Part shown: piece by piece, positions 1 to 64,000 of the stretch | Position numbering within the stretch: position 1 is the stretch's first letter | How the letters are laid out: each line of letters starts with the position of its first letter | Origin: Halichondria panicea | Taxonomy: Eukaryota; Porifera; Demospongiae; Suberitida; Halichondriidae | Reading direction: 5' to 3' | DNA: 64,000 bases | Assembly: GCF_963675165.1 (NCBI RefSeq) | Contig: NC_087385.1 | Coordinates: 3,720,501 to 3,784,500, forward strand | Made by a program: the position numbers and the translations under genes | The notes under the pieces: model-generated | Databases searched by the model: none | What the model saw: the letters and a program-made list of their open reading frames with translations, nothing else | Told to the model about the DNA's origin: nothing

Positions 1-151
1 TTGGCACATAAAACGATGACAAGAGTGCTCAGACGGTGGTTCCAAAAGAACGGCGGCTGATTCATGAGACTAGCATGGATGGTGACACTGCATGTACATG
101 CAGTATATGCATCATACATGTATGATTGCACTCTGACCTAAAATTGTATAG
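1..151. other. Window edge, presumably intron of the coiled-coil gene
   Basis: This stretch lies before the first supported exon of the coiled-coil gene. A short open stretch at about 33-94 could be an exon, but its phase does not join the next exon at a clear donor, so it is not called. Confidence 0.3.
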
Positions 152-3100
152 GTGCTAGAACAACGACAAAGACGTGAGTTGGAGCAGTTGGAGGCGGATC
201 TTACATTGGAAACACAACAGCTCATCTCAACAGCCCTTCTCGAGTGTCAGGACACCCACAACCGTCTCAAAGAGGAGCTGGCAACCAGACAGAAGCAACA
301 GTTGTCACAGTGTGAAGACGAGACTAGTAAGGCCAAGTTGATTGAGTCTCATCAGAGAGAGTTCAATGATTTGGAGGCCAGGATGGAGAGAGAGTGTGCA
401 TCGGTGGAAAACTCACTAGGAGTGGAAGTTGAAGCAAAGCATGCCCGAGCAAGACTGGAACTGAGGGAAAAACATTACAAGGTTGTGGTAATATTTGCTT
501 GAGAAGATGTCCTAACCTACAGAAGAATATATACGTCAGTATAATCATATTTATCTACCGTATATAAAAGTTCATTTACCTTGTACGCTGTGATTTTTGA
601 ATGTTTTCTGGTTACAACTTCATCACGTGCACTATATATTGCATGCGTTCCAGTAAATGTTTTAGTGGGGAAAATGTCAGCTTGTCCACAAAAAGTACCC
701 GCTATACGGCATGTAAAAGTGCCTCAGAGGAGGTATTCTTGGTGCATGTAACTCTCTTAGTACCGTCAAATATTAATTTACATCTAATTTTGAAGACAAA
801 AAAATTGAGTTTGCGCTTTCAAACAATGTATGCAGATCTAGTCGATGTTTATGGAATTTATAGAAGCCCAATATTATAGCTAGCTATATTATATATAATA
901 GTGCTAGCTACATGTACGTGCAGTCTCATGTGAATGGGTGTTACGTATACTATATACTGTGACTGGGCTGGAGTGAGATAAAACAGCTGCATGCATGTGT
1001 ATATCGGCATATATATAAAAGCACATGCACTGCCTTCTAAACTGATGAATTATAACTCTCTCATCTGAATGCTGCAGGAGTACCTATCAGCCCTCACTGA
1101 GTTGGCTCCAGACTCTCAGAAAATTCGGATGTCAGTAGAGGCTGCGTCTGCAGCTGCCAAGGAGCTGGAGGAGGTCAAATGTCAGCTGGAGGCAGACAGA
1201 GCTAAGAGAGAAAGTCAACTGCAGGCAGAGAGGGAAAGTAAGTATTTCATCTCTTAGGACATGCGTGCATAACGATTACAAGCAGTCATCTCTTACAAAC
1301 CTTTACAAGCCACCTCCTATAAACAATAGACTGCATGCAAAAGCAATAGTTGTTATGCAATAGTTGTATTAACTATATAGTGAGAGGGCTATATGTCAAT
1401 CCACATTACACAAATCTGACCGATGTGCTGCCTCTGCCTTATACTGCATGCGCACTTATACCCACCTATATATACAGGTTTAGAGCATACCCAAAGTGCA
1501 CTTCTGAAAGATGCGATGAAGGAATTTGAGCAAGAGCTAGAGGCAGAGGAACAAAGCGAGCAGGACAAACTGCAGGAGTCAATGGCTGCTCTACAAGAAG
1601 AGAAAAACAGAATATTGGCTGAGAGGAAGGAAAAAATACAAGAACGTGTCACGCAGTTCAGCAGCGATGGGGGAGAAAAATTGTTGCAATCTCACAACAA
1701 AGACACACAAAAATTAGTGAACAAGATTGATGCACAGAGATTAAGAATGCGAGCAGACCTCCAGGAGCGAATCAATAAACGTCGTGAGGGTAAATTAAAA
1801 ATGAAGGAGCTAGCTATTCAAAAAGAAATGCTTGTCGAAAGGCAACATATGGAGGAGAAAGAAAAGCTCGAACGGAGAAAGTTGGCCAAAAAGGAGACAG
1901 TGAGATTTGAATCCTTGCAGCACGTGCTAGAAGCGACCTTGTCAGTGCCCGAGATATCTACGGAAGATCAGACGATAGCTGATGAACATTTAAAGGTCCC
2001 GGAACATACAGAGCTCCCTCTCTCGCAGCAAGAGATTACGAAATTCATCCTGGCAACTCCTCTTTATCACAGACTGGAGCAGATTAAGATGGTACTGACG
2101 CAAGGTCATCTCACGCACACGACTGGTGATGGGTACATTGACCCATTGGATGTTCAATGGACAGAGGACACAGTGCTACACACCCTCAACCTCACTGATT
2201 TATCCCCAAGGCATTTTGTAGTGTACAAGTTTGGATGCTGCGTAATGAAATCACTGGAGACAGTGTGTGGATATGAGCCAGCTACGCTACTATTAGCAGA
2301 CAAGATCCCACCGAATAAGTCTTACCACAACAACAGTTTCCGGAATTCGTTCGCATTCGATGCTCAAAACAAAATTATTTATATCCGACTGGAGCGACTT
2401 GAAAATGTTGGAGAGTTTTTACTTGTTCTAGTGCACACCCTTGCACACATCAAGGCTGGTTCGTTTGAGAGCGATTCACAACACTGCTTTTTAAGAGAGT
2501 TCTTCCGTGCTTTATCTCTCATCTGTAATGATCTGTTTTTATCCAAGTATAGAGAAGATTCGTCAGTCACCTCAAAACTCACCATGGACACTAACAAGAG
2601 CCCACAAAACATTCTCAAATCTGTGTTTGAATCCACTCAATTTGTGCTTGACAAGGGCAACGTTGTGGATGGGTTACTGGACACACGAGTATTGGCAAAC
2701 AATGATATCCATGGCAACGAATTTACGCAAGAGAGAGTCATGAAGAGATTGCAGCAGTATGCCGAGTTTCAAACAGGCTCTAAATTGAGGGGGTATTTAG
2801 ATGAACTTGAAGCTGAGAAAAACAATGAATTATCACCCCCCAGCTCAGGGGGAACAACGAGGGCAACCCAATCACTTAGCACACGCGACAAGTGGCGTAA
2901 CGCACTCAGAAGAGTATCAAGGAAGAAAAACCAACAAGATAAGCATCAATACCGACAACTCTTGACCGTTCAAGTATTACGTATTGAGCAACGCTTAGGA
3001 GAAATCGAGAGTGAGTATCGTAAAGCCATTAATGAGAGAACTAGTATTGGAACGCAAATTGAAGAACTTGAGGCCCAGCTAATGGAGACTCAGGTGACAC

Positions 3101-3285
3101 TGCAGAGGTCAGAGGATGGTTCAATTCCACGAAGAGAGGAAGTGAAGAATATCTATAGTAGACTGAGTGCAGCTAGGACTGGACAAGCGACCTTTGACTT
3201 GCGGATCAATGGATATTTGAAGCAAATAGAAGGGTTTAAAGTGCAGCTAAAGCAAAAGAATGACTTGCTGAGAGACTATGATTGA
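152..3285 (+). CDS. Large coiled-coil protein of unknown function, 3' part
   Basis: Three joined exons are visible: 152-481, 1078-1237 and 1478-3285, with consistent phases (0, 0, 1) and good splice sites, giving about 766 residues. The 5' end lies outside the window. The first two exons and the start of the third are Glu/Lys/Arg/Gln-rich heptad-like sequence typical of long coiled coils. The last exon then holds a less charged segment (about 1950-2560) that looks globular; it contains the short motif HTLAH (near 2434) and a CFLREFFRAL helix. A Ser/Thr-rich linker and a C-terminal coiled coil follow. HTLAH resembles a degenerate HExxH metal site, but Glu is absent, so no protease activity is claimed. 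I do not recognise the family. The next genes are not obviously related to it. Confidence 0.75.
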
Positions 3286-3295
3286 ACTTTTAATT

Positions 3296-3301
3296 AATAA
3301 A
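3296..3301 (+). terminator. Polyadenylation signal AATAAA of the coiled-coil gene
   Basis: A canonical AATAAA lies 11 bases after the TGA stop, close to the stop but well placed for a compact genome. Confidence 0.5.
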
Positions 3302-3401
3302 ACTCAATCTATTACATCATTGAGCATTAACATCATTTACATAATTATTATTTTCTGGCAATTCTATAACTATGATCAAAGTATATATATATAGCGAATT
3401 T

Positions 3402-3482
3402 AAGTGCCAACTCAGACTGAATGCGCATGCAATTTTGTACCTAAAAAAGTATTGACATGCTGTAATTATTTTTCTGGCACTT
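3402..3482. repeat. Short terminal-inverted-repeat element, copy 1
   Basis: The element begins AAGTGCCAA and ends with the near inverse CTGGCACTT. Its first half aligns with the copy at 3727-3801 (both run xxGCCA-CTC-GA-TGAA). At about 80 bp with no coding capacity it resembles a miniature inverted-repeat element. Confidence 0.5.
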
Positions 3483-3726
3483 ATATAAAAAGGTGTGTTT
3501 GTAATACCAATCTCGAATCCAGGCATTTGATGCAGTAAAACTGTCTATAGACGCAGCTGCTGTAAAATACAGAGACCAAAATTCATATACCAATATATCT
3601 TTTCGACCTATTCTGTGGCAAAAAACGGCTATAATTTTAAAGTGAGATTGCACTCGCCATTATAATATTAATAATTTATTTTACACACTATACAGCTGTA
3701 GTGCCGTGGAAAGTGCCATCAAATTT

Positions 3727-3801
3727 TAGCGCCAGCTCGGATTGAACGGGTTCTAAACGTGTACCACTCCAAAGTCTCAATTTTTTTTATCCTGGCGCTG
3801 T
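3727..3801. repeat. Short terminal-inverted-repeat element, copy 2
   Basis: It starts TAGCGCCAG and ends CTGGCGCTG, which are inverse complements, and shares the internal order of copy 1 about 320 bp away. This is diverged, non-coding MITE-like sequence. Confidence 0.5.
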
Positions 3802-4242
3802 AATTACATAACTATACGTATATACGGTATTATTGAGTTAGCAGCTCGTGCCTACGTATATGCATAAAAATTATTATAAACTTGTGAGACTAAATAATGC
3901 ATGATCGTTAATTAGGGACATCCAACGTATCATTGGGAAATCATCATGATTGTATGTATTAGAACCAGTATACATAATTATTAAGGATTGGCGTACAACT
4001 GTCCCTGCTTGCTTGTTGAATTCCATGCTTTTTGGTTTTCCCCCAGCCAATCCTAGCAACTTTCACATTGCAATGTTTTCCAGACTTATATCTAGTTATA
4101 GCTTTGACACCCGCACACGTGTATCATAGTCAATAACCACGGTCAATGACATTATTTCCCTTCGTGTTAACAAATCAAACTGGTCATACGTGATATAAAA
4201 GAGCTAGCTAAGGTGCCTATAATTTATTGCGTGTTGAGACAC

Positions 4243-5764
4243 TCAGTATGGATTTACTGGTTTCACTGTAGAAGCTTTCTTGAGCAGCTCTTGAACGAAA
4301 CTCTACGTGGAGAAACATACAATTGACATTGGTGACAAAAAGGGGAGGTTGTTATGATAGTACAATGCATCACCCACGAGAGTAGCAATTAAAGTTACAT
4401 CCACAACCCACCTCAAATGGTTTCTTGGACTGTTTCAAATACTCCTGCAATTGACAGAAAGTAGTGACATTCTACACACGTACATGTACATACATAATTA
4501 TGTGCACACGCTACATGTACTATGTACTTGTATTATGTACTTGTTTTACATTACAGTGTGATGAGGTGAGGCAATGTTTCCAGAAAGTAACTAAACCACA
4601 TAATTATTGTGTCAAGATCATGTATTATGCATGCTATCCTTCTTCACAGGCCTCAATGAAGAAAAAGTTCGGCCTGGGATCGAGGCTATTACGCATGCAT
4701 GCATGCATGCATGAGTTGAGTGACAACAGGGAGGATCAACCTAAATAAGGAGATTTTCGCACTTTTGGACAAGCTTTGTTCACTCAACCTTGTGTTAGAC
4801 AGTTCACAGAACCAGTGTGAACGCTTACTCTTAATTTTTGTTCTCTTTCGTTTTCTTTAATCTGTAAGACATCGTCAATATCCAGCTGTGGGTAGTCCTG
4901 TAAGTGTGTGCATGTGTGGGTACTAGTTATGACCAAATAATTATATATTATGACACAATAATTATATGGTATCCTGAGAGTCTCAAGGTCATGTTATAAT
5001 TATGTTGACTACTTCACAGGTTAGGAAGTGTAAACAAAGTACCCATCGTTTGGTAGCTTCCTGAGGCATCTAGCTAACACACAAGTGTGTGATACTATGT
5101 ACACATGCACTATACTTTGTTGCTGAACGCTATAATTATATTGAAACTTTATTTTAAGGAATTCCTCCTGATGCGTTTGTTTACAAAATTAGCTTAGTCC
5201 AAAGGGTTTCACTTAGGCATTACCGTCTAAGTTTATGAATCTGTTACTTAATAAGCCTGCAGATGGTGTTGGGTAACAAATTGGGTATCACGGAGCAGTT
5301 TTCCTTGAACCTCTTAATAATAATAATTAGTACTGTTTATGTCTTCGTATTAAACTCTCATGATTTGGGTTACAGATATATACTAGTACATTTACAACCA
5401 CCCTTGTGTCAGCTGATTGGTGTCTCGCATATACACTGCAGGCTGATAAGATCTAGAAAAGCATCTCTTTTGCCGTTAGGCATTGGATTACGGCTTTTAA
5501 TACAACGATAAAATACCAGAACTGCTATCATAGCTAGATCTAGACACCACACTAATTAGTGCTGTAGCTGAGTTAAACTGCATGCATATCTACCTCTGTC
5601 TCAAACAGTTCCTGGAGCTGGGCCTCCATCCAGCTCTCTATCTCCAGTCTCTTGGAGATTTCTTTCCTGTCATACTTTTGGGTAGGTACATGCCTCAGGT
5701 TGGGCTTCTCAGACAGGTCCTCAGGGAACTGTACTTTAGTTGGTGTTGTAGAACTGTCAGCCAT
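4243..5764 (-). CDS. PPP1R14: PPP1R14-family protein phosphatase 1 inhibitor
   Basis: Four minus-strand exons, 5764-5594, 4897-4829, 4444-4412 and 4302-4243, are all in phase 0 and encode 110 residues ending in a stop. The PHIN-domain signature is present: a Thr just before QKYDRKE (Thr28), a helix KRLEIESWMEAQL, an acidic second helix and a C-terminal helix FVQELLKKA. In vertebrate CPI-17 and PHI-1 the equivalent Thr is phosphorylated by PKC or ROCK and turns the protein into a myosin-phosphatase (PP1) inhibitor; conservation of that Thr suggests the same mechanism. Exon 3 encodes only 11 residues. The start ATG sits in a good context (GCCATGG). The gene is head to head with IFT43. Which paralogue (A-D) it matches cannot be said; it is probably a single ancestral-type gene. 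Confidence 0.88.
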
Positions 5765-6062
5765 GGCTATCTCTTTGGGGTGGTCGAATACGTTGAAGCT
5801 GAGGCACAATATCCGAAAGTTGTTCGAGAAGTTGTTTGATCATGGACAAGCCACACCTATTAAATTGCATACAATGACAGAAGGGCGTGGCCTGTAACCT
5901 TGACTAAGGAGTAGTCTCAGAAATCAGCCGCCTTTCCCTCTTTTTGCAGAGGGACAGCTTTTTTGCAACTCCCCCTGGCCCCATGAACATTGTTTCGGAT
6001 TGCTGTTTTTCACAGAACAAGTTTGGCATTTGCCTGTGTGCAGCTGGCTGGCTCTTGCTGAT
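5765..6062. promoter_or_regulatory. Shared divergent promoter region, PPP1R14 / IFT43
   Basis: The start codons of two oppositely directed genes are about 300 bp apart, so both promoters and 5' leaders must lie here. I see no obvious TATA box. The assignment rests on gene geometry alone. Confidence 0.5.
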
Positions 6063-9000
6063 ATGGACGAAGAACTAAGTCATGACCAGGTCTGTTCTTC
6101 TACTAGGTCTGCTTGGCATCTAGATCTGGCTAGATTTAGACTACCACCATGTACCAGGGTTTCATCTAGTGGGGGGGAGGGGGGGGCAGGGGTGAACTTT
6201 CCCCCCCAAATGATTTAGTACTGTCTATGAGTGCAATATGTAACTAGATCTACTGTGATGCTATGTAACTACCGTAAAACCTCGATTTAAGGCGACCCTC
6301 TATTTAAAGCAACACTTGGCATTTCGCCCATATAGCACCATATAAATTCATTTTTTTGTGTACATTAAAACTTCACTTTTGCAAAACGTAATTATTTAAA
6401 AGTGTCGCTTTAAATAGAGTTTTTACGGTAGTTAGATCTACTGTGATGCACTAGCATGTAATAGGGGGTGTGGTCAAAAACTTTGCGGCATTCTTACGCG
6501 CGCCCAAACCTTCCCCTCAAACTTTTCATCTAGGATGAAACCTGACCACATGCTACCATCTCCCTCAAATGTCGCACTCAAATCACCTCTTACTATCACC
6601 ATAGATGCCGTCACAGGATGGTCCTCCACAGCCCCGGCGAACAGGGAGGTGGGCGGAAAGTATGAGTGGGCGGGATAAAGGCAGGAAGCCACGAGATCAG
6701 GAGGAGGAAGAGTGAGTTGTTAATGCAAGCATATTGACTCATCCATTCACCATTCACTGTCATGTCACTACAGTGAGCGACTGAAGATTCATGATGACTC
6801 CGATGATGGTAAGTCATCTATAGGGTAGTACCGTCTAATTACAACACCACTAAAGATTTTCTTGTGACGCACAAAATGAATAGAACAAGAAAAAACTGTA
6901 ATTTGGCGCTTAGCAATAGAACGTAAAGTACTACTTAGTAGCTGTTTCCACGCGGCTATCAGTTGTACATGTAGCCTCGATTTAAGGCCGTGTTAAAATA
7001 ATTACCTAAGCGCCAGCAAAAAAGGAGTAAAATTGAAGTGAACTTGACGCTTATATTAGAGTGGCGCACTAATTAGAAGAAAGACGGTACTCACTTACTG
7101 ATAGAGGTAAATTTACTCGGTAAAGGGTACCATCACTTGTTCGAAGCCAATATTAGTAACTAAATTTCAGATGATTCATACTTAGTCGGTTTAAGGCAAT
7201 ATGCAACACCCTCGATCATAGACAATTTTCTTACGTTTAAAAGTAGCGACTGTTGTGTTGACAATTGTTTTTAATGGTGCGTCCTAAATGGAGGTGATAA
7301 AAACTAACTTCATTATACAGGCTGCTATAGTTATTTTAAGCAGCCTGTCTGGCTTTATAAGTGTCGCCTTAAATCGAATAAATACGGTATATACTGTATT
7401 GGACTCCACTCAACATTAACTTCCTATATGACAGGTCTCCAAGCTGTCCCAGATCTGGATGATGTACAGGAGGAGGAGCTGACTACACAAGTTGCCCTAC
7501 CACCCAGGTATCCACATAAACACAGGGAATAGTGTTATTCACTACTCCACTAGAATAAAAAGCTCTGAATGTTATGTTCGTATTACCGTATAGCGCGAAC
7601 TTTTCGAGGCACTTATATTTCGTGGATTGGCCTCTAAAAGCATTTCATTGCACAATGTTTGCAGAATGAGTGCTTACTGGAAGCCACGCCTTTAAATTTT
7701 TGCACGTTATAGCAGTTAAAGAACAATTTTTGTGGACTTAATTTTCGTGTAGGATTGCTAACCCACGAAATCCGCGAAAATTAAGCCCCTCGAAAATTTC
7801 GCGCTATACGGTATACAGTTGAGAGTCTGTATCATTATAATGTACTTTAAATAGACACGTTGGGTACAGACTGAGAGATTAGCACATCAATGCACATTCA
7901 CTTAGCCAAATAAAACTGATGTTTGAAAGTAATGTACTTTGTGCATATGTAATTGTTATAAATATACTTTCAGTGTTACAGTTACTAGAGTGGCCACGTT
8001 CAAGCAACTAGACTCTGACCTACACAAGCATGCTGGACTTTTCACGTTGGTGAGTTTTTTGGTGCCGGAACTCTTGAGTTCATCAACTGTTTGACCATCT
8101 TATAAATTTATTTGTGTAGAATTACATACCTCTTGATTGCTTGTGTACTGAATCTACTCTGGACATGGCAATTGTATTTTGTGGCACTACTCGATCACTG
8201 TGTATTGTGTCAATCCTTGCCAATTTCCTATAGTGTACCCTAACTTCCTTGTGCCCTGATATAGGATGGTATGACTGATATGAAGATACTTACCAAGGGG
8301 CTCTTGTCTGAGGCAGAGGTCACAGAGGTCAGTGCAGTACATTCCGTATAGCGGGTACATTTGGCGCTAAGTTAATTTTGACGGTTTGGCGAATCAAAGG
8401 TGAGGGTCGCCAGAAATAATAAAGCTTAATCGACCTAATACTTTATCTGCCTCCTTCTCCAAATTTACCTGCTATACGGTATTGATTTGTGAGTTCGGTT
8501 TTAATTAAAGTAGCCTCGTTCTCACACCCACTTTCGCTCCTAATGGGGAGAAGTATCAACTGTTTTGCATGCGCTAACTATTCCCCGGACGCCAGATATC
8601 AAGCATATAGGTATACCAGATTATAACAAGGAAGTATGCTGTACATATTCTGATATAATTATCTTTTCTTAGGTCTATGGTAATAAAAATAATACTCTGC
8701 TTTAAGAAACTTTTGCATGATCTGAACAGATTGGAAGAGCAGAAAAAAAAACTGCTATTTTCTGTCTCTAATTAATTACGTAGGTCTACACTGGCTGCTA
8801 TTAATATTTACACGTGCTGTGTGTGAATATTTTTCCACGCGGAGTGTTGCGTATCACTATGCACCAACAGTTAGTAACAGGCCTCTTTTTCTCTTAAATT
8901 ATTTTATTTGCAGCATGAGTTTAGTCATGAATATTTTAACATACATCCTCATTTTCCCTGTACATGTACATATAGGAAGACAAACCATGGGAGTGGAACC

Positions 9001-9116
9001 GACTGCTAGCAGAGATCTCCTCTGACATTCAGGAAGTGTGGGATCGACGGGAGGGGGCCGCGCCAAGAGCGCACGCAGTAAGTCCACCCACCTCCATCAA
9101 AGGAGGATTGCCATAG
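6063..9116 (+). CDS. IFT43: Intraflagellar transport protein 43 (IFT-A subunit)
   Basis: Seven exons: 6063-6089, 6632-6711, 6774-6808, 7435-7507, 7974-8049, 8265-8327 and 8978-9116, phases consistent throughout, about 163 residues. Conserved landmarks are PDLDDVQEEEL followed by QVALPP (exon 4), RVATFKQLDSDL (exon 5), LTKGLLSEAEVTE (exon 6) and PWEWNRLLAEISS (exon 7), in the same order as in vertebrate IFT43. IFT43 is a small subunit of the IFT-A complex for retrograde ciliary transport, binding IFT121. The last exon can be read through a GTAAGT to a TAG at 9114; that reading is used here. An alternative splice at 9077 would change the last few residues. The N-terminus is shorter than in mammals, so an upstream exon cannot be excluded. 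Confidence 0.9.
6270..6430. repeat. MITE-like element with TACCGTAAAA ends, IFT43 intron 1
   Basis: It begins TACCGTAAAAC and ends TTTTACGGTA; inside, CTCTATTTAAAGC is mirrored by GCTTTAAATAGAG, giving long inverted arms. A direct repeat, TAGATCTACTGTGATGC, flanks both sides (about 6245 and 6434). It has no coding potential. Confidence 0.65.
6829..7089. repeat. MITE-like element with TACCGTCTAATT ends, IFT43 intron 3
   Basis: Ends TACCGTCTAATT and AATTAGAAGAAAGACGGTA are imperfect inverse complements about 260 bp apart. The interior includes a partial arm reading CCTCGATTTAAGG, also seen in the element at 6270, so elements may be nested here. Related end fragments continue to about 7390. Confidence 0.5.
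7584..7813. repeat. MITE-like element with TACCGTATAGCGCGAA ends
   Basis: The left end TACCGTATAGCGCGAA and right end TTCGCGCTATACGGTA are perfect inverse complements; internal blocks around CACGCCTTTAAATTTT and AAAGAACAATTTT recur in the copy at 53481-53654. It is non-coding and lies in IFT43 intron 4. Confidence 0.75.
8343..8481. repeat. MITE-like element with CCGTATAGCGGGTA ends
   Basis: CCGTATAGCGGGTA at the left is mirrored by TACCTGCTATACGG at the right about 125 bp later. A lone related end, TACCCGCTATACGG, occurs near 696-710. It lies in IFT43 intron 6. Confidence 0.6.
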
Positions 9117-9735
9117 AAGTCTGACTTTCTTACGCTTTATTTTATCAACCATGGACAACCTATAGTCACTTATTCCACAAAACAAACGTTATGTGTACAC
9201 ATTGATGTCCTTTTTCGAATGCAATACTCCACATCTCTTATGTTTTGCAAATTTTAGGACGTTTGAAAACCATGTCATGATATCAATAACAAATTGTGCT
9301 AGTTCTTGAATGAATAATAATTATACCTCGAGGCATAGCCGCATAAGGAATACAGAAAACTGACTGTGTATTATGTGTGTGTGTGTGTATTCCAGCTATA
9401 ACTGCTCAATAGTTGCAATGCATAATTATATAGGGTGTATATGAATAGTTGTTATTTTCACTAAAACCTCTTTATTTGTCATAAGTGAATCTCCACTTTT
9501 CCCGTAAAATTAATGTATGTACAGTAATAATAGTTGTGCTACGTAGCACCAATCAATAGTTTTCGCTTGTGAATTGCACTAATCTATTGATCTCATCAGT
9601 TGTTAAGAGACGCCGGTCAACCAATTGTCAAGAAAGACTGTACATTTAAAAAACACGTACTAATCATTATACGCTGTTTCCCTGTATGTACTGCGTGAAC
9701 GTTGTAGAGATAGAACTACATTCAAGTGGGATGCG
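9117..9735. other. Intergenic IFT43 / Notum-ABCG
   Basis: This is about 620 bp of AT-rich sequence with a short GT run near 9378. It should contain the IFT43 3' end and the promoter of the next gene. No further feature is supported. Confidence 0.4.
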
Positions 9736-12700
9736 ATGGTCTTGCAATACTATTTCATCACTTCACTGTTGCTTCTATCACTATCTGGCAGGGCTCATTT
9801 GTCCTCTGATGGATTACAATGGCTGAATGTTTCCAATGCCCTTGAGAGAGGAGCACTCTGTAATGACTTCTCTACAGCTGGATACTTTGTTCGCACTCAA
9901 TATTCACCAAACAAATCAACTATGTCGAGGGGGTGGATAATTTATCTCGAGAGTGGGGGAGGATGTACTACACCCGAGTCTTGCAATACCAGATTCATCC
10001 ATCAGCCCGTTCGTAACAATTATACAAGCACAAAAAACAAAACACTTTTTGTTGATGTTCAACAGGCTTGGGCTGACAACAGGGATAATCCCTTAGCTGT
10101 AACTTCAAGGCTAATGACCTCTCTTTGGAGATTCTCCGAGGATTCTAGACGTGATGAAAGTACCTGGATGGTTGACGGGAGAGGAATTCTATCAACTGAC
10201 CAAATTGAGAATCCAGACTTTTATGACTACAATCATGTAGTGGTTCCGTACTGTAGCAGTGATCTATGGTTGAAGAAAACAAAAGAATTCATCATTGCAA
10301 AGAACAACAGTTTTCGCTTTCATTTTGACCCGAATGCAAAAGACCACCAATTCACATTTCGTGGAGCAGCCATCTTCGTGAGTGTCATTGAAGATCTCTT
10401 TGAACAACATGGTCTCAGCAGCGCAATAGATGTGATTCTTGTAGGTAGTAGTGCAGGGGGAATTGGAGCCATGAATCATGCCCCTTGGCTGAGGAATCAG
10501 CTCCATATCAGGGCAGGACCACACATTACAGTCTACTGTTTGATGGACTCCTCTTGGTTTATTGACTTCAGAGGCAGTATTCGAGATCAATTTGCCCCAG
10601 ATGAAATACTACCTCTTATCGAAACAGGTGAAGTTGTGGACTCTTGTCGTGATGTATCCGATGATCCAAGTGTGTGTATATCGTCACTCTATTTCCTCAC
10701 TCACTACAAGGACCTTCTGAAAGACATTCCAACATTTGCTCTGTTCAGTCGATATGACTTGTATCTTCTCATAAGCTCACTGCAGCATGTGGACATGGAC
10801 ATTTTAGAAATCATGCGAATAGTCTCAGAATACAGCGGCAGCATGAATGCCTCCCTGTCTGCTGTTGCTACCGAGGTGCCAAACCTGAGTTACTATGTCA
10901 CTTCATGCTTCCAACATGTGTATTTGGCGACATCTACGCTGTGGGGAGAGGGCGGAGTACTAGGTACTGCTGGGATTGATGGGGAGTTGGAGAACAACCG
11001 ATTTGGGTAAGTGAGATTTTATGTTGAATATGTTGACCTCAACAGTCTCACTGCATCGAAATGAACGGCATACACTAGCCTATATGATTATAATTATACT
11101 AATGCTCATCATTCTATTTGATATACGTATATATATAGGCACATAATTTCAAGTGAGGTGTGGACAAAATTCCACCTGGAGCATCTGAACACTTCTCTGG
11201 TGTTGGAACACATTAGCATTCAGAAAGCAATCCATTACTGGCTTGAGGCTGTGAAATCAGGGTATGTGATTGTGTCAGTGTGTCAAAAGTGAAAGCAACA
11301 GACAACACTGCATTCTAGTGCATTAGTATGTTCTAAAGTCCTTCTTTGCATGTACGTGTACAAAAGCAGAATAAGTTGAGTGGAAGTTCTGACTATTCGT
11401 ATGAATGTAGGCGTGATAGCCAGCACCATGCATGCATGCCTATATACCAGTGAACCAATACAAAATTAAAACGTTCCCACGGACGGGGATTCAATTAACC
11501 CGAGACCTTCTGCGTGTAAAGCATAATTATGTGCTATACATCTTGCAGAGATTTACATATTCTATAATTATAATGTTGTTATGATATCTTTTTATGATCT
11601 ATACACAGACTTAGTGTGAGGTACCATGACCAATGCAGTGGCCCTCATTGCAATGTGCAGTGCCCAGAGACAATTGTACTGGGGGAGAATACACCCTACT
11701 GGGAGGTGGAGGTGAGAGTCTGAAGGAGCTAGCAACTTTGGTATGCATGCATATGGATCTATACTGTACCATACGTCTATATAGCATCTTTGGTCCACAA
11801 TTACTAATCTCGACAGGGCTAAAGTATTCCATTGTGTCCTTCATAAATCCACCTTCGAATAATTATACCCACACACTGACGCACAGGCCCAAGCAGTTCT
11901 TCTGGCCATTGTGGTGTTTGTGTCTCTGTCCTGTGTGGTAATGAAGGTACTGTTGAGTGTGAGGGCATACTACCACAGTCGCAATCAAAAGCAGTTTGTG
12001 GAGTGGAACCGTAAGGGGCTGGGTGACAATTCAGAGTCAGCTGTGAGTCTTTTCATTGGGCATGTTAAAAAGAACTATGCACAACAGCGGCTCAATTTGT
12101 CTTTTGTACAGCTATATGTATGACTACATACGGTTTTTGTTTTATAGCTGCCGCAATGCAAGGACATTGATGCCATTTCTGTTGCCTGTCTCAATCTCAG
12201 GTATACGTATATACCGCTATTGCTGTATAGAAAGCTAGAGCATAAATTATGTTATATGTATTGTACACATGCATGGTCTCTACATGCTTGTAGGTTGTTT
12301 AAAAAAAAAAAAAAACAGGTGTGTTCTCATGCAACAATACAATTATGAGGCTCTGGTTTTTTTTCTAACCACATGTCCAATGTGCAGGTACTCAGTCACA
12401 GTGAAACAGATGGATCTGAAAAAGGTATCTTCTCCAGCTCAGCGCAAGCGACTCCTTTCCCTAGCAGCTGCTGACAGTGAGTCTGGGAGGATGTCGAGGT
12501 GTGAGGCTGGTGAGGATGAGATGCAGCAGCTGGACTCAGACTCTGAGGCAGATCTGACACCAACTACTGAGACTGAAGAGAACGGTACACATGTATTATA
12601 TGCGTATACATAAATTTCTTCATTGTGTATTTTACACATGCACCTCAATACATTCATAAGCAGTCGTACGTATTACAAAACCCATGTGATTTCTCTTCTT

Positions 12701-15700
12701 CTAGATTTTGCCAAAAGCGTAAAACAGTTTCAGCAGATGCATCACAATAACAAAAACAAGCAAAAAGGACGATTCAAAGGTAGTCTACATGGTAACGAGT
12801 CGTCAAGAAAAAAACGCAAGAAGGTTATTCTTAAAGGGATCACAACGTACTTCAATCCTGGAGAGTTGGTGGCTATTATGGGCCCCTCAGGTATACCGAC
12901 CAATCAAACAAAATTATGTGATGCGTTTATTTTCCAGGTTGTGGTAAGACTACTTTCCTGGACTTACTAGCTGGTAGGAGAAGTGGACGAGACAATTACC
13001 AGGCACAGTTCATAAACACGTCTTACAATGAATATTATGGACATTGCATGTCCAAGCCAGGCGCCTGAAACGCTATACAATTCCTATACAGTGCATCCCT
13101 TAGGTTTCCGAATGTTCATTAATCTAAACTGTCCTATTGATAATGCACGTAATAACAAAACATCACTATAATCGGAATGGGTCCCAGTTGTTAATGACAG
13201 GGAATTTTCTTTATTAATTATGTGCACACTATCTATGCGTAGCATCTATTATTACTCTCCCACATGGCAATTTATGTGATTGAAATGCAGGGTGAGATCT
13301 ACATAAATGGCATCTCAATGGATGAGATTCGTGACTGGTATGTGGCTAACACTGGGTACGTCCTCCAGTTGGCAATGCCCTATTATGAGGAGCTCACTGT
13401 GAGAGAAAACGTGACACTGGCTGCTCAGATAAGACTTCCAAAGAGTTTGTCTGTGGAGGAACGATTTGAGAGGGTGGAACAGGTCATGAGAGAGGTGAGT
13501 GCAGTTTGTGGAGGGTACATAGTTTATCCTAATTCTACTCATGAAAAATGTAGCTGTATACCTGCATTGGCCACATTGTAATTCCCTTCACTGTATAATA
13601 GACTGGTCTCTACTCATTGGCATCTACCGTGGTGGGTGGTGTCACCGGTCCAGGACTCAGTGGAGGTCAGAAGAGACGACTATGTGTAGCTCTTCAACTG
13701 ATCAACATGCCCAGCCTCATTTTTTTAGATGAACCAACATCAGGTGAATTCCTAAACATGATATCTGAAATAATTATAGCAAGCACTTATTGGGTATTAT
13801 AATTTAAGACCTGTCTGCGTGTGCTGACTCTGGAGTGAATATAGAGTACACTACAGACCATTTTACACAGAAACCCTGAAAGGCTTTTTTCTATACATGC
13901 AGGCATACTCTGTATACATGCATGTCTTCAAATAGCCCCGATTCCAGGCCGTGAGGCAAAAAGTTTCGTTACCTCAGGTCTTGATGCAACCTCCTCACTG
14001 GAACTTTTATCTCATCTGCACCGAGTGGCCAGCTCCAACAGAGCAGTAGTCCTCACCATCCACCAGCCACGACTTGAGATATTTCATATGTTCGATAAAG
14101 TTATTCTACTCTGTCAGGGACAGGTGAATTATGTGTGGTGAATTATTTAAGGCCTAACGGCGTGCAGTCTTATCTTCAGCACCAAATGCTGACGACTATG
14201 CACTATAATAGCTTATAGTAATTGTAATTTTACCGTTCAGATGGCATAGCTGATTAGAACTATGTATTTCGTCAGCCAAACACAGGTATAATAACGTGAT
14301 TGATATAATATACCATGAAATAATTATATATTAAGGTTCCGTTGCTTTACATGCAGATAGCATACCATGGGATTCCAGACAAAGCGTATGAGGTGTTCCT
14401 AGAGGCTAACCAAGCCGAGGGCAAAAAAGTGGACTCGCTAAAGTCCAAAAACCCTGCTGGTAATTTACATTATACGTTGCCTCCTCGATGCGTATAACTC
14501 TCAATCATTTTTCCCACTCTACAGATGCCATCATGGATATGCTGGGTAGTGAAGAATCTCGTGCATCCATCTTGTCCTACTACCAGACAAGTGACGAGCC
14601 AGAGGCAGTGGAGAATGCTATAGAGGAGGTCCGCAATGTGGGTAGGGAGAGTGTCTCCAGTAGACAGGTCTGGGCACAGCGGTAAGTTATATAGAGCACC
14701 TACCGCATGAGTGTGGCCTCATGAGAAAATGAAGCTCTCTCTTGTCCTTGTGCATAGATTCAGTACTTAGTGCAATTGCGAGTGTTTCAATGAATATCAG
14801 TACTCGGACAAAATTAATATACATTCATTTTTCTTGCATTTTTCGATTAAAGCATTTTAACTTGTATTTAGTGCACCTACATTATTAATTGTTACTCCTC
14901 TCAGGCCGCAACAGGAGTCTGGTGTCCTGAATCGATTGTCTTGCCTGGAGACCCGTGCCTCAATGAGAGCTGGTCTGGGACAGGTACTTTACTTGCCCCT
15001 CATCTTCATCGTCTATGGCCTTCTACTAGGTATGTATGATTGAAGGTGTGAACCTATTTCGCAATGGTATGGTCAGTAGATGTAAGCACAATTCTACGTC
15101 AACTATGTGTGGAATTGTGTAACAGTTAGTTGGCTGCTAGATATACTAGATACCCAATATCACACCATGGTCTTGATTCACACCCAATCTGGCGTGCAAA
15201 CAGGCACGGTGTATATCCAGACCACCAATCCCACGTTTATTTTGTCTGGTTATGGAGTGTTCAGCTGTGCCAGTGGTCTCTTCATGTTCCCCATCGTCTA
15301 CACCTATCTTTACAGGGCTTTAGAGGTAAGGGTGTGCCCTCAAGGTTTATGTACGTAAGAGATACTTAGGCTGGGTTTATCTTGCCGATAGCGATATTGT
15401 TATTTTTGTATGACTCTGGCGAACCAATTGTCATGCATACAAAAATTATGTGCAGATATTCTCACTGGAGTATTCTGATGGTGTGGGCAGTCCCATTGAG
15501 TTAGTACTACAAACTTTCCTACGATTTACGTCCTTGGCCCTCCTCCCTAATTTGGTCTGCTCCACAGCCATCTACTTCCTGGTGTGTCCTCACTTTACAT
15601 GCACCCATGACACCTTCCACCCATTCGTGTACTCTCTATATTTTTTATTTAAGTATAATGCTGGGCCATTTGCAGTCACACTGTATAGTCACATTTATAC

Positions 15701-18700
15701 ACATTTATACCTACTATACACCACACAGGCGGTACCGTACTCCAAATACGACCCTTGGGTGTTTTCTCAGATCACAACTATTGCCATCTCCATTAACCAT
15801 ACCTGGATTGCTTTGGTGATATTTGTTCTTACTGCACAACCAGGGTTTGCTCACAGGATATCTCCAGTGCTCAGTGCCATCGCTGGCTTTGCTGGGGGCT
15901 TCTTTGTACCCCCTAAACTCATGCCCCCCTGGTGAGTAGTTAGTTACTTCTTATAGCCTTAGTCTTCTCTATATAGCATAACTACTTTTTTTTTTCTGCG
16001 TTACCACTTCCATTACATATGTATGTGTGTCTATTAACTGCTTGGGCCACCTGAAAACATGGAAACATACAATGCTGGTATAAAAGCATGCATCCTTAGG
16101 GCCGACTCCTTTCATTTATTGTTGTGTGTGTGTATAGCCATGCACCTCTTTTATTTATGGTTGGAATAAGGCAGCCACTCTACAAGTGATAGCTACTATG
16201 TCGTGTCACTATCACATTTTGTACCCCCACAATAGAATTAGGCTATAGGGAGTGGGCGTTGTGTTGATTGCATATACATAATTATGTGCTGATGTACGTA
16301 GTTGGGTACGATGATTGGTTTAACCTTCGGAGGTTATAGCTCTTCTCTCATAACACAGCTGGCCAGTTGGTCTAGTGGTATGATTCTCGCTTCGGGTGTG
16401 AGAGGTCCCGGGTTCAACTCCCGGACTGGCCCTCTTTTTCTTTTGCATGTGTGTGCATGTAAAACTATAGTATCGCTTAATACAAAGGGGAAGAAAGCCA
16501 CTTAGCTCTATACAAGCAATAAAATCCCCAACTATCTTTATTGGTTGGAGTTATGGAGTAGACAACGTCGCCGCCCTTGACCGTTGCATGAAAAAAGGAC
16601 CGGAATGGAGCGTATCTACGGCGCAATAGTACGAACTTTTTTAAATGGGTGCTCTGCCATTAGATAAATTAAAGTGGGTTTTGGCCATGTCTCTAGTCAA
16701 TTAGCATGCACACTCTGATTTCTACGAGCAGAACAAAACTATAGATCGACTTGATTCCCGTCCTTCTTCCGTGGCAACAGTTGAGGGCGGTGGCGCCTAT
16801 CTAGATATGATTGCACATCAGTCATGTCGATAGATCTATACAGCCAATTGTACATACGGAGGCTGACAAATCTGGAATCATACAGAGCTGGCCAGTTGGT
16901 CTAGTGGCATGATTCTCGCTTAGGGTGCGAGAGGTCCCGGGTTCAACTCCCGGACTGGCCCAGAGTCATTTTTTGATTTTCAACGTGATATTTTATAAGC
17001 ACAGGTCATTATTATAATAATAAAATGTTGCACTAGATATACCTTTACCTTTCCATGTATTGCATCCTTAGCTAATAGACTCACCTCTTGCCTCATATGT
17101 ATAATTATAGGTACAGTTGGTTATTCTATATCAACCCAAATTACTATGGGTTCTCTGCAATGGCTCGGATTCTGCTCCAAGAAATTGAACTGGGCTGCCA
17201 GTACCAGTCCCCCATAGAGTGCTATCCCTCCTCCAGTGCCTACATCCTCACCTACTTTGACCTGCACACTATAAACCCTTACCTTAATCTATTGGTGAGC
17301 ACTTGTGAAGTACGAACATGACTTAGTTAGTGTATGTGTAGATCTATACAGATATGTGCTTGTCTGTCAAAAAGACTCTACCTTAAAGGTACAGACGGGT
17401 AGTAATTTCAGATTTTTCTTTGTTTTTTTAGTGTACCAGATTTGTACCAGATTTGCACACAATATTTGTCAAGTATGAGATTTAAGCATTTTCATAAAAA
17501 AGTTTTAATGAGATTCATTATTATCAGCGCGCACATTAGCAAATAATTATTAGTACCCTAATTATGCTGTATAATAAGTTTCAGCTATAATTATATATGC
17601 TATGCACTTTTACTTTGCAGGTGCTGCTTACAATGACCGCTATTTTCCTAGGGCTAGCTTGGCTTTCTCTTTCCTACAGACATTCTTACATTATGTCTCA
17701 TTTCAAGAAACTTTTCGCCAAAAAGTAAGTAATTATGTATTAGTTATTGCCAGAGTGCAACATGCCATATATTGCACTGGAACAATATAATGCCCGAGGG
17801 CATTATGTCATCCAGTGCAATATATGGCAAGTTGCACGAGGGCGCCTGCAATAACTAACTTGTTGCCCAATGACGTTAAACTCGTCTGACTGGTCATATA
17901 AATCGACATGTGTTTTGAAGGAATTTAGTGTATTCATTAGTTTTGCTGAATTCCATAGTAAATTTTTAGGTTTTCTTCCACTAAAAGTAGTAGCCTATAA
18001 AAGGGACCACATGAGTTATTGGGTGGGATGGTGGGGCATAAGTCCCAAATGGATATCTTTTAAAGAAGTCTCACACACTTACAATCCAGTGCAATATATG
18101 GTAGCCATGGCAGTGATGCAACATGCCATATACTGAGCACTGGATTGCTTTGATCTGCCCACTCACTGGGCAACAACAACTGATATGTACTGGCGTATGT
18201 GCGTACATGTTCATCTTCTTTTAATCTCTTAGGAACAAAAGCTCTACTAGCTCAACAACCAGTAAATACAATCATCCCAAAGATATTCTCACTCCCAGCC
18301 TCTCCATGGAATCCATCACTCTCAACCAAGACAACATTACCGAAGAGTTCAAGAAGGTCACCATACAGCCTGTTAGGAGACTCTCCCTCTCAACTAGTGA
18401 TCTCAGTGTTGATGAGGTTGGAATAATGACTGAGAACAGGAGATTTCGACTACGAAACAGAATAACTGTCTCTCGCATGCTTCAAGATGGAGAAAAGCAT
18501 CAAGTGTGGACTCCTGGAAATATTAGCCCTACCAAGACAGCATCACAGTCATCTCAGGTTAGTTGTAAATAATTATCCTGATTTTGTCATCATCGACATT
18601 CTAGAGCTATCCCATGTTCTATCTATAGAACATGGGATAGCTCTAGAATGTTATATAGCTATAAATTATAGCTATATAGTACTGGTTCTTTATACTTCTT

Positions 18701-20705
18701 GTGAGTAGTTTGGTCACTTTAAGTAATGTATATAATTATTTACATGTTACATAGGCTTCTCTTGAGGAGCGCCGAAGGACACTCTTTCAGAGGATTAAAA
18801 CGGTCCGTAGTAATTCCAATAATAATCAGCCCAAGCACCCCCCCAAAAAGGGTGCCCTGAATGTCCCGTGTAGGGACAATATTGCTCGACGAATTGCTCA
18901 GTGGAAGAAGATTGAGGAAGAGGCAAGGAAACTTAAAGAAGAGGACAGTGAAGTAAGTACTGCACTATACCTATATACACGCATGTGAAGTATGGGCACC
19001 CTGGAGTGTATACATGTGTGTGTGTGTGCGTGCGTGCATGTGTGTGTTTTACCTGAATATTATACTAAGAGTAACTGGCAACGTACACTGTTCAAGTACA
19101 ATTTGTGTCATCAGGTTAATACATGCATGTAACTCCACCTATGATCCTAACTTATCCGATTTGCCACCCACTGGCACCACTCCCTCTCTTCAGCCATATT
19201 CTTCACCCATGTCTCCACTCATGTCGTCTGCGTATCTTAACTCGAATAAACTCCCAAAGGGTCCTGAAGTTAGCACTGAAAAGACTGCCTCTTGTCAAAC
19301 ATTGGGGATACGGAATCATGTTGCCTCTGTGAATGGTATCGGCAAATTGCCGTCTGAAAAAGCACATAAACAATTAGCTGTTGAATCAACGCTATCTCAA
19401 CCTAACCAAGCGCAGTATTTCATCTTTCCTGAAGTTCTGGGAGAGCTGACAACCAAGGACAGTCATTGTGTAGACACTCCCGATACTGGTGGTGCCCGAA
19501 ACTTAAGCGCATCATCTGGGACCAACTCTATACCTTTGTTTCATATGCACAATGTATTAAACGTTCAAACACCTCAGGGCATAATCACCTCCACTCAATC
19601 TCCACATCCTGTAAAGACTCTGCCCGCCCACACAGGACAAACGGAACACACAGTTACTAACAACCTATATACAGTTCCGGGGTCCCCATTGGTTTTCACT
19701 GTTCCACCTCAGGAGACAAGACGTCACAGAAGCAATTGTACCCCTGTAATGGACTCTATCATTGAAGAAACCAGTAGCGAAGCTTCTTCGCCAAGTAACA
19801 GTCTGTCTGAATCGAGAGTTCTTCCACTGATGGAAAACGAAGAGATTGACATGGAGGAGAGGAGCAGTGAAGACTGTGGTAAATTGAGCTCAAATGGAGT
19901 ACAAATCACACCTTTTAAGAGAGAAGAAATCGGCACCAATGATCATGATGAAAAAACCCATCTAGACCACTTCATTGATTCCAACAGCTGTTTTAACTCT
20001 AAATCTGCACTTTGTTCGATGGGATGTATTCCACACACTATCCAAGATATTATCACTACTGTGGAAAAAGCACATCAAGATGACACCATACGATCAAGCC
20101 ACATCACTGATAGGAACAAAAAAGCAGTCATGGCAATACGTCAAGACAATGTACCAATTCCTGAACACAATACTGATTCAGAATCTCACATTTTGAGCTT
20201 TCCATTCACTCTAGAAAAAATGAGCAGAACGTTGGAAAAATCTTCTATATTGCAGTTAAAAGAAGGCCTGCATTTGAGAAACTCATCTCCTAGCGAAAGC
20301 AGAAAACATAGTGAAAAACACAACAAAGTGCAGCCACAACAAAGGCAGCCACTGGCCCTCAGCCTTCACAAAAGAGTAACCACCTCAAACCCGTCTACTC
20401 AGGAAGTAACGAAACCTCAAAGAGGAAATATTGGCACTGGACTGAAAACCCAGGAAACGTACCACACAAAGCACAACATTAATCTCAAGCCAATTCCTGT
20501 TTCCAGTCCTACCAACAATCTTGTGATCCCGTCTCCCAGACAAAGCAACTTTCAAAATGATGCTGGTGAAATTTATCAGCAAACAAATGACTTTACCACT
20601 ACTCAGTTGATTTATGTGGCCAGATCCCCCACAAGCCAGTCTAACGATGTTAAAACTCAACCAGAGGACGTCTCACACATCCACTACCAACAAACTGACT
20701 TTTAA
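9736..20705 (+). CDS. Notum-type carboxylesterase fused to an ABCG half-transporter with a long tail
   Basis: Exons: 9736-11006, 11139-11261, 11609-11711, 11887-12042, 12148-12200, 12388-12584, 12705-12890, 12938-13002, 13291-13494, 13602-13743, 13978-14123, 14357-14459, 14525-14681, 14905-15029, 15204-15325, 15456-15581, 15729-15931, 17111-17294, 17621-17724, 18233-18557, 18755-18952, about 19116-20705. About 1960 residues. Residues 1-20 are a signal peptide. About 25-500 is a Notum/pectin-acetylesterase domain with GSSAGG (Ser239), Asp341 and His394 where human Notum has its triad, and the C-terminal [11 protein letters not shown] block. One membrane helix follows (about 502-522), then an ABCG ATPase: GPSGCGKTT across an intron, [21 protein letters not shown]. 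Next come six membrane helices with NPNYYGFSA, and a Ser/Thr/Pro-rich tail. The topology is coherent: esterase outside, ATPase inside. Intron 8 appears to be GC-AG. The final junction (18952 to 19116) is one base out of phase, so the tail join is unresolved. Substrate unknown. Confidence 0.88.
16361..16432 (+). tRNA. tRNA-Pro (CGG)
   Basis: This is a 72-base cloverleaf: acceptor GGCCAGT pairs with ACTGGCC, there is a D-arm TGGTCTAGTGG, an anticodon stem CTCGC/GTGAG (one G-U pair) with loop TTCGGGT giving anticodon CGG, and a T-arm CCGGGTTCAACTCCCGG. A run of five T follows at 16435-16439 as Pol III terminator. It lies in intron 17 of the Notum-ABCG gene, same strand. Confidence 0.93.
16890..16961 (+). 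tRNA. tRNA-Pro (AGG)
   Basis: It has the same fold and almost the same sequence as the copy about 530 bp upstream, but the anticodon loop reads TTAGGGT, giving AGG, and the anticodon stem is fully paired (CTCGC/GCGAG). Six T at 16969-16974 form the terminator. Both tRNAs sit in one intron and probably arose by local duplication followed by an anticodon change. Confidence 0.93.
17740..17857. repeat. Long inverted repeat in a Notum-ABCG intron
   Basis: The arm TAGTTATTGC...GCCATATATTGCACTGG is mirrored by CCAGTGCAATATATGGC...GCAATAACTA around a centre of CCCGAGGG. A related, shorter hairpin with the same CCAGTGCAATATATGG core is at about 18086-18149. It looks like a MITE pair. Confidence 0.6.
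18596..18651. repeat. Perfect 26-bp palindrome in a Notum-ABCG intron
   Basis: Two perfect 26-base arms (starting ACATTCTAGAGCTATCCC) are separated by four bases. In RNA this would form a very stable hairpin. It has no coding role and lies between exons 20 and 21. Confidence 0.75.
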
Positions 20706-21116
20706 TTCTTCATTGACCATTGCTTCATTAATTTTAAGTTACTGCAATAATTAGATTATTACACAGCCATATTTACCATAATAATTATTATTACAGCCTG
20801 TTTTTCTCATTATACTACATACATGTACATGCATGTAAAATTAATGTGCATGTAATTGCTTGCATGGCTTGAAATACATAGTGATAACATTATTCAGAGA
20901 TTAAAATTATTTTGTTGACAGTTGACTTTAATTAAATTGTACAATTAGCCATGTAAAAGTCAATGGTATAATGAATGATTGACATTGTGATCGTTTATTT
21001 TTGATATCCAATGATAATGAGTGCACACAAAGAAAATAGTAAGGGGGGCCCGGGGATTATAGCTTAGTTATAATTATCATACATGCTACTGTGTATTATT
21101 GCATCAGTCAGTGTGT
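20706..21116. other. Intergenic between converging genes
   Basis: AT-rich 3' flanks of two convergent genes, with several short ATTAATT/TAATTAT runs and no supported gene. Confidence 0.4.
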
Positions 21117-22867
21117 TCAGTTGAATTTATAGATGACGGTTTCCATACAAAACTCCCATGAAGCTGAAGGAAAGGAACACAATTAGCTACACAATAACTC
21201 ATGCAAGCTCGTTCTCAGGGAACTGCATATACACCGGCCACAATGAATAGACAACGAACTGTAGATTATGACATGCTATCTATACACTAAATCACTACCA
21301 TATACCATATTACTAGAATATTTTGCGGGTGAAAAACCTTTGCGAATGAGCCAATCAGCAAAAAATTTGACCCTCTGCGATCTAACTATTGCGTTCTGGC
21401 AAGGATCGTGTGTATTTACTAGTAATAATTTAGGTTTTGCGGATGTTATTAATGCGAATTGATCAACCCTCGCAAAATTCGCAAATGTTTGATGCTCGCA
21501 AAACATTCTAGTAATACGGTACAGCTCTAGTTCACACCTTTCCCCTCAGTGGCTCGCTGGGTTCTGTCCTGCAGTTGTATTGGTGTTGATAGGATATGTG
21601 CTCCTTGACCTTTGAGCCCCCAGAAATGCGTGATGGCTCGTTGATTAGCGGAACTGCACCAAAATAATTATGTGACAATTAATTGAATGGTTCAGTAAAG
21701 AGTGGTTTGTGTTGATTATATACACCCACTGAATTATACTGTTTTGATTAAACTGCTATTAGGGTATGCAATGTAGAATGAAAGTTTGCCAACTTAGACC
21801 ACCTATAGTACTGCAGGAATTTACCATATTAGTACATTTATGGGCCTAATGTTCGGGAGGAGACCACTTGCTGGTCTTCTGATGCCCCCAAAAGTGTGTG
21901 AAGGTTTGGTAGTGGGAAACACACCCATTGTTAATCTGTTATCATACGCCTTCGCATTTAGTAACATCCTCAACCTAAAACAAGGTACAGCAATGCTATG
22001 TTACATGGTCGCGATTGGTTACGTGGTTGTGTATACGTAAACAGACCACTGTAGCTACGTATACGTATTATGTACTAACCGATTCCTTTAGCAAGTGTGA
22101 TGTGTTTATGAAGAGGAGGTGGTCTTTGGTTACCAGGCAGATATTGATAATCAGAATGAGATGTGGAGTCCAAGTTGTGAGTAGTACTGTGTATATTTGG
22201 AGGGGGAAGGGTCGGAGTTTTTATGACAATTAAGCACTGGGATGTTTAAATTAACTGTCAAAGTCATACATGTATACGCAGTTAGATTCAATGTAAAGTT
22301 CTGACTAATGACTGTGCTTTCATTTGCAGCTCGGGTTATGGTAAGATTAATGCATCACTCGTAAGCCTGTTACACTATAATGTTATCTCAGGCATTTTAC
22401 TAGTTCCAAATTCCAAATGAGCTGCAAAGCACACTGCACTATGGGGGTGAGACACAAAACACACATTAGGATTCTTACGCTTTCCTCAGAATACCCTCAT
22501 CCTTCCCGTGATCCCAGTGCAGACAATCCTCCACTGAAGTGCTCATCTCATTGGGTAGGATGTGGCGTATGGGCTCATTGATGAAGCGAGGATTCTGTCG
22601 AAGGAACTTTGCATTCATACCTTTCTTGTACCGAGGTTGTGAGGGTTGGACAATAAGCCTACTGTTTGGGGGAGGAACGGAATTTTGCTCTGGTTGTGCA
22701 TCAGCTGTGTCTGTTTGATAGCCCAATTTTCTGCTCAAATCTGATTGGAGAATTTGTTTGTTTGTCTCGTTACCAAGGAGTTTAAAAGTAACTTTCTTGG
22801 GTGACTGATAGTCATACAGAGTATTGTCTACTACTTTCGTATCGACGGTCTGCTGCTCTTCACTCAT
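21117..22867 (-). CDS. Uncharacterised 233-residue protein, four exons
   Basis: Minus-strand exons 22867-22479, 21974-21825, 21653-21538 and 21163-21117 join in phase (2, 2, 1) through consensus sites (for example GC|GTAAGA, TTTTAG|G, TTCCTTCAG|C) and end on TGA, exactly 702 coding bases. The protein starts MSEEQQTVD, is rich in Gln, Asn, Pro and Arg, and has short blocks such as GMNAKFLRQNPRFINEPIR, TFGGIRRPASGLLPNI and ITHFWGLKGQGAHI, with a C-terminal WEFCMETVIYKFN. No membrane segment or known catalytic motif is visible. Small Pro/Arg-rich proteins of this style include ciliary microtubule-inner proteins, but that is only a guess. It shares a divergent promoter with FBXO11. An upstream in-frame ATG at 22945 would extend it by 26 residues. 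Confidence 0.7.
21303..21521. repeat. MITE-like element with TACCATATTACTAGAAT ends
   Basis: The ends are inverse complements (TACCRTATTACTAGAAT against ATTCTAGTAATACGGTA). The interior is a Ser/Phe-codon-poor, GCAAA-rich segment almost identical in reverse orientation to 49015-49226. It is inserted in the last intron of the unknown gene. Confidence 0.8.
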
Positions 22868-23021
22868 TGCTCCTGTGCCAGTAGCCGCCGTTGCTATGAG
22901 AACCAATGTAGATTCTTTACTCCAAATAGTGCGCGGGTATCCCACGAAAATTCACATGGTCGCACAACGAGTAGGAGGTGCACAAAAAAGATCAGAACCA
23001 GTGGGAAAGAACTGTTTCAAA
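22868..23021. promoter_or_regulatory. Shared divergent promoter region, unknown gene / FBXO11
   Basis: The two most likely start codons (22867 minus, 23022 plus) are only about 155 bp apart; with the alternative FBXO11 ATG at 22956 the spacing is about 88 bp. Promoters, and possibly overlapping 5' leaders, must share this interval. Confidence 0.5.
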
Positions 23022-26000
23022 ATGAGCGTCTGTAAGTGTTCCACCTATACGGATTTAGTGAGAGAGACAGAGATAGTTGCTCAACAAAAGGAAAAGCACC
23101 CAAGTAAGTTCCTTTGTGATCATGTTTCCATACTTCGCTAGCTAGATCAAGCTAATCTAATCAAGTGGTTAGGAGGATCTTTGTGGGCAACTGTAGAAGC
23201 CATTTCATTGTGTACATTGTCACTCATGAATATTTCTGTTGTGTGTCTCTGTGGTTAGCTACTGTTCGCTCTACTTCCTTGCTCATGGTTAGCTTATCAC
23301 AAAACGCCTAGTTTTCTAGTGTTCTGTTTCCCTCACTACCTACAACTTGTAGCCTATCCCAGTCACTTGGGCTGCACCTAGCTACCCAACCCAAGCCAGC
23401 TAGCTAAGTCTATTTATCTTGCTGTTTCTAGCCTAAAGCAAGTTGTCTTCTGGCACTATTATTTGAAAGTTTGCTCAAAGGCACATTGTAAACAAGTTGT
23501 TAGGCTGGAGCATTTTCAAATTGATCATTCAAGTTCAAACCAATAGAAAGAACTATTTCTTGAAAACTGAAGAACCACTGTCAAATTCCCTTGAGATTTT
23601 TTGGTGCAACATCTACAGCAGAAGGTATCTGTGTATAAAATGAGTACTGTCTTATCAATGCCTGTTAGCCTATACGTACCTAGTAAACCTGTATCCTAGG
23701 AATATTCTTCTAAATACTTGAGATTGTCACCTGTGTAGATCTAGGTCCTCAGCTATAGCTGTTTGTGATCTGTTATTGTGCATTACTTTCGTTGCCCCTA
23801 ATCGATCGTAGCGACTGCTCCTCACAGACCAAATTCATGTTAGATTACATTTGTTTGACAATTTTCCTGTCAGCTTACACAGTTACTTGTAGGAACCAAT
23901 AGCATTATTTATTGTATTTATTGTACTTTAACATGTTTGATTTCAGTTTGTTAGATGCTCAGTGTTTTTAAAACGTGGTGTGTGCTTTCGACATAGCAAA
24001 AATTACTAAGAAGTATTATTATCTTGATGCTTTGCACCTGGCTCATTTAGTATTCTTGCTTTTGACATGGTTGTGCCTTTAGACCACCCTGGTTATAGAT
24101 TTTGTGAAAAATTTCCGATGGAGGTACCACATTTTAAAAAGATAACATGCACGTTGTGCATGATTTCGTGTGCTTTTGCGGAACCTTCATTAATAAACAT
24201 GCAGGAACAGACGTTTTTGACTCTCTTCGTGATTCAATTAGTGTTTCATCCAGCGACATTTCACCACAAACCCTTGTCCTAAACTCTATATTAGAAGCCC
24301 ATCTGTAAGGGATTCCGTATCTTTGCATGGTTACTGTCAGTCAGTGTCTTGCAGTTAACTCTTGAGTTTCAAAATGCTGTCATCGATACCTATTCAATAT
24401 ACATTGTACATGTACTACTTCACAGGACTCCCCAAACCATGTTGGTTCTTCCTTCGTGTGTACCTGTAGTTGTACGGCCAGTAATTAGATTAGATTTATC
24501 ATAATTATCTTTTTCGATTTGGTCAACCGTTGGTTTCTGCTTAGTTTCCCCTCTGTGATCACCTTTGTGTCTCCGAATTGTGTGTGGTGAGGGTGTTTAT
24601 TGTCGTGGTTGAAAGCCAATGTCAATCTGTTTGGTTTTAGCGTATGTCTAATATAGAAACTTCCTGCCAGTAGTTTTCTAAAGAGGTGTATGTTTGTCCA
24701 CTTTCAACTTAGATTTTCACATGATAAAGCGCCTATGTTTGTTACCCTGGCCTCTAAATCCACTGTGATGTATGTGTCTAACCTCAGTGAAAGGATAGAT
24801 ATAGTGCCTAGTTTTCAATGATGCAAAAAAGGTCAGTTTAGTGTATTTTCTGCGCACCTGTAATGTTTGCAAACTGTGGTTGGCTGGTACCAGTTTCATC
24901 TCCTCACCAAAGCTGTTCAGCGGTTAGTGTTGTGATCCCACCTCAAAATAAGCTACCCTTTAGTCACTTGTATCAGACAGTACACGGGTTGTATAGCTTC
25001 AATTTTGCTAGATAGTTGTTTTGTGTCTCCCCTCTGTGTTTTGATTAAGAAAGCCAAGTGTTGTTGTGGGTAGCTGAAGCTTCACAGTCTGTCATGCGCT
25101 GGAGCCTGGGCTGACCACCACATATCAGTGTTGTCTGTTGGTGTCTTGTTTTTGATCACTACTGTTGATTTCCATAGGAACAAATGTGTGATAGAAGTCT
25201 TCATCGCTTTGTACATACACAATCAGTGTGCTCTAATTTTGGCTTGTCTACAGTGTGTTTAAAAATCATTTTCCCTGTGTGTAGAGTGTGAAGTTGTGAT
25301 GGCCTCCACAAGAGCAGTAAAAAGAACGAGAGGGCGCAGCCATAATGATTTGGTGAGTGTGTACTACAATGTAGCTGTAACTGCTTTACTACTACAGCAT
25401 TTTCCCTTGCGTAATTCTAATACTGTGAACGTTTCAGCCCACTGGGGTAGCCACTTGACACATTACACCCGTTATACAATTCTTGTTTCGAGTCTCTCAC
25501 ACTGTTACTCACTCAAGCATGCTAGTTTTAGGTAGGAATTTTATTGTAGGCATAATATCATTCCGATTATGTTTTATAATGTGTTCTTGCAGACGACACA
25601 AGTGACCACTCCCCGCAAGAAGAAGAGAGTTGGAAACACAGCTTCTCCAGTGCTCAGTGACAGAGAAGAGAGTGAGTTATTGCACACATCGTAATCTCTT
25701 GAACTCCCCTAATATTCATAGCCACTAGCACTAGTGAAGCCTGTAACAATTCTGCCTCTGATCTCTGCTACACAGATGGGTGTAGTTTACATGTATGTGC
25801 ACGCTATAATTACTGTTTGTCTGTTTGTTTGTTGTGGATGCTTGCCTTAATTTGCCCAAATAAATCTTGAGTTAGCTGCATTTAATAGTGTAAACTTTTA
25901 CACCGAAGTATTCGAGACTGCTTTTGTATTAATTATTGGAATGGGATTGTAGCTACTATTCTCGTGTTTTACCTCAAACAACTTTTCCAGCAGCTAAATT

Positions 26001-29000
26001 TGCAAACACAAAGGATAAAATTTTAGTCTTCTAAAAATTCCCAGTCCAAGTTAGCAATTATCTGTAATTCTATGCCATTCAGCTTTAATTCAGTACATGC
26101 TCTTCATACCTTATATGAGCCCTGTGTACTAGCAAGTGTGCCTGCCATGTGTGTACTTGATTAAGGTATACAGGTGTGTACATGCTTTCAAAGGCTTTGT
26201 AGTATTAGCTGGGCTTGGGAAATTGGAGCATTATAACAGGATAAACATTCTGGCTTAGATTGGACAGTGAAGCAGCCTATTAGGCAGTAGGGTGTGCTGA
26301 GTGTGCTTTGTCAACTAGTGCAGCTGCATATGCATAAAGCTAAATGAAATTTATAGCCTCAACAAGCACCCTACTGTTATGACCTCAATCAGTAGGCTTT
26401 ATTGTGGTAATTACGCTAGCATAATGTTTACACTGGCACTGCTTTGGCTCCTTGCTGTGTCAAGGTGGGTTGGGGGAGGATCGTCCAACCGTATTCATAT
26501 GGTTACAGCCTTTTGAGTATGCTTGATTAATTCCTAGTTCCCAAGTGGTTCTCACAATTTCCTTCCTTGCTAGTATGTAACAGGATTTTAGTTTATACTG
26601 TACCATAAGAAGGCCTGCAAACGATCTCCTTGAGGTTTGAGACTTGTACAAAATTCATATCCTGTTAGTCCATGAGAGCACAATGTCTATAAAATCTGTG
26701 TCCATGGCTTCTGCAATATAATTGTCTTGATATCTTATCTTTTAATTGCCTGTGTATGCCCCCTTGCCACATACTCCCAACTTGCCAAGGCTGCATTGTA
26801 GGCTGACCAGCAATTAGACAATGCTCAGCCACCCCACACTAAGGTTACACATTTATGCTGGCACCACCTTTCCCACAATACCATTAGAAGGCTCAGGTTT
26901 GTCTACCAAAACCTCCAACATCTGTTTATAGGGAATTTATGTTTCTGGGTTGTAAGAGCCTGTTCAGAGTGGTTTGTGTACAAGACATTTACATGGCATT
27001 AATTCTTAAAGGGCAATGTTTTTACAAGGACATGGAAGGTTTACAGGTGTTGTACATGTACATGTACATGGAATTAATTATGTAGCAGGCATGGTGACCT
27101 CATTATACAAAGTAGCTACATGTACATGTTAGAAAAATAAATACATGTAGATATATTGCATCTATGATTGTCCACTTTGCCCTCTGTTTAAAAGTGCTCT
27201 CCAATTAATTCTTTAGGGTGATATGATGGCCCACATCCTGTCCCCTGTGTAGTCACAGGGGACAGGTCATGATGGCCCATTGTGTCGGGTCTAACCAGGT
27301 TGCTACATGTAATAGAGCCCAGCCACACATGAACTGTGATGTGCATCCCCAGTATGCCTGTGGGAATTGGTCTCTCGAGTCGGTGTATTGTTTGATGTGC
27401 AGTGGGCCACTTCCTGTAATTGGCCCATACTATTATTTTGAGGACATAGTGCATATTGACACACGTCTTGAAACGTACTTCTTCTTCTCCTATCTACACC
27501 ATGCAATGATTTTACTAAGTCTTAATCGATTTAGCTCAAATTTCCATTTATTTAGCTGTAGGTGTGCATGCTGGTATGATCTCAGCAGTGTAAACTGAGA
27601 TATTATGTACTCTATAATTATTATGTTCTGGTCTACTAGCTAGTAAGCAGCTAATAATTAAATAATTATGTACATGTAATAATTATGTACATGTACTCTC
27701 CTGCTGATTGGATTGCTCCATCCTTTGATGTTCATGGTTGGCCTGTGCAATACAAGTAAGTGGCCTTATGCAGAGGCATCAATACTGTGATCTTATGAAT
27801 TATGAATTTCCTGTGCTTTGATTGCTCTACATGTTTATACGGCTGGTGTCAAAAGTGTTCCCACGTGCATGTAGTAAATTAATCATAGCTAGAGGAACAT
27901 AAATATTGGATATTGGATTGCCTTGTTTTTGTAAAGCTATGGATCATATTTTGTGAACTGATAAGCTCTATAATTATTGTTCACTGGATGGCTGCTCCAG
28001 TTGATACAAGATAAGAGTAAATGCAATCCACCCACTTTTGAGAGCTTAGGTCATCCACCATTGAGAATGAATTTCAGTTCGTGACTAGTAATGCATTTTA
28101 TTGCCAGCTCAGATCAACAGATGTTTGTGTCCTTTTGGTAACTGAATATGTCTGTAAAGTGGTGATAAGCTACTTAATTTAATATCACCTACAGACTTCA
28201 TCCTGATTTCCCTAGCAACAGACGAGGATCATGGCGTTTAAAAAGTTTTAAAAATTGTATTGATGGCTGTTGTGTTTGATGTTACCCAGATGAAAGGAAT
28301 TTACACTTTTGCATTTTATGGAAGGTCACATTGCATGATGTGCACCAGCCTAATTTTGAAGTGTAGCCTCAAAAGTGGTGCTAATCTCCCCACAATCTCT
28401 CTTGCTAAGCAGCTCCTCTGTAAACAGCCAAGTGTGGCCCCACTCAAATGAAGCACTACAACAGCCTGGCTAGCACTTGTGATAAGCACTTTGACCACTC
28501 ATCCTGCTAACCACACAACCAACAGCTGCCAAGCACTTCACTTGGAATGCCACTTGAAAATTAGATCTTGGGGGGGGAAGGGGGAAGCATCCATCTTTCA
28601 AAATAGCTATAAGGTTTTACATGTAAGTCCCATGAAGTTCATCGGAGCACTGTAAACTAAACTAGCTGAAGACTTTTTTGTGTAGTAGTTAATTTGCAAC
28701 TCTACAACTGTTTAGCCCAATGTACTACATTGGTTGGCTGATGCTAGCAATGTGGTGCTAATTGGCACACCTGCTGAAGTTTGCACTGATAAAATTGTGC
28801 TGTGTCAAACCACTCTTTCATGTGTGCACTACTGTTTTCCCATGCCTCAGGTATTCTGTTCCTTGTAGATTCATTGTGCAATTTGTTTCATTGTTCTTTG
28901 TGTGTCTCTCATGGTTAGCGGTTAACGTGTTTTATGCCTTCCTACACATCCATGTATCCACCCGCTGACACCCTCCGCCCCTTCTTTCCCACACACAGTC

Positions 29001-32000
29001 CTCCCCTACTTCAACGAGTACCTCCCGACAGAAGTTCTTGTTCACATATTCTCATTCCTTCGTGAGCGAGATCTGTGTAGAATAGGCCAAGTCTGTCAGA
29101 GATTCCGACAAATCAGTAACCTGGAGTCACTCTGGAAAAACCTTTTTCACCGTGTGTTTGATATGTGTGAAGCGTACATCCCTCCCACCCCCTTCCCCCA
29201 GTCATCCTTCACTAAGGGAGATGAATCAATGGACTTTTCTGACAGTGGCGAGACACTGATGCCCTGGAAAGCACAATTTCAAACAATGGTGAGAGTTCAT
29301 GTGTACTACATGTATGTGGAGTGTGAACGTACTGGAATAAATGCGTGTAGACACGGGGTGTGGGTCCTAGTGTACTATGCAGGTGGGTAAGAATTTATTG
29401 ATGTGCATTGTGGAATGTTGTAATGTACACACTGTCAGTGGTACATGTCGGAGATCAGATGTGCTTTGCATGATGTGTGTGTGTGTGTCAGCCTCTCAGC
29501 ACAGCTGAATGCTCCAAGAATGTCTCCGATACTTTACCACACACTCTTATGAAAGTAGGAGCAGATATGACAATCATTTAATCTGCAAAAGTTTTGTCAA
29601 TAGAACCCTCCCCTGTGTAGCCTTCGAGTCTTCACTGATAGATCCAGCTACGTGTACGATTTAGGCATTGTAGGGCCATGCTTTTATAACACGTATAATT
29701 ACATGTACATGTTAGGCACAATCTGTAGAATTTGTTGTAATTACACGTACATGTGTATGTCCTACATGACAACGACTTGTACGTGTTTCAACACATAAAA
29801 AAAAAAAGAGAGTGTATTATTTCATTGTGTACCTATAATTATGCAGCACGGTTGCTCCCATGTGTACCAAGAGATGGCAATATTGCCTGAAGACCACCCC
29901 CTCCGACAAGAAGCTAAAGACACAAAGGTAAGTGATAAATACTATTATCGTAAAATGGTTGCCCTGTAAGAAGTCAGTGTAAGTACAACCAAACATGACG
30001 TATGATTGGCGAGCAATTAGGTACTCTATACTACCTTCCCTCCCTCGGTACTCTATTTACATTTTTGTTTTCATGCACCCCCAGTGGCAAGCACTGACTA
30101 GTCCCAATTGGTTGTTGGCGTTTTCGCCAGTTGATGCCATATGTTGCCGACTTATACTCATTAGTGACCTAAGCTGCTAATTGGTGCTTCAAAGCAATCG
30201 TGATTAGTAGCCAAATAAAGATTGATTAGTGGTCCACATTCCCCACAGCTTCATGACTTCCTTGTAATTTTTACCCACCAGAGACGAAGAATGCTAGTAC
30301 ATGTACATGTGTTTCCTGGGTGTATTAGCCACACATTCATTCCTTCATTCCCAGATAATCAAATTAGATACATCTCACCCACGTAGTACCGTGTGTGTCC
30401 CCCACCTTCACACACACACACCCCCTCACCACTCTCTCCCCCCCCTCACGCAGTATTACGCCACAATATCCGATGCGATCAGAGCGTCTTCGAAGTGTGA
30501 GCCCACCAGAATCATAATCCACCCCGCAGTATACAATGAGAACATCATCATAGACAGACCAGTGCAACTTATAGGATCAGGTAAGGCTACATGTATGTGG
30601 TCTTAGTGTGTCATTCTGTTAGTAGATTGATCATTTTATGTCCACTGAGCATGCACATAGTCTCGTTATTATTGCATTTGTTATCCTATTGAACTGACAC
30701 CATCAATTTACCCCCCTCCCCACAGACCAGACAGTGCGGCTCGTCAACTCCTCCCAGACAGTAGTGGAGATCACCTCCCACACAGGCCAGGCTGCTGTCT
30801 GTAACTTAACCATTCAGGTGAGTGTTGTGTGTGTGTATGCCCTTTGTATCTTTTAGAATAATGATCTTTACCTACATCTGTGTCCCTTGCCACACACACT
30901 CATACCTACCACACTCCACATCACACACTATCATCCCCTTCCACGCACGCCCTCACAGTTTGAAGCCCCTGAAGATTCTCCCAATGTCCGACACTACTGC
31001 CTGCGTATCTCGGGTGCCTCTGAGCCTCACATTCATCACTGCTCTTTCACCAACAGCTCTTTCTGTGGGTCGTGTATCTATGTACACGGGGAGGGGGCAA
31101 AGCCACTCGTTTCTCACTGTATGATAGCCAGAGCCAACAATGTCGGGATATTTGTGGACGATCACGCACAGGTGAGTCTTGTTCATTCTGTGCACAGCAT
31201 ATTGGATTTGCGTGTGCGTATGTTACCTTACATTCAGCTATCTGTGAACTTATAAATGCTGTTGGTTGAGTCTCTTATCTATGTGTATACCTACTGTATG
31301 TGCTTGTGTACACTACACACTTGTACAATTCCCAATGTACATGTACACACATTGCCCCGAATTAATTCGTAATGTAGCACTTGGGCAATACCTACATCTT
31401 ATATAACTTTACCTTCACCTCACAACTTGAACTGTACTGTAGGGTCGGTTTGAAGAGAATGATATTCATCGGAACAAGCTAGCTGGAGTGTGGATCAAGA
31501 ACTACGCTAGCCCAGTGTTCAAGAAGAACGAGGTCCATCATGGCAAGGACGTAGGCTTCTTCATCTTTCAAGATGGGCAGGTAACAGCTAGCTCCTAGTT
31601 ACTGGCCTCGTACAACTATTTTACTGCATCTTTCAATTTATGCTCTAGTACTCACTTTGATCTAAAAACTGTTTCCTTCATATTGTTCTTTACGTATAAA
31701 CTAAGGCTCTATTGTTCCAATAAGTACTTTATATATATGTACCAATTTGGCATTCACTAGCTGTTGACTGTGTGTAGGGTTACCTGGAGGAGAACGACAT
31801 CCATAGAAACAGAATAGCAGGTGTAGAGATTAAAAATGATGCCAACCCCATTATCGAACGGTGCACCATCCACCATGGCTCAACAGGAGGTGTCTACGTG
31901 CACGATAAGGTAATGTGTGGGAGGGGAGGATTCAAGTACATGTACTTGCTTTGAGCGCATGACAAGTGTCAGTATGTTGAACACTAAGTGGTTTATTGGA

Positions 32001-34543
32001 GTGATGTGACTATTGCACATAAATAATTACAATCCTTTATTCCCTACATGTTAACCCTAACCCCTACTGTAGCCATTAATCACATATAACACTGTACCAT
32101 TTTCACTGTCATCATTTCTCTGTACAGGGTCGAGGGCAGTTCATTGACAACAAGATATACGCCAACACGTACGCAGGTGTGTGGATCACAGGTGAAAGCA
32201 ATCCTACTCTCCAGAACAACGAAATTCATGGTGGGATGCAAGGAGGCGTATACTTCTTTGCTGGTGGGCGTGGTGTATTGGAGAACAATAATATCCATAG
32301 CAACACGTTGGCGGGTGTGCAGATACGCACAGGGAGTGACCCTATCATCAGGAATAACAAGATACATCACGGCCTCCACGGGGGAATCTACGTAGTGAGT
32401 TAATTGTGATGCGTAAATAGTTTGAATCATGGAGCCTAATCCTCATGTATGTACTGTACATGTTTAGCCACTTGTTTTAATGATTCTTAGCCCATACCAC
32501 CATCCCACTGCAAGTGTGCTGCATAAGAATTTACTGCTCTCTCTCTCTCTCCCTCTCTCCCCTATAGCACGATAGTGGACGTGGTCTGATCGAGGGCAAC
32601 GAGATTCATTCAAACGCTTTAGCTGGAGTGTGGATCACCACAGGTAAACACGTAGTTTTGTCTATGTGCTTACTGGTTGTAGAGCCACTGTACAAAGTAG
32701 GCTGAGAGTAATGTCTATGTGTTGCTTTGCATTACTCACCCCTTTAGCCTAGCCCCTAATTCCCCCACGCTCACGTACAATAAACTGCTCTTGCCCCCCC
32801 TGCAGGTAGTCAGCCCATACTCAGACACAACCGTATTCATAGCGGCAAACAAGTCGGCATCTATTTCTATGACAATGGGGGCGGAGTTTTAGAGGAAAAT
32901 GACATTTACAATCACTCGTTCTCTGGAATCCAAATCAGGTATGTGCCTGCGTGTGAAAGAGTGAACATGTGGGGGTATGTATTATGGTGTGGGGGTGAAA
33001 GTGCGTGGGTAAAGCATTATAGGATTGTGTTGTTTTGTTGGGCACAGGTATGTTCAATGTTTTAGGCGTCTTATGACAAATGTTATATTTTCCACAGAAC
33101 TGGCAGCAATCCAGTCATCAAGAGAAACAAGATCTTCAGTGGTAAAAATGGTGGGGTCCTTATCTACAACTCTGGGGAGGGTCTTCTGGTAGAGAACGAC
33201 ATTTACGGCAATGCCCTGGCCGGAGTGTGGATCAAGACGGACTCAAACCCTATCCTGCGGAGGAACAAGATATACAACGGGAAGGAGGGTGGTATTTGTA
33301 TCTTCAACTCTGGACGTGGCGTGCTGGAGGAGAACGACATCTTCAACAACACTCTCACAGGTGTGTGTACAAAGATGTTGGTTTTTGGGGTGTACAGTAG
33401 AGTACATGTACGTCTGTGAGTAACACTCTTTCAGTTATGAGCAGCCACTTATTGTGTATGAGGACTGTCGGTCAAGTTTTCATTTAAAATTGTAGGTGCT
33501 CTTTGTGTAGATGTTTGATGTTTGTCGTTTAGGTCAGCCTAAGCCTCTGCTGCTTCTGCTACAGTATATATATGCAAGCATTTTCACCTCTTCACTATTT
33601 TCCACCTGCAGGTATTCTCATCAGCTCTGCCAGTCAGCCTGTACTGAAGAAAAACAGGATATTTGGCGGGAAGGCCGCAGGAATTGAAGTGACAAATGGC
33701 GGGGGTGGTGTCATCGAGGAGAATGAGGTCTTTGATAACTATTTTGATGGGATCTGCCTTGCCACTGGCGTCAGCCCCACACTCAAAGGTGAGTGCAGAC
33801 ATGTGTACAAGATTGCATGAATTGAGAATTAGTAGTGAAGTTGATTTTGGATACTCATGGTTAGATGGATGTGCAATACATGTATGTATCAACCTTACCC
33901 TGTTCCCCTCTTTTCCACAGCTAACAAAGTGTACGACAACAGGAGAACTCTCGAGGATGCTATCAAGCTGGGCAAGTGCCTCTACTCCGTCAGTGGTGAC
34001 AACTCGTATCCCATGCACGACTTCTACCGTTGCCTCACCTGTGAGAGCTCAGAAACAGACGCCATCTGTGTCAACTGCATCAAGAGCTGTCACAAGAACC
34101 ACCAAGTCCAGTTTGTTAGGCACGATAGGTGAGCATACAGTTGTAGGCACGTCTGTAGTTGTTTGAAGCACCAGCTCACACTAGATAACAGTTTAATCAG
34201 TACACTAGTATTTTACATATACATCACCGCATGCAACACCGTCCTTTTCCTCCGGGCAGTACGTGTACGTATACATACATATGTACATCTGGCCTCATTG
34301 TGGGGACATCTCACCCCACTACCTTTACATATCACTCTATATACATACCTGCCTCTAATCCCCCTATTCTTCCCACTCCTCAGGTTCTTTTGTGACTGTG
34401 GAGCTGGTGCCCTGGGTCGTAACTGCTCCTTAACTGGTTACAAAGCATTCAGTTCACCTCGTTCCAACAAATCCAAACAGCAAAACCAAGACTCTTCTCA
34501 ACCCAACACTCCAGCACAACAAGGCAACACCTCCACTCCTTAA
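22956..34543 (+). CDS. FBXO11: F-box only protein 11, SCF ubiquitin-ligase substrate receptor
   Basis: Exons: 22956 or 23022-23103, 25285-25352, 25593-25671, 28999-29288, 29847-29927, 30454-30580, 30726-30817, 30959-31171, 31443-31580, 31778-31909, 32128-32394, 32568-32643, 32805-32938, 33098-33360, 33612-33788, 33921-34128, 34384-34543. Order: basic N-terminus, F-box ([21 protein letters not shown]), then a long run of right-handed beta-helix (PbH1) repeats with the recurring pattern N-I-x-x-N-x-x-A-G-V-x-I, and a C-terminal UBR-type zinc finger ([22 protein letters not shown]). FBXO11 links SKP1-CUL1 to substrates such as BCL6 and CDT2 in vertebrates; the domain set here predicts the same role. 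The first exon joins the next exactly in phase. Two N-terminal introns are over 2 kb while all others are short, a common sign of regulatory content near the 5' end. Confidence 0.93.
23104..25284. other. FBXO11 intron 1, no gene seen
   Basis: This is 2.2 kb of T-rich sequence with no supported exon, repeat array or RNA gene. Confidence 0.4.
25672..28998. other. FBXO11 intron 3, no gene seen
   Basis: The 3.3 kb intron holds CATGTACATG-type short repeats (near 27050-27150 and 27660-27700) and one palindrome at 27237-27266, listed separately. No coding exon is supported. Short open frames near 27269-27598 overlap the palindrome and look random. Confidence 0.4.
27237..27266. repeat. Perfect 13-bp palindrome
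   Basis: CCTGTCCCCTGTG is mirrored by CACAGGGGACAGG with a four-base spacer. GATGGCCCA occurs as a direct repeat on both sides, suggesting a small insertion or a local template-switch event. Confidence 0.6.
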
Positions 34544-35341
34544 TTGACCACCCCTATCTGTTTGTCTTACCATTTGTGTCCATTTTAATTTAAGTGAGAG
34601 GTCTTTTGTATTTCTCTGAAGCTATTTTTGTCTGCACATTCATTTCACTTTAAATCACCATTAATTTGACTCACTGCCCTAATCACACCACCCTCGAACT
34701 AAAGTCAAAAAATACATGACTCCCTGTATGCTCACGACAATGTACAGACTTTTAATAGGTAATAGGTAACCACAATATACATGTGTACTAACTCCGTCTT
34801 ATATGCTGCAAAAGTTTTAGCGTTTTTGGTTTTAAGCTCGTTTTTATGTAACTCTTAAATGTCATCTACTCAGAAAATCAGATCTATCACTCCCACCCAC
34901 TTCTGTATACAGGTTACTGGTAGTGTCCACGCCATTATTTTGTGTATTACATGTCATTGTACATTAATTGTGTTATAATTATTATTGTGCTTATTGTGCA
35001 AACTGCACTTTTCTAGCCTCGATCCCAGGCTGCACTTCCTCTGAAGAACGTATACGTAGTGCATAATACATGATCATGAAAAAACATGATCGTATAAATC
35101 AACGTAGTTAGAACTGGTGGCCTTGGTAGGCTGGTAGTATTAAATAAATACTGGGTGCTGTTTACAAAAGGATCGATATCAGCATGCATGCATGCATGCA
35201 TACCTACCGGTAGTATTTAATACTGGTGCTGTTTACAAAAGGATATCGGCATGCATGTATGTTTATAAATTTATAACGATCGATAAGCATGCATGAATAA
35301 TGCACATAGATCGATTGAATTAGTGCAAGGCATAAAATAAA
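34544..35341. other. Intergenic between converging FBXO11 and FNTB
   Basis: It contains a locally duplicated block, TAGTATTTAATACTGGTGCTGTTTACAAAAGGAT-like, at about 35135-35180 and 35208-35245, each near CATGCATG runs. No gene is supported. Confidence 0.4.
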
Positions 35342-38300
35342 CTAGCTGACAGTTGAGTCATGAACTAGTTGAGGTACAGGGAGTTCTGAGAAGTAACCGT
35401 GGGCGTCTTTAACCTTGTCCATTCGGATATTGTACACGGGGTGGGTTGGCTTCTGTGAGTGTGTGAGGAGAACGTTGCATGTGTATTGTAAACTATATAC
35501 AAGGCCTTAATAACGCAGCAAAAATTAAAGCATAAAAATTGTGGTTGAAATCAAGAGGTGGTATGCTAAAGGCTATCTACAGGTGTATAGCAGCCAAAAG
35601 ACAATAATTATACTAGTCATGTAAAAATGCACAAGCACTAACCTAAAAAACCTTTTCTATCGTCAAAACAAAGACATTACCGCAATGTCTATGCCAATAA
35701 GAAGTATAGGCACTGTAGCAATGGAAGCAACACACAGTTTTACCCGGACTGGCAAAATTGGCAACATCCCAATTTGAGAAAGGAGTTACAGTGCATTAGT
35801 TTTTTTACCTATATACGAGTTCATCGTTATAAATCCGTATAACTATACATCATTATACCGGACAAAAAACACTACAACATGATCAATGTTTACAAGTAAA
35901 CCTCCTTCTCGATAAAACAAACCAATCACTCGTGTAAACGGGACTATACACTCACCAGGACTGTCTCTGGGTCTAGTGATATGGTGACGGTGTTGCTAGT
36001 ACCGTAGCAGTGCTGGGCCACTGACAATCCACTCAGACAGTAGCATGTGTGGTAAAAGTCCCTCATTCTGTGGGTGACAGAACAATTGCCATTGAGAGCT
36101 TTGTGTATATGACAGTATTAGCTATCGGATGTGACCACTACAAATATTAATTTTACTGAGTGTTTTTATAGTGCCACTATACGATATACAGGTAGTAAGC
36201 TTAAATGCATGTCAGTGGTGAAAAATGGTGCAGACGACACAAATCTCACAGCCACCCCGTACGACAGGATTACAGGAATGCGCACGGAGGGGCGTTATAT
36301 GCTGGACAAAATCCTTAGTGTCAAGGCAACTGTACTATGTGTAGTGCATAGAAAGTCAGCACACACCACTAGAATTACTCACTTGCCCGGCTTGTCGATA
36401 AGTCCGCCATGAGGACTCTGACAGCAGTAGAGGATGTACTCCTGGAGTGCTTCTTGGTTGAACATCCACAGCTCACAGTCGAGGCTAGTATCTCCTGGGG
36501 GTAGAACAAAAACAAAATTTATAAGAAGGACAAGAATAATCATATGGACTACGTATGTGCACATAAGCGCATGTACATTACATGTAGTTGATACTGTTCT
36601 TGTTCTGTAATCTAGCTCAGGTTACTAAGCCGAGGACGATCAGAAAATCGATACGACGTGTACTGTACAAACAAGGAGTGTTGTAGAGAAGTACAGGTTG
36701 CAATTAATATACCTCTTTCTTTCAGTGTGTGGTATATGAGTGGGAACACACCCCCCTGCCAGAATGAGTAGCAGCCATCCACCAACTTGTTAGTCCGACC
36801 CTATGTGGAAATAAAGTGATACTACACAGCACAATGCTGGCCAGTATATAGTGTCGCAGTACCTGGAATCCACCCTCCAACTTCATCTGTTTCCTACAGA
36901 TCCACCTCTACGAGCAGTAAAGATGTTAGCTATGTCATTGTTAAGGTCAAGTGTACACACACATGCTACCATTAGATTTGCTTTGCTGTACAGTTGGTGT
37001 ACTTAGAATTGCAACTAAGGTAATTTTTGTGCTTTGAGGGCAACATTTATTTTCATCAAGTAAGAACATGCAGCTGAAAAAAACTGTTACAGTGCCATAT
37101 CATACCATTAAAGACCTCATGTCCACCAATTTAGTAGCCTTCAACAACACAGCCGCAGCAAAGCCACAGAAGGTGTAGCCTCCGTGAGCCTCAGTCCCAG
37201 GGACGGCCGAGAAACCACCCTCGTAGGTCTGACAACTAGACACCCAGCCCGCAGTGGCCAAGAAGAGGTCTGTTGTCAATGTGTTGGTGAGCATGGCGGC
37301 CACTAGAGCACAGTAGGCTCCCCTGCATGTGTGTAAGGGGGGATTCATTAACATTAAGTGTGAATAATTTATGGCCTAATAGTTGCTACTAGAATTAGTC
37401 TTGTAGCCGGCTATAGTTGCAGTAGGTGATGATATGTATACTACGTACATGTCGGCACACAACATGTACATAGACTGAACATGATCATCTTTTAGCATTG
37501 CATTTTTGCATTGTCCATTATGTACACATGCAACCACTAGTATGGGATATAATAATAATCATGGCTGCACACATACCAATGGTCACATGACATAGATACC
37601 AGATAAACACACAGAGCTATAGCTAGCTAGCTAAATCATGGCTAACTTGAACAAAAAAACCATGGGCTACAAGTGTGAGTTTTTCGACAAAGTTCCGGAA
37701 GACTACTTCTGCAAACAGTGCCAAAATGTGGCAAAAGAGCCAAACATCACTAGTTGCTGCAAAAAATGCTTCTGTGAGTCCTGTATAAAAAACAACGGTG
37801 CCTGCCCATTTTGCAAACAAGACGGAGTTAAAGCAACAAAAAATCCAGCTTTTGAAGCAAAATTCAAGCCCTTATAGTTCACTGCACAATGAAGGATCAT
37901 GGCTGCAACTGGACAGGACAGCTGCGGTACCTTGATACGCATTTCACGAAGGAATGCTTGATTGACAGAGTCAAATGTGACCAATGTACAGAAAATGTAC
38001 CCAAGTACAACCTGAATACACACCTTGCCAACGATTGCCCTGAAAGAGAGTTTAGCTGCAAGTATTGCAACTTCAAAGCAACGTACAAGATAGTGTCTGA
38101 GCAGCATTTCAACATATGCACATACTACATTCTGAATTGCCCCAATGGATGTGGGGCACATTTCGAGCGAGGTGATCTTGAAGACCACACGAAGATGTGC
38201 AGCCTTCAAAAAGTCCAATGTGAGTTCAGTTATGCTGGTTGTGAGACTGAGTTTATACGAGACCGGCAAAAAGATCACATGGAACAAAACACACAGAAGC

Positions 38301-41300
38301 ACCTTGCCTTAATTGCAGCAGCCCTGAGATATCAACAACAAACATTTTTAAACCTACGAAACGAAGACACACAGGAAAGGGACGAACAGCATATCAGGGA
38401 TGACCAGAGTGCTCAACGGCAGCATGCACCGGGCATCAAAATACAGCGTAAGTATACGAGGAGTGTAAGAACAGAGTGAGAAAAAGATCAAAACAAGTGG
38501 AACAAATTCACGAACAAGAGGAGCAGATACATGTACAGCACCAGTTACAAGCTGATGTGGTAGTAAATCCCCAAGAATTGAGAAATCGACCATATTCTAT
38601 TTCAAAGGTGCTGACTTTAATAGCACCGATATTGCTGGCAATTTTGTTAGGGTTCCACTTTCAAAGCCTGTTAAACACTAATACCAACACGCTGGAAGGC
38701 AGGGAAGATATTGGTCAAAAGGACAAGCTAAATACGTTTGGCCTAGAAATTGTGGAATTAAAAAAGCTAGTTGAACAGCTAAAACCCTTACAAAAAGCAC
38801 CCGAACAAGAAGGTAGAATATCCAGGCTTGAAGACCAGATTACGGAACTGCAACAGTCAATAAAAGACTCTATCGATGAATTGACACAAACATTTAATGA
38901 ACACTCTAATACTCAGGATACTCTCGGTGATATTGTTCAAGAAAAAAACGAAGAATCAGAAAAGAGGATTAGCGACATGGACAGCCTAGTTCAATCTAAC
39001 GACAGGAAGATTCAAGAGCTCTTTGTAATCGCAGGAGGTATGGATGGCTTAAAAGATCGAATTTCAATTCTACAAAAAAAGATTATTGAGCTTGTTGATA
39101 AAATTCTGTTACTAGAACAAGGATTAGGGGAGTTGAAACAAAAGGTAAACGATATTCCTAACCACCCTCCACACCACCATCATAAACACCACGGCGGGAG
39201 GGGAGGATGCCATGGACACCACTAGAGCCGGGCACTAGACATTGGCACACATGATACCTCAACTATTTACGTAGACTATTATTAGTATATAAATGGTGAG
39301 TGCAATATGGGATTAATAGCACGAGTAACAAGCACTGGCAAGGCTACTAATTGCATGAGGCGTAGTGCTTGTTATGAGTGCTATTAATCCCTGATTTGAT
39401 CCAATTTGATTGCACGAGTAACCATACTATTGATTTCTAATCGTGTATAAAGAAGTTCTCTGCAGTTTTATTAACATTTTCACCTGCGGCCGTTATTCGA
39501 AAAACAATACGTTGTAATTGCACGCTGTCAATGATGACGTGAAATTACTGGACCAGATGTGATACGAGATTAATTGCTGCACATAGTCACTAATAGTATA
39601 GCACATATCAGAGGAGGTCCAACACAATCACGTGATCCAGTTTTCTTGTTATATACATTCTTGTTTTTACATTCATTTCCCATGTACATGTACATACCGG
39701 TGTGTTCGCTTTATCAGCATGCTACAAAGCTTGGAGACATGGCTTTATATACTCGATAGGTATTGGGGTGAGCTGACGTGATATTCACTATTTAATTTTG
39801 TCACTTTGTTCAGCCGTTTAGAACACAAAGAAGCTACAACAACAACTTTAAACCTTGCTACTTGTGTACAATATTATATCTGTATACCGAAGTGCAAAAC
39901 AACTCTTGTTTCTTCCTTCTGTTTTCCTTCTGTATTGCACTGAACCAAGAGTTTATGATAGAGAGAGAGTATCGAACGTAGGCATACTGTACATCAGATG
40001 TATGCGGAGAGTAACGTGACTTCCTGTATCTGTCACAAGCTTGGAATTTGCACACTGACCAATCCAAGCGTGGGTGATGTAATCTATCAACCCATCCAAG
40101 TGTGGGTGATGTAATCTACTTTCTTGATAGATGACATCACCCACACTTGGATTGGTCAGTGTGCAAATTCCAAGCTTGTGACAGATACAGGTAGTCACGT
40201 TACTCTCCGCATACATCTGATGTATATACAGTATGCCTACGTTCGTATGGCGCGCCGTGTGTTTCAATAACAATGTCTGCATGTACATAATTTATAGGCG
40301 TGTCCTGGTGTGAATATACCGAGATAGCATGCACGTGCAATGATCGCCTTATGCAGTGATCATGTCTGCACATGCAACCATTAGTCTCTGCGTGTGCAGT
40401 GATCATGTCTGCACATGCAACCATTATAGTCTCTGCGCATGCAGTGATCATGTCTGCACATGCAACCATTAATCTCTGCACATGCAACCATTAGTCTCTG
40501 CACATGCAGTGATCATGTCTGCACATGCAACCATTAATCTCTGTACATGCAGTGATCATGTCTGCACATGCAACCATTAGTCTCTGCGTGTGCAGTGATC
40601 ATGTCTGTACATGCAGTGATCATGTCTGCACATGCAGTGATCATGTCTGCACATGCAACCATTAGTCTCTGCACATGCAACCTTAACCATTAGTGTCTGC
40701 AGTGATAATAATTATAATTATGTCCTTTTTCTTAGCTGATTTTGCGACTCTCCATATGTGCATGCGCAGTAGAAGTTTGCCCTCGTGGCTACGTGTTGTG
40801 AATGTTTAACGTTTGAAAAAAATGTGTTCCAGCCGAGTACTTCAATCAGATTCGTCTTCATCCATGTCCATATCATCTATATATCCATCATTAATTTTTA
40901 ATACATCTTTGATACACGTGCTTTAAATAGAGCTGCTGCATCAGGTCAAAGTATATGTTTCTCTAATGGGACTCAGGTACACCTTTAGCCTCGAGACCAG
41001 GCCGATTAAAATACGTATTTTAATCGGCCTGGATTCGAGGCTAGTATATACACTTAAACGGCCGGTACTGAGGCTGCAGTCCATGCTATGAACCTCGCAT
41101 TTAATTCTAAAGAAGAAAACGCGGTACTTTTGGTCGATGCTAGCAATGCATTCAACTCTCTAAACCGCCAGACGGCACTTAGAAATGTCAGGGTCCTCTG
41201 TCCATCCATTTCAACCATTCTCATTAATACTTACCGCCAGGACACGGAACTGTTCGTCGATGGATCCACTCTGTTATCCCAGGAAGGCACCACCCAGGGT

Positions 41301-43024
41301 GACCCATTGGCAATGCCCATGTACGCCATCGCCCTGAAACCCCTAATGGACAGAGTTAACCAGTCCGTAGAAGTCACCCAGGCATGGTACGCTGATGACG
41401 CTGCTGCCACTAGTGACATCCCTGCTCTTCACAGATGGTGGGAGGAGCTGATCAACATTGGCCCTGCCTATGGATACATGGTCAACGCCTCCAAAACTCA
41501 TCTGATAGTAAAAGCCAGCCAACTCTCAGAAGCCCAAACAACTTTCGAGGACACACAGATCAACATCACCACAATTGGGAAACCACACTTAGGATCCCCT
41601 CTTGGAAGCCAGGAATTCACAGAGTCATTCGTCAGAGATAAAGTGCAGACCTGGTCAGAGGAACTGAAAAAATTGTCGATCATTGCGAACACCCACCCTC
41701 AAGCCGCCTATGCCGCTTTCACCCACGGCATTGTAGGCAAATGGACCTACCTAGCGAGAACCACCCCAAACATAGGCCCACTATTACAACCACTGGAAGA
41801 CATCATAAGGACAAAATTACTACCAGCCCTGTGTGGAAAAGCAGCCCCCAATGACTCAGAAAGGGACCTGCTGGCACTTCCAGCTAGGCTAGGTGGAATA
41901 GGGGTCATCAACCCAACAACTCTGTCAGACTCGGCCTACTCTGCCTCCAAACAAATCTCTGCGCCCCTCTACAACCTCATACTAAATGGAAGTCTGAACT
42001 ATACACACGCGGCTCTCACAGAGCAGTTTACTGCAAAGTTAGAGGTCAAAAAAAGAAAAAGGGAGCTCAACGTCACTTCTGCCGACCAGCTCAAGTCAAA
42101 TCTACCACCTAACCTCCAACGAGCTATGATCTTATCCCAGGAAAAGGGAGCCTCAAACTGGTTAACAGTACTACCAGTGGAAGAATTTGGCCTAGCACTG
42201 CACAAAGGTGCCTTCAGAGACGCACTAGCACTCAGATATGGATGGCAACCCAATGGCACCCCAATCACATGCGCTTGTGGCACCAACTTCACAGTGGAAC
42301 ATGCATTATCATGTGCAAAAGGCGGCTATCCCTCCATAAGGCATAACGAGATCAGAGACTTCACGGCCAACCTCATGTCAGAAGTTTGCCACAATGTCAC
42401 CATAGAACCACACCTACAACCCATCACCGGCGAAATTCTATCAGGTGCATCTGCCAACACACAAGATGGTGCCAGATTAGACGTGGCAGCAGATGGTTTT
42501 TGGGGAAGCAGGTTTGAGAGAGCATTTTTTGATGTTAGGGTGTTCAACCCGTACGCTCCCTCAAACAGGCAACCGCAACTATCCACAACCTACCGCAAGC
42601 ATGAAAACATAAAGAAGAGAGCCTATGACCAACGAATCAGAGATGTAGAAAACTCAACCTTCACTCCCCTCATCCTGTCAAGTACTGGGGGCCTTGGACG
42701 TGCCGCTACCTCCACCTACAAGAGACTGGCGTCTCTCCTGTCAACAAAATGGGATCAGCCCTACAGCACCACCATGGGATGGATCAGATGCAGGCTGTCC
42801 TTCTCTCTCCTCAGATCAGCCATCATGTGCATTAGAGGGGCCCGATCAAGCCAAGGGCACGCCACCAGACAGCCCCCAATGGACCTAGTGACAAGCGAGT
42901 CCCTGGTCCCACCACACCCATGAACTAACAACACTTGACTTATTTGCCTGCATGGTTCCTCATTATTATTATTATTATTTTGTACATGTAATTCTTCTTA
43001 GCCCCGAGATGGGAGAGCTTTTAC

Positions 43025-43066
<42 letters not shown>

Positions 43067-45411
43067 TAGTACACCTTGGGTTCATGATCACTGCATGTGC
43101 ACAGACTAATGGTTGCATGTGCAGACATGATCACTGCATGTACAGACATGATCACTGCACACGCAGAGACTAATGGTTGCATGTGCAGACATGATCACTG
43201 CATGTGCAGAGATTAATGGTTGCATGTGCAGACATGATCACTGCATGTGCAGAGACTAATGGTTGCATGTGCAGACATGATCACTGCACACGCAGAGACT
43301 AATGGTTGCATGTGCAGACATGATCACTGCATAAGGCGATCATTGCACGTGCATGCTATCTCGGTATATTCACACCAGGACACGCCTATGTACATGCAGA
43401 CATTGTTATTGAAACACACGGCGCGCCATAGGTTCGCTCTGCTCTCTCTCTAGCTCTATCGTAAACTCTTGACTGAACTAAAGGGCGACTTATATTCGAA
43501 GCTAAGTACTATTAGGAATGTAAACCAGTAAACGTATTCACACCACTTCCTGTTGTACCTCCTATGGCACATCATGTGTGTCTTATGATTATTATGATCT
43601 TTTCCTACTTAATAATTATTATTATTAAAATGGCTACCTCTAGATCTCAAAACCAAGCTGCTGTTGTAGGCTATGAGTGTGAGTTTCTGGACCAAGTTCC
43701 TGAAGAATACATTTGCAGGCAGTGCAAACATGTAGCAAGGGAACCTATTATTGTTGATTGCTGCAATGAGACCATGTGTGAAGCTTGTGTTCAAGAAATG
43801 ATGGAAGACAATAAGCCATGTTCAAACTGTCAAAAAATACCTGTCAAATATATCCCCAATAAGATAAAAAACAAGATTCTAGATCTAAATGTTCGCTGTT
43901 CAATGGCAGCAGAACGGAGTTGCAAATGGACAGGACAACTACAACAACTTGATGAACACTTAAGCGACTGTGAGTATGTCGACACAAAGTGCGATCAGTG
44001 CCAAAAAAGCATTCAAAAACGTAATAATTTTATGACTACACACCTTGCCAACGAATGCCCTGAAAGAGAGTTTAGCTGCAAGTATTGTAATTATAAAGCA
44101 ACGTACGTACTAGTGACAGAAGTACATTTTAAAAACTGCAAGTTATACATTCTGAATTGCCCCAATGGATGTGGGGTACATTTCGAGCGAGGTGAACTTG
44201 AAGACCACATAAATATGTGCAGCCTTCAAAAAGTCGAGTGTGAGTTCAGTTACGCTGGTTGTGAGGATAAATTTATACGAGGCCAGCAAAAAGATCACAT
44301 GGAACAAAACACACAGAAACACCTTGTCTTGATGTCAACTGCTACTCTGAGAATTAGCCAAGAACAGCAGCAAGCTAATAAGCAAAAGCTTCAAGAACAG
44401 GAACAAGCATTCGATCAGAAGCTTCAAGAACAGAAACAAGCCTTCGAACAGAATCTTCAAGAACAGAAACAAGCATTTGAGCAAAGGACAAACAGATTGA
44501 AAAAGAAACTAACTAGTGCCACCAGAAGCCTAATGTCCGAATACATTCTCCTTATCTCCTTATCTGTTCTGATCATTGCATGTGCAATATACTATGAACA
44601 AGGAGTGGGAAATCTACCAGTAGAAAATGATCAAACACTGAAAAAAGACACCGAAAAAAGCATTAAAGCAATGAAAAGCGAAACTGAGAACGATATTAAT
44701 GCACTGAAAAAAGACACCGAAAAAAGCATTAAAGCAATGAAAAGCGAAACTGAGAACGATATTAATGCACTGAAAATGGAAACTGACGAAAGGATGGAAG
44801 TAATGAAGAGCAAAACTGACAAAACTGATGAAATTACCAAGAAAATCAATGTCATGCAAAGGGAACACGAGAAAAAAATTAATGCACTGAATGCACTGAT
44901 TATTCAGAACAATAAAATTAATATACCTCTGGCACCTGTTAAAACAAAAAAATTTAATGACGATGAGAGAAAAAAAACAGGGTTTGTGGTTGTGGATTGG
45001 ATCATAATATTAATATTATTAATGTTTATGGCTTCCAAGTTACTTGTAATGCTTTGTGGTTAGTAGACAATATTAGTAGACAATATTAGTAGACAATACT
45101 CATTTTTGTAAAAAGAGGCCCTGCGCATCTCTGTTCCTTTATCTGAGTCTGTTATTTTATCATGAAACTGAAACTCTGTCAAATTCTATTTGCTTGTATG
45201 AAACCTTTGGTTTCAGAGTCTTCTTTATAATAGTTATAGGCTGAGTCCATTTGAGACCCGAAGGCCCGAGGGTGCTACTAAGGGCCTGAGGGTCTCATAA
45301 TCCCATGTAACCGCTGGACGAGGCCTATAACTGATCTTAGAAAATGCTTGTAGTAATTTAATTATTAATGCTTATTATGCCTCAGTGTGCATGCTCAAGC
45401 GAAGTATATGG

Positions 45412-45453
<42 letters not shown>

Positions 45454-47769
45454 ATGTGTAGACTGCTACAGCTGCTCAAGGATCAATGAAGTGCAAGTAG
45501 GAGTTTCTATAGGCTTCTAGTCATGGATTTTAATTCGTGGATTTGCCAAATAATGCTTCGTTTTAGAGTTATGCATAGTTTTGCTTACCCTTGGAATGCC
45601 TTGCAGCTTTTTCAGAAGAGTGCGTAGCAAAACTTGTTAATCGAGTGTCGCTACTCTACTTAGTAGTTAGCTCTGCACTAGAACGCTAGCTATTGATAGC
45701 TGCAAGAGAAGAGAGCTGCAAGGCTCTGTCTTATGCAGCCATTAATTTTAGAAATGAACTTTTGGCAAATCGTTTTTAACACAATCATGGTTGATATAAT
45801 GGCCTATTATATGCTATAACGGGTTGCATATCTTCCGAGTAGATTTTGACTTATACCAAATGACCGCATGCAGCACTTTAAAAAGACCGACCCTAGTAAC
45901 AATTCAGTGAACAATGCATACCGCAAAAAGAGCAAAGCTAACCTTCTAACAGAGGTGTGCAGTAATGTCAGTACCGAACCAGAGCTGCAACCTATCACTG
46001 GATAAACGCTCACAGATGCAACATCAAACTCTCAGCCCGGCGCAAGACTGAACGTCGCTGCAAATGGGTTCTGGGGAGGACTTTCCAAAGAACATACCTT
46101 GACGTCAGAGTGTTCAACCCATATGCCCCCTCCAATTCTCACTCCAACCTTTCCTCCTGCTATTGCAAACATGAATTGATCAAGAAACGTGCCTATGAGC
46201 AAAGGGTAAGAGAAATTGAAAATCCTTCTTCACCCCACTCGTGCTCTCTTGCCACCGGAGGTCTTGAAGTTGAAGCGATAGTTTTTAACAAAAGACTAGC
46301 CTCTGGCCACCCACTCATGTCCAAAGACGCCAAGACATGTCCATGTGGCCACCTCGTCACACCCCCACACCACCCACCACTTAATGGCCACCTCACACCT
46401 CCACACCACCACTTAATGACCACCTCGTCACACCCTCACACCACCCACCACGTCACACCCTCACACCACCCACCACTTAATGACTACCTCGTCACACCCT
46501 CACACTACCCACCACTTAATGGTCACCTCACACCCTCACACCACCCACCACTTAATGACTACCTCGTCACACCTCCACGCCACCCACCACTTATGGCCAC
46601 CTCGTCACACCCTCACACCACCCACCACTTAATGGCCACCTCACACCTCACACCACCCACCACTTAACGGCCACCACCTCATACCTCCACACCACCCACA
46701 ACTTAATAGCCACCACCTCACACCCTCACACCACCCACCACTTAATGGCCACCTCACACCTCACACCACCCACCACTTAACGGCCACCACCTCATACCTC
46801 CACACCACCCACCACTTAATGGCCACCACCTCATACCTCCACACCACCCATCACTTAATGACCACCTCATCACACCCTCACACAACCCACCACTTAACGG
46901 CCACCACCTCACACCTCCACACCACCCACCACTTAACGGCCACCACCTCATACCTCCACACCACCCACCACTTAATGGTCACCTCGTCACACCCTCACAC
47001 CACCTACCTGATGTCCACCTCCCCGTCCTGGTGCATGATGAAGCTCCCATCGTTCTGGTGACAGAGGTACAGGAATCGTTGCAGTCCTGGTCGGTCAATG
47101 GCAGAGTAAGCCTCCTCGGTGCCTATGGCACATAGTGCTAGCACTGCAGCATATGTGGGTGCGAGGTGAGGCAGCTGGCCTGGTCCACCTGTTGGGAAAA
47201 GTACACAGTAACTCTCTTTCAGATTACGCTGTTTTATGTGTGCACTAGTAATTAATAGGTCAATAATGGGGCCACTAGAGTATATTGAGTCTCTAAATTA
47301 AGTTGTACTTGGATTGTGCACTCAGAATCAAGCCAATTATTAAAATGTTCCACTATTATTGGTTAGGAAAAACCGTGCTTCCCATAAAAATAAGTACCTC
47401 CGAATCCACCACATGGCGACTGACACCTCTTTAGGAAATCCACCACATCTCTGCTCAGCTCCCCTGTAACATCTCTCCCTAGCAATGTCATGGAGTGCAC
47501 TATCCAGTAGCAGAGCCACGGGCGACTGGCATCCAGACAATCAAAGCTGGAGGAGAGATGGCGAATGCCGTGGGTCAGGTAGGACAGGTGCTTCTCCTTC
47601 AGTAGTCGCACACCCTCTCCGGCAATGTTCCTTGAATCTCGTAAGTGCGTGAATATGTTACTGACATCCCGTTCCACTCGTCTCTGTGTATGAATGAATT
47701 TACCAACCATTATGGCACATGCCTTACTTGCTCAATGGAGGAAACCGTTTGCACACCATCAGTATCCAT
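35342..47769 (-). CDS. FNTB: Protein farnesyltransferase subunit beta
   Basis: Minus-strand exons: 47769-47728 (starts MDTDGVQTVSSIEQ), 47685-47398, 47188-47008, 37322-37106, 36907-36863, 36800-36713, 36494-36383, 36067-35956 and 35452-35342. Landmarks in order: LDASRPWLCYWIVHS, CQSPCGGFGG, HLAPTYAAVLAL, EAYSAIDRPGLQRFLYL, EAHGGYTFCGFAA, NKLVDGCYSFWQ, QEALQEYILYCCQ and DFYHTCYCLSGL. The zinc ligands Asp and Cys of DGCYSFW and His of FYHTCYC are all present, so the enzyme should be active. It pairs with FNTA to farnesylate CaaX proteins such as Ras. The C-terminus is shorter than in vertebrates. The third intron (37323-47007) is 9.7 kb against a few hundred bases for the others and is filled by nested genes and mobile elements. 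The first exon lies about 200 bp from XRN2, head to head. Confidence 0.93.
37638..39225 (+). pseudogene. RING / TRAF-type zinc-finger membrane protein, copy A, frame broken
   Basis: The single-exon gene is read in three pieces: 37638-37877 (RING-like CKQCQNV...CCKKCFCESC...CPFC), about 37878-38479 (TRAF-type zinc fingers, CPNGCGAHFERGDLEDH, CEFSYAGCETEFI), and about 38473-39225 (coiled coil, membrane segment VLTLIAPILLAILLGF, coiled coil, His-rich end HHHHKHH). The frame shifts by one base in an AAAA run near 37862 and again near 38450-38476. A possible tiny intron with a GTAAGT donor at 38448 could repair the second break but would be only about 29 bases. It has no MATH domain, unlike true TRAFs. 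It is either a recent pseudogene or an intact gene with sequence errors. It lies antisense in the FNTB intron. Confidence 0.6.
39309..39391. repeat. Hairpin repeat
   Basis: A 28-base arm beginning GGGATTAATAGCACGAG is mirrored with few mismatches by GTGCTATTAATCCC. The piece is about 83 bp, has no coding content, and lies between copy A and the foldback element. Confidence 0.65.
39973..40245. repeat. Long palindrome inserted in the foldback left arm
   Basis: It begins CGAACGTAGGC and ends GCCTACGTTCG. About 115-base arms contain GTGTGGGTGATGT / ACATCACCCACAC and CAAGCTTG. The matching right arm of the foldback element lacks it: there GGCGCGCCATA joins GGTTCGC directly. Confidence 0.7.
40320..40700. 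repeat. Minisatellite, left arm
   Basis: Repeats combine two modules, TGCAGTGATCATGTCTGC and ACATGCAACCATTAGTCTC, in mixed order and about 35-45 bp units. The same array lies inverted at 43081-43340. Confidence 0.8.
40986..41044. repeat. Hairpin, TAGCCTCGAGACCAGGCC type
   Basis: TAGCCTCGAGACCAGGCCGA is mirrored by TCGGCCTGGATTCGAGGCTA around AAAATACGTATTTT. Related single arms (TAGCCTCG-TCCCAGGC) occur near 4660, 13935, 35017 and 57741, so this is a family of repeats. Confidence 0.65.
41047..43063 (+). mobile_element. 5'-truncated non-LTR retrotransposon with poly-A tail
   Basis: The insertion is bounded by an 8-bp direct repeat GGCTAGTA at 41039-41046 and 43064-43071, and ends in 36 consecutive A (43028-43063). 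It starts abruptly inside the reverse-transcriptase domain, as expected for target-primed reverse transcription that stopped early. It is in the foldback element inside the FNTB intron. Confidence 0.82.
41088..42923 (+). CDS. Reverse transcriptase with restriction-like endonuclease, N-terminally truncated
   Basis: The 611-residue open frame contains polymerase motif A (LLVDASNAF, about residue 14), TTQGDPLAMP, and the catalytic WYADDAA (about 100-106). The C-terminal half carries a zinc knuckle CACGTNFTVEHALSC (about 395-409), then RHNEIRD, and an endonuclease core RLDVAADGFW...FFDVRVF (Asp482). That order matches the restriction-like endonuclease of R2/NeSL/CRE-type non-LTR elements. The fingers part upstream of motif A is missing; the frame is open only from 41058, so the protein cannot be complete. 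Despite truncation the remaining frame is intact, indicating a recent insertion. The ATG at 41088 is simply the first one. Confidence 0.8.
   Translation: MNLAFNSKEENAVLLVDASNAFNSLNRQTALRNVRVLCPSISTILINTYRQDTELFVDGSTLLSQEGTTQGDPLAMPMYAIALKPLMDRVNQSVEVTQAWYADDAAATSDIPALHRWWEELINIGPAYGYMVNASKTHLIVKASQLSEAQTTFEDTQINITTIGKPHLGSPLGSQEFTESFVRDKVQTWSEELKKLSIIANTHPQAAYAAFTHGIVGKWTYLARTTPNIGPLLQPLEDIIRTKLLPALCGKAAPNDSERDLLALPARLGGIGVINPTTLSDSAYSASKQISAPLYNLILNGSLNYTHAALTEQFTAKLEVKKRKRELNVTSADQLKSNLPPNLQRAMILSQEKGASNWLTVLPVEEFGLALHKGAFRDALALRYGWQPNGTPITCACGTNFTVEHALSCAKGGYPSIRHNEIRDFTANLMSEVCHNVTIEPHLQPITGEILSGASANTQDGARLDVAADGFWGSRFERAFFDVRVFNPYAPSNRQPQLSTTYRKHENIKKRAYDQRIRDVENSTFTPLILSSTGGLGRAATSTYKRLASLLSTKWDQPYSTTMGWIRCRLSFSLLRSAIMCIRGARSSQGHATRQPPMDLVTSESLVPPHP
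43081..43340. repeat. Minisatellite, right arm
   Basis: This is the inverse complement of the 40320-40700 array, with units such as GCATGTGCAGACATGATCAC and GAGACTAATGGTTGCATG. It is slightly shorter than the left arm. Confidence 0.8.
43631..45063 (+). CDS. RING / TRAF-type zinc-finger membrane protein, copy B
   Basis: An intact single-exon frame of about 477 residues (ATG at 43631; an upstream in-frame ATG at 43564 would add 22). Order: RING-like CRQCKHVAREP...CCNETMCEAC...CSNC (about 30-65), two TRAF-type zinc-finger blocks ending CPNGCGVHFERGELEDH and CEFSYAGCEDKFI (about 95-235), a Gln/Lys-rich coiled coil with a repeated LQEQKQAFEQ unit, a membrane helix ILLISLSVLIIACAIYY, a second coiled coil with an exact 66-base tandem duplication (44638-44769), and a C-terminal membrane helix WIIILILLMFMASKLLVML. 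There is no MATH domain. It is likely a membrane-anchored ubiquitin-ligase-like adaptor; the function is inferred from the domains only. It lies antisense in the FNTB intron and is the paralogue of copy A. Confidence 0.8.
45061..45101. repeat. Three tandem copies of a 14-bp unit
   Basis: The unit TAGTAGACAATATT is repeated about three times directly over the stop codon of copy B. The first TAG is the gene's stop. Confidence 0.8.
45233..45331. repeat. Hairpin repeat with GTTATAGGC ends
   Basis: GTTATAGGC...GAGACCCGAAGGCCC is mirrored by GGGCCTGAGGGTCTC...GCCTATAAC. It is a non-coding MITE-like piece downstream of copy B. Confidence 0.6.
45415..45452. repeat. GT dinucleotide microsatellite
   Basis: Uninterrupted (GT)n of about 17 units. 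Confidence 0.9.
45910..46320 (+). pseudogene. Decayed C-terminal end of a related retrotransposon
   Basis: Read in two frames, the segment matches the endonuclease end of the intact element at 41088-42923: a TEVCSNVSTEPELQPITG block, then GARLNVAANGFWG, then after a frameshift TYLDVRVFNPYAPSN and KKRAYEQRVREIEN. A stop interrupts it after PITG and the reverse-transcriptase part is missing. It is clearly older than the intact copy. Confidence 0.8.
46340..47007. repeat. C-rich minisatellite next to an FNTB exon
   Basis: About 15-17 variant copies of a 35-45 bp unit reading roughly CACACCACCCACCACTTAATGGCCACCTC. The array starts where the decayed retrotransposon ends and runs to the splice donor of FNTB exon 3 at 47008. 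The repeat falls in intron; apparent open frames are low-complexity. Confidence 0.9.
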
Positions 47770-47969
47770 GATCTTTTCTCATCATCTATAGAAACCATTG
47801 AAGAGAGACCTTTTCAACTCTAACCTCACTCTGAACTGATAACAAAGTGTGTTCCATTTAGATTCTCTGCACTCCAAGCACATGGAGTGAGGCCTCTATC
47901 CAGCTGTTCTGTTTTGTGTGTGCACGTAGACTCTACCTGTAGTCTACCTAAGTAGAGTACTGAACCAGC
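47770..47969. promoter_or_regulatory. Shared divergent promoter region, FNTB / XRN2
   Basis: The start codons of FNTB (47769, minus) and XRN2 (47970, plus) are 200 bp apart. No TATA element is obvious. Confidence 0.55.
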
Positions 47970-50900
47970 ATGGGAGTCCCAGCGTTTTTCCGTTGGCTGT
48001 CCAAGAAATATCCATCCATTGTGGTCCAATGCAAGGAAGAGAAAGTAGGATAAAATAGATCTACACTTTTAGATGTTTGTACTGACTGCGTCAACTTAGG
48101 GGTCTGAAACACTCTCCTTCGTCTCGTTATATATTTTGACAGTGTATTATTTAGAAGGCTCCACTGTATAGATCTGTAGTGTATACTGTAAGAAAAGACG
48201 TAAAATTGCATCTGAACCCTTGCTTTCAAGTTTGGTTTTGTCTGTTGTGCCTAGTCGGAGTCTTATGGTACATGCATATCGTATAACTATAGTGCATGTA
48301 AGTATCAGAATGAAACAGCTGTCTCAGAAACCTGTTGTTCTGCAGTCCAAGAAGATGGATGGGTACGATGTTCCCGTGGATGCCACCCAACCCAACCCTA
48401 ATGAAGTGGAGTTTGACAACCTGTACTTGGACATGAACGGCATTATCCACCCGTGCTGTCACCCCGAGGACAAGTGAGACATACTTGAGTGTTGATGGGA
48501 AATTATCATCATAATTATTTTATTGCTATAAAATAGATCTCTACAAATCAGCTTGTGTAGTATCAATTATGTGCTTCTGTATCATAGATTATGTAGAGCT
48601 TATAATTATGTGATGCTCCCACCCACACACCCAGAGCCGCCCCCAAGGATGAAGACGAGATGATGGAGGCCATCTTTGAGTACATTGACCGTATCTTCGC
48701 CATAATACGTCCCCGACGTCTCCTCTACATGGCCATTGATGGAACAGCTCCTCGAGCCAAGATGAATCAGCAACGATCCAGGAGGTTCAGGGCTGCCAAG
48801 GAGTCTGAGTGAGTGGAGGGAGGGGTCAGCCATGGCTCGGCTTGTTACTGTATACATGCATGTACATCTTACCGATTGGGCTTGTTACTGTACAAGCACT
48901 TGGTAATCACATTAGTCTTTTAAAAAGTCCTAGCACCTAAAAAAGTCCTAGGTACTCACAATACTTCGGGTTTCAAATGCGAATCTCTATCGATTGCAAA
49001 TTGAAGTTTTCGCATACCGTATTACTAGAATGTTTTGCGAGCATCAAACATTTGCAAACTTTGCGATGGTTGATCAATTCGCAACAATAAAATCCGCAAA
49101 ACCGAAATTATTACTAGTAAATACATACGATCCTTGCCAGAACGCAATAGTTAGATCGCAAAGGGTCAAATTTTCTGCTGATTTGGCTCATTCGCAAAAG
49201 TTTTAAAATATTCTAGTAATACGGTAGATCGCCAGCGAAAGACACGCAAAGAGTGAGCATGCGCACGCAATTTCGCATAAAATACAAAAGGGCCTGTACA
49301 GTGTCATTCTCAAATGATTGCATTAGAAACCTGATATACGGTATTGCATCGTGTCCTTGCAGGGAGAAGCAAGAGGACATTGAGCGAATAAGGGAGGAGC
49401 TACAGGCCAAAGGTGCTGACCTGCCTCCTAAGAAAGCAAAGGAGGCTCACTTTGACAGCAACTGCATCACACCAGGTCAGATTGGCTCAGCTATCACGAT
49501 TATCTATGTGAGCTACAAAATGTAGCTAGGTCTTTTCATCTGTGAGTGAACATTTGAGAAAAATATAATGGGTACTAGAATTGTCTGACATCGAGTTTTC
49601 TGTAACTGTACACATAATAATAATTATGTTAGTGTTATAGCACTTGATCTGTACTCCCACAGCACCTTTCCCTTCTTGTAGGCACTCCCTTCATGGCAAG
49701 GCTGGCTACTTGTCTAGAGTTCTACATCCATGAGAGAATGAACAACAATCCAGCGTGGCAGGGAATCAAAGTGAGAAGCATATGCAGTGCATATGACTGT
49801 GCCTGTAGTCTCAGTAGTCTCTCTAAAAGTGGTGCTTGTGTTATACGTACGTTCTTAGCCATTGCTGGCGGATTGTACAAGAGAATGACCTTTCAGGCTT
49901 CTAGAATGCTAAGAAGCAGACTCTAGCTACGATGGCCATTATTGTATTGGCTATGGCTGTTGAACGTTGATGGCTAATCTCAATGATGTACAATCCACTC
50001 CAGGTGTTGCTGTCCGATGCCAACGTACCTGGTGAGGGTGAACACAAGATCATGGATTACATCCGTGGACAGAGAAGCAATCCTGACCATGACCCCAACA
50101 CGCATCACTGTCTCTACGGGGCGGACGCAGACCTGATCATGCTGGGACTAGCCACTCATGAGCCAAACTTCACCATTCTCCGGGAGGAGTTCAAGCCAAA
50201 CCAGCCAAGACCTTGTGAACTGTGTGGACAAATAGGTAGGTTACTTGTTTACACTATAAAGCTAGGGAAGGTTGTACATAGCAATTAATGCTTCCCTGCT
50301 CAAGTCATGTATATAGCCTGTAAACAACAATGTAAAGAGCCGTCGGTAAACCTAACTTTGATACGTATTATTACTATAGCATAAATACTGTGACTTCAGT
50401 ATTTTAATGCTATCGGAGTAATGGCTATTGCTATACAACAGCTAGAAAAACTTCAAAATCCTAAACACTCCACCGAATCACTGCTGAATGCTTGTGCAGG
50501 TCATGATTTGAAGGAGTGCACTGGTCTGGCGAAGGAGAAAGAGGGAGAGTTTGATCAGTTTGCCAGCTCAACAGTCTCTCCCCAGAAGGAGTTTATCTTC
50601 CTCAGGCTCTGCGTACTCAGAGAGGTAAGTAGTAGTTTGTGCATGTACTGTAAGTAGCCCCGACTCACACTCCAATCTTTACACCCTCACAAGTATTTTC
50701 GCACAAGTACATGTACTTTAGCCAGTCACATTTGTGAATGGTACTGGAGTGCAATTGTGTGCTGATCGACCTTCAGAATTTCACTTGCTCTGGTCTTGTC
50801 TGTTCACTTCACATGTACGTACATGTATGATAGATTTGTTCGTATGCAGTACCTAGAGAGAGAACTGACCATCAGTGGGCTGCCCTTCCCCTTTGATCTG

Positions 50901-53900
50901 GAGGTGAGTATCATGTTGGCCTACATGTATTCATGTGTCTATAACCTCCCTGTCCATACAGAGAGCCATTGATGACTGGGTGTTCATGTGCTTCTTTGTG
51001 GGTAATGATTTCCTACCACACCTCCCCTCTCTGGAGATCAGGGAGGGCGCCATTGACCGCCTCATTAGACTGTACAAGAACGTGGTCCCTCAAACACATG
51101 TGAGTTAGTAGCTTGTGCATGAATTGAAAGTAACAACCCTCATACCAAGTGAAAGTAGATCATGCCTATTTCAGACACTGTCTAGTAAATGCGCGTGGGG
51201 CCAATCCACCTTATTGACAGTGTGGGGAAGTCCCAGGGGTTCTCTATGTGTGATGTACGCATAATATTAACTAGTGCACTGTGGTGCTGCTGCTTGTTTT
51301 GTTCAGGGGTACCTCACTCACAACGGAAAAGTCAATTTGGCCAGAGTGCAGCTCATCCTCAAAGGCGAGAGTAGTAGAATGCTGGCAAATGTACATGTAT
51401 ATCTTTGTTGTAGTGGGCGAGGAAAGTTCCCTATTGGCTCCAGTATTTTCTGAATCTGTGTATGCTTTACCTTGGTCAAGAGAGACCGTGGCACTCCTCT
51501 TAACATAATACATGCATGTACATGTACATTCATGCTGCATACATGTATACATGTACAATGCATTATTATTTCTCCAGAGCTTGGTCTAGTGGAAGATGAG
51601 ATCTTCCAGAGGAGACGACAAAATGACGTCAGCTACAGACGCAGACAGAGAGACAACAAGAGGAGGAGAGTGGTGAGAGAGATGGTGTGCACCTCATAAT
51701 ACTTGTTGGTGCCTTCACTTGATACATGATGTAGTAGCTACATTGTATGACAAGAAGAGCTTAGCTTCGTCACCATTAACTGCCGATACTACTGTTTGTC
51801 CAGAATGACTCACCGAAGTGGACTCCTCGAGGACAGTTCGCTCCAGTGGTAAGCAACCTCTTGAATCACTAGCACACAATAAAAATAAAAGTGGGTACAT
51901 AGTACGTTGTGCATGTATAGAGGCTATAATTATACTAACACTATCTCTCTTAACCTGCAATGTACATAATCCCCCTCTCTCTCTCAAATAGGCAATAGGC
52001 TCAGAGACTGCTCCAGTACAGAATGCTCGCCAAGAAGCATATCAGATGAGACAAACGGCAAGTCTATCGGCCAATCAAAGTGCTGCCGCTAACCTCAAGC
52101 AGCAGCTGAAAGGCAGCGCTGAGCCTTCGAATGGTGAGATGCCATACACTATCCAATTTGGACTATTATGTACCTTTTAATTTCAGATCAGTCCGTAGTT
52201 CAAAGGTCAGCGACAGCTCCCAGTGGTGGAGAGGGGTCAGGTCTTGGACAAAAGAGATCCTCCGAACGGATAGGTGTGTAACAGTGTAGGTTCCAGTGTT
52301 ATGTGTACCCTATAGCCGAGTTGTAACTAAGGACATCTTTCTCCTCCTCCCACTACCACACGCTTAGAAATGTCCATCCCTAAGTTTTGAATCACGTTGT
52401 ATCCATCAATGTCAGTGACTGATAAAGTGGAGGTATTACTGCTTCTACTGGTCCTCGCACTTACATGTAGATACAGTAGTTACATTTCATTCCTTATTTC
52501 TTTTCCCTGAAGTCTGCGGTGGAAGCCATTTAGACCCATTACAAGTGTAGTTGCATTGAATAAGTATTGACAATAATTCATCCGAACTCTAACACCCCCC
52601 CCTCCAGCTGAGGATAGTGAACCAGAGGATGAGGTGAAACTGTGGGAGGACGGATGGAAAGAAAGGTTCAAATTAGCTGTCTTTGTCGTGTCTTCTCCTT
52701 TTAGTTGTAGTTGTGTGATGCATTGTACGTATCTGAGTTTTCTTGTGATTGTAGCACGGTGTGAACTTTGTACATGTACGTGTAGCTTCCCTAGTACTTT
52801 GTGTGTACTGGTATCATTTATGATTATACGCTCGCGTATACTAGCACTTTTTTTGATCAATAGTGTATAATTATGTGCTTTCTGTGAGATTTTACAACTT
52901 TGGAATTTGTGTGTGTGTCCACCAGTAATTAGGGCCTCACAGTATGCGTGTACAACTGTATAATTATGTACATTTATAGCATTTGCTCAAACTAGTTTCT
53001 TCTCTGTAGGTATTACCAGAGGAAGTTTGGTGTGCCAAGTGATGACGGTGACTTTGTGGGAGGTGTGGTGGAGCAGTACACTCGAGGCCTGTGCTGGGTG
53101 CTGGGATACTACTATCAGGTGACTAGAATGCTGACAGGCACCGTATAATTTTATCCAGCCTAGTCAATTGTTTGGCGTAATAAATTACATTTCAAGCTGC
53201 TTGGCTAAGTAGTAATCACTTCATGAAGCTTTGCAACTTAAAGTCTTTACTTAATGTTGCACTGTAAAATGCAATGATCTATGTGTTGGAACAATTACAT
53301 TACATGTGTTTGAAACGTAGCCAGGCAGTATTTGGACGGGACTACCTTTTTTATAACACTTTTTTAGTAAAGCAAAGCATGTCGAGCATTAGCAATTAGC
53401 ACAGGGCAGCTTGCAACATTCATTAGCATTGGCAATTCATTAGAGCGTTTGTAGCTTTTTAGCCATGTTCAAACTGTTATACTGTATAGGGCGAAATTTG
53501 TTCATGGTAAAAGCATTTCGTTGACTGCTTACCGGAAGCACTCCCAGGCCACACCTTTAATTTTTCACATTATAGTAGATAATTAAAGAACAATCTTCGT
53601 GTAGGACCCCACAAAAACATACGCCCCTCGATAATTTCGCGCTATTGGGCAGTATAGAGCTAGAAGTGGTTTGTTTCTTCTTTGCTGATCACAGCCTCTA
53701 AGACTCCAGGCTTCTTTGCTGACTTCCCGTTGTAATCCTAGTCCACAGTGTATGTCTCATGCACCACTAAAACTCTTAGTTTTTTGCTCCTTTTACTTAC
53801 TGTTTAGCCAGCCCTGCTCATACATACTATAATGCATTTATTTCTATAGATATTTATACTATTCATGTCAATAGCCGAGGGTTTAGCATGCACTTCAGTG

Positions 53901-56900
53901 TTCTAGTTGAGTCTTTATTTGTATGTAAGTGTGCTATGATAGTCAAAAACATTCACATCCATAAATAATTATTGTCACTTGATAATGCCGCATTTTAATT
54001 CTCGAGGATTATACCAATACTCACATACATGTGTATTTGTGGTATTCTGTACCAAATAATGTCCTTATTGTACTTCTGATTCAGTAGTTGTACTACTGTG
54101 ATGATTTCTTAGTCCATTCACTCTGTTGGACCTTCTAGTAAAATGTTTCATCCAGTTTTTTCTTAGATCAGTGTTGAAATAGAGCAGTGTGATCGGATAG
54201 GATACTCCATGTAGACAGCTGATAAAAGCAAATGACATTCTGCGTGCAAAATAGGCCCAGTTTCCAAGATAATCCACTCCAGCTAGCTTTATCACTTCTG
54301 AAAATGTTACGCCCATCAAAAAACCAATTAATCCATTGCATACGATAAGAATCACCATCAAAATGGGCATAAGTAAAAGTTTTTTGTTCAAACTATGGTA
54401 CTCTTGGATATTTTTCTGTATAGACATCTTCTTGAATAGGCGTGTAGACCAAACTGACGTTACTATGATCGTAGCAGAAGCGGGAAGCAGTGTAGACACA
54501 GCATAGATCCCTATGATTATGATCTCGACTGTCAGTATTGACGTACTATTCTGTATGCATAAGGGCTGACAAGGATTTGTTGTTCCTGGGAGAAAGATAG
54601 GCTGAAGAAATATCACTACATACCAGAACATTCCACTTAGACAGCTTACTCCAATGCAAAAGATGACCCTTCTGTAGCTGTTCCATTGCTCCTTTCCTCT
54701 GATAACTTGTAGCTGGAGCAAGCTCTGGCAAGTGATTAGGATTACAGAAAAATAAGTGGAGAATCCATTGAAAGAATAGAAAGAACTATAAGTTAAAACA
54801 TTACATATGCAAAATCTGAGCATGTCTGGGGAATTGGTTGCCGTTATAATAGCTTGACCAATCTTATCCATGCAAAGCACCAATAGCAAGGAATAGAAGA
54901 GCACTGCTAGAGGTTTGTTGCCGAGTTTGCTCCTGATCAAAGCTTTGAATACAGTGAGATTCCAGAATATAGTCAATGGGAGTAGTACTGCATAGTGGAT
55001 GATAATCTCAATAGTTATGAGTGGTTTCCAGTATGGAAACTCTTGATTGGCACTGCCATTGTAATGACTGTAGTTAAGAGATTCCATTTTCTTGTGCTTT
55101 TGATTGATTGTGGGTTGATCTATGTTGGTCCTCATACTAAATACTGGTGCATGCAATCGTGTGATTCGTTATAAACATTCTTGCTATTTTCAGTACGGTA
55201 GTTGTCGTTTACTCCTATTTATCATTTACTCTTATTGAGCTGAAAGGGATCTCAAGACCATGCATTTGTCTAGTATTATACAGCTTCATTTATGTACGTT
55301 GAATTGTGAGATTGTGTTCACTGTTGCTGCATGCCCACTGACATGCATGCACTGGTTGGTTGATAGACTGACACTTTGATTTGAATCATGCAGCATATGC
55401 ATGTACATGTATCTGTACATATACAACAAAGGAAAGAGTTGAGATATAAGCCATAAGCCGTGACACAGTGTGCCTACTTTTGTTTTTCAATACAACAATG
55501 TTCTATTTCCAAGGGGGAAGAACTGTAGCCAGTGAGGGCGAGCACCCCCCGCGCCCCGCTCCCCTAAATGAAGCCTTGAATTGTAATAATGGTGATTCTG
55601 CGCCCTTGGGGAATACATAGAACTGCCCTCGGTAGTACTAATCCAATACACCCTTGATATCCATGGTACAACACAGTCAATCTCATGCATGTGCAATTTT
55701 GCTCTTTAGGATTCGAGAGTTGATATAATAATTATACTGCGTCATGTATGCAAAGAAATTTACTGTCTACAGATATGTCTTCATACTCCATGTGTGCACC
55801 AATGTACCTCCCCCCGCATACATACAGGGTTGTCCGTCTTGGAAATGGTTCTATCCGTATCACTACGCTCCGTTTGCATCAGACTTCAAACAAATCTCTC
55901 ACATAAGAAATGACTTTAACCGCGACACTCAACCTTTTCGTCCCTTGGAGCAGCTTATGGGGGTGTTTCCTGAAGCCAGTGGCACGTTCCTGCCGCCATC
56001 TTGGAGGGAGTTTATGGCAGTTGAGGTGAGTGTTGTCTTTGTGCCAGAAGTTCAGTGCTACCTGTGGATGTGGAACTTTGTACCAAACTATACAGTAATG
56101 AAAAGCTAAGAAAGCTATACAGTAATGAAAAGCTAAGAAAGCTATACATGTATAAAGAACTAGCAATAGGAAGTCCAGTATGACGTAGTGGTCCCATTAC
56201 ACGTCAAGTGGTAGAACTATGAATACAAAATACTTTAAATCATTCAGCATGACCCCATGTGTGTGTATAGAACAGTGTGTAATATTGAGACTCCTCTAGG
56301 TACTGTAGTAAAAATTGCTCAGTTAAATAAGTACCTTTGCCCCCTCCCCCCCATATACACACAACACGCTAGTCATGTAATAAACCCACCTTTACCCCTC
56401 CACATGCACACTCACTCCACTTCAGGACTCACCAATCATTGACTTCTACCCTGTGGACTTCAGGATAGACCTAAACGGGAAGAAATATGCGTGGCAGGGG
56501 GTGGCCTTGCTGCCGTTTGTGGATGAGAAGCGACTCCTCAAATGTCTGCACGAGGTCTACCCCAATCTCACTGACGATGAAAGTGAGTTTATCAATTAAT
56601 CATTGTGGTTATAATTATGCTTACATTAATATCAGAAGCCATGTGACGGCCACTAATTTTGGTGTATCTCCGTACATGAAGTAATAGCACGTACATATCT
56701 CTATACTGCAAATAACTCTATATGGCAAATAAAACCAACTTTAGCCTCCTATAGTCCCCAGGCCAATTTTTGCAGGGTCATAATATTTGGCTAGCTAATA
56801 AACTCTTGGGAAGGCTCAGTCCTGTATATGTAGCCACAGGTACATGCACTTACAACTTGTTCCTGTGCAGTGCTCAGGAATAGCCGGGGCTGTAACAAGA

Positions 56901-59900
56901 TCTTTGTACATCGCTGCAACAAACTCTACCCGTTCTTCAAGACCCTTTATGAAGCAGGGCCAGAAGAACTACCTGAGGTGTGTGGGTGGGGGGGGGTGGC
57001 TGTCTTTGTGCATTAGCCTGGCACTTACTAATAAATTATGTTACAAAAAGTGCTAGTACATTTTGTGTGTATGTTTTCTCACCTTATTTAAAATCATGAA
57101 TGCAGCTTGATGATTTGTTTTCATACAGGAAGTAGAATGGAGTTCTGAAAATGCTCATGGGATGCGTGGTAGAGTTTCATTGGACGCCTCAATGAAGACG
57201 ATACTTTCCCTCAGTGGTAAGGTTCAGTCCCCTGTCCCTACAAGACCTGATATCAGCAAGACTTTTGTCATGAGGTAAATATTGTACAAAGTACAAAATA
57301 GGTACATAAATATATATTCTGCGTTCAAATCAAGCTCAAAGTTGGATCGTACATGTACATGTAATGTTCAAACATTGCATGACCAATGATCGATGTGGCA
57401 GTTTTATAGAGCTGTTTTGAAACTACGCTTACGGTAGCTATCAAAATAGAATTCAACCTTTGTAGAATGGTCATGCATCCCTTTGAAACTCAGTATTGTG
57501 TTGAGTTAGGTATACAGTATCGTAGGCCAATCATGTACAATGTCATGTATTATGTAAGGAGTACTTATTCCTTAGCATGCCGTGTATCATGTCAAGTCTA
57601 AGGGACATTATTATTCACTTCTGAATAGAGCTATCCATACCTACTCTTGTATTAAGGATCTTTACCAACCCTTACACATTTTGAATTTCTTAGTTAGGTG
57701 ATCCTTACCTAATCACTTTTCTCTCGCTTAAAAGAAAAGGTAGCCTCGTTCCCAGGCCTTACTTTTTCTTGCTGTTATTGTTCATCCATAAATCATAAAT
57801 AGAGTAGCAAAAGAGAATAGACAAAGTGAGGCAGCAAAGAGAGAATGGGCGTACTGTTAAGAAAAAGTAAGGCCTGGTTTGGGAAATCGCGTGATACACA
57901 AGGATTTTTATGAACATGGGCGATATGTAGCCCACAATCGTGATGTAAGGTATTCTCCTACGCATTCAGAGTTAATAAGACTGTACTGTACTGTACATGT
58001 ATACTGAGACAAGCTGTGCTGCAAGTCAGATCAGGGAACCAGCGTGGCCAGCTCTGGTGGCTACCTGCTAGATGATATGATGACTAAGCTAGATCTAGCA
58101 TTTAGAAAGACACAAGAAAGATGGGTGGTGATAGTCTAAACACACAATCTAGACTAGTTAGTCTAGTAGATCTAGCTTAGCTAGTGCTTGCAAACTTCCA
58201 GTTCCAAGTCCATGTCCAGCTTACTGCAGGCAAAGTTTTATCATAGATCACCTCTACTATCTATAGTCATAGATATAGATCTCTACGTGGGCAGTCCAGC
58301 ATCTCTAGCACTGCATGCCCACGCTCATTTTCACCCTTCTACCACCCTTCTACCCTCACGTGACTTCCCGATACAGGCTCTCCTTTTTCCTAACTCTACG
58401 TCTATTTCTTTCTTTATTCATACCGTCATTGAACAATTAATACAGTATTTTCTTATTGAATGATTGTGAGAAAAAGGAGAGCCTGTGTAGAGGCTAGTTA
58501 AAAGGAGCAACTGCTTATGTGGCAGTTACACCGTATAATGTGTACAGAGCTTGTATAGTGCGTCCAATTACATGTACCACCTCCTATACAGCTCAAAGTT
58601 CCAAGATCCTCACTATCCTCCTGAGCACATATTTGAAGCCAAGATGCTCCCTGGGGCGGAGCTACCAGACAAAGTGTTGCGGCCTAGTAACTACAGTGGG
58701 AGGTACCAACCATCCACTGGGTTCAGAGGAGGGTCCACGGCTCACCAGAGAAGCTACTCCGCCCCAGACCCCGCCCAGAGGATGGTTCGGTGAGTGTATT
58801 CATGAGGATGATGGTGTTGTTGGTGTTAGTGATAATTGTGTGCATACCATGGCACGCTTGCTTGATGATCGGGTACTTGTCAGTGTGTAATGTGTGTGTG
58901 TGCATGTACTCGTACAGGGTACTTGTCAGTGTGTAATGTGTGTGTGTGCATGTACTCGTACAGTTTTTATGAGGTGTGAAGGTGCATTAAGTTATCCTGT
59001 GTTGAATAGAGTCCCCTTTCCCTATGGGGTTTCTGTGAATGAAAAGCCTTGTAAGGTAAACCTTAATCATAACAACCAACTAGAGTTTCTAGGATACCCA
59101 TCTTCATTAAGTGGCGCACTTAAATATTCCCCTGTGTGTGGGTGTGGTCCATTTTCTACATCTGCCAAAACAGCTCATGTTTTGACAGCGGCATTAATTA
59201 TTGTGACCAGACAGCCAAACTCCATTAACTTGAGTTTTAGTAGACAGTAGCTGAGAGCTTGAAGGAACATGTTGTGGGTCATGTTCCAGTTGTCATCAGA
59301 TAGATAATTGTGTTCTATTTTATGCACGGGACGTTACGCTAATACTAGCAATAATTATTATGCAATGTGTGAGTATGTCGATATGCCTACAGATATGCTG
59401 CATAACTGTAGCACATGCAGTCAATGTTGATCAGCATCAGCACAACGACAATAATATGGCACGTCAAAGGTCTAAATAACGTGTCACTAGCAAAACTTTT
59501 GTGTCCCTGTCGAAATCCCCCATTATGCAGCAAATGTGGCAGCATAGATATTGATACATATTGATAGGAGGGTGCTTAGTTGTTAAAACGTTTCTAAAGC
59601 TTCAGAACTTCTTTGAACTACACCACAACGTAAGCTTAGCAATTGACATAGTTAACCATCCAGGGTGTGGTACCACGACAGCTAGGGAACAAATGTTCAA
59701 CAAATTAACCTAACAATGCATAGGTCGCTATTAAATTAGTTAATTGCTATGATAGGTACGTATTATATATAGCACAAAATTAATGTGTTTTGGCTACAGC
59801 ACCACCTTTATATATAATTATGTACGTACCTGTACCTGCATGTACAGGTGTAATGCATTGTCCTCCTCTGATTAATACTGCTGAAGAAAACCCTAATAAA

Positions 59901-62621
59901 ATTTCTGTAAAAAGTTATGCTAATTCCTACCATGCATAGCCATTAGTGATCAGTCAACGTTCACTGTATACGGCTATAACAATGAGTTTAATGTTTGACT
60001 TGCTATACTTCCCATAAAATTGTACTCGTCAACACGTCCAATGCACTAGCTTGTACATAATTGACATAACCTTCTGCAAGTGACATTCACATAGCAGTAA
60101 TATTGATTATGTCCATGCACACATTGGATATTGGTACGCATATTGAATGTTAATATACGTACGTAATAATTATGCATACTGAATATTGACAAGAGTAGAT
60201 AAGAGTACTCTTGATATTGATTGAACACATAATTATTTGAACACATAAATATTAAATATTGGAAATTGAGATACTCATGTTGAATGTTGAAATTGTCGTG
60301 CTAATTTTAACGCAGATATAACAATACCCCATAGTATTCTGACCATTTGGTTGTCTTATACATGACCTCAGTGGTGACGTCTGGTCTTCGGTTTATTTAG
60401 TGTGTGACCCAACTGATAAAGCTGATAGTCAACATGAGAAGTAGTGTTTGGTATCCGTGTTGTGTGTTGTTTCCTCCAATCTTCCAATGTGTTTGTTATT
60501 ATAGGCATAAACACAACCCAAAATAGCTGATTCAATTTAAATTTTGTCTGCAACACTTCACGGAGTATGTTTAGTAAGCTCAAACCCATAACGGTTCAAG
60601 TTGGTATGTTATCTGTGTTTATGTAGCTATTGAATCTGTTTGCCTAATCCTATTGCAAACATTCCCTTTATCCGGACTGTGATCAAATAAAGATTGTCGT
60701 GTGCTAGCATCTTTCTACCGTTCAAAGAATAGAAGATAATAATAATTATTGCTTAGTCCCATCTCCGTTTATGCATTCTTTGCATTCATGGAGTCCTTGT
60801 TGTGTCATGTCAGTAGCTAGGTTAATCACTCTAAAGGAATGTGTTTGCCGGGAATTTCCTTAGCCCTTATTCGATCTTCTCTAAACAAGACCACTTTCTA
60901 TATTCTGTGCTACAGGCCTGTCATCTATTGTGTGTGCTTGTTCACAGCAGGATATCCTCCTGAAGCCATGCTGGGTTTGTAAACAACATTGCTCTACGGT
61001 TTTATCTGCTGCTTAGCATTCGATTGTACCAAGAGTACATTAAGCTCTTTAATGTACTCCTGATTGTACATGAAGGGTTATCTGTATACGGTCCACAGAT
61101 ATGCATGTGACTATATATGTATTCCATCACATTCAGCCAGAGGAGGTCCGACATGTGTGCACGAATCACTACAAGTTTAGTGCATTTAGCCTGGACATTA
61201 TCACGTGACCGCAATGACATCAATACACTGAACTTGTAGTGATTTGTGCACGCATGTCAGACCTCCTCTGACATTCAGCATTGTCATTGCATTTGTGGTC
61301 ATCACATAGTTACACATACCATACATTTTGCTTGTTTACTACATGCATATACGTGCACCACTCCTAATCTCACAAGCCTTTACCGTCATCCCACTTCCCC
61401 ATGCACACAAACACATGGCTAGGCATTCTCTGAACGATCGCTCCTCATACGAGATGTACAGCTCTCAGGGCTCTGACTTTGGGTTCAGGGGTGCAGGACA
61501 GAGGGGTTATCATCATAACAGCAGGCCACCAGGTGGGACCAGCTGTACTGTTGTGAGCTTAAGTCAGCACTCAAATTACTTTACTAATTCTGTACTCAGT
61601 GTACATTGTTGTATAGATGTGCAATGAGTGTTAACTGTTTCATAATTTACAGCAGCCCCAAGTCGTGCCCAGTGGAGCTCGTACTCTGATCAGCGTTACC
61701 CTCCGCCTAACCCACAGCCTCCCAGCTATCACGGCTCACGGGATGATGACCGTAGCTGGAGACCACCCCCTCGTAACCAGTATTATAGTGATGTAAGTCC
61801 GTTGATAGGAAAGATTATCTCTGAATCACCATTGTTCTGTTCTGTTATATGTGTACCCTTGCTAAATCCTGAAGGGAATAGTGGAACCTTTAAATGTGGT
61901 CACCTATAAAATGTGTACTGTTTATTGAGGTGCCCTGACTTCAGGGTATAGCTATTTAAATTAAGTTGGGACTTGGATGAGTGTCCTGATCACAAGAGGG
62001 GTCGCGAGTCCGCATAGTTTCGTAGCCACTTTTTGTGTCCAAAGCAAATTTTCTCATGTAGTGTGCATGATATATGTTTTATTGTAGACGATAGCCAATA
62101 GTCTCCATAATAGAATGCAATTACCTCAGGTGTTGATAAATGTTGATGGCTTCAGTATAGCTGCTGTCATGGTTGTTCTTAGAGGGACGTACTGTTTGTT
62201 TTCACTAATTCCCACTTCCTTCAAGTGGTAGGAAATGGTGCTTATCTAAGTTTGCATTGGTTGCTTATCTATCCAAATCCTCCTGAAGTTGTTTTAGTTT
62301 TCCCATACAGAAATATTTCAGCTGATAGCAATAGGTTGTTGCCTACTTGTCCATAGTTTTGACTGTGCATGCGTGTGTGACCTATTCCTTTTATGGGGCT
62401 AATTGTAAGACTGCAAAATTCATGAATAAATATAGCTCTTTAAAATTATGGCTTTATTTTTACCAACAAAATTCATGGAAACCGAACGGTATTCTTAAGC
62501 AGTTGAGCCTAACACTGCAATTGGCTGAGGAAATGTGGGGAAAATAACTATGATAGTAGCTATGTCGTTTCCTTGTTTATATTCGTGTTTTAACTTCTTG
62601 TTTATTCTGCAGAGACGTTGA
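47970..62621 (+). CDS. XRN2: 5'-3' exoribonuclease 2
   Basis: Exons: 47970-48044, 48346-48473, 48635-48809, 49363-49475, 49682-49770, 50004-50235, 50500-50624, 50850-50903, 50962-51099, 51307-51364, 51578-51672, 51804-51848, 51992-52133, 52187-52273, 52608-52665, 53010-53118, 55828-56025, 56426-56582, 56871-56977, 57129-57274, 58592-58789, 61423-61532, about 61653-61792, 62613-62621. The start [17 protein letters not shown] and blocks [110 protein letters not shown] and [12 protein letters not shown] identify nuclear XRN2/Rat1, which degrades RNA from the 5' end in Pol II termination and rRNA processing. The exon 10 donor is GC (CAAAG|GCGAG), needed to keep the conserved frame. The last exon codes two residues. 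The C-terminal tail is Arg/Gly/Pro-rich. A receptor gene is nested antisense in intron 16. Confidence 0.94.
49015..49226. repeat. MITE-like element, second copy of the TACCGTATTACTAGAAT family
   Basis: It is nearly identical, inverted, to 21303-21521 over its whole length and has the same terminal inverted repeats. It lies in XRN2 intron 3. Confidence 0.85.
53481..53654. repeat. MITE-like element, diverged copy of 7584-7813
   Basis: It shares in order GTATAGxGCGAA, AAAGCATTTC, TGCTTACxGGAAGC, CACxCCTTTAAxTTTT, AAAGAACAAT, CGTGTAGGA and TTTCGCGCTAT. It is shorter by internal deletion, with eroded ends, and lies in XRN2 intron 16. Confidence 0.75.
54065..55156 (-). CDS. Seven-transmembrane receptor-like protein, nested in XRN2
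   Basis: A single-exon frame of 363 residues (or about 340 from the ATG at 55087, [10 protein letters not shown]). After an N-terminus with possible N-glycosylation sites (NYS, NGS) come seven hydrophobic helices, for example [14 protein letters not shown] (TM1), [14 protein letters not shown] (TM2), [15 protein letters not shown] (TM4), [23 protein letters not shown] (TM5), [17 protein letters not shown] (TM6) and [18 protein letters not shown] (TM7), then a Ser/Thr-rich tail. The DRY motif after TM3 is missing; TM7 has YPITLLYF in place of NPxxY. It looks like a lineage-specific rhodopsin-like orphan receptor. It lies antisense within XRN2 intron 16. Confidence 0.75.
   Translation of the reverse strand: MHAPVFSMRTNIDQPTINQKHKKMESLNYSHYNGSANQEFPYWKPLITIEIIIHYAVLLPLTIFWNLTVFKALIRSKLGNKPLAVLFYSLLLVLCMDKIGQAIITATNSPDMLRFCICNVLTYSSFYSFNGFSTYFSVILITCQSLLQLQVIRGKEQWNSYRRVIFCIGVSCLSGMFWYVVIFLQPIFLPGTTNPCQPLCIQNSTSILTVEIIIIGIYAVSTLLPASATIIVTSVWSTRLFKKMSIQKNIQEYHSLNKKLLLMPILMVILIVCNGLIGFLMGVTFSEVIKLAGVDYLGNWAYFARRMSFAFISCLHGVSYPITLLYFNTDLRKNWMKHFTRRSNRVNGLRNHHSSTTTESEVQ
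56086..56150. repeat. Direct duplication of about 30 bp
   Basis: CTATACAGTAATGAAAAGCT followed by AAGAAAG occurs twice in tandem in XRN2 intron 17. Confidence 0.8.
57741..57882. repeat. Inverted repeat with TAGCCTCG / CCAGGCCTTAC arm
   Basis: CCCAGGCCTTACTTTTTCTT is mirrored by AAGAAAAAGTAAGGCCTGG. The arm belongs to the same TAGCCTCG-CCAGGC family as the hairpin at 40986. Confidence 0.7.
58373..58486. repeat. Inverted repeat
   Basis: ACAGGCTCTCCTTTTTC is mirrored by GAAAAAGGAGAGCCTGT about 80 bp later, just before XRN2 exon 21. Confidence 0.7.
58871..58963. repeat. Tandem duplication of a 47-bp unit
   Basis: GGGTACTTGTCAGTGTGTAA...ACTCGTACA occurs twice head to tail without visible mismatch, beginning about 80 bp after exon 21. 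Confidence 0.85.
61141..61267. repeat. Long imperfect palindrome
   Basis: The 39-base arm AGGAGGTCCGACATGTGTGC...CACTACAAGTT is mirrored by AACTTGTAGTG...GACCTCCT with three or four mismatches. AGAGGAGGTCC also occurs alone near 39611, suggesting a dispersed family. Confidence 0.75.
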
Positions 62622-62876
62622 CCTTGGAGAGGAGTTATTGAAAGTGAAATATTCAGTGACAATTATTTAGAGAGATGAACTTATACATGTACCTATAGTA
62701 TTTCAATTTGTATAATTACAAAAAATTAAGCAATCACGGAAATGGTTTACCGGAAATTGTCCTAAGGGTCATTATAGTAATTGTACATATACATGCAACC
62801 AAAGGTTACTTTTATACGTTCATAGTGCAGTGATAGTTAAGTTTGAGCTGCTCCAAGCTAGGATTGCTGCCTGCAA

Positions 62877-64000
62877 ATGTGGGCTGGACGAGCTAGCATC
62901 ACAAGCAGCCTGTTTGCTGTGCTTCTGGGCGCTCAGCTGGTGTGTGTGACCCTAGGCCAAGTGGAGTCAACTATGAGATGGGTGAAAGCTGCAGATAACA
63001 CTGCTTTGTGCAATGACCGAACTAGAGCTGGCTTTTTCATCAGTAGGAACAGAAACAATACTGACCCACGTTCTGGAAAGTGGGTAATTTTCCTGGAGAG
63101 TGGAAGCCTGTGTTACTCTAATGATACCTGCAACAGGCGCTTCTTCAACAGTAAGGTAAATCTATTGAACGAAACATCCAGTCTATACATATAAAAGTGT
63201 TTTCTGTATTGATCAATCGCTACAGTTTGATCAGTAGCACATCAAGGTGTAGAAGGTCTAACTATGCATGTATGGGTAGCTGTATCTAAGTGGTAATAGA
63301 CCAACAATATTAACTGCATGCATGAGGTTAGTGATTTAAACGCTGCAAAGTGATGTGCATGCACTAAGATAACTACCGGCTTTTAGGCAGTATATTGATT
63401 ATATTGACACTGTATGCTTCTGGTTTTAATTAGTCTCATCCTAGCCACATGCACTTGAATTGGAATTTTGTATGAATTGACCATGGTGGCATGATTGTTG
63501 ATTCACTTATGCATTCACTCAGTGCACTGTGCACATAAGTGATAACATTGTGTATACATGGTAGCACTGCAGTATATTATTTTGAGCTAATTTTGTCGTT
63601 TCTACTGGTCGAATGACATAATTGTTATAAAAAGGTGACAGAATATTCACGTGCTGATTGACTCTTTATTTGCACATAGCTGGGTTCTAGTAGCTAGCTG
63701 ATTTCAAGGGTGCTATTGAGAAGCCACCGCACAACACTGTGTCGTCATTCCCTTTCAGATAATAACTATATCACTTTTAATTAAATGTTTTGTGTTGGTA
63801 CATAATTATAACATAGTCTAGCACTGTGCATAACATATAACCCCCCCCCCCCCACACACACACACACACACAGACACGTCGGACGTATGATGCCAGGACT
63901 CCATCAGATGCACCGAGATTTCCTCCTTTCGGTCGGTTCGACCCACAGCTGGCATGGGACAACACTGTCAACAATATCGACAGCCCAGAGGACCCGGAAA
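62877..64000 (+). CDS. Second Notum-type carboxylesterase gene, 5' part only
   Basis: Two exons are visible: 62877-63155 and 63874 to the window end, joined in phase 0 (the donor is AAG|GTAAAT). The protein opens with a signal peptide (SLFAVLLGAQLVCVTLG), then NTALCNDRTRAGFFISRN and WVIFLESGSLCYSNDTCNRRF, which match the first gene's [15 protein letters not shown] and [21 protein letters not shown]. The second exon continues QLAWDNTVNN, matching [10 protein letters not shown]. The catalytic residues lie beyond the window. Whether it is also fused to an ABC transporter cannot be seen. It starts 256 bp after XRN2. Confidence 0.8.
63841..63873. repeat. Poly-C and CA microsatellite before a splice acceptor
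   Basis: A run of C followed by (CA)n runs directly into the CAG acceptor of the second Notum-type exon, taking the place of a normal polypyrimidine tract. Confidence 0.85.

Follow-up and report, generated by a model that had tools for sequence, protein, structure and literature searches.

Notum, a palmitoleoyl-protein carboxylesterase of the CE13/PAE family, is a secreted stand-alone enzyme that switches off Wnt by removing its palmitoleate, and ordinary ABCG proteins have an N-terminus that starts in the cytosol. Yeast Adp1 and plant ABCG24 and ABCG28 have a leader or an extra helix and an extracellular N-terminus ahead of the ATPase, and to our knowledge none of these carries an enzyme domain. 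Notum is described as a carboxylesterase (PMC8172013). We found no report of a fusion of a Notum/PAE-type esterase with an ABCG protein in the literature searched, in which little subscription-only literature was covered. The window analysed here is a 64,000-nucleotide stretch of the genome of the demosponge Halichondria panicea (contig NC_087385.1, positions 3,720,501 to 3,784,500). At window positions 9736–20705, on the forward strand, lies a gene ("gene 1") which is predicted from its sequence to encode, in this order, a leader, a Notum/PAE-type serine carboxylesterase with a catalytic triad, one membrane helix, an ABCG half-transporter and a long tail. The coordinates, domain order and motifs given for this gene in the original prediction hold in our gene model. 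Three genes on two contigs of the genome have the esterase and the ABCG transporter in the same order (gene 1, at C9:3730236–3741205, a tandem copy on the same contig, in the region C9:3783377–3797000, and a copy on contig C7, in the region C7:1588300–1595000) among the loci read for ectodomains, further ABC-gene places being on C4, C16 and elsewhere; because the order is common to three copies, it is more than chance.

Gene 1 has 22 exons totalling 5,805 nt and encodes 1,934 amino acids, with a single stop at the end. Twenty of its 21 introns are GT-AG; the remaining one, after exon 8, is GC-AG, and both paralogs, read from their sequence letters, have a CAG/GT donor at that place. Exon 1 (9736–11006) encodes the leader and most of the esterase (residues 1–423, including Ser239, Asp341 and His394), exons 2 and 3 (11139–11261 and 11609–11711) encode the esterase end and a Cys-rich stalk (residues 424–499; the Cys-rich segments are alike in both paralogs), and exon 4 (11887–12042) encodes the membrane helix TM0 (residues 503–521) and the beginning of a cytosolic linker that occupies exons 5 and 6 (12148–12200 and 12388–12584). 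Walker A is in exons 7 and 8 (12705–12890 and 12938–13002, the latter closed by the GC donor) and the rest of the ATPase, with the Q-loop region, LSGGQ, Walker B and H-loop, is in exons 9–11 (13291–14123). A linker (exons 12–13, 14357–14681) leads to the ABCG membrane domain (exons 14–19, 14905–17724, residues 969–1256), after which a presumably cytosolic tail of 678 residues, absent from the original prediction, is encoded by exons 20–22 (18233–20705, with the stop at 20705). In a Pfam scan that covered, of these three exons, the open frame containing exon 22, nothing matched up to E 0.1, and the start of exon 22, at 19194, is the least certain splice of the model.

The Pfam PAE family (PF03283) matches the gene 1 esterase with 135.4 bits (joined protein, residues 1–1257) and the C7 copy with 160.9 bits, against a cut-off of 26.6. 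The closest solved structure in the PDB is Notum (E 2.2e-19 with the single sequence, 6.1e-30 with a profile of the three copies). Notum likewise is a PAE-family protein with a leader, the GSSAGG nucleophile motif, the PYCS(S/Q)D motif, the triad Asp and His, and Phe268, which has an equivalent here. The triad is as had been proposed, Ser239 (in GSSAG), Asp341 and His394, and is identical in all three fused copies; Ser239 was aligned to the Notum Ser by HMMER, and the Asp and His, which lie beyond the HMMER match to Notum, were assigned by conservation and motif. Phe275, invariant in the three copies, aligns with Notum Phe268, to which a role in the palmitoleate pocket is ascribed (PMC8172013). 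The positions of Notum Trp128-Tyr129, in the oxyanion/pocket loop, are Gly-Gly in gene 1 and in the C7 copy and Ser-Leu in the tandem copy, and the alignment has in none of the three an equivalent of Gln343, which in Notum lies three residues past the triad Asp (D340xxQ343, as given in PMC5465549); the substrate may therefore differ from that of Notum. Structure prediction for a stretch of exon 1, run with no alignment, gave no usable model (mean pLDDT 32, pTM 0.24).

The hydrophobic leader ahead of the esterase, which would be secreted, is short; its best 11-residue mean hydropathy is 2.11, and over 19 residues it reaches 1.16, below the membrane-helix threshold of 1.55. TM0 has no K or R in the 15 residues before it and three in the 15 after it, a charge pattern that fits an N-out, C-in orientation. 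Residues 1–499 contain eight N-glycosylation sequons.

Unlike soluble, single-domain Notum, the fused proteins continue in frame with a membrane helix and an ABCG transporter. The ATPase of gene 1 precedes the membrane domain, and this order, the motifs and the membrane domain itself are common to the ABCG half-transporters (White, ABCG1, ABCG2, ABCG5 and ABCG8) and the PDR transporters; the latter, with ABCG transporters, are the closest solved structures for the pump. Walker A, LSGGQ, Walker B and the H-loop are all present, as had been stated, with Walker A at residue 694, GYVLQ at 740, LSGGQ at 805, a 12-residue motif at 825 and TIHQPR at 860. Unlike an ordinary ABCG protein, gene 1 puts the leader, the enzyme and an extra helix first, and no cytosolic N-terminus stands directly ahead of its ATPase; the pair of genes on contig C3 is a contrast in this respect. 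Pfam ABC_tran (93.7 bits) and ABC2_membrane (36.8 bits) both exceed their cut-offs (joined protein, residues 1–1257). TIGR00955 is covered from model position 38 to 612 of 617, with a score of 286 bits that is far short of the subfamily's 736-bit cut-off. The hydropathy scan marks four segments in the transporter domain, not six, so the predicted figure of six helices rests on the near full-length TIGR00955 match.

The first exon of the tandem copy (62877–63155, forward strand) encodes a leader and the start of an esterase, and the gene was traced past the window to C9:3796780. When 16 exons were sought in it with the phases of gene 1 imposed, eight (9–12 and 15–18) gave clear matches, 7 and 8 were merged, 13 and 14 were unclear, and exons 4–6 and 19 were unmatched, the last helix not being found; the equal phase is thus partly by construction. 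Between the tandem copies exons 9–11 of the nucleotide-binding domain have dN 0.145 and dS 1.13, and the esterase block has pN 0.38 (0.75 for randomly paired codons) and a saturated pS of 0.92; both regions are under constraint. A search of the genome with the ABC2_membrane family gave eight matches and missed both C9 genes, and so cannot show absence.

Separate trees of the two domains place the ATPases of the three fused genes in a single clade (95/96) and group the three esterases with human Notum (99/99), the two PAE-type esterases that stand alone in this genome falling outside, in a small tree of six rows, partial sequences and long branches; this grouping and the PDB matches bear out the designation "Notum-type". 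Monophyly of the three fused esterases relative to Notum has a support of 72/70, and over 81 shared columns gene 1 is 38% identical to one stand-alone protein (L010) and 40% to human Notum. The stand-alone proteins (pectin-acetylesterase-like, at C9:5.26 Mb and C9:5.75 Mb) belong to the same Pfam family; unlike the fused esterases they have a plant-type GGGWC and, where the exon was read (L011), GCSAGG, and no ABC half like that of gene 1 was found in the ~8–9 kb downstream of them. All three Notum-type esterases detected in the genome are fused to ABCG, and searches of the genome detected no separate Notum-type gene, so the fused esterases could be the animal's Notum. Wnt and Frizzled genes are present. 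As to other motifs, a narrower pattern for the silicatein-like motif, which we take to be a mark of demosponge silicatein, had no matches in this genome, and a wider one had eight (two in the backward-read control); together with the Wnt and Frizzled genes, these motifs indicate an animal, probably a demosponge.

We consider it probable, from the domains present, that the esterase heads hydrolyse an acyl ester and that the pump moves the substrate or product lipid at the same place. By analogy with other ABCG half-transporters the protein would dimerise, and every pump would then display a pair of esterase heads on its outer side. The heads would hydrolyse an ester-linked acyl group of a lipid or lipid-modified ligand at the outer leaflet, and the pump, if its lipid cargo can be carried over from the ABCG family, would flop or export the lipid which the heads cleave or which their cleavage yields. 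Hydrolysis and lipid movement would then share one location. Wnt is a candidate substrate, given the Wnt and Frizzled genes; an ester of a lipid or sterol would be just as good a candidate. More tentatively, such a coupled chimera might be the animal's only Notum-type enzyme, with deacylation of Wnt or lipid tied to an ATP-driven pump rather than to a secreted protein; a single ancestral esterase would then have taken two routes, to the secreted Notum of other animals and to the tethered form seen here.

The grouping with human Notum, the Wnt and Frizzled genes and the lack of a detected separate Notum-type gene would also suit a membrane-tethered deacylase of Wnt or another ligand whose ABCG half only places the esterase at a membrane domain, with no coupling. 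We think this unlikely: intact ATPase motifs and strong constraint on the exons of the ATPase make it improbable that the pump does no more than anchor the esterase, and Notum Trp128 and Tyr129 are not kept. The divergence of the oxyanion loop, and of the esterase cores as a whole (40–43% identity between copies, against 47–83% in the four ATPase segments compared), might instead suggest a substrate-capture or gating domain, where the esterase fold would serve the pump by binding its lipid or ligand and hydrolysis would not be the main job; the identity of the triad in three such diverged copies makes this distinctly improbable. There is still less to recommend a precursor whose ectodomain would be severed to yield a soluble enzyme resembling Notum, with an ABCG transporter as the remainder, since the Cys-rich stalk between esterase and helix is the sole point for it, the exon for that stalk spans just 35 residues (465–499) and no cleavage site is in evidence.

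That two neighbouring genes have been read as one by an artefact of exon joining is effectively excluded: gene 1 does have an intron between the stalk exon, which ends at 11711, and the exon of the membrane helix, which begins at 11887, but the phases fit throughout gene 1, the tandem copy has stalk and helix within one exon, and the C7 copy, with no intron there, has a 696-aa frame without a break (L009:728–2815) that takes in the esterase, the membrane helix and Walker A. Provided that it is transcribed, the C7 frame frees the one-gene reading from splice guesses. An assembly artefact is rejected by the order common to three places on two contigs, and a bacterial or viral origin or contamination by the 21 introns, the 7-Mb contig and the Wnt genes of the genome. 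Scans of genome_contigs and viral_contigs with profiles and with single proteins, which being built on a few short peptide patterns find close relatives only, gave 51, 45, 16 and 4 pattern stretches with none confirmed, and the plasmids scan gave none.

The enzyme-pump chimera thus brings together in one polypeptide two well-studied kinds of protein that deal with lipids at the cell surface, the kind of carboxylesterase that inactivates Wnt and the kind of pump that moves lipids and sterols, and it has been kept in three diverged copies. The fusion hints at a link between the clipping of lipids and their transport. If active and coupled, it would give a direct handle on how Wnt is switched off in an early-branching animal and on the cargo of that animal's ABCG proteins, and, as a Rosetta-stone hint, the action of Notum and lipid movement by ABCG proteins may be linked also in animals that have the two as separate proteins.

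The Halichondria panicea gene at 9736–20705 (+) of the window, which covers C9:3720501–3784500, is here called gene 1. It had been predicted to join a Notum-type esterase and an ABCG transporter in a single gene, and two paralogues bear this out at the DNA level. The copy on contig C7 has a single unbroken frame (728–2815 of locus L009, the C7 region read; 696 AAs) that contains a PAE domain (160.9 bits), a Cys-rich stalk, a membrane helix, a linker and Walker A (ABC_tran, 39.3 bits, profile positions 1–43); only its leader lies on a separate exon. Because one open frame spans both parts, the esterase-pump joint in this copy needs no splice guess. In the tandem copy, a second gene on C9 (exon tracing from 62877 out to C9:3796780), one exon carries both stalk and helix, and eight of the 16 exons tried match gene 1 exons at AG/GT sites with equal phases (phases are imposed by the search). 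Searching all of the genome (131 Mb, 39 contigs) for the PAE family, exon by exon and so with genes liable to be missed, gave ten matches at five places, and at three of these (gene 1 and the tandem and C7 copies) an ABCG transporter comes after the PAE-type esterase. The C7 esterase, used as query in turn, gave seven matches up to E 0.1, at the identical five places.

Read by phase, gene 1 has 22 exons, with 5,805 coding bases for 1,934 residues, and the joined frame has only the terminal stop. Its introns are GT-AG in 20 of 21 cases; a GC donor (CAG/GCACAG) follows exon 8, and this join is sound because both paralogues have a CAG/GT donor at the same point. For the last exon, whose open frame already begins at 18957, the start was set at 19194, where there is a phase 0 acceptor rich in pyrimidines; no other part of the model is as uncertain. 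Intron 17 holds two tRNA-Pro genes in sense orientation (CGG anticodon, 16361–16432; AGG, 16890–16961; both +), and introns 19 and 20 contain 27-nt inverted repeats (17755–17837 and 18596–18651; 96% and 100% complementary, spacers of 29 and 2 nt, respectively). The coding segments flanking the intron 17 site abut in the C7 paralogue, so this intron is absent there.

In gene 1 a short hydrophobic leader, the PAE/Notum domain and a Cys-rich stalk make up residues 1–499, which have eight glycosylation sequons and 11 cysteines in total; the leader (best 11-residue hydropathy mean 2.11, under the length of the 19-residue scan) is predicted from hydropathy. A strong hydrophobic helix occupies residues 503–521, with no basic residues in the preceding 15 and three in the following 15, a charge pattern that fits an outside N-terminus. 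Over residues 1–1257 the Pfam matches PAE (135.4 bits), ABC_tran (93.7) and ABC2_membrane (36.8) all exceed their cut-offs. The ABC motifs are present as predicted, between residues 694 and 860 (Walker A 694, GYVLQ 740, LSGGQ 805, a 12-residue motif at 825 and TIHQPR 860). For the membrane domain, predicted to have six helices, ABC2_membrane is over its cut-off and TIGR00955 ("pigment precursor permease") matches the ABC part at positions 38–612 of 617, but the hydropathy scan marks just four segments. The TIGR00955 score (286 bits, cut-off 736) points to an ABCG-type half-transporter and does not imply membership of that subfamily. Among solved structures the esterase finds Notum (E 2.2e-19), which accounts for eight of the nine distinct sequences up to E 1, the ninth being unrelated (E 0.45); PDR, ABCG2 and ABCG1 top the list for the pump (best 60 of 558 matches).

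Ser239, Asp341 and His394, named in the original prediction, are identical in all three fused copies, as are GSSAGG, PYCS and Trp274-Phe275; Asp341 and His394 are assigned to the triad by conservation and motif, since the HMMER alignment to Notum stops short. Phe275 aligns (HMMER; numbering counted from Notum Ser232) with Notum Phe268, a palmitoleate-pocket residue according to PMC8172013. The oxyanion loop, EGGWYC in Notum, is in contrast ESGGGC, EGGGGC or ESGSLC in the fused copies, all of which lack Trp128-Tyr129 of Notum, and judged from these sequences the mouth of their pocket must differ. The fused esterases may nevertheless still be active, because the Notum oxyanion hole is formed by backbone amides at 126–128 and 232–233 (PMC8172013).

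Separate trees of the two domains were built, as the original prediction had proposed. In the esterase-core tree (six partial rows with long branches, and a program warning on long branches meeting) a branch with 99/99 support separates two stand-alone C9 esterases, L010 and L011, from human Notum and all three fused copies; support for the fused three as a clade separate from Notum is just 72/70. Identity to the fused cores is 34–40% for human Notum, 28–30% for L011 and 28–38% for the short L010 row. The stand-alone esterases have GGGWC, and their motifs, including GCSAGG of L011, are of the plant PAE type (GCSxG, PMC5465549); no segment resembling the gene 1 ABC half was found within about 8–9 kb downstream of them. 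Thus all three Notum-type esterases detected by these searches are fused to ABCG, although a secreted Notum that is divergent or broken into small exons may also exist, because exon-by-exon searches can miss genes. In the ATPase tree (seven rows, segments missing from the C3 rows) the fused copies form one clade (95/96) against two fungal PDR domains and a C3 ABCG pair. The latter, two similar head-to-head genes (L014, C3:7685500–7694500), appear unfused and seem to begin just upstream of the ATPase without leader or ectodomain, although they may have further exons upstream. The simplest history would be a single fusion followed by duplication.

Both halves are maintained as protein, with the strongest constraint on the ATPase. 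Between gene 1 and the tandem copy, dN is 0.145 and dS 1.13 in ATPase exons 9–11 (162 codons), while pN and pS are 0.41 and 0.80 in membrane-domain exons 15–18 (209 codons) and 0.38 and 0.92 in the esterase block (123 codons), pS being saturated in both; codons paired at random gave pN 0.74–0.75.

Elsewhere in the window, a frame like ciliary microtubule inner protein 6 (22475–22948, −; 28.5 bits, cut-off 27) is convergent with gene 1, and an open frame at 28926–29387 (+) has an F-box-like domain (61.8 bits). A 621-AA frame with a reverse transcriptase domain (41058–42920, +; RVT_1, 39.6 bits) is flanked by arrays of 43-bp units in opposite orientations (40351–40706 and 43135–43333), and on either side lie frames with TRAF-type zinc fingers (37856–38476 and 43516–45060, both +). 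A C-rich tandem array (46346–47008, periods 39 and 113) probably explains the strong GC skew at 46–48 kb. The genome has ten Wnt family matches (on C3, C6 and C12) and five Frizzled matches, three of them strong, and these genes mark it as that of an animal. The site pattern CG..YAF has eight matches against two in a backward-read control, and a narrower form has none in the genome; CGASYAF, which we take to be the silicatein signature of demosponges, lies in a cathepsin-like context at three of the four loci read.

Our search of open-licence text found no description of a Notum/PAE-ABCG fusion; esterase and pump are each of a known family, and it is their combination that is new to us. Sequence comparison establishes the fused architecture, its motifs and its constraint. 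Among the possible roles, a deacylase anchored in the membrane ranks second and a non-catalytic capture domain third; an enzyme released from the fusion ranks last. We favor cleavage coupled to transport, in which a dimer would display two outward-facing esterase heads, at the outer leaflet these would hydrolyse an acyl ester, and the pump would move the lipid substrate or the product of cleavage.
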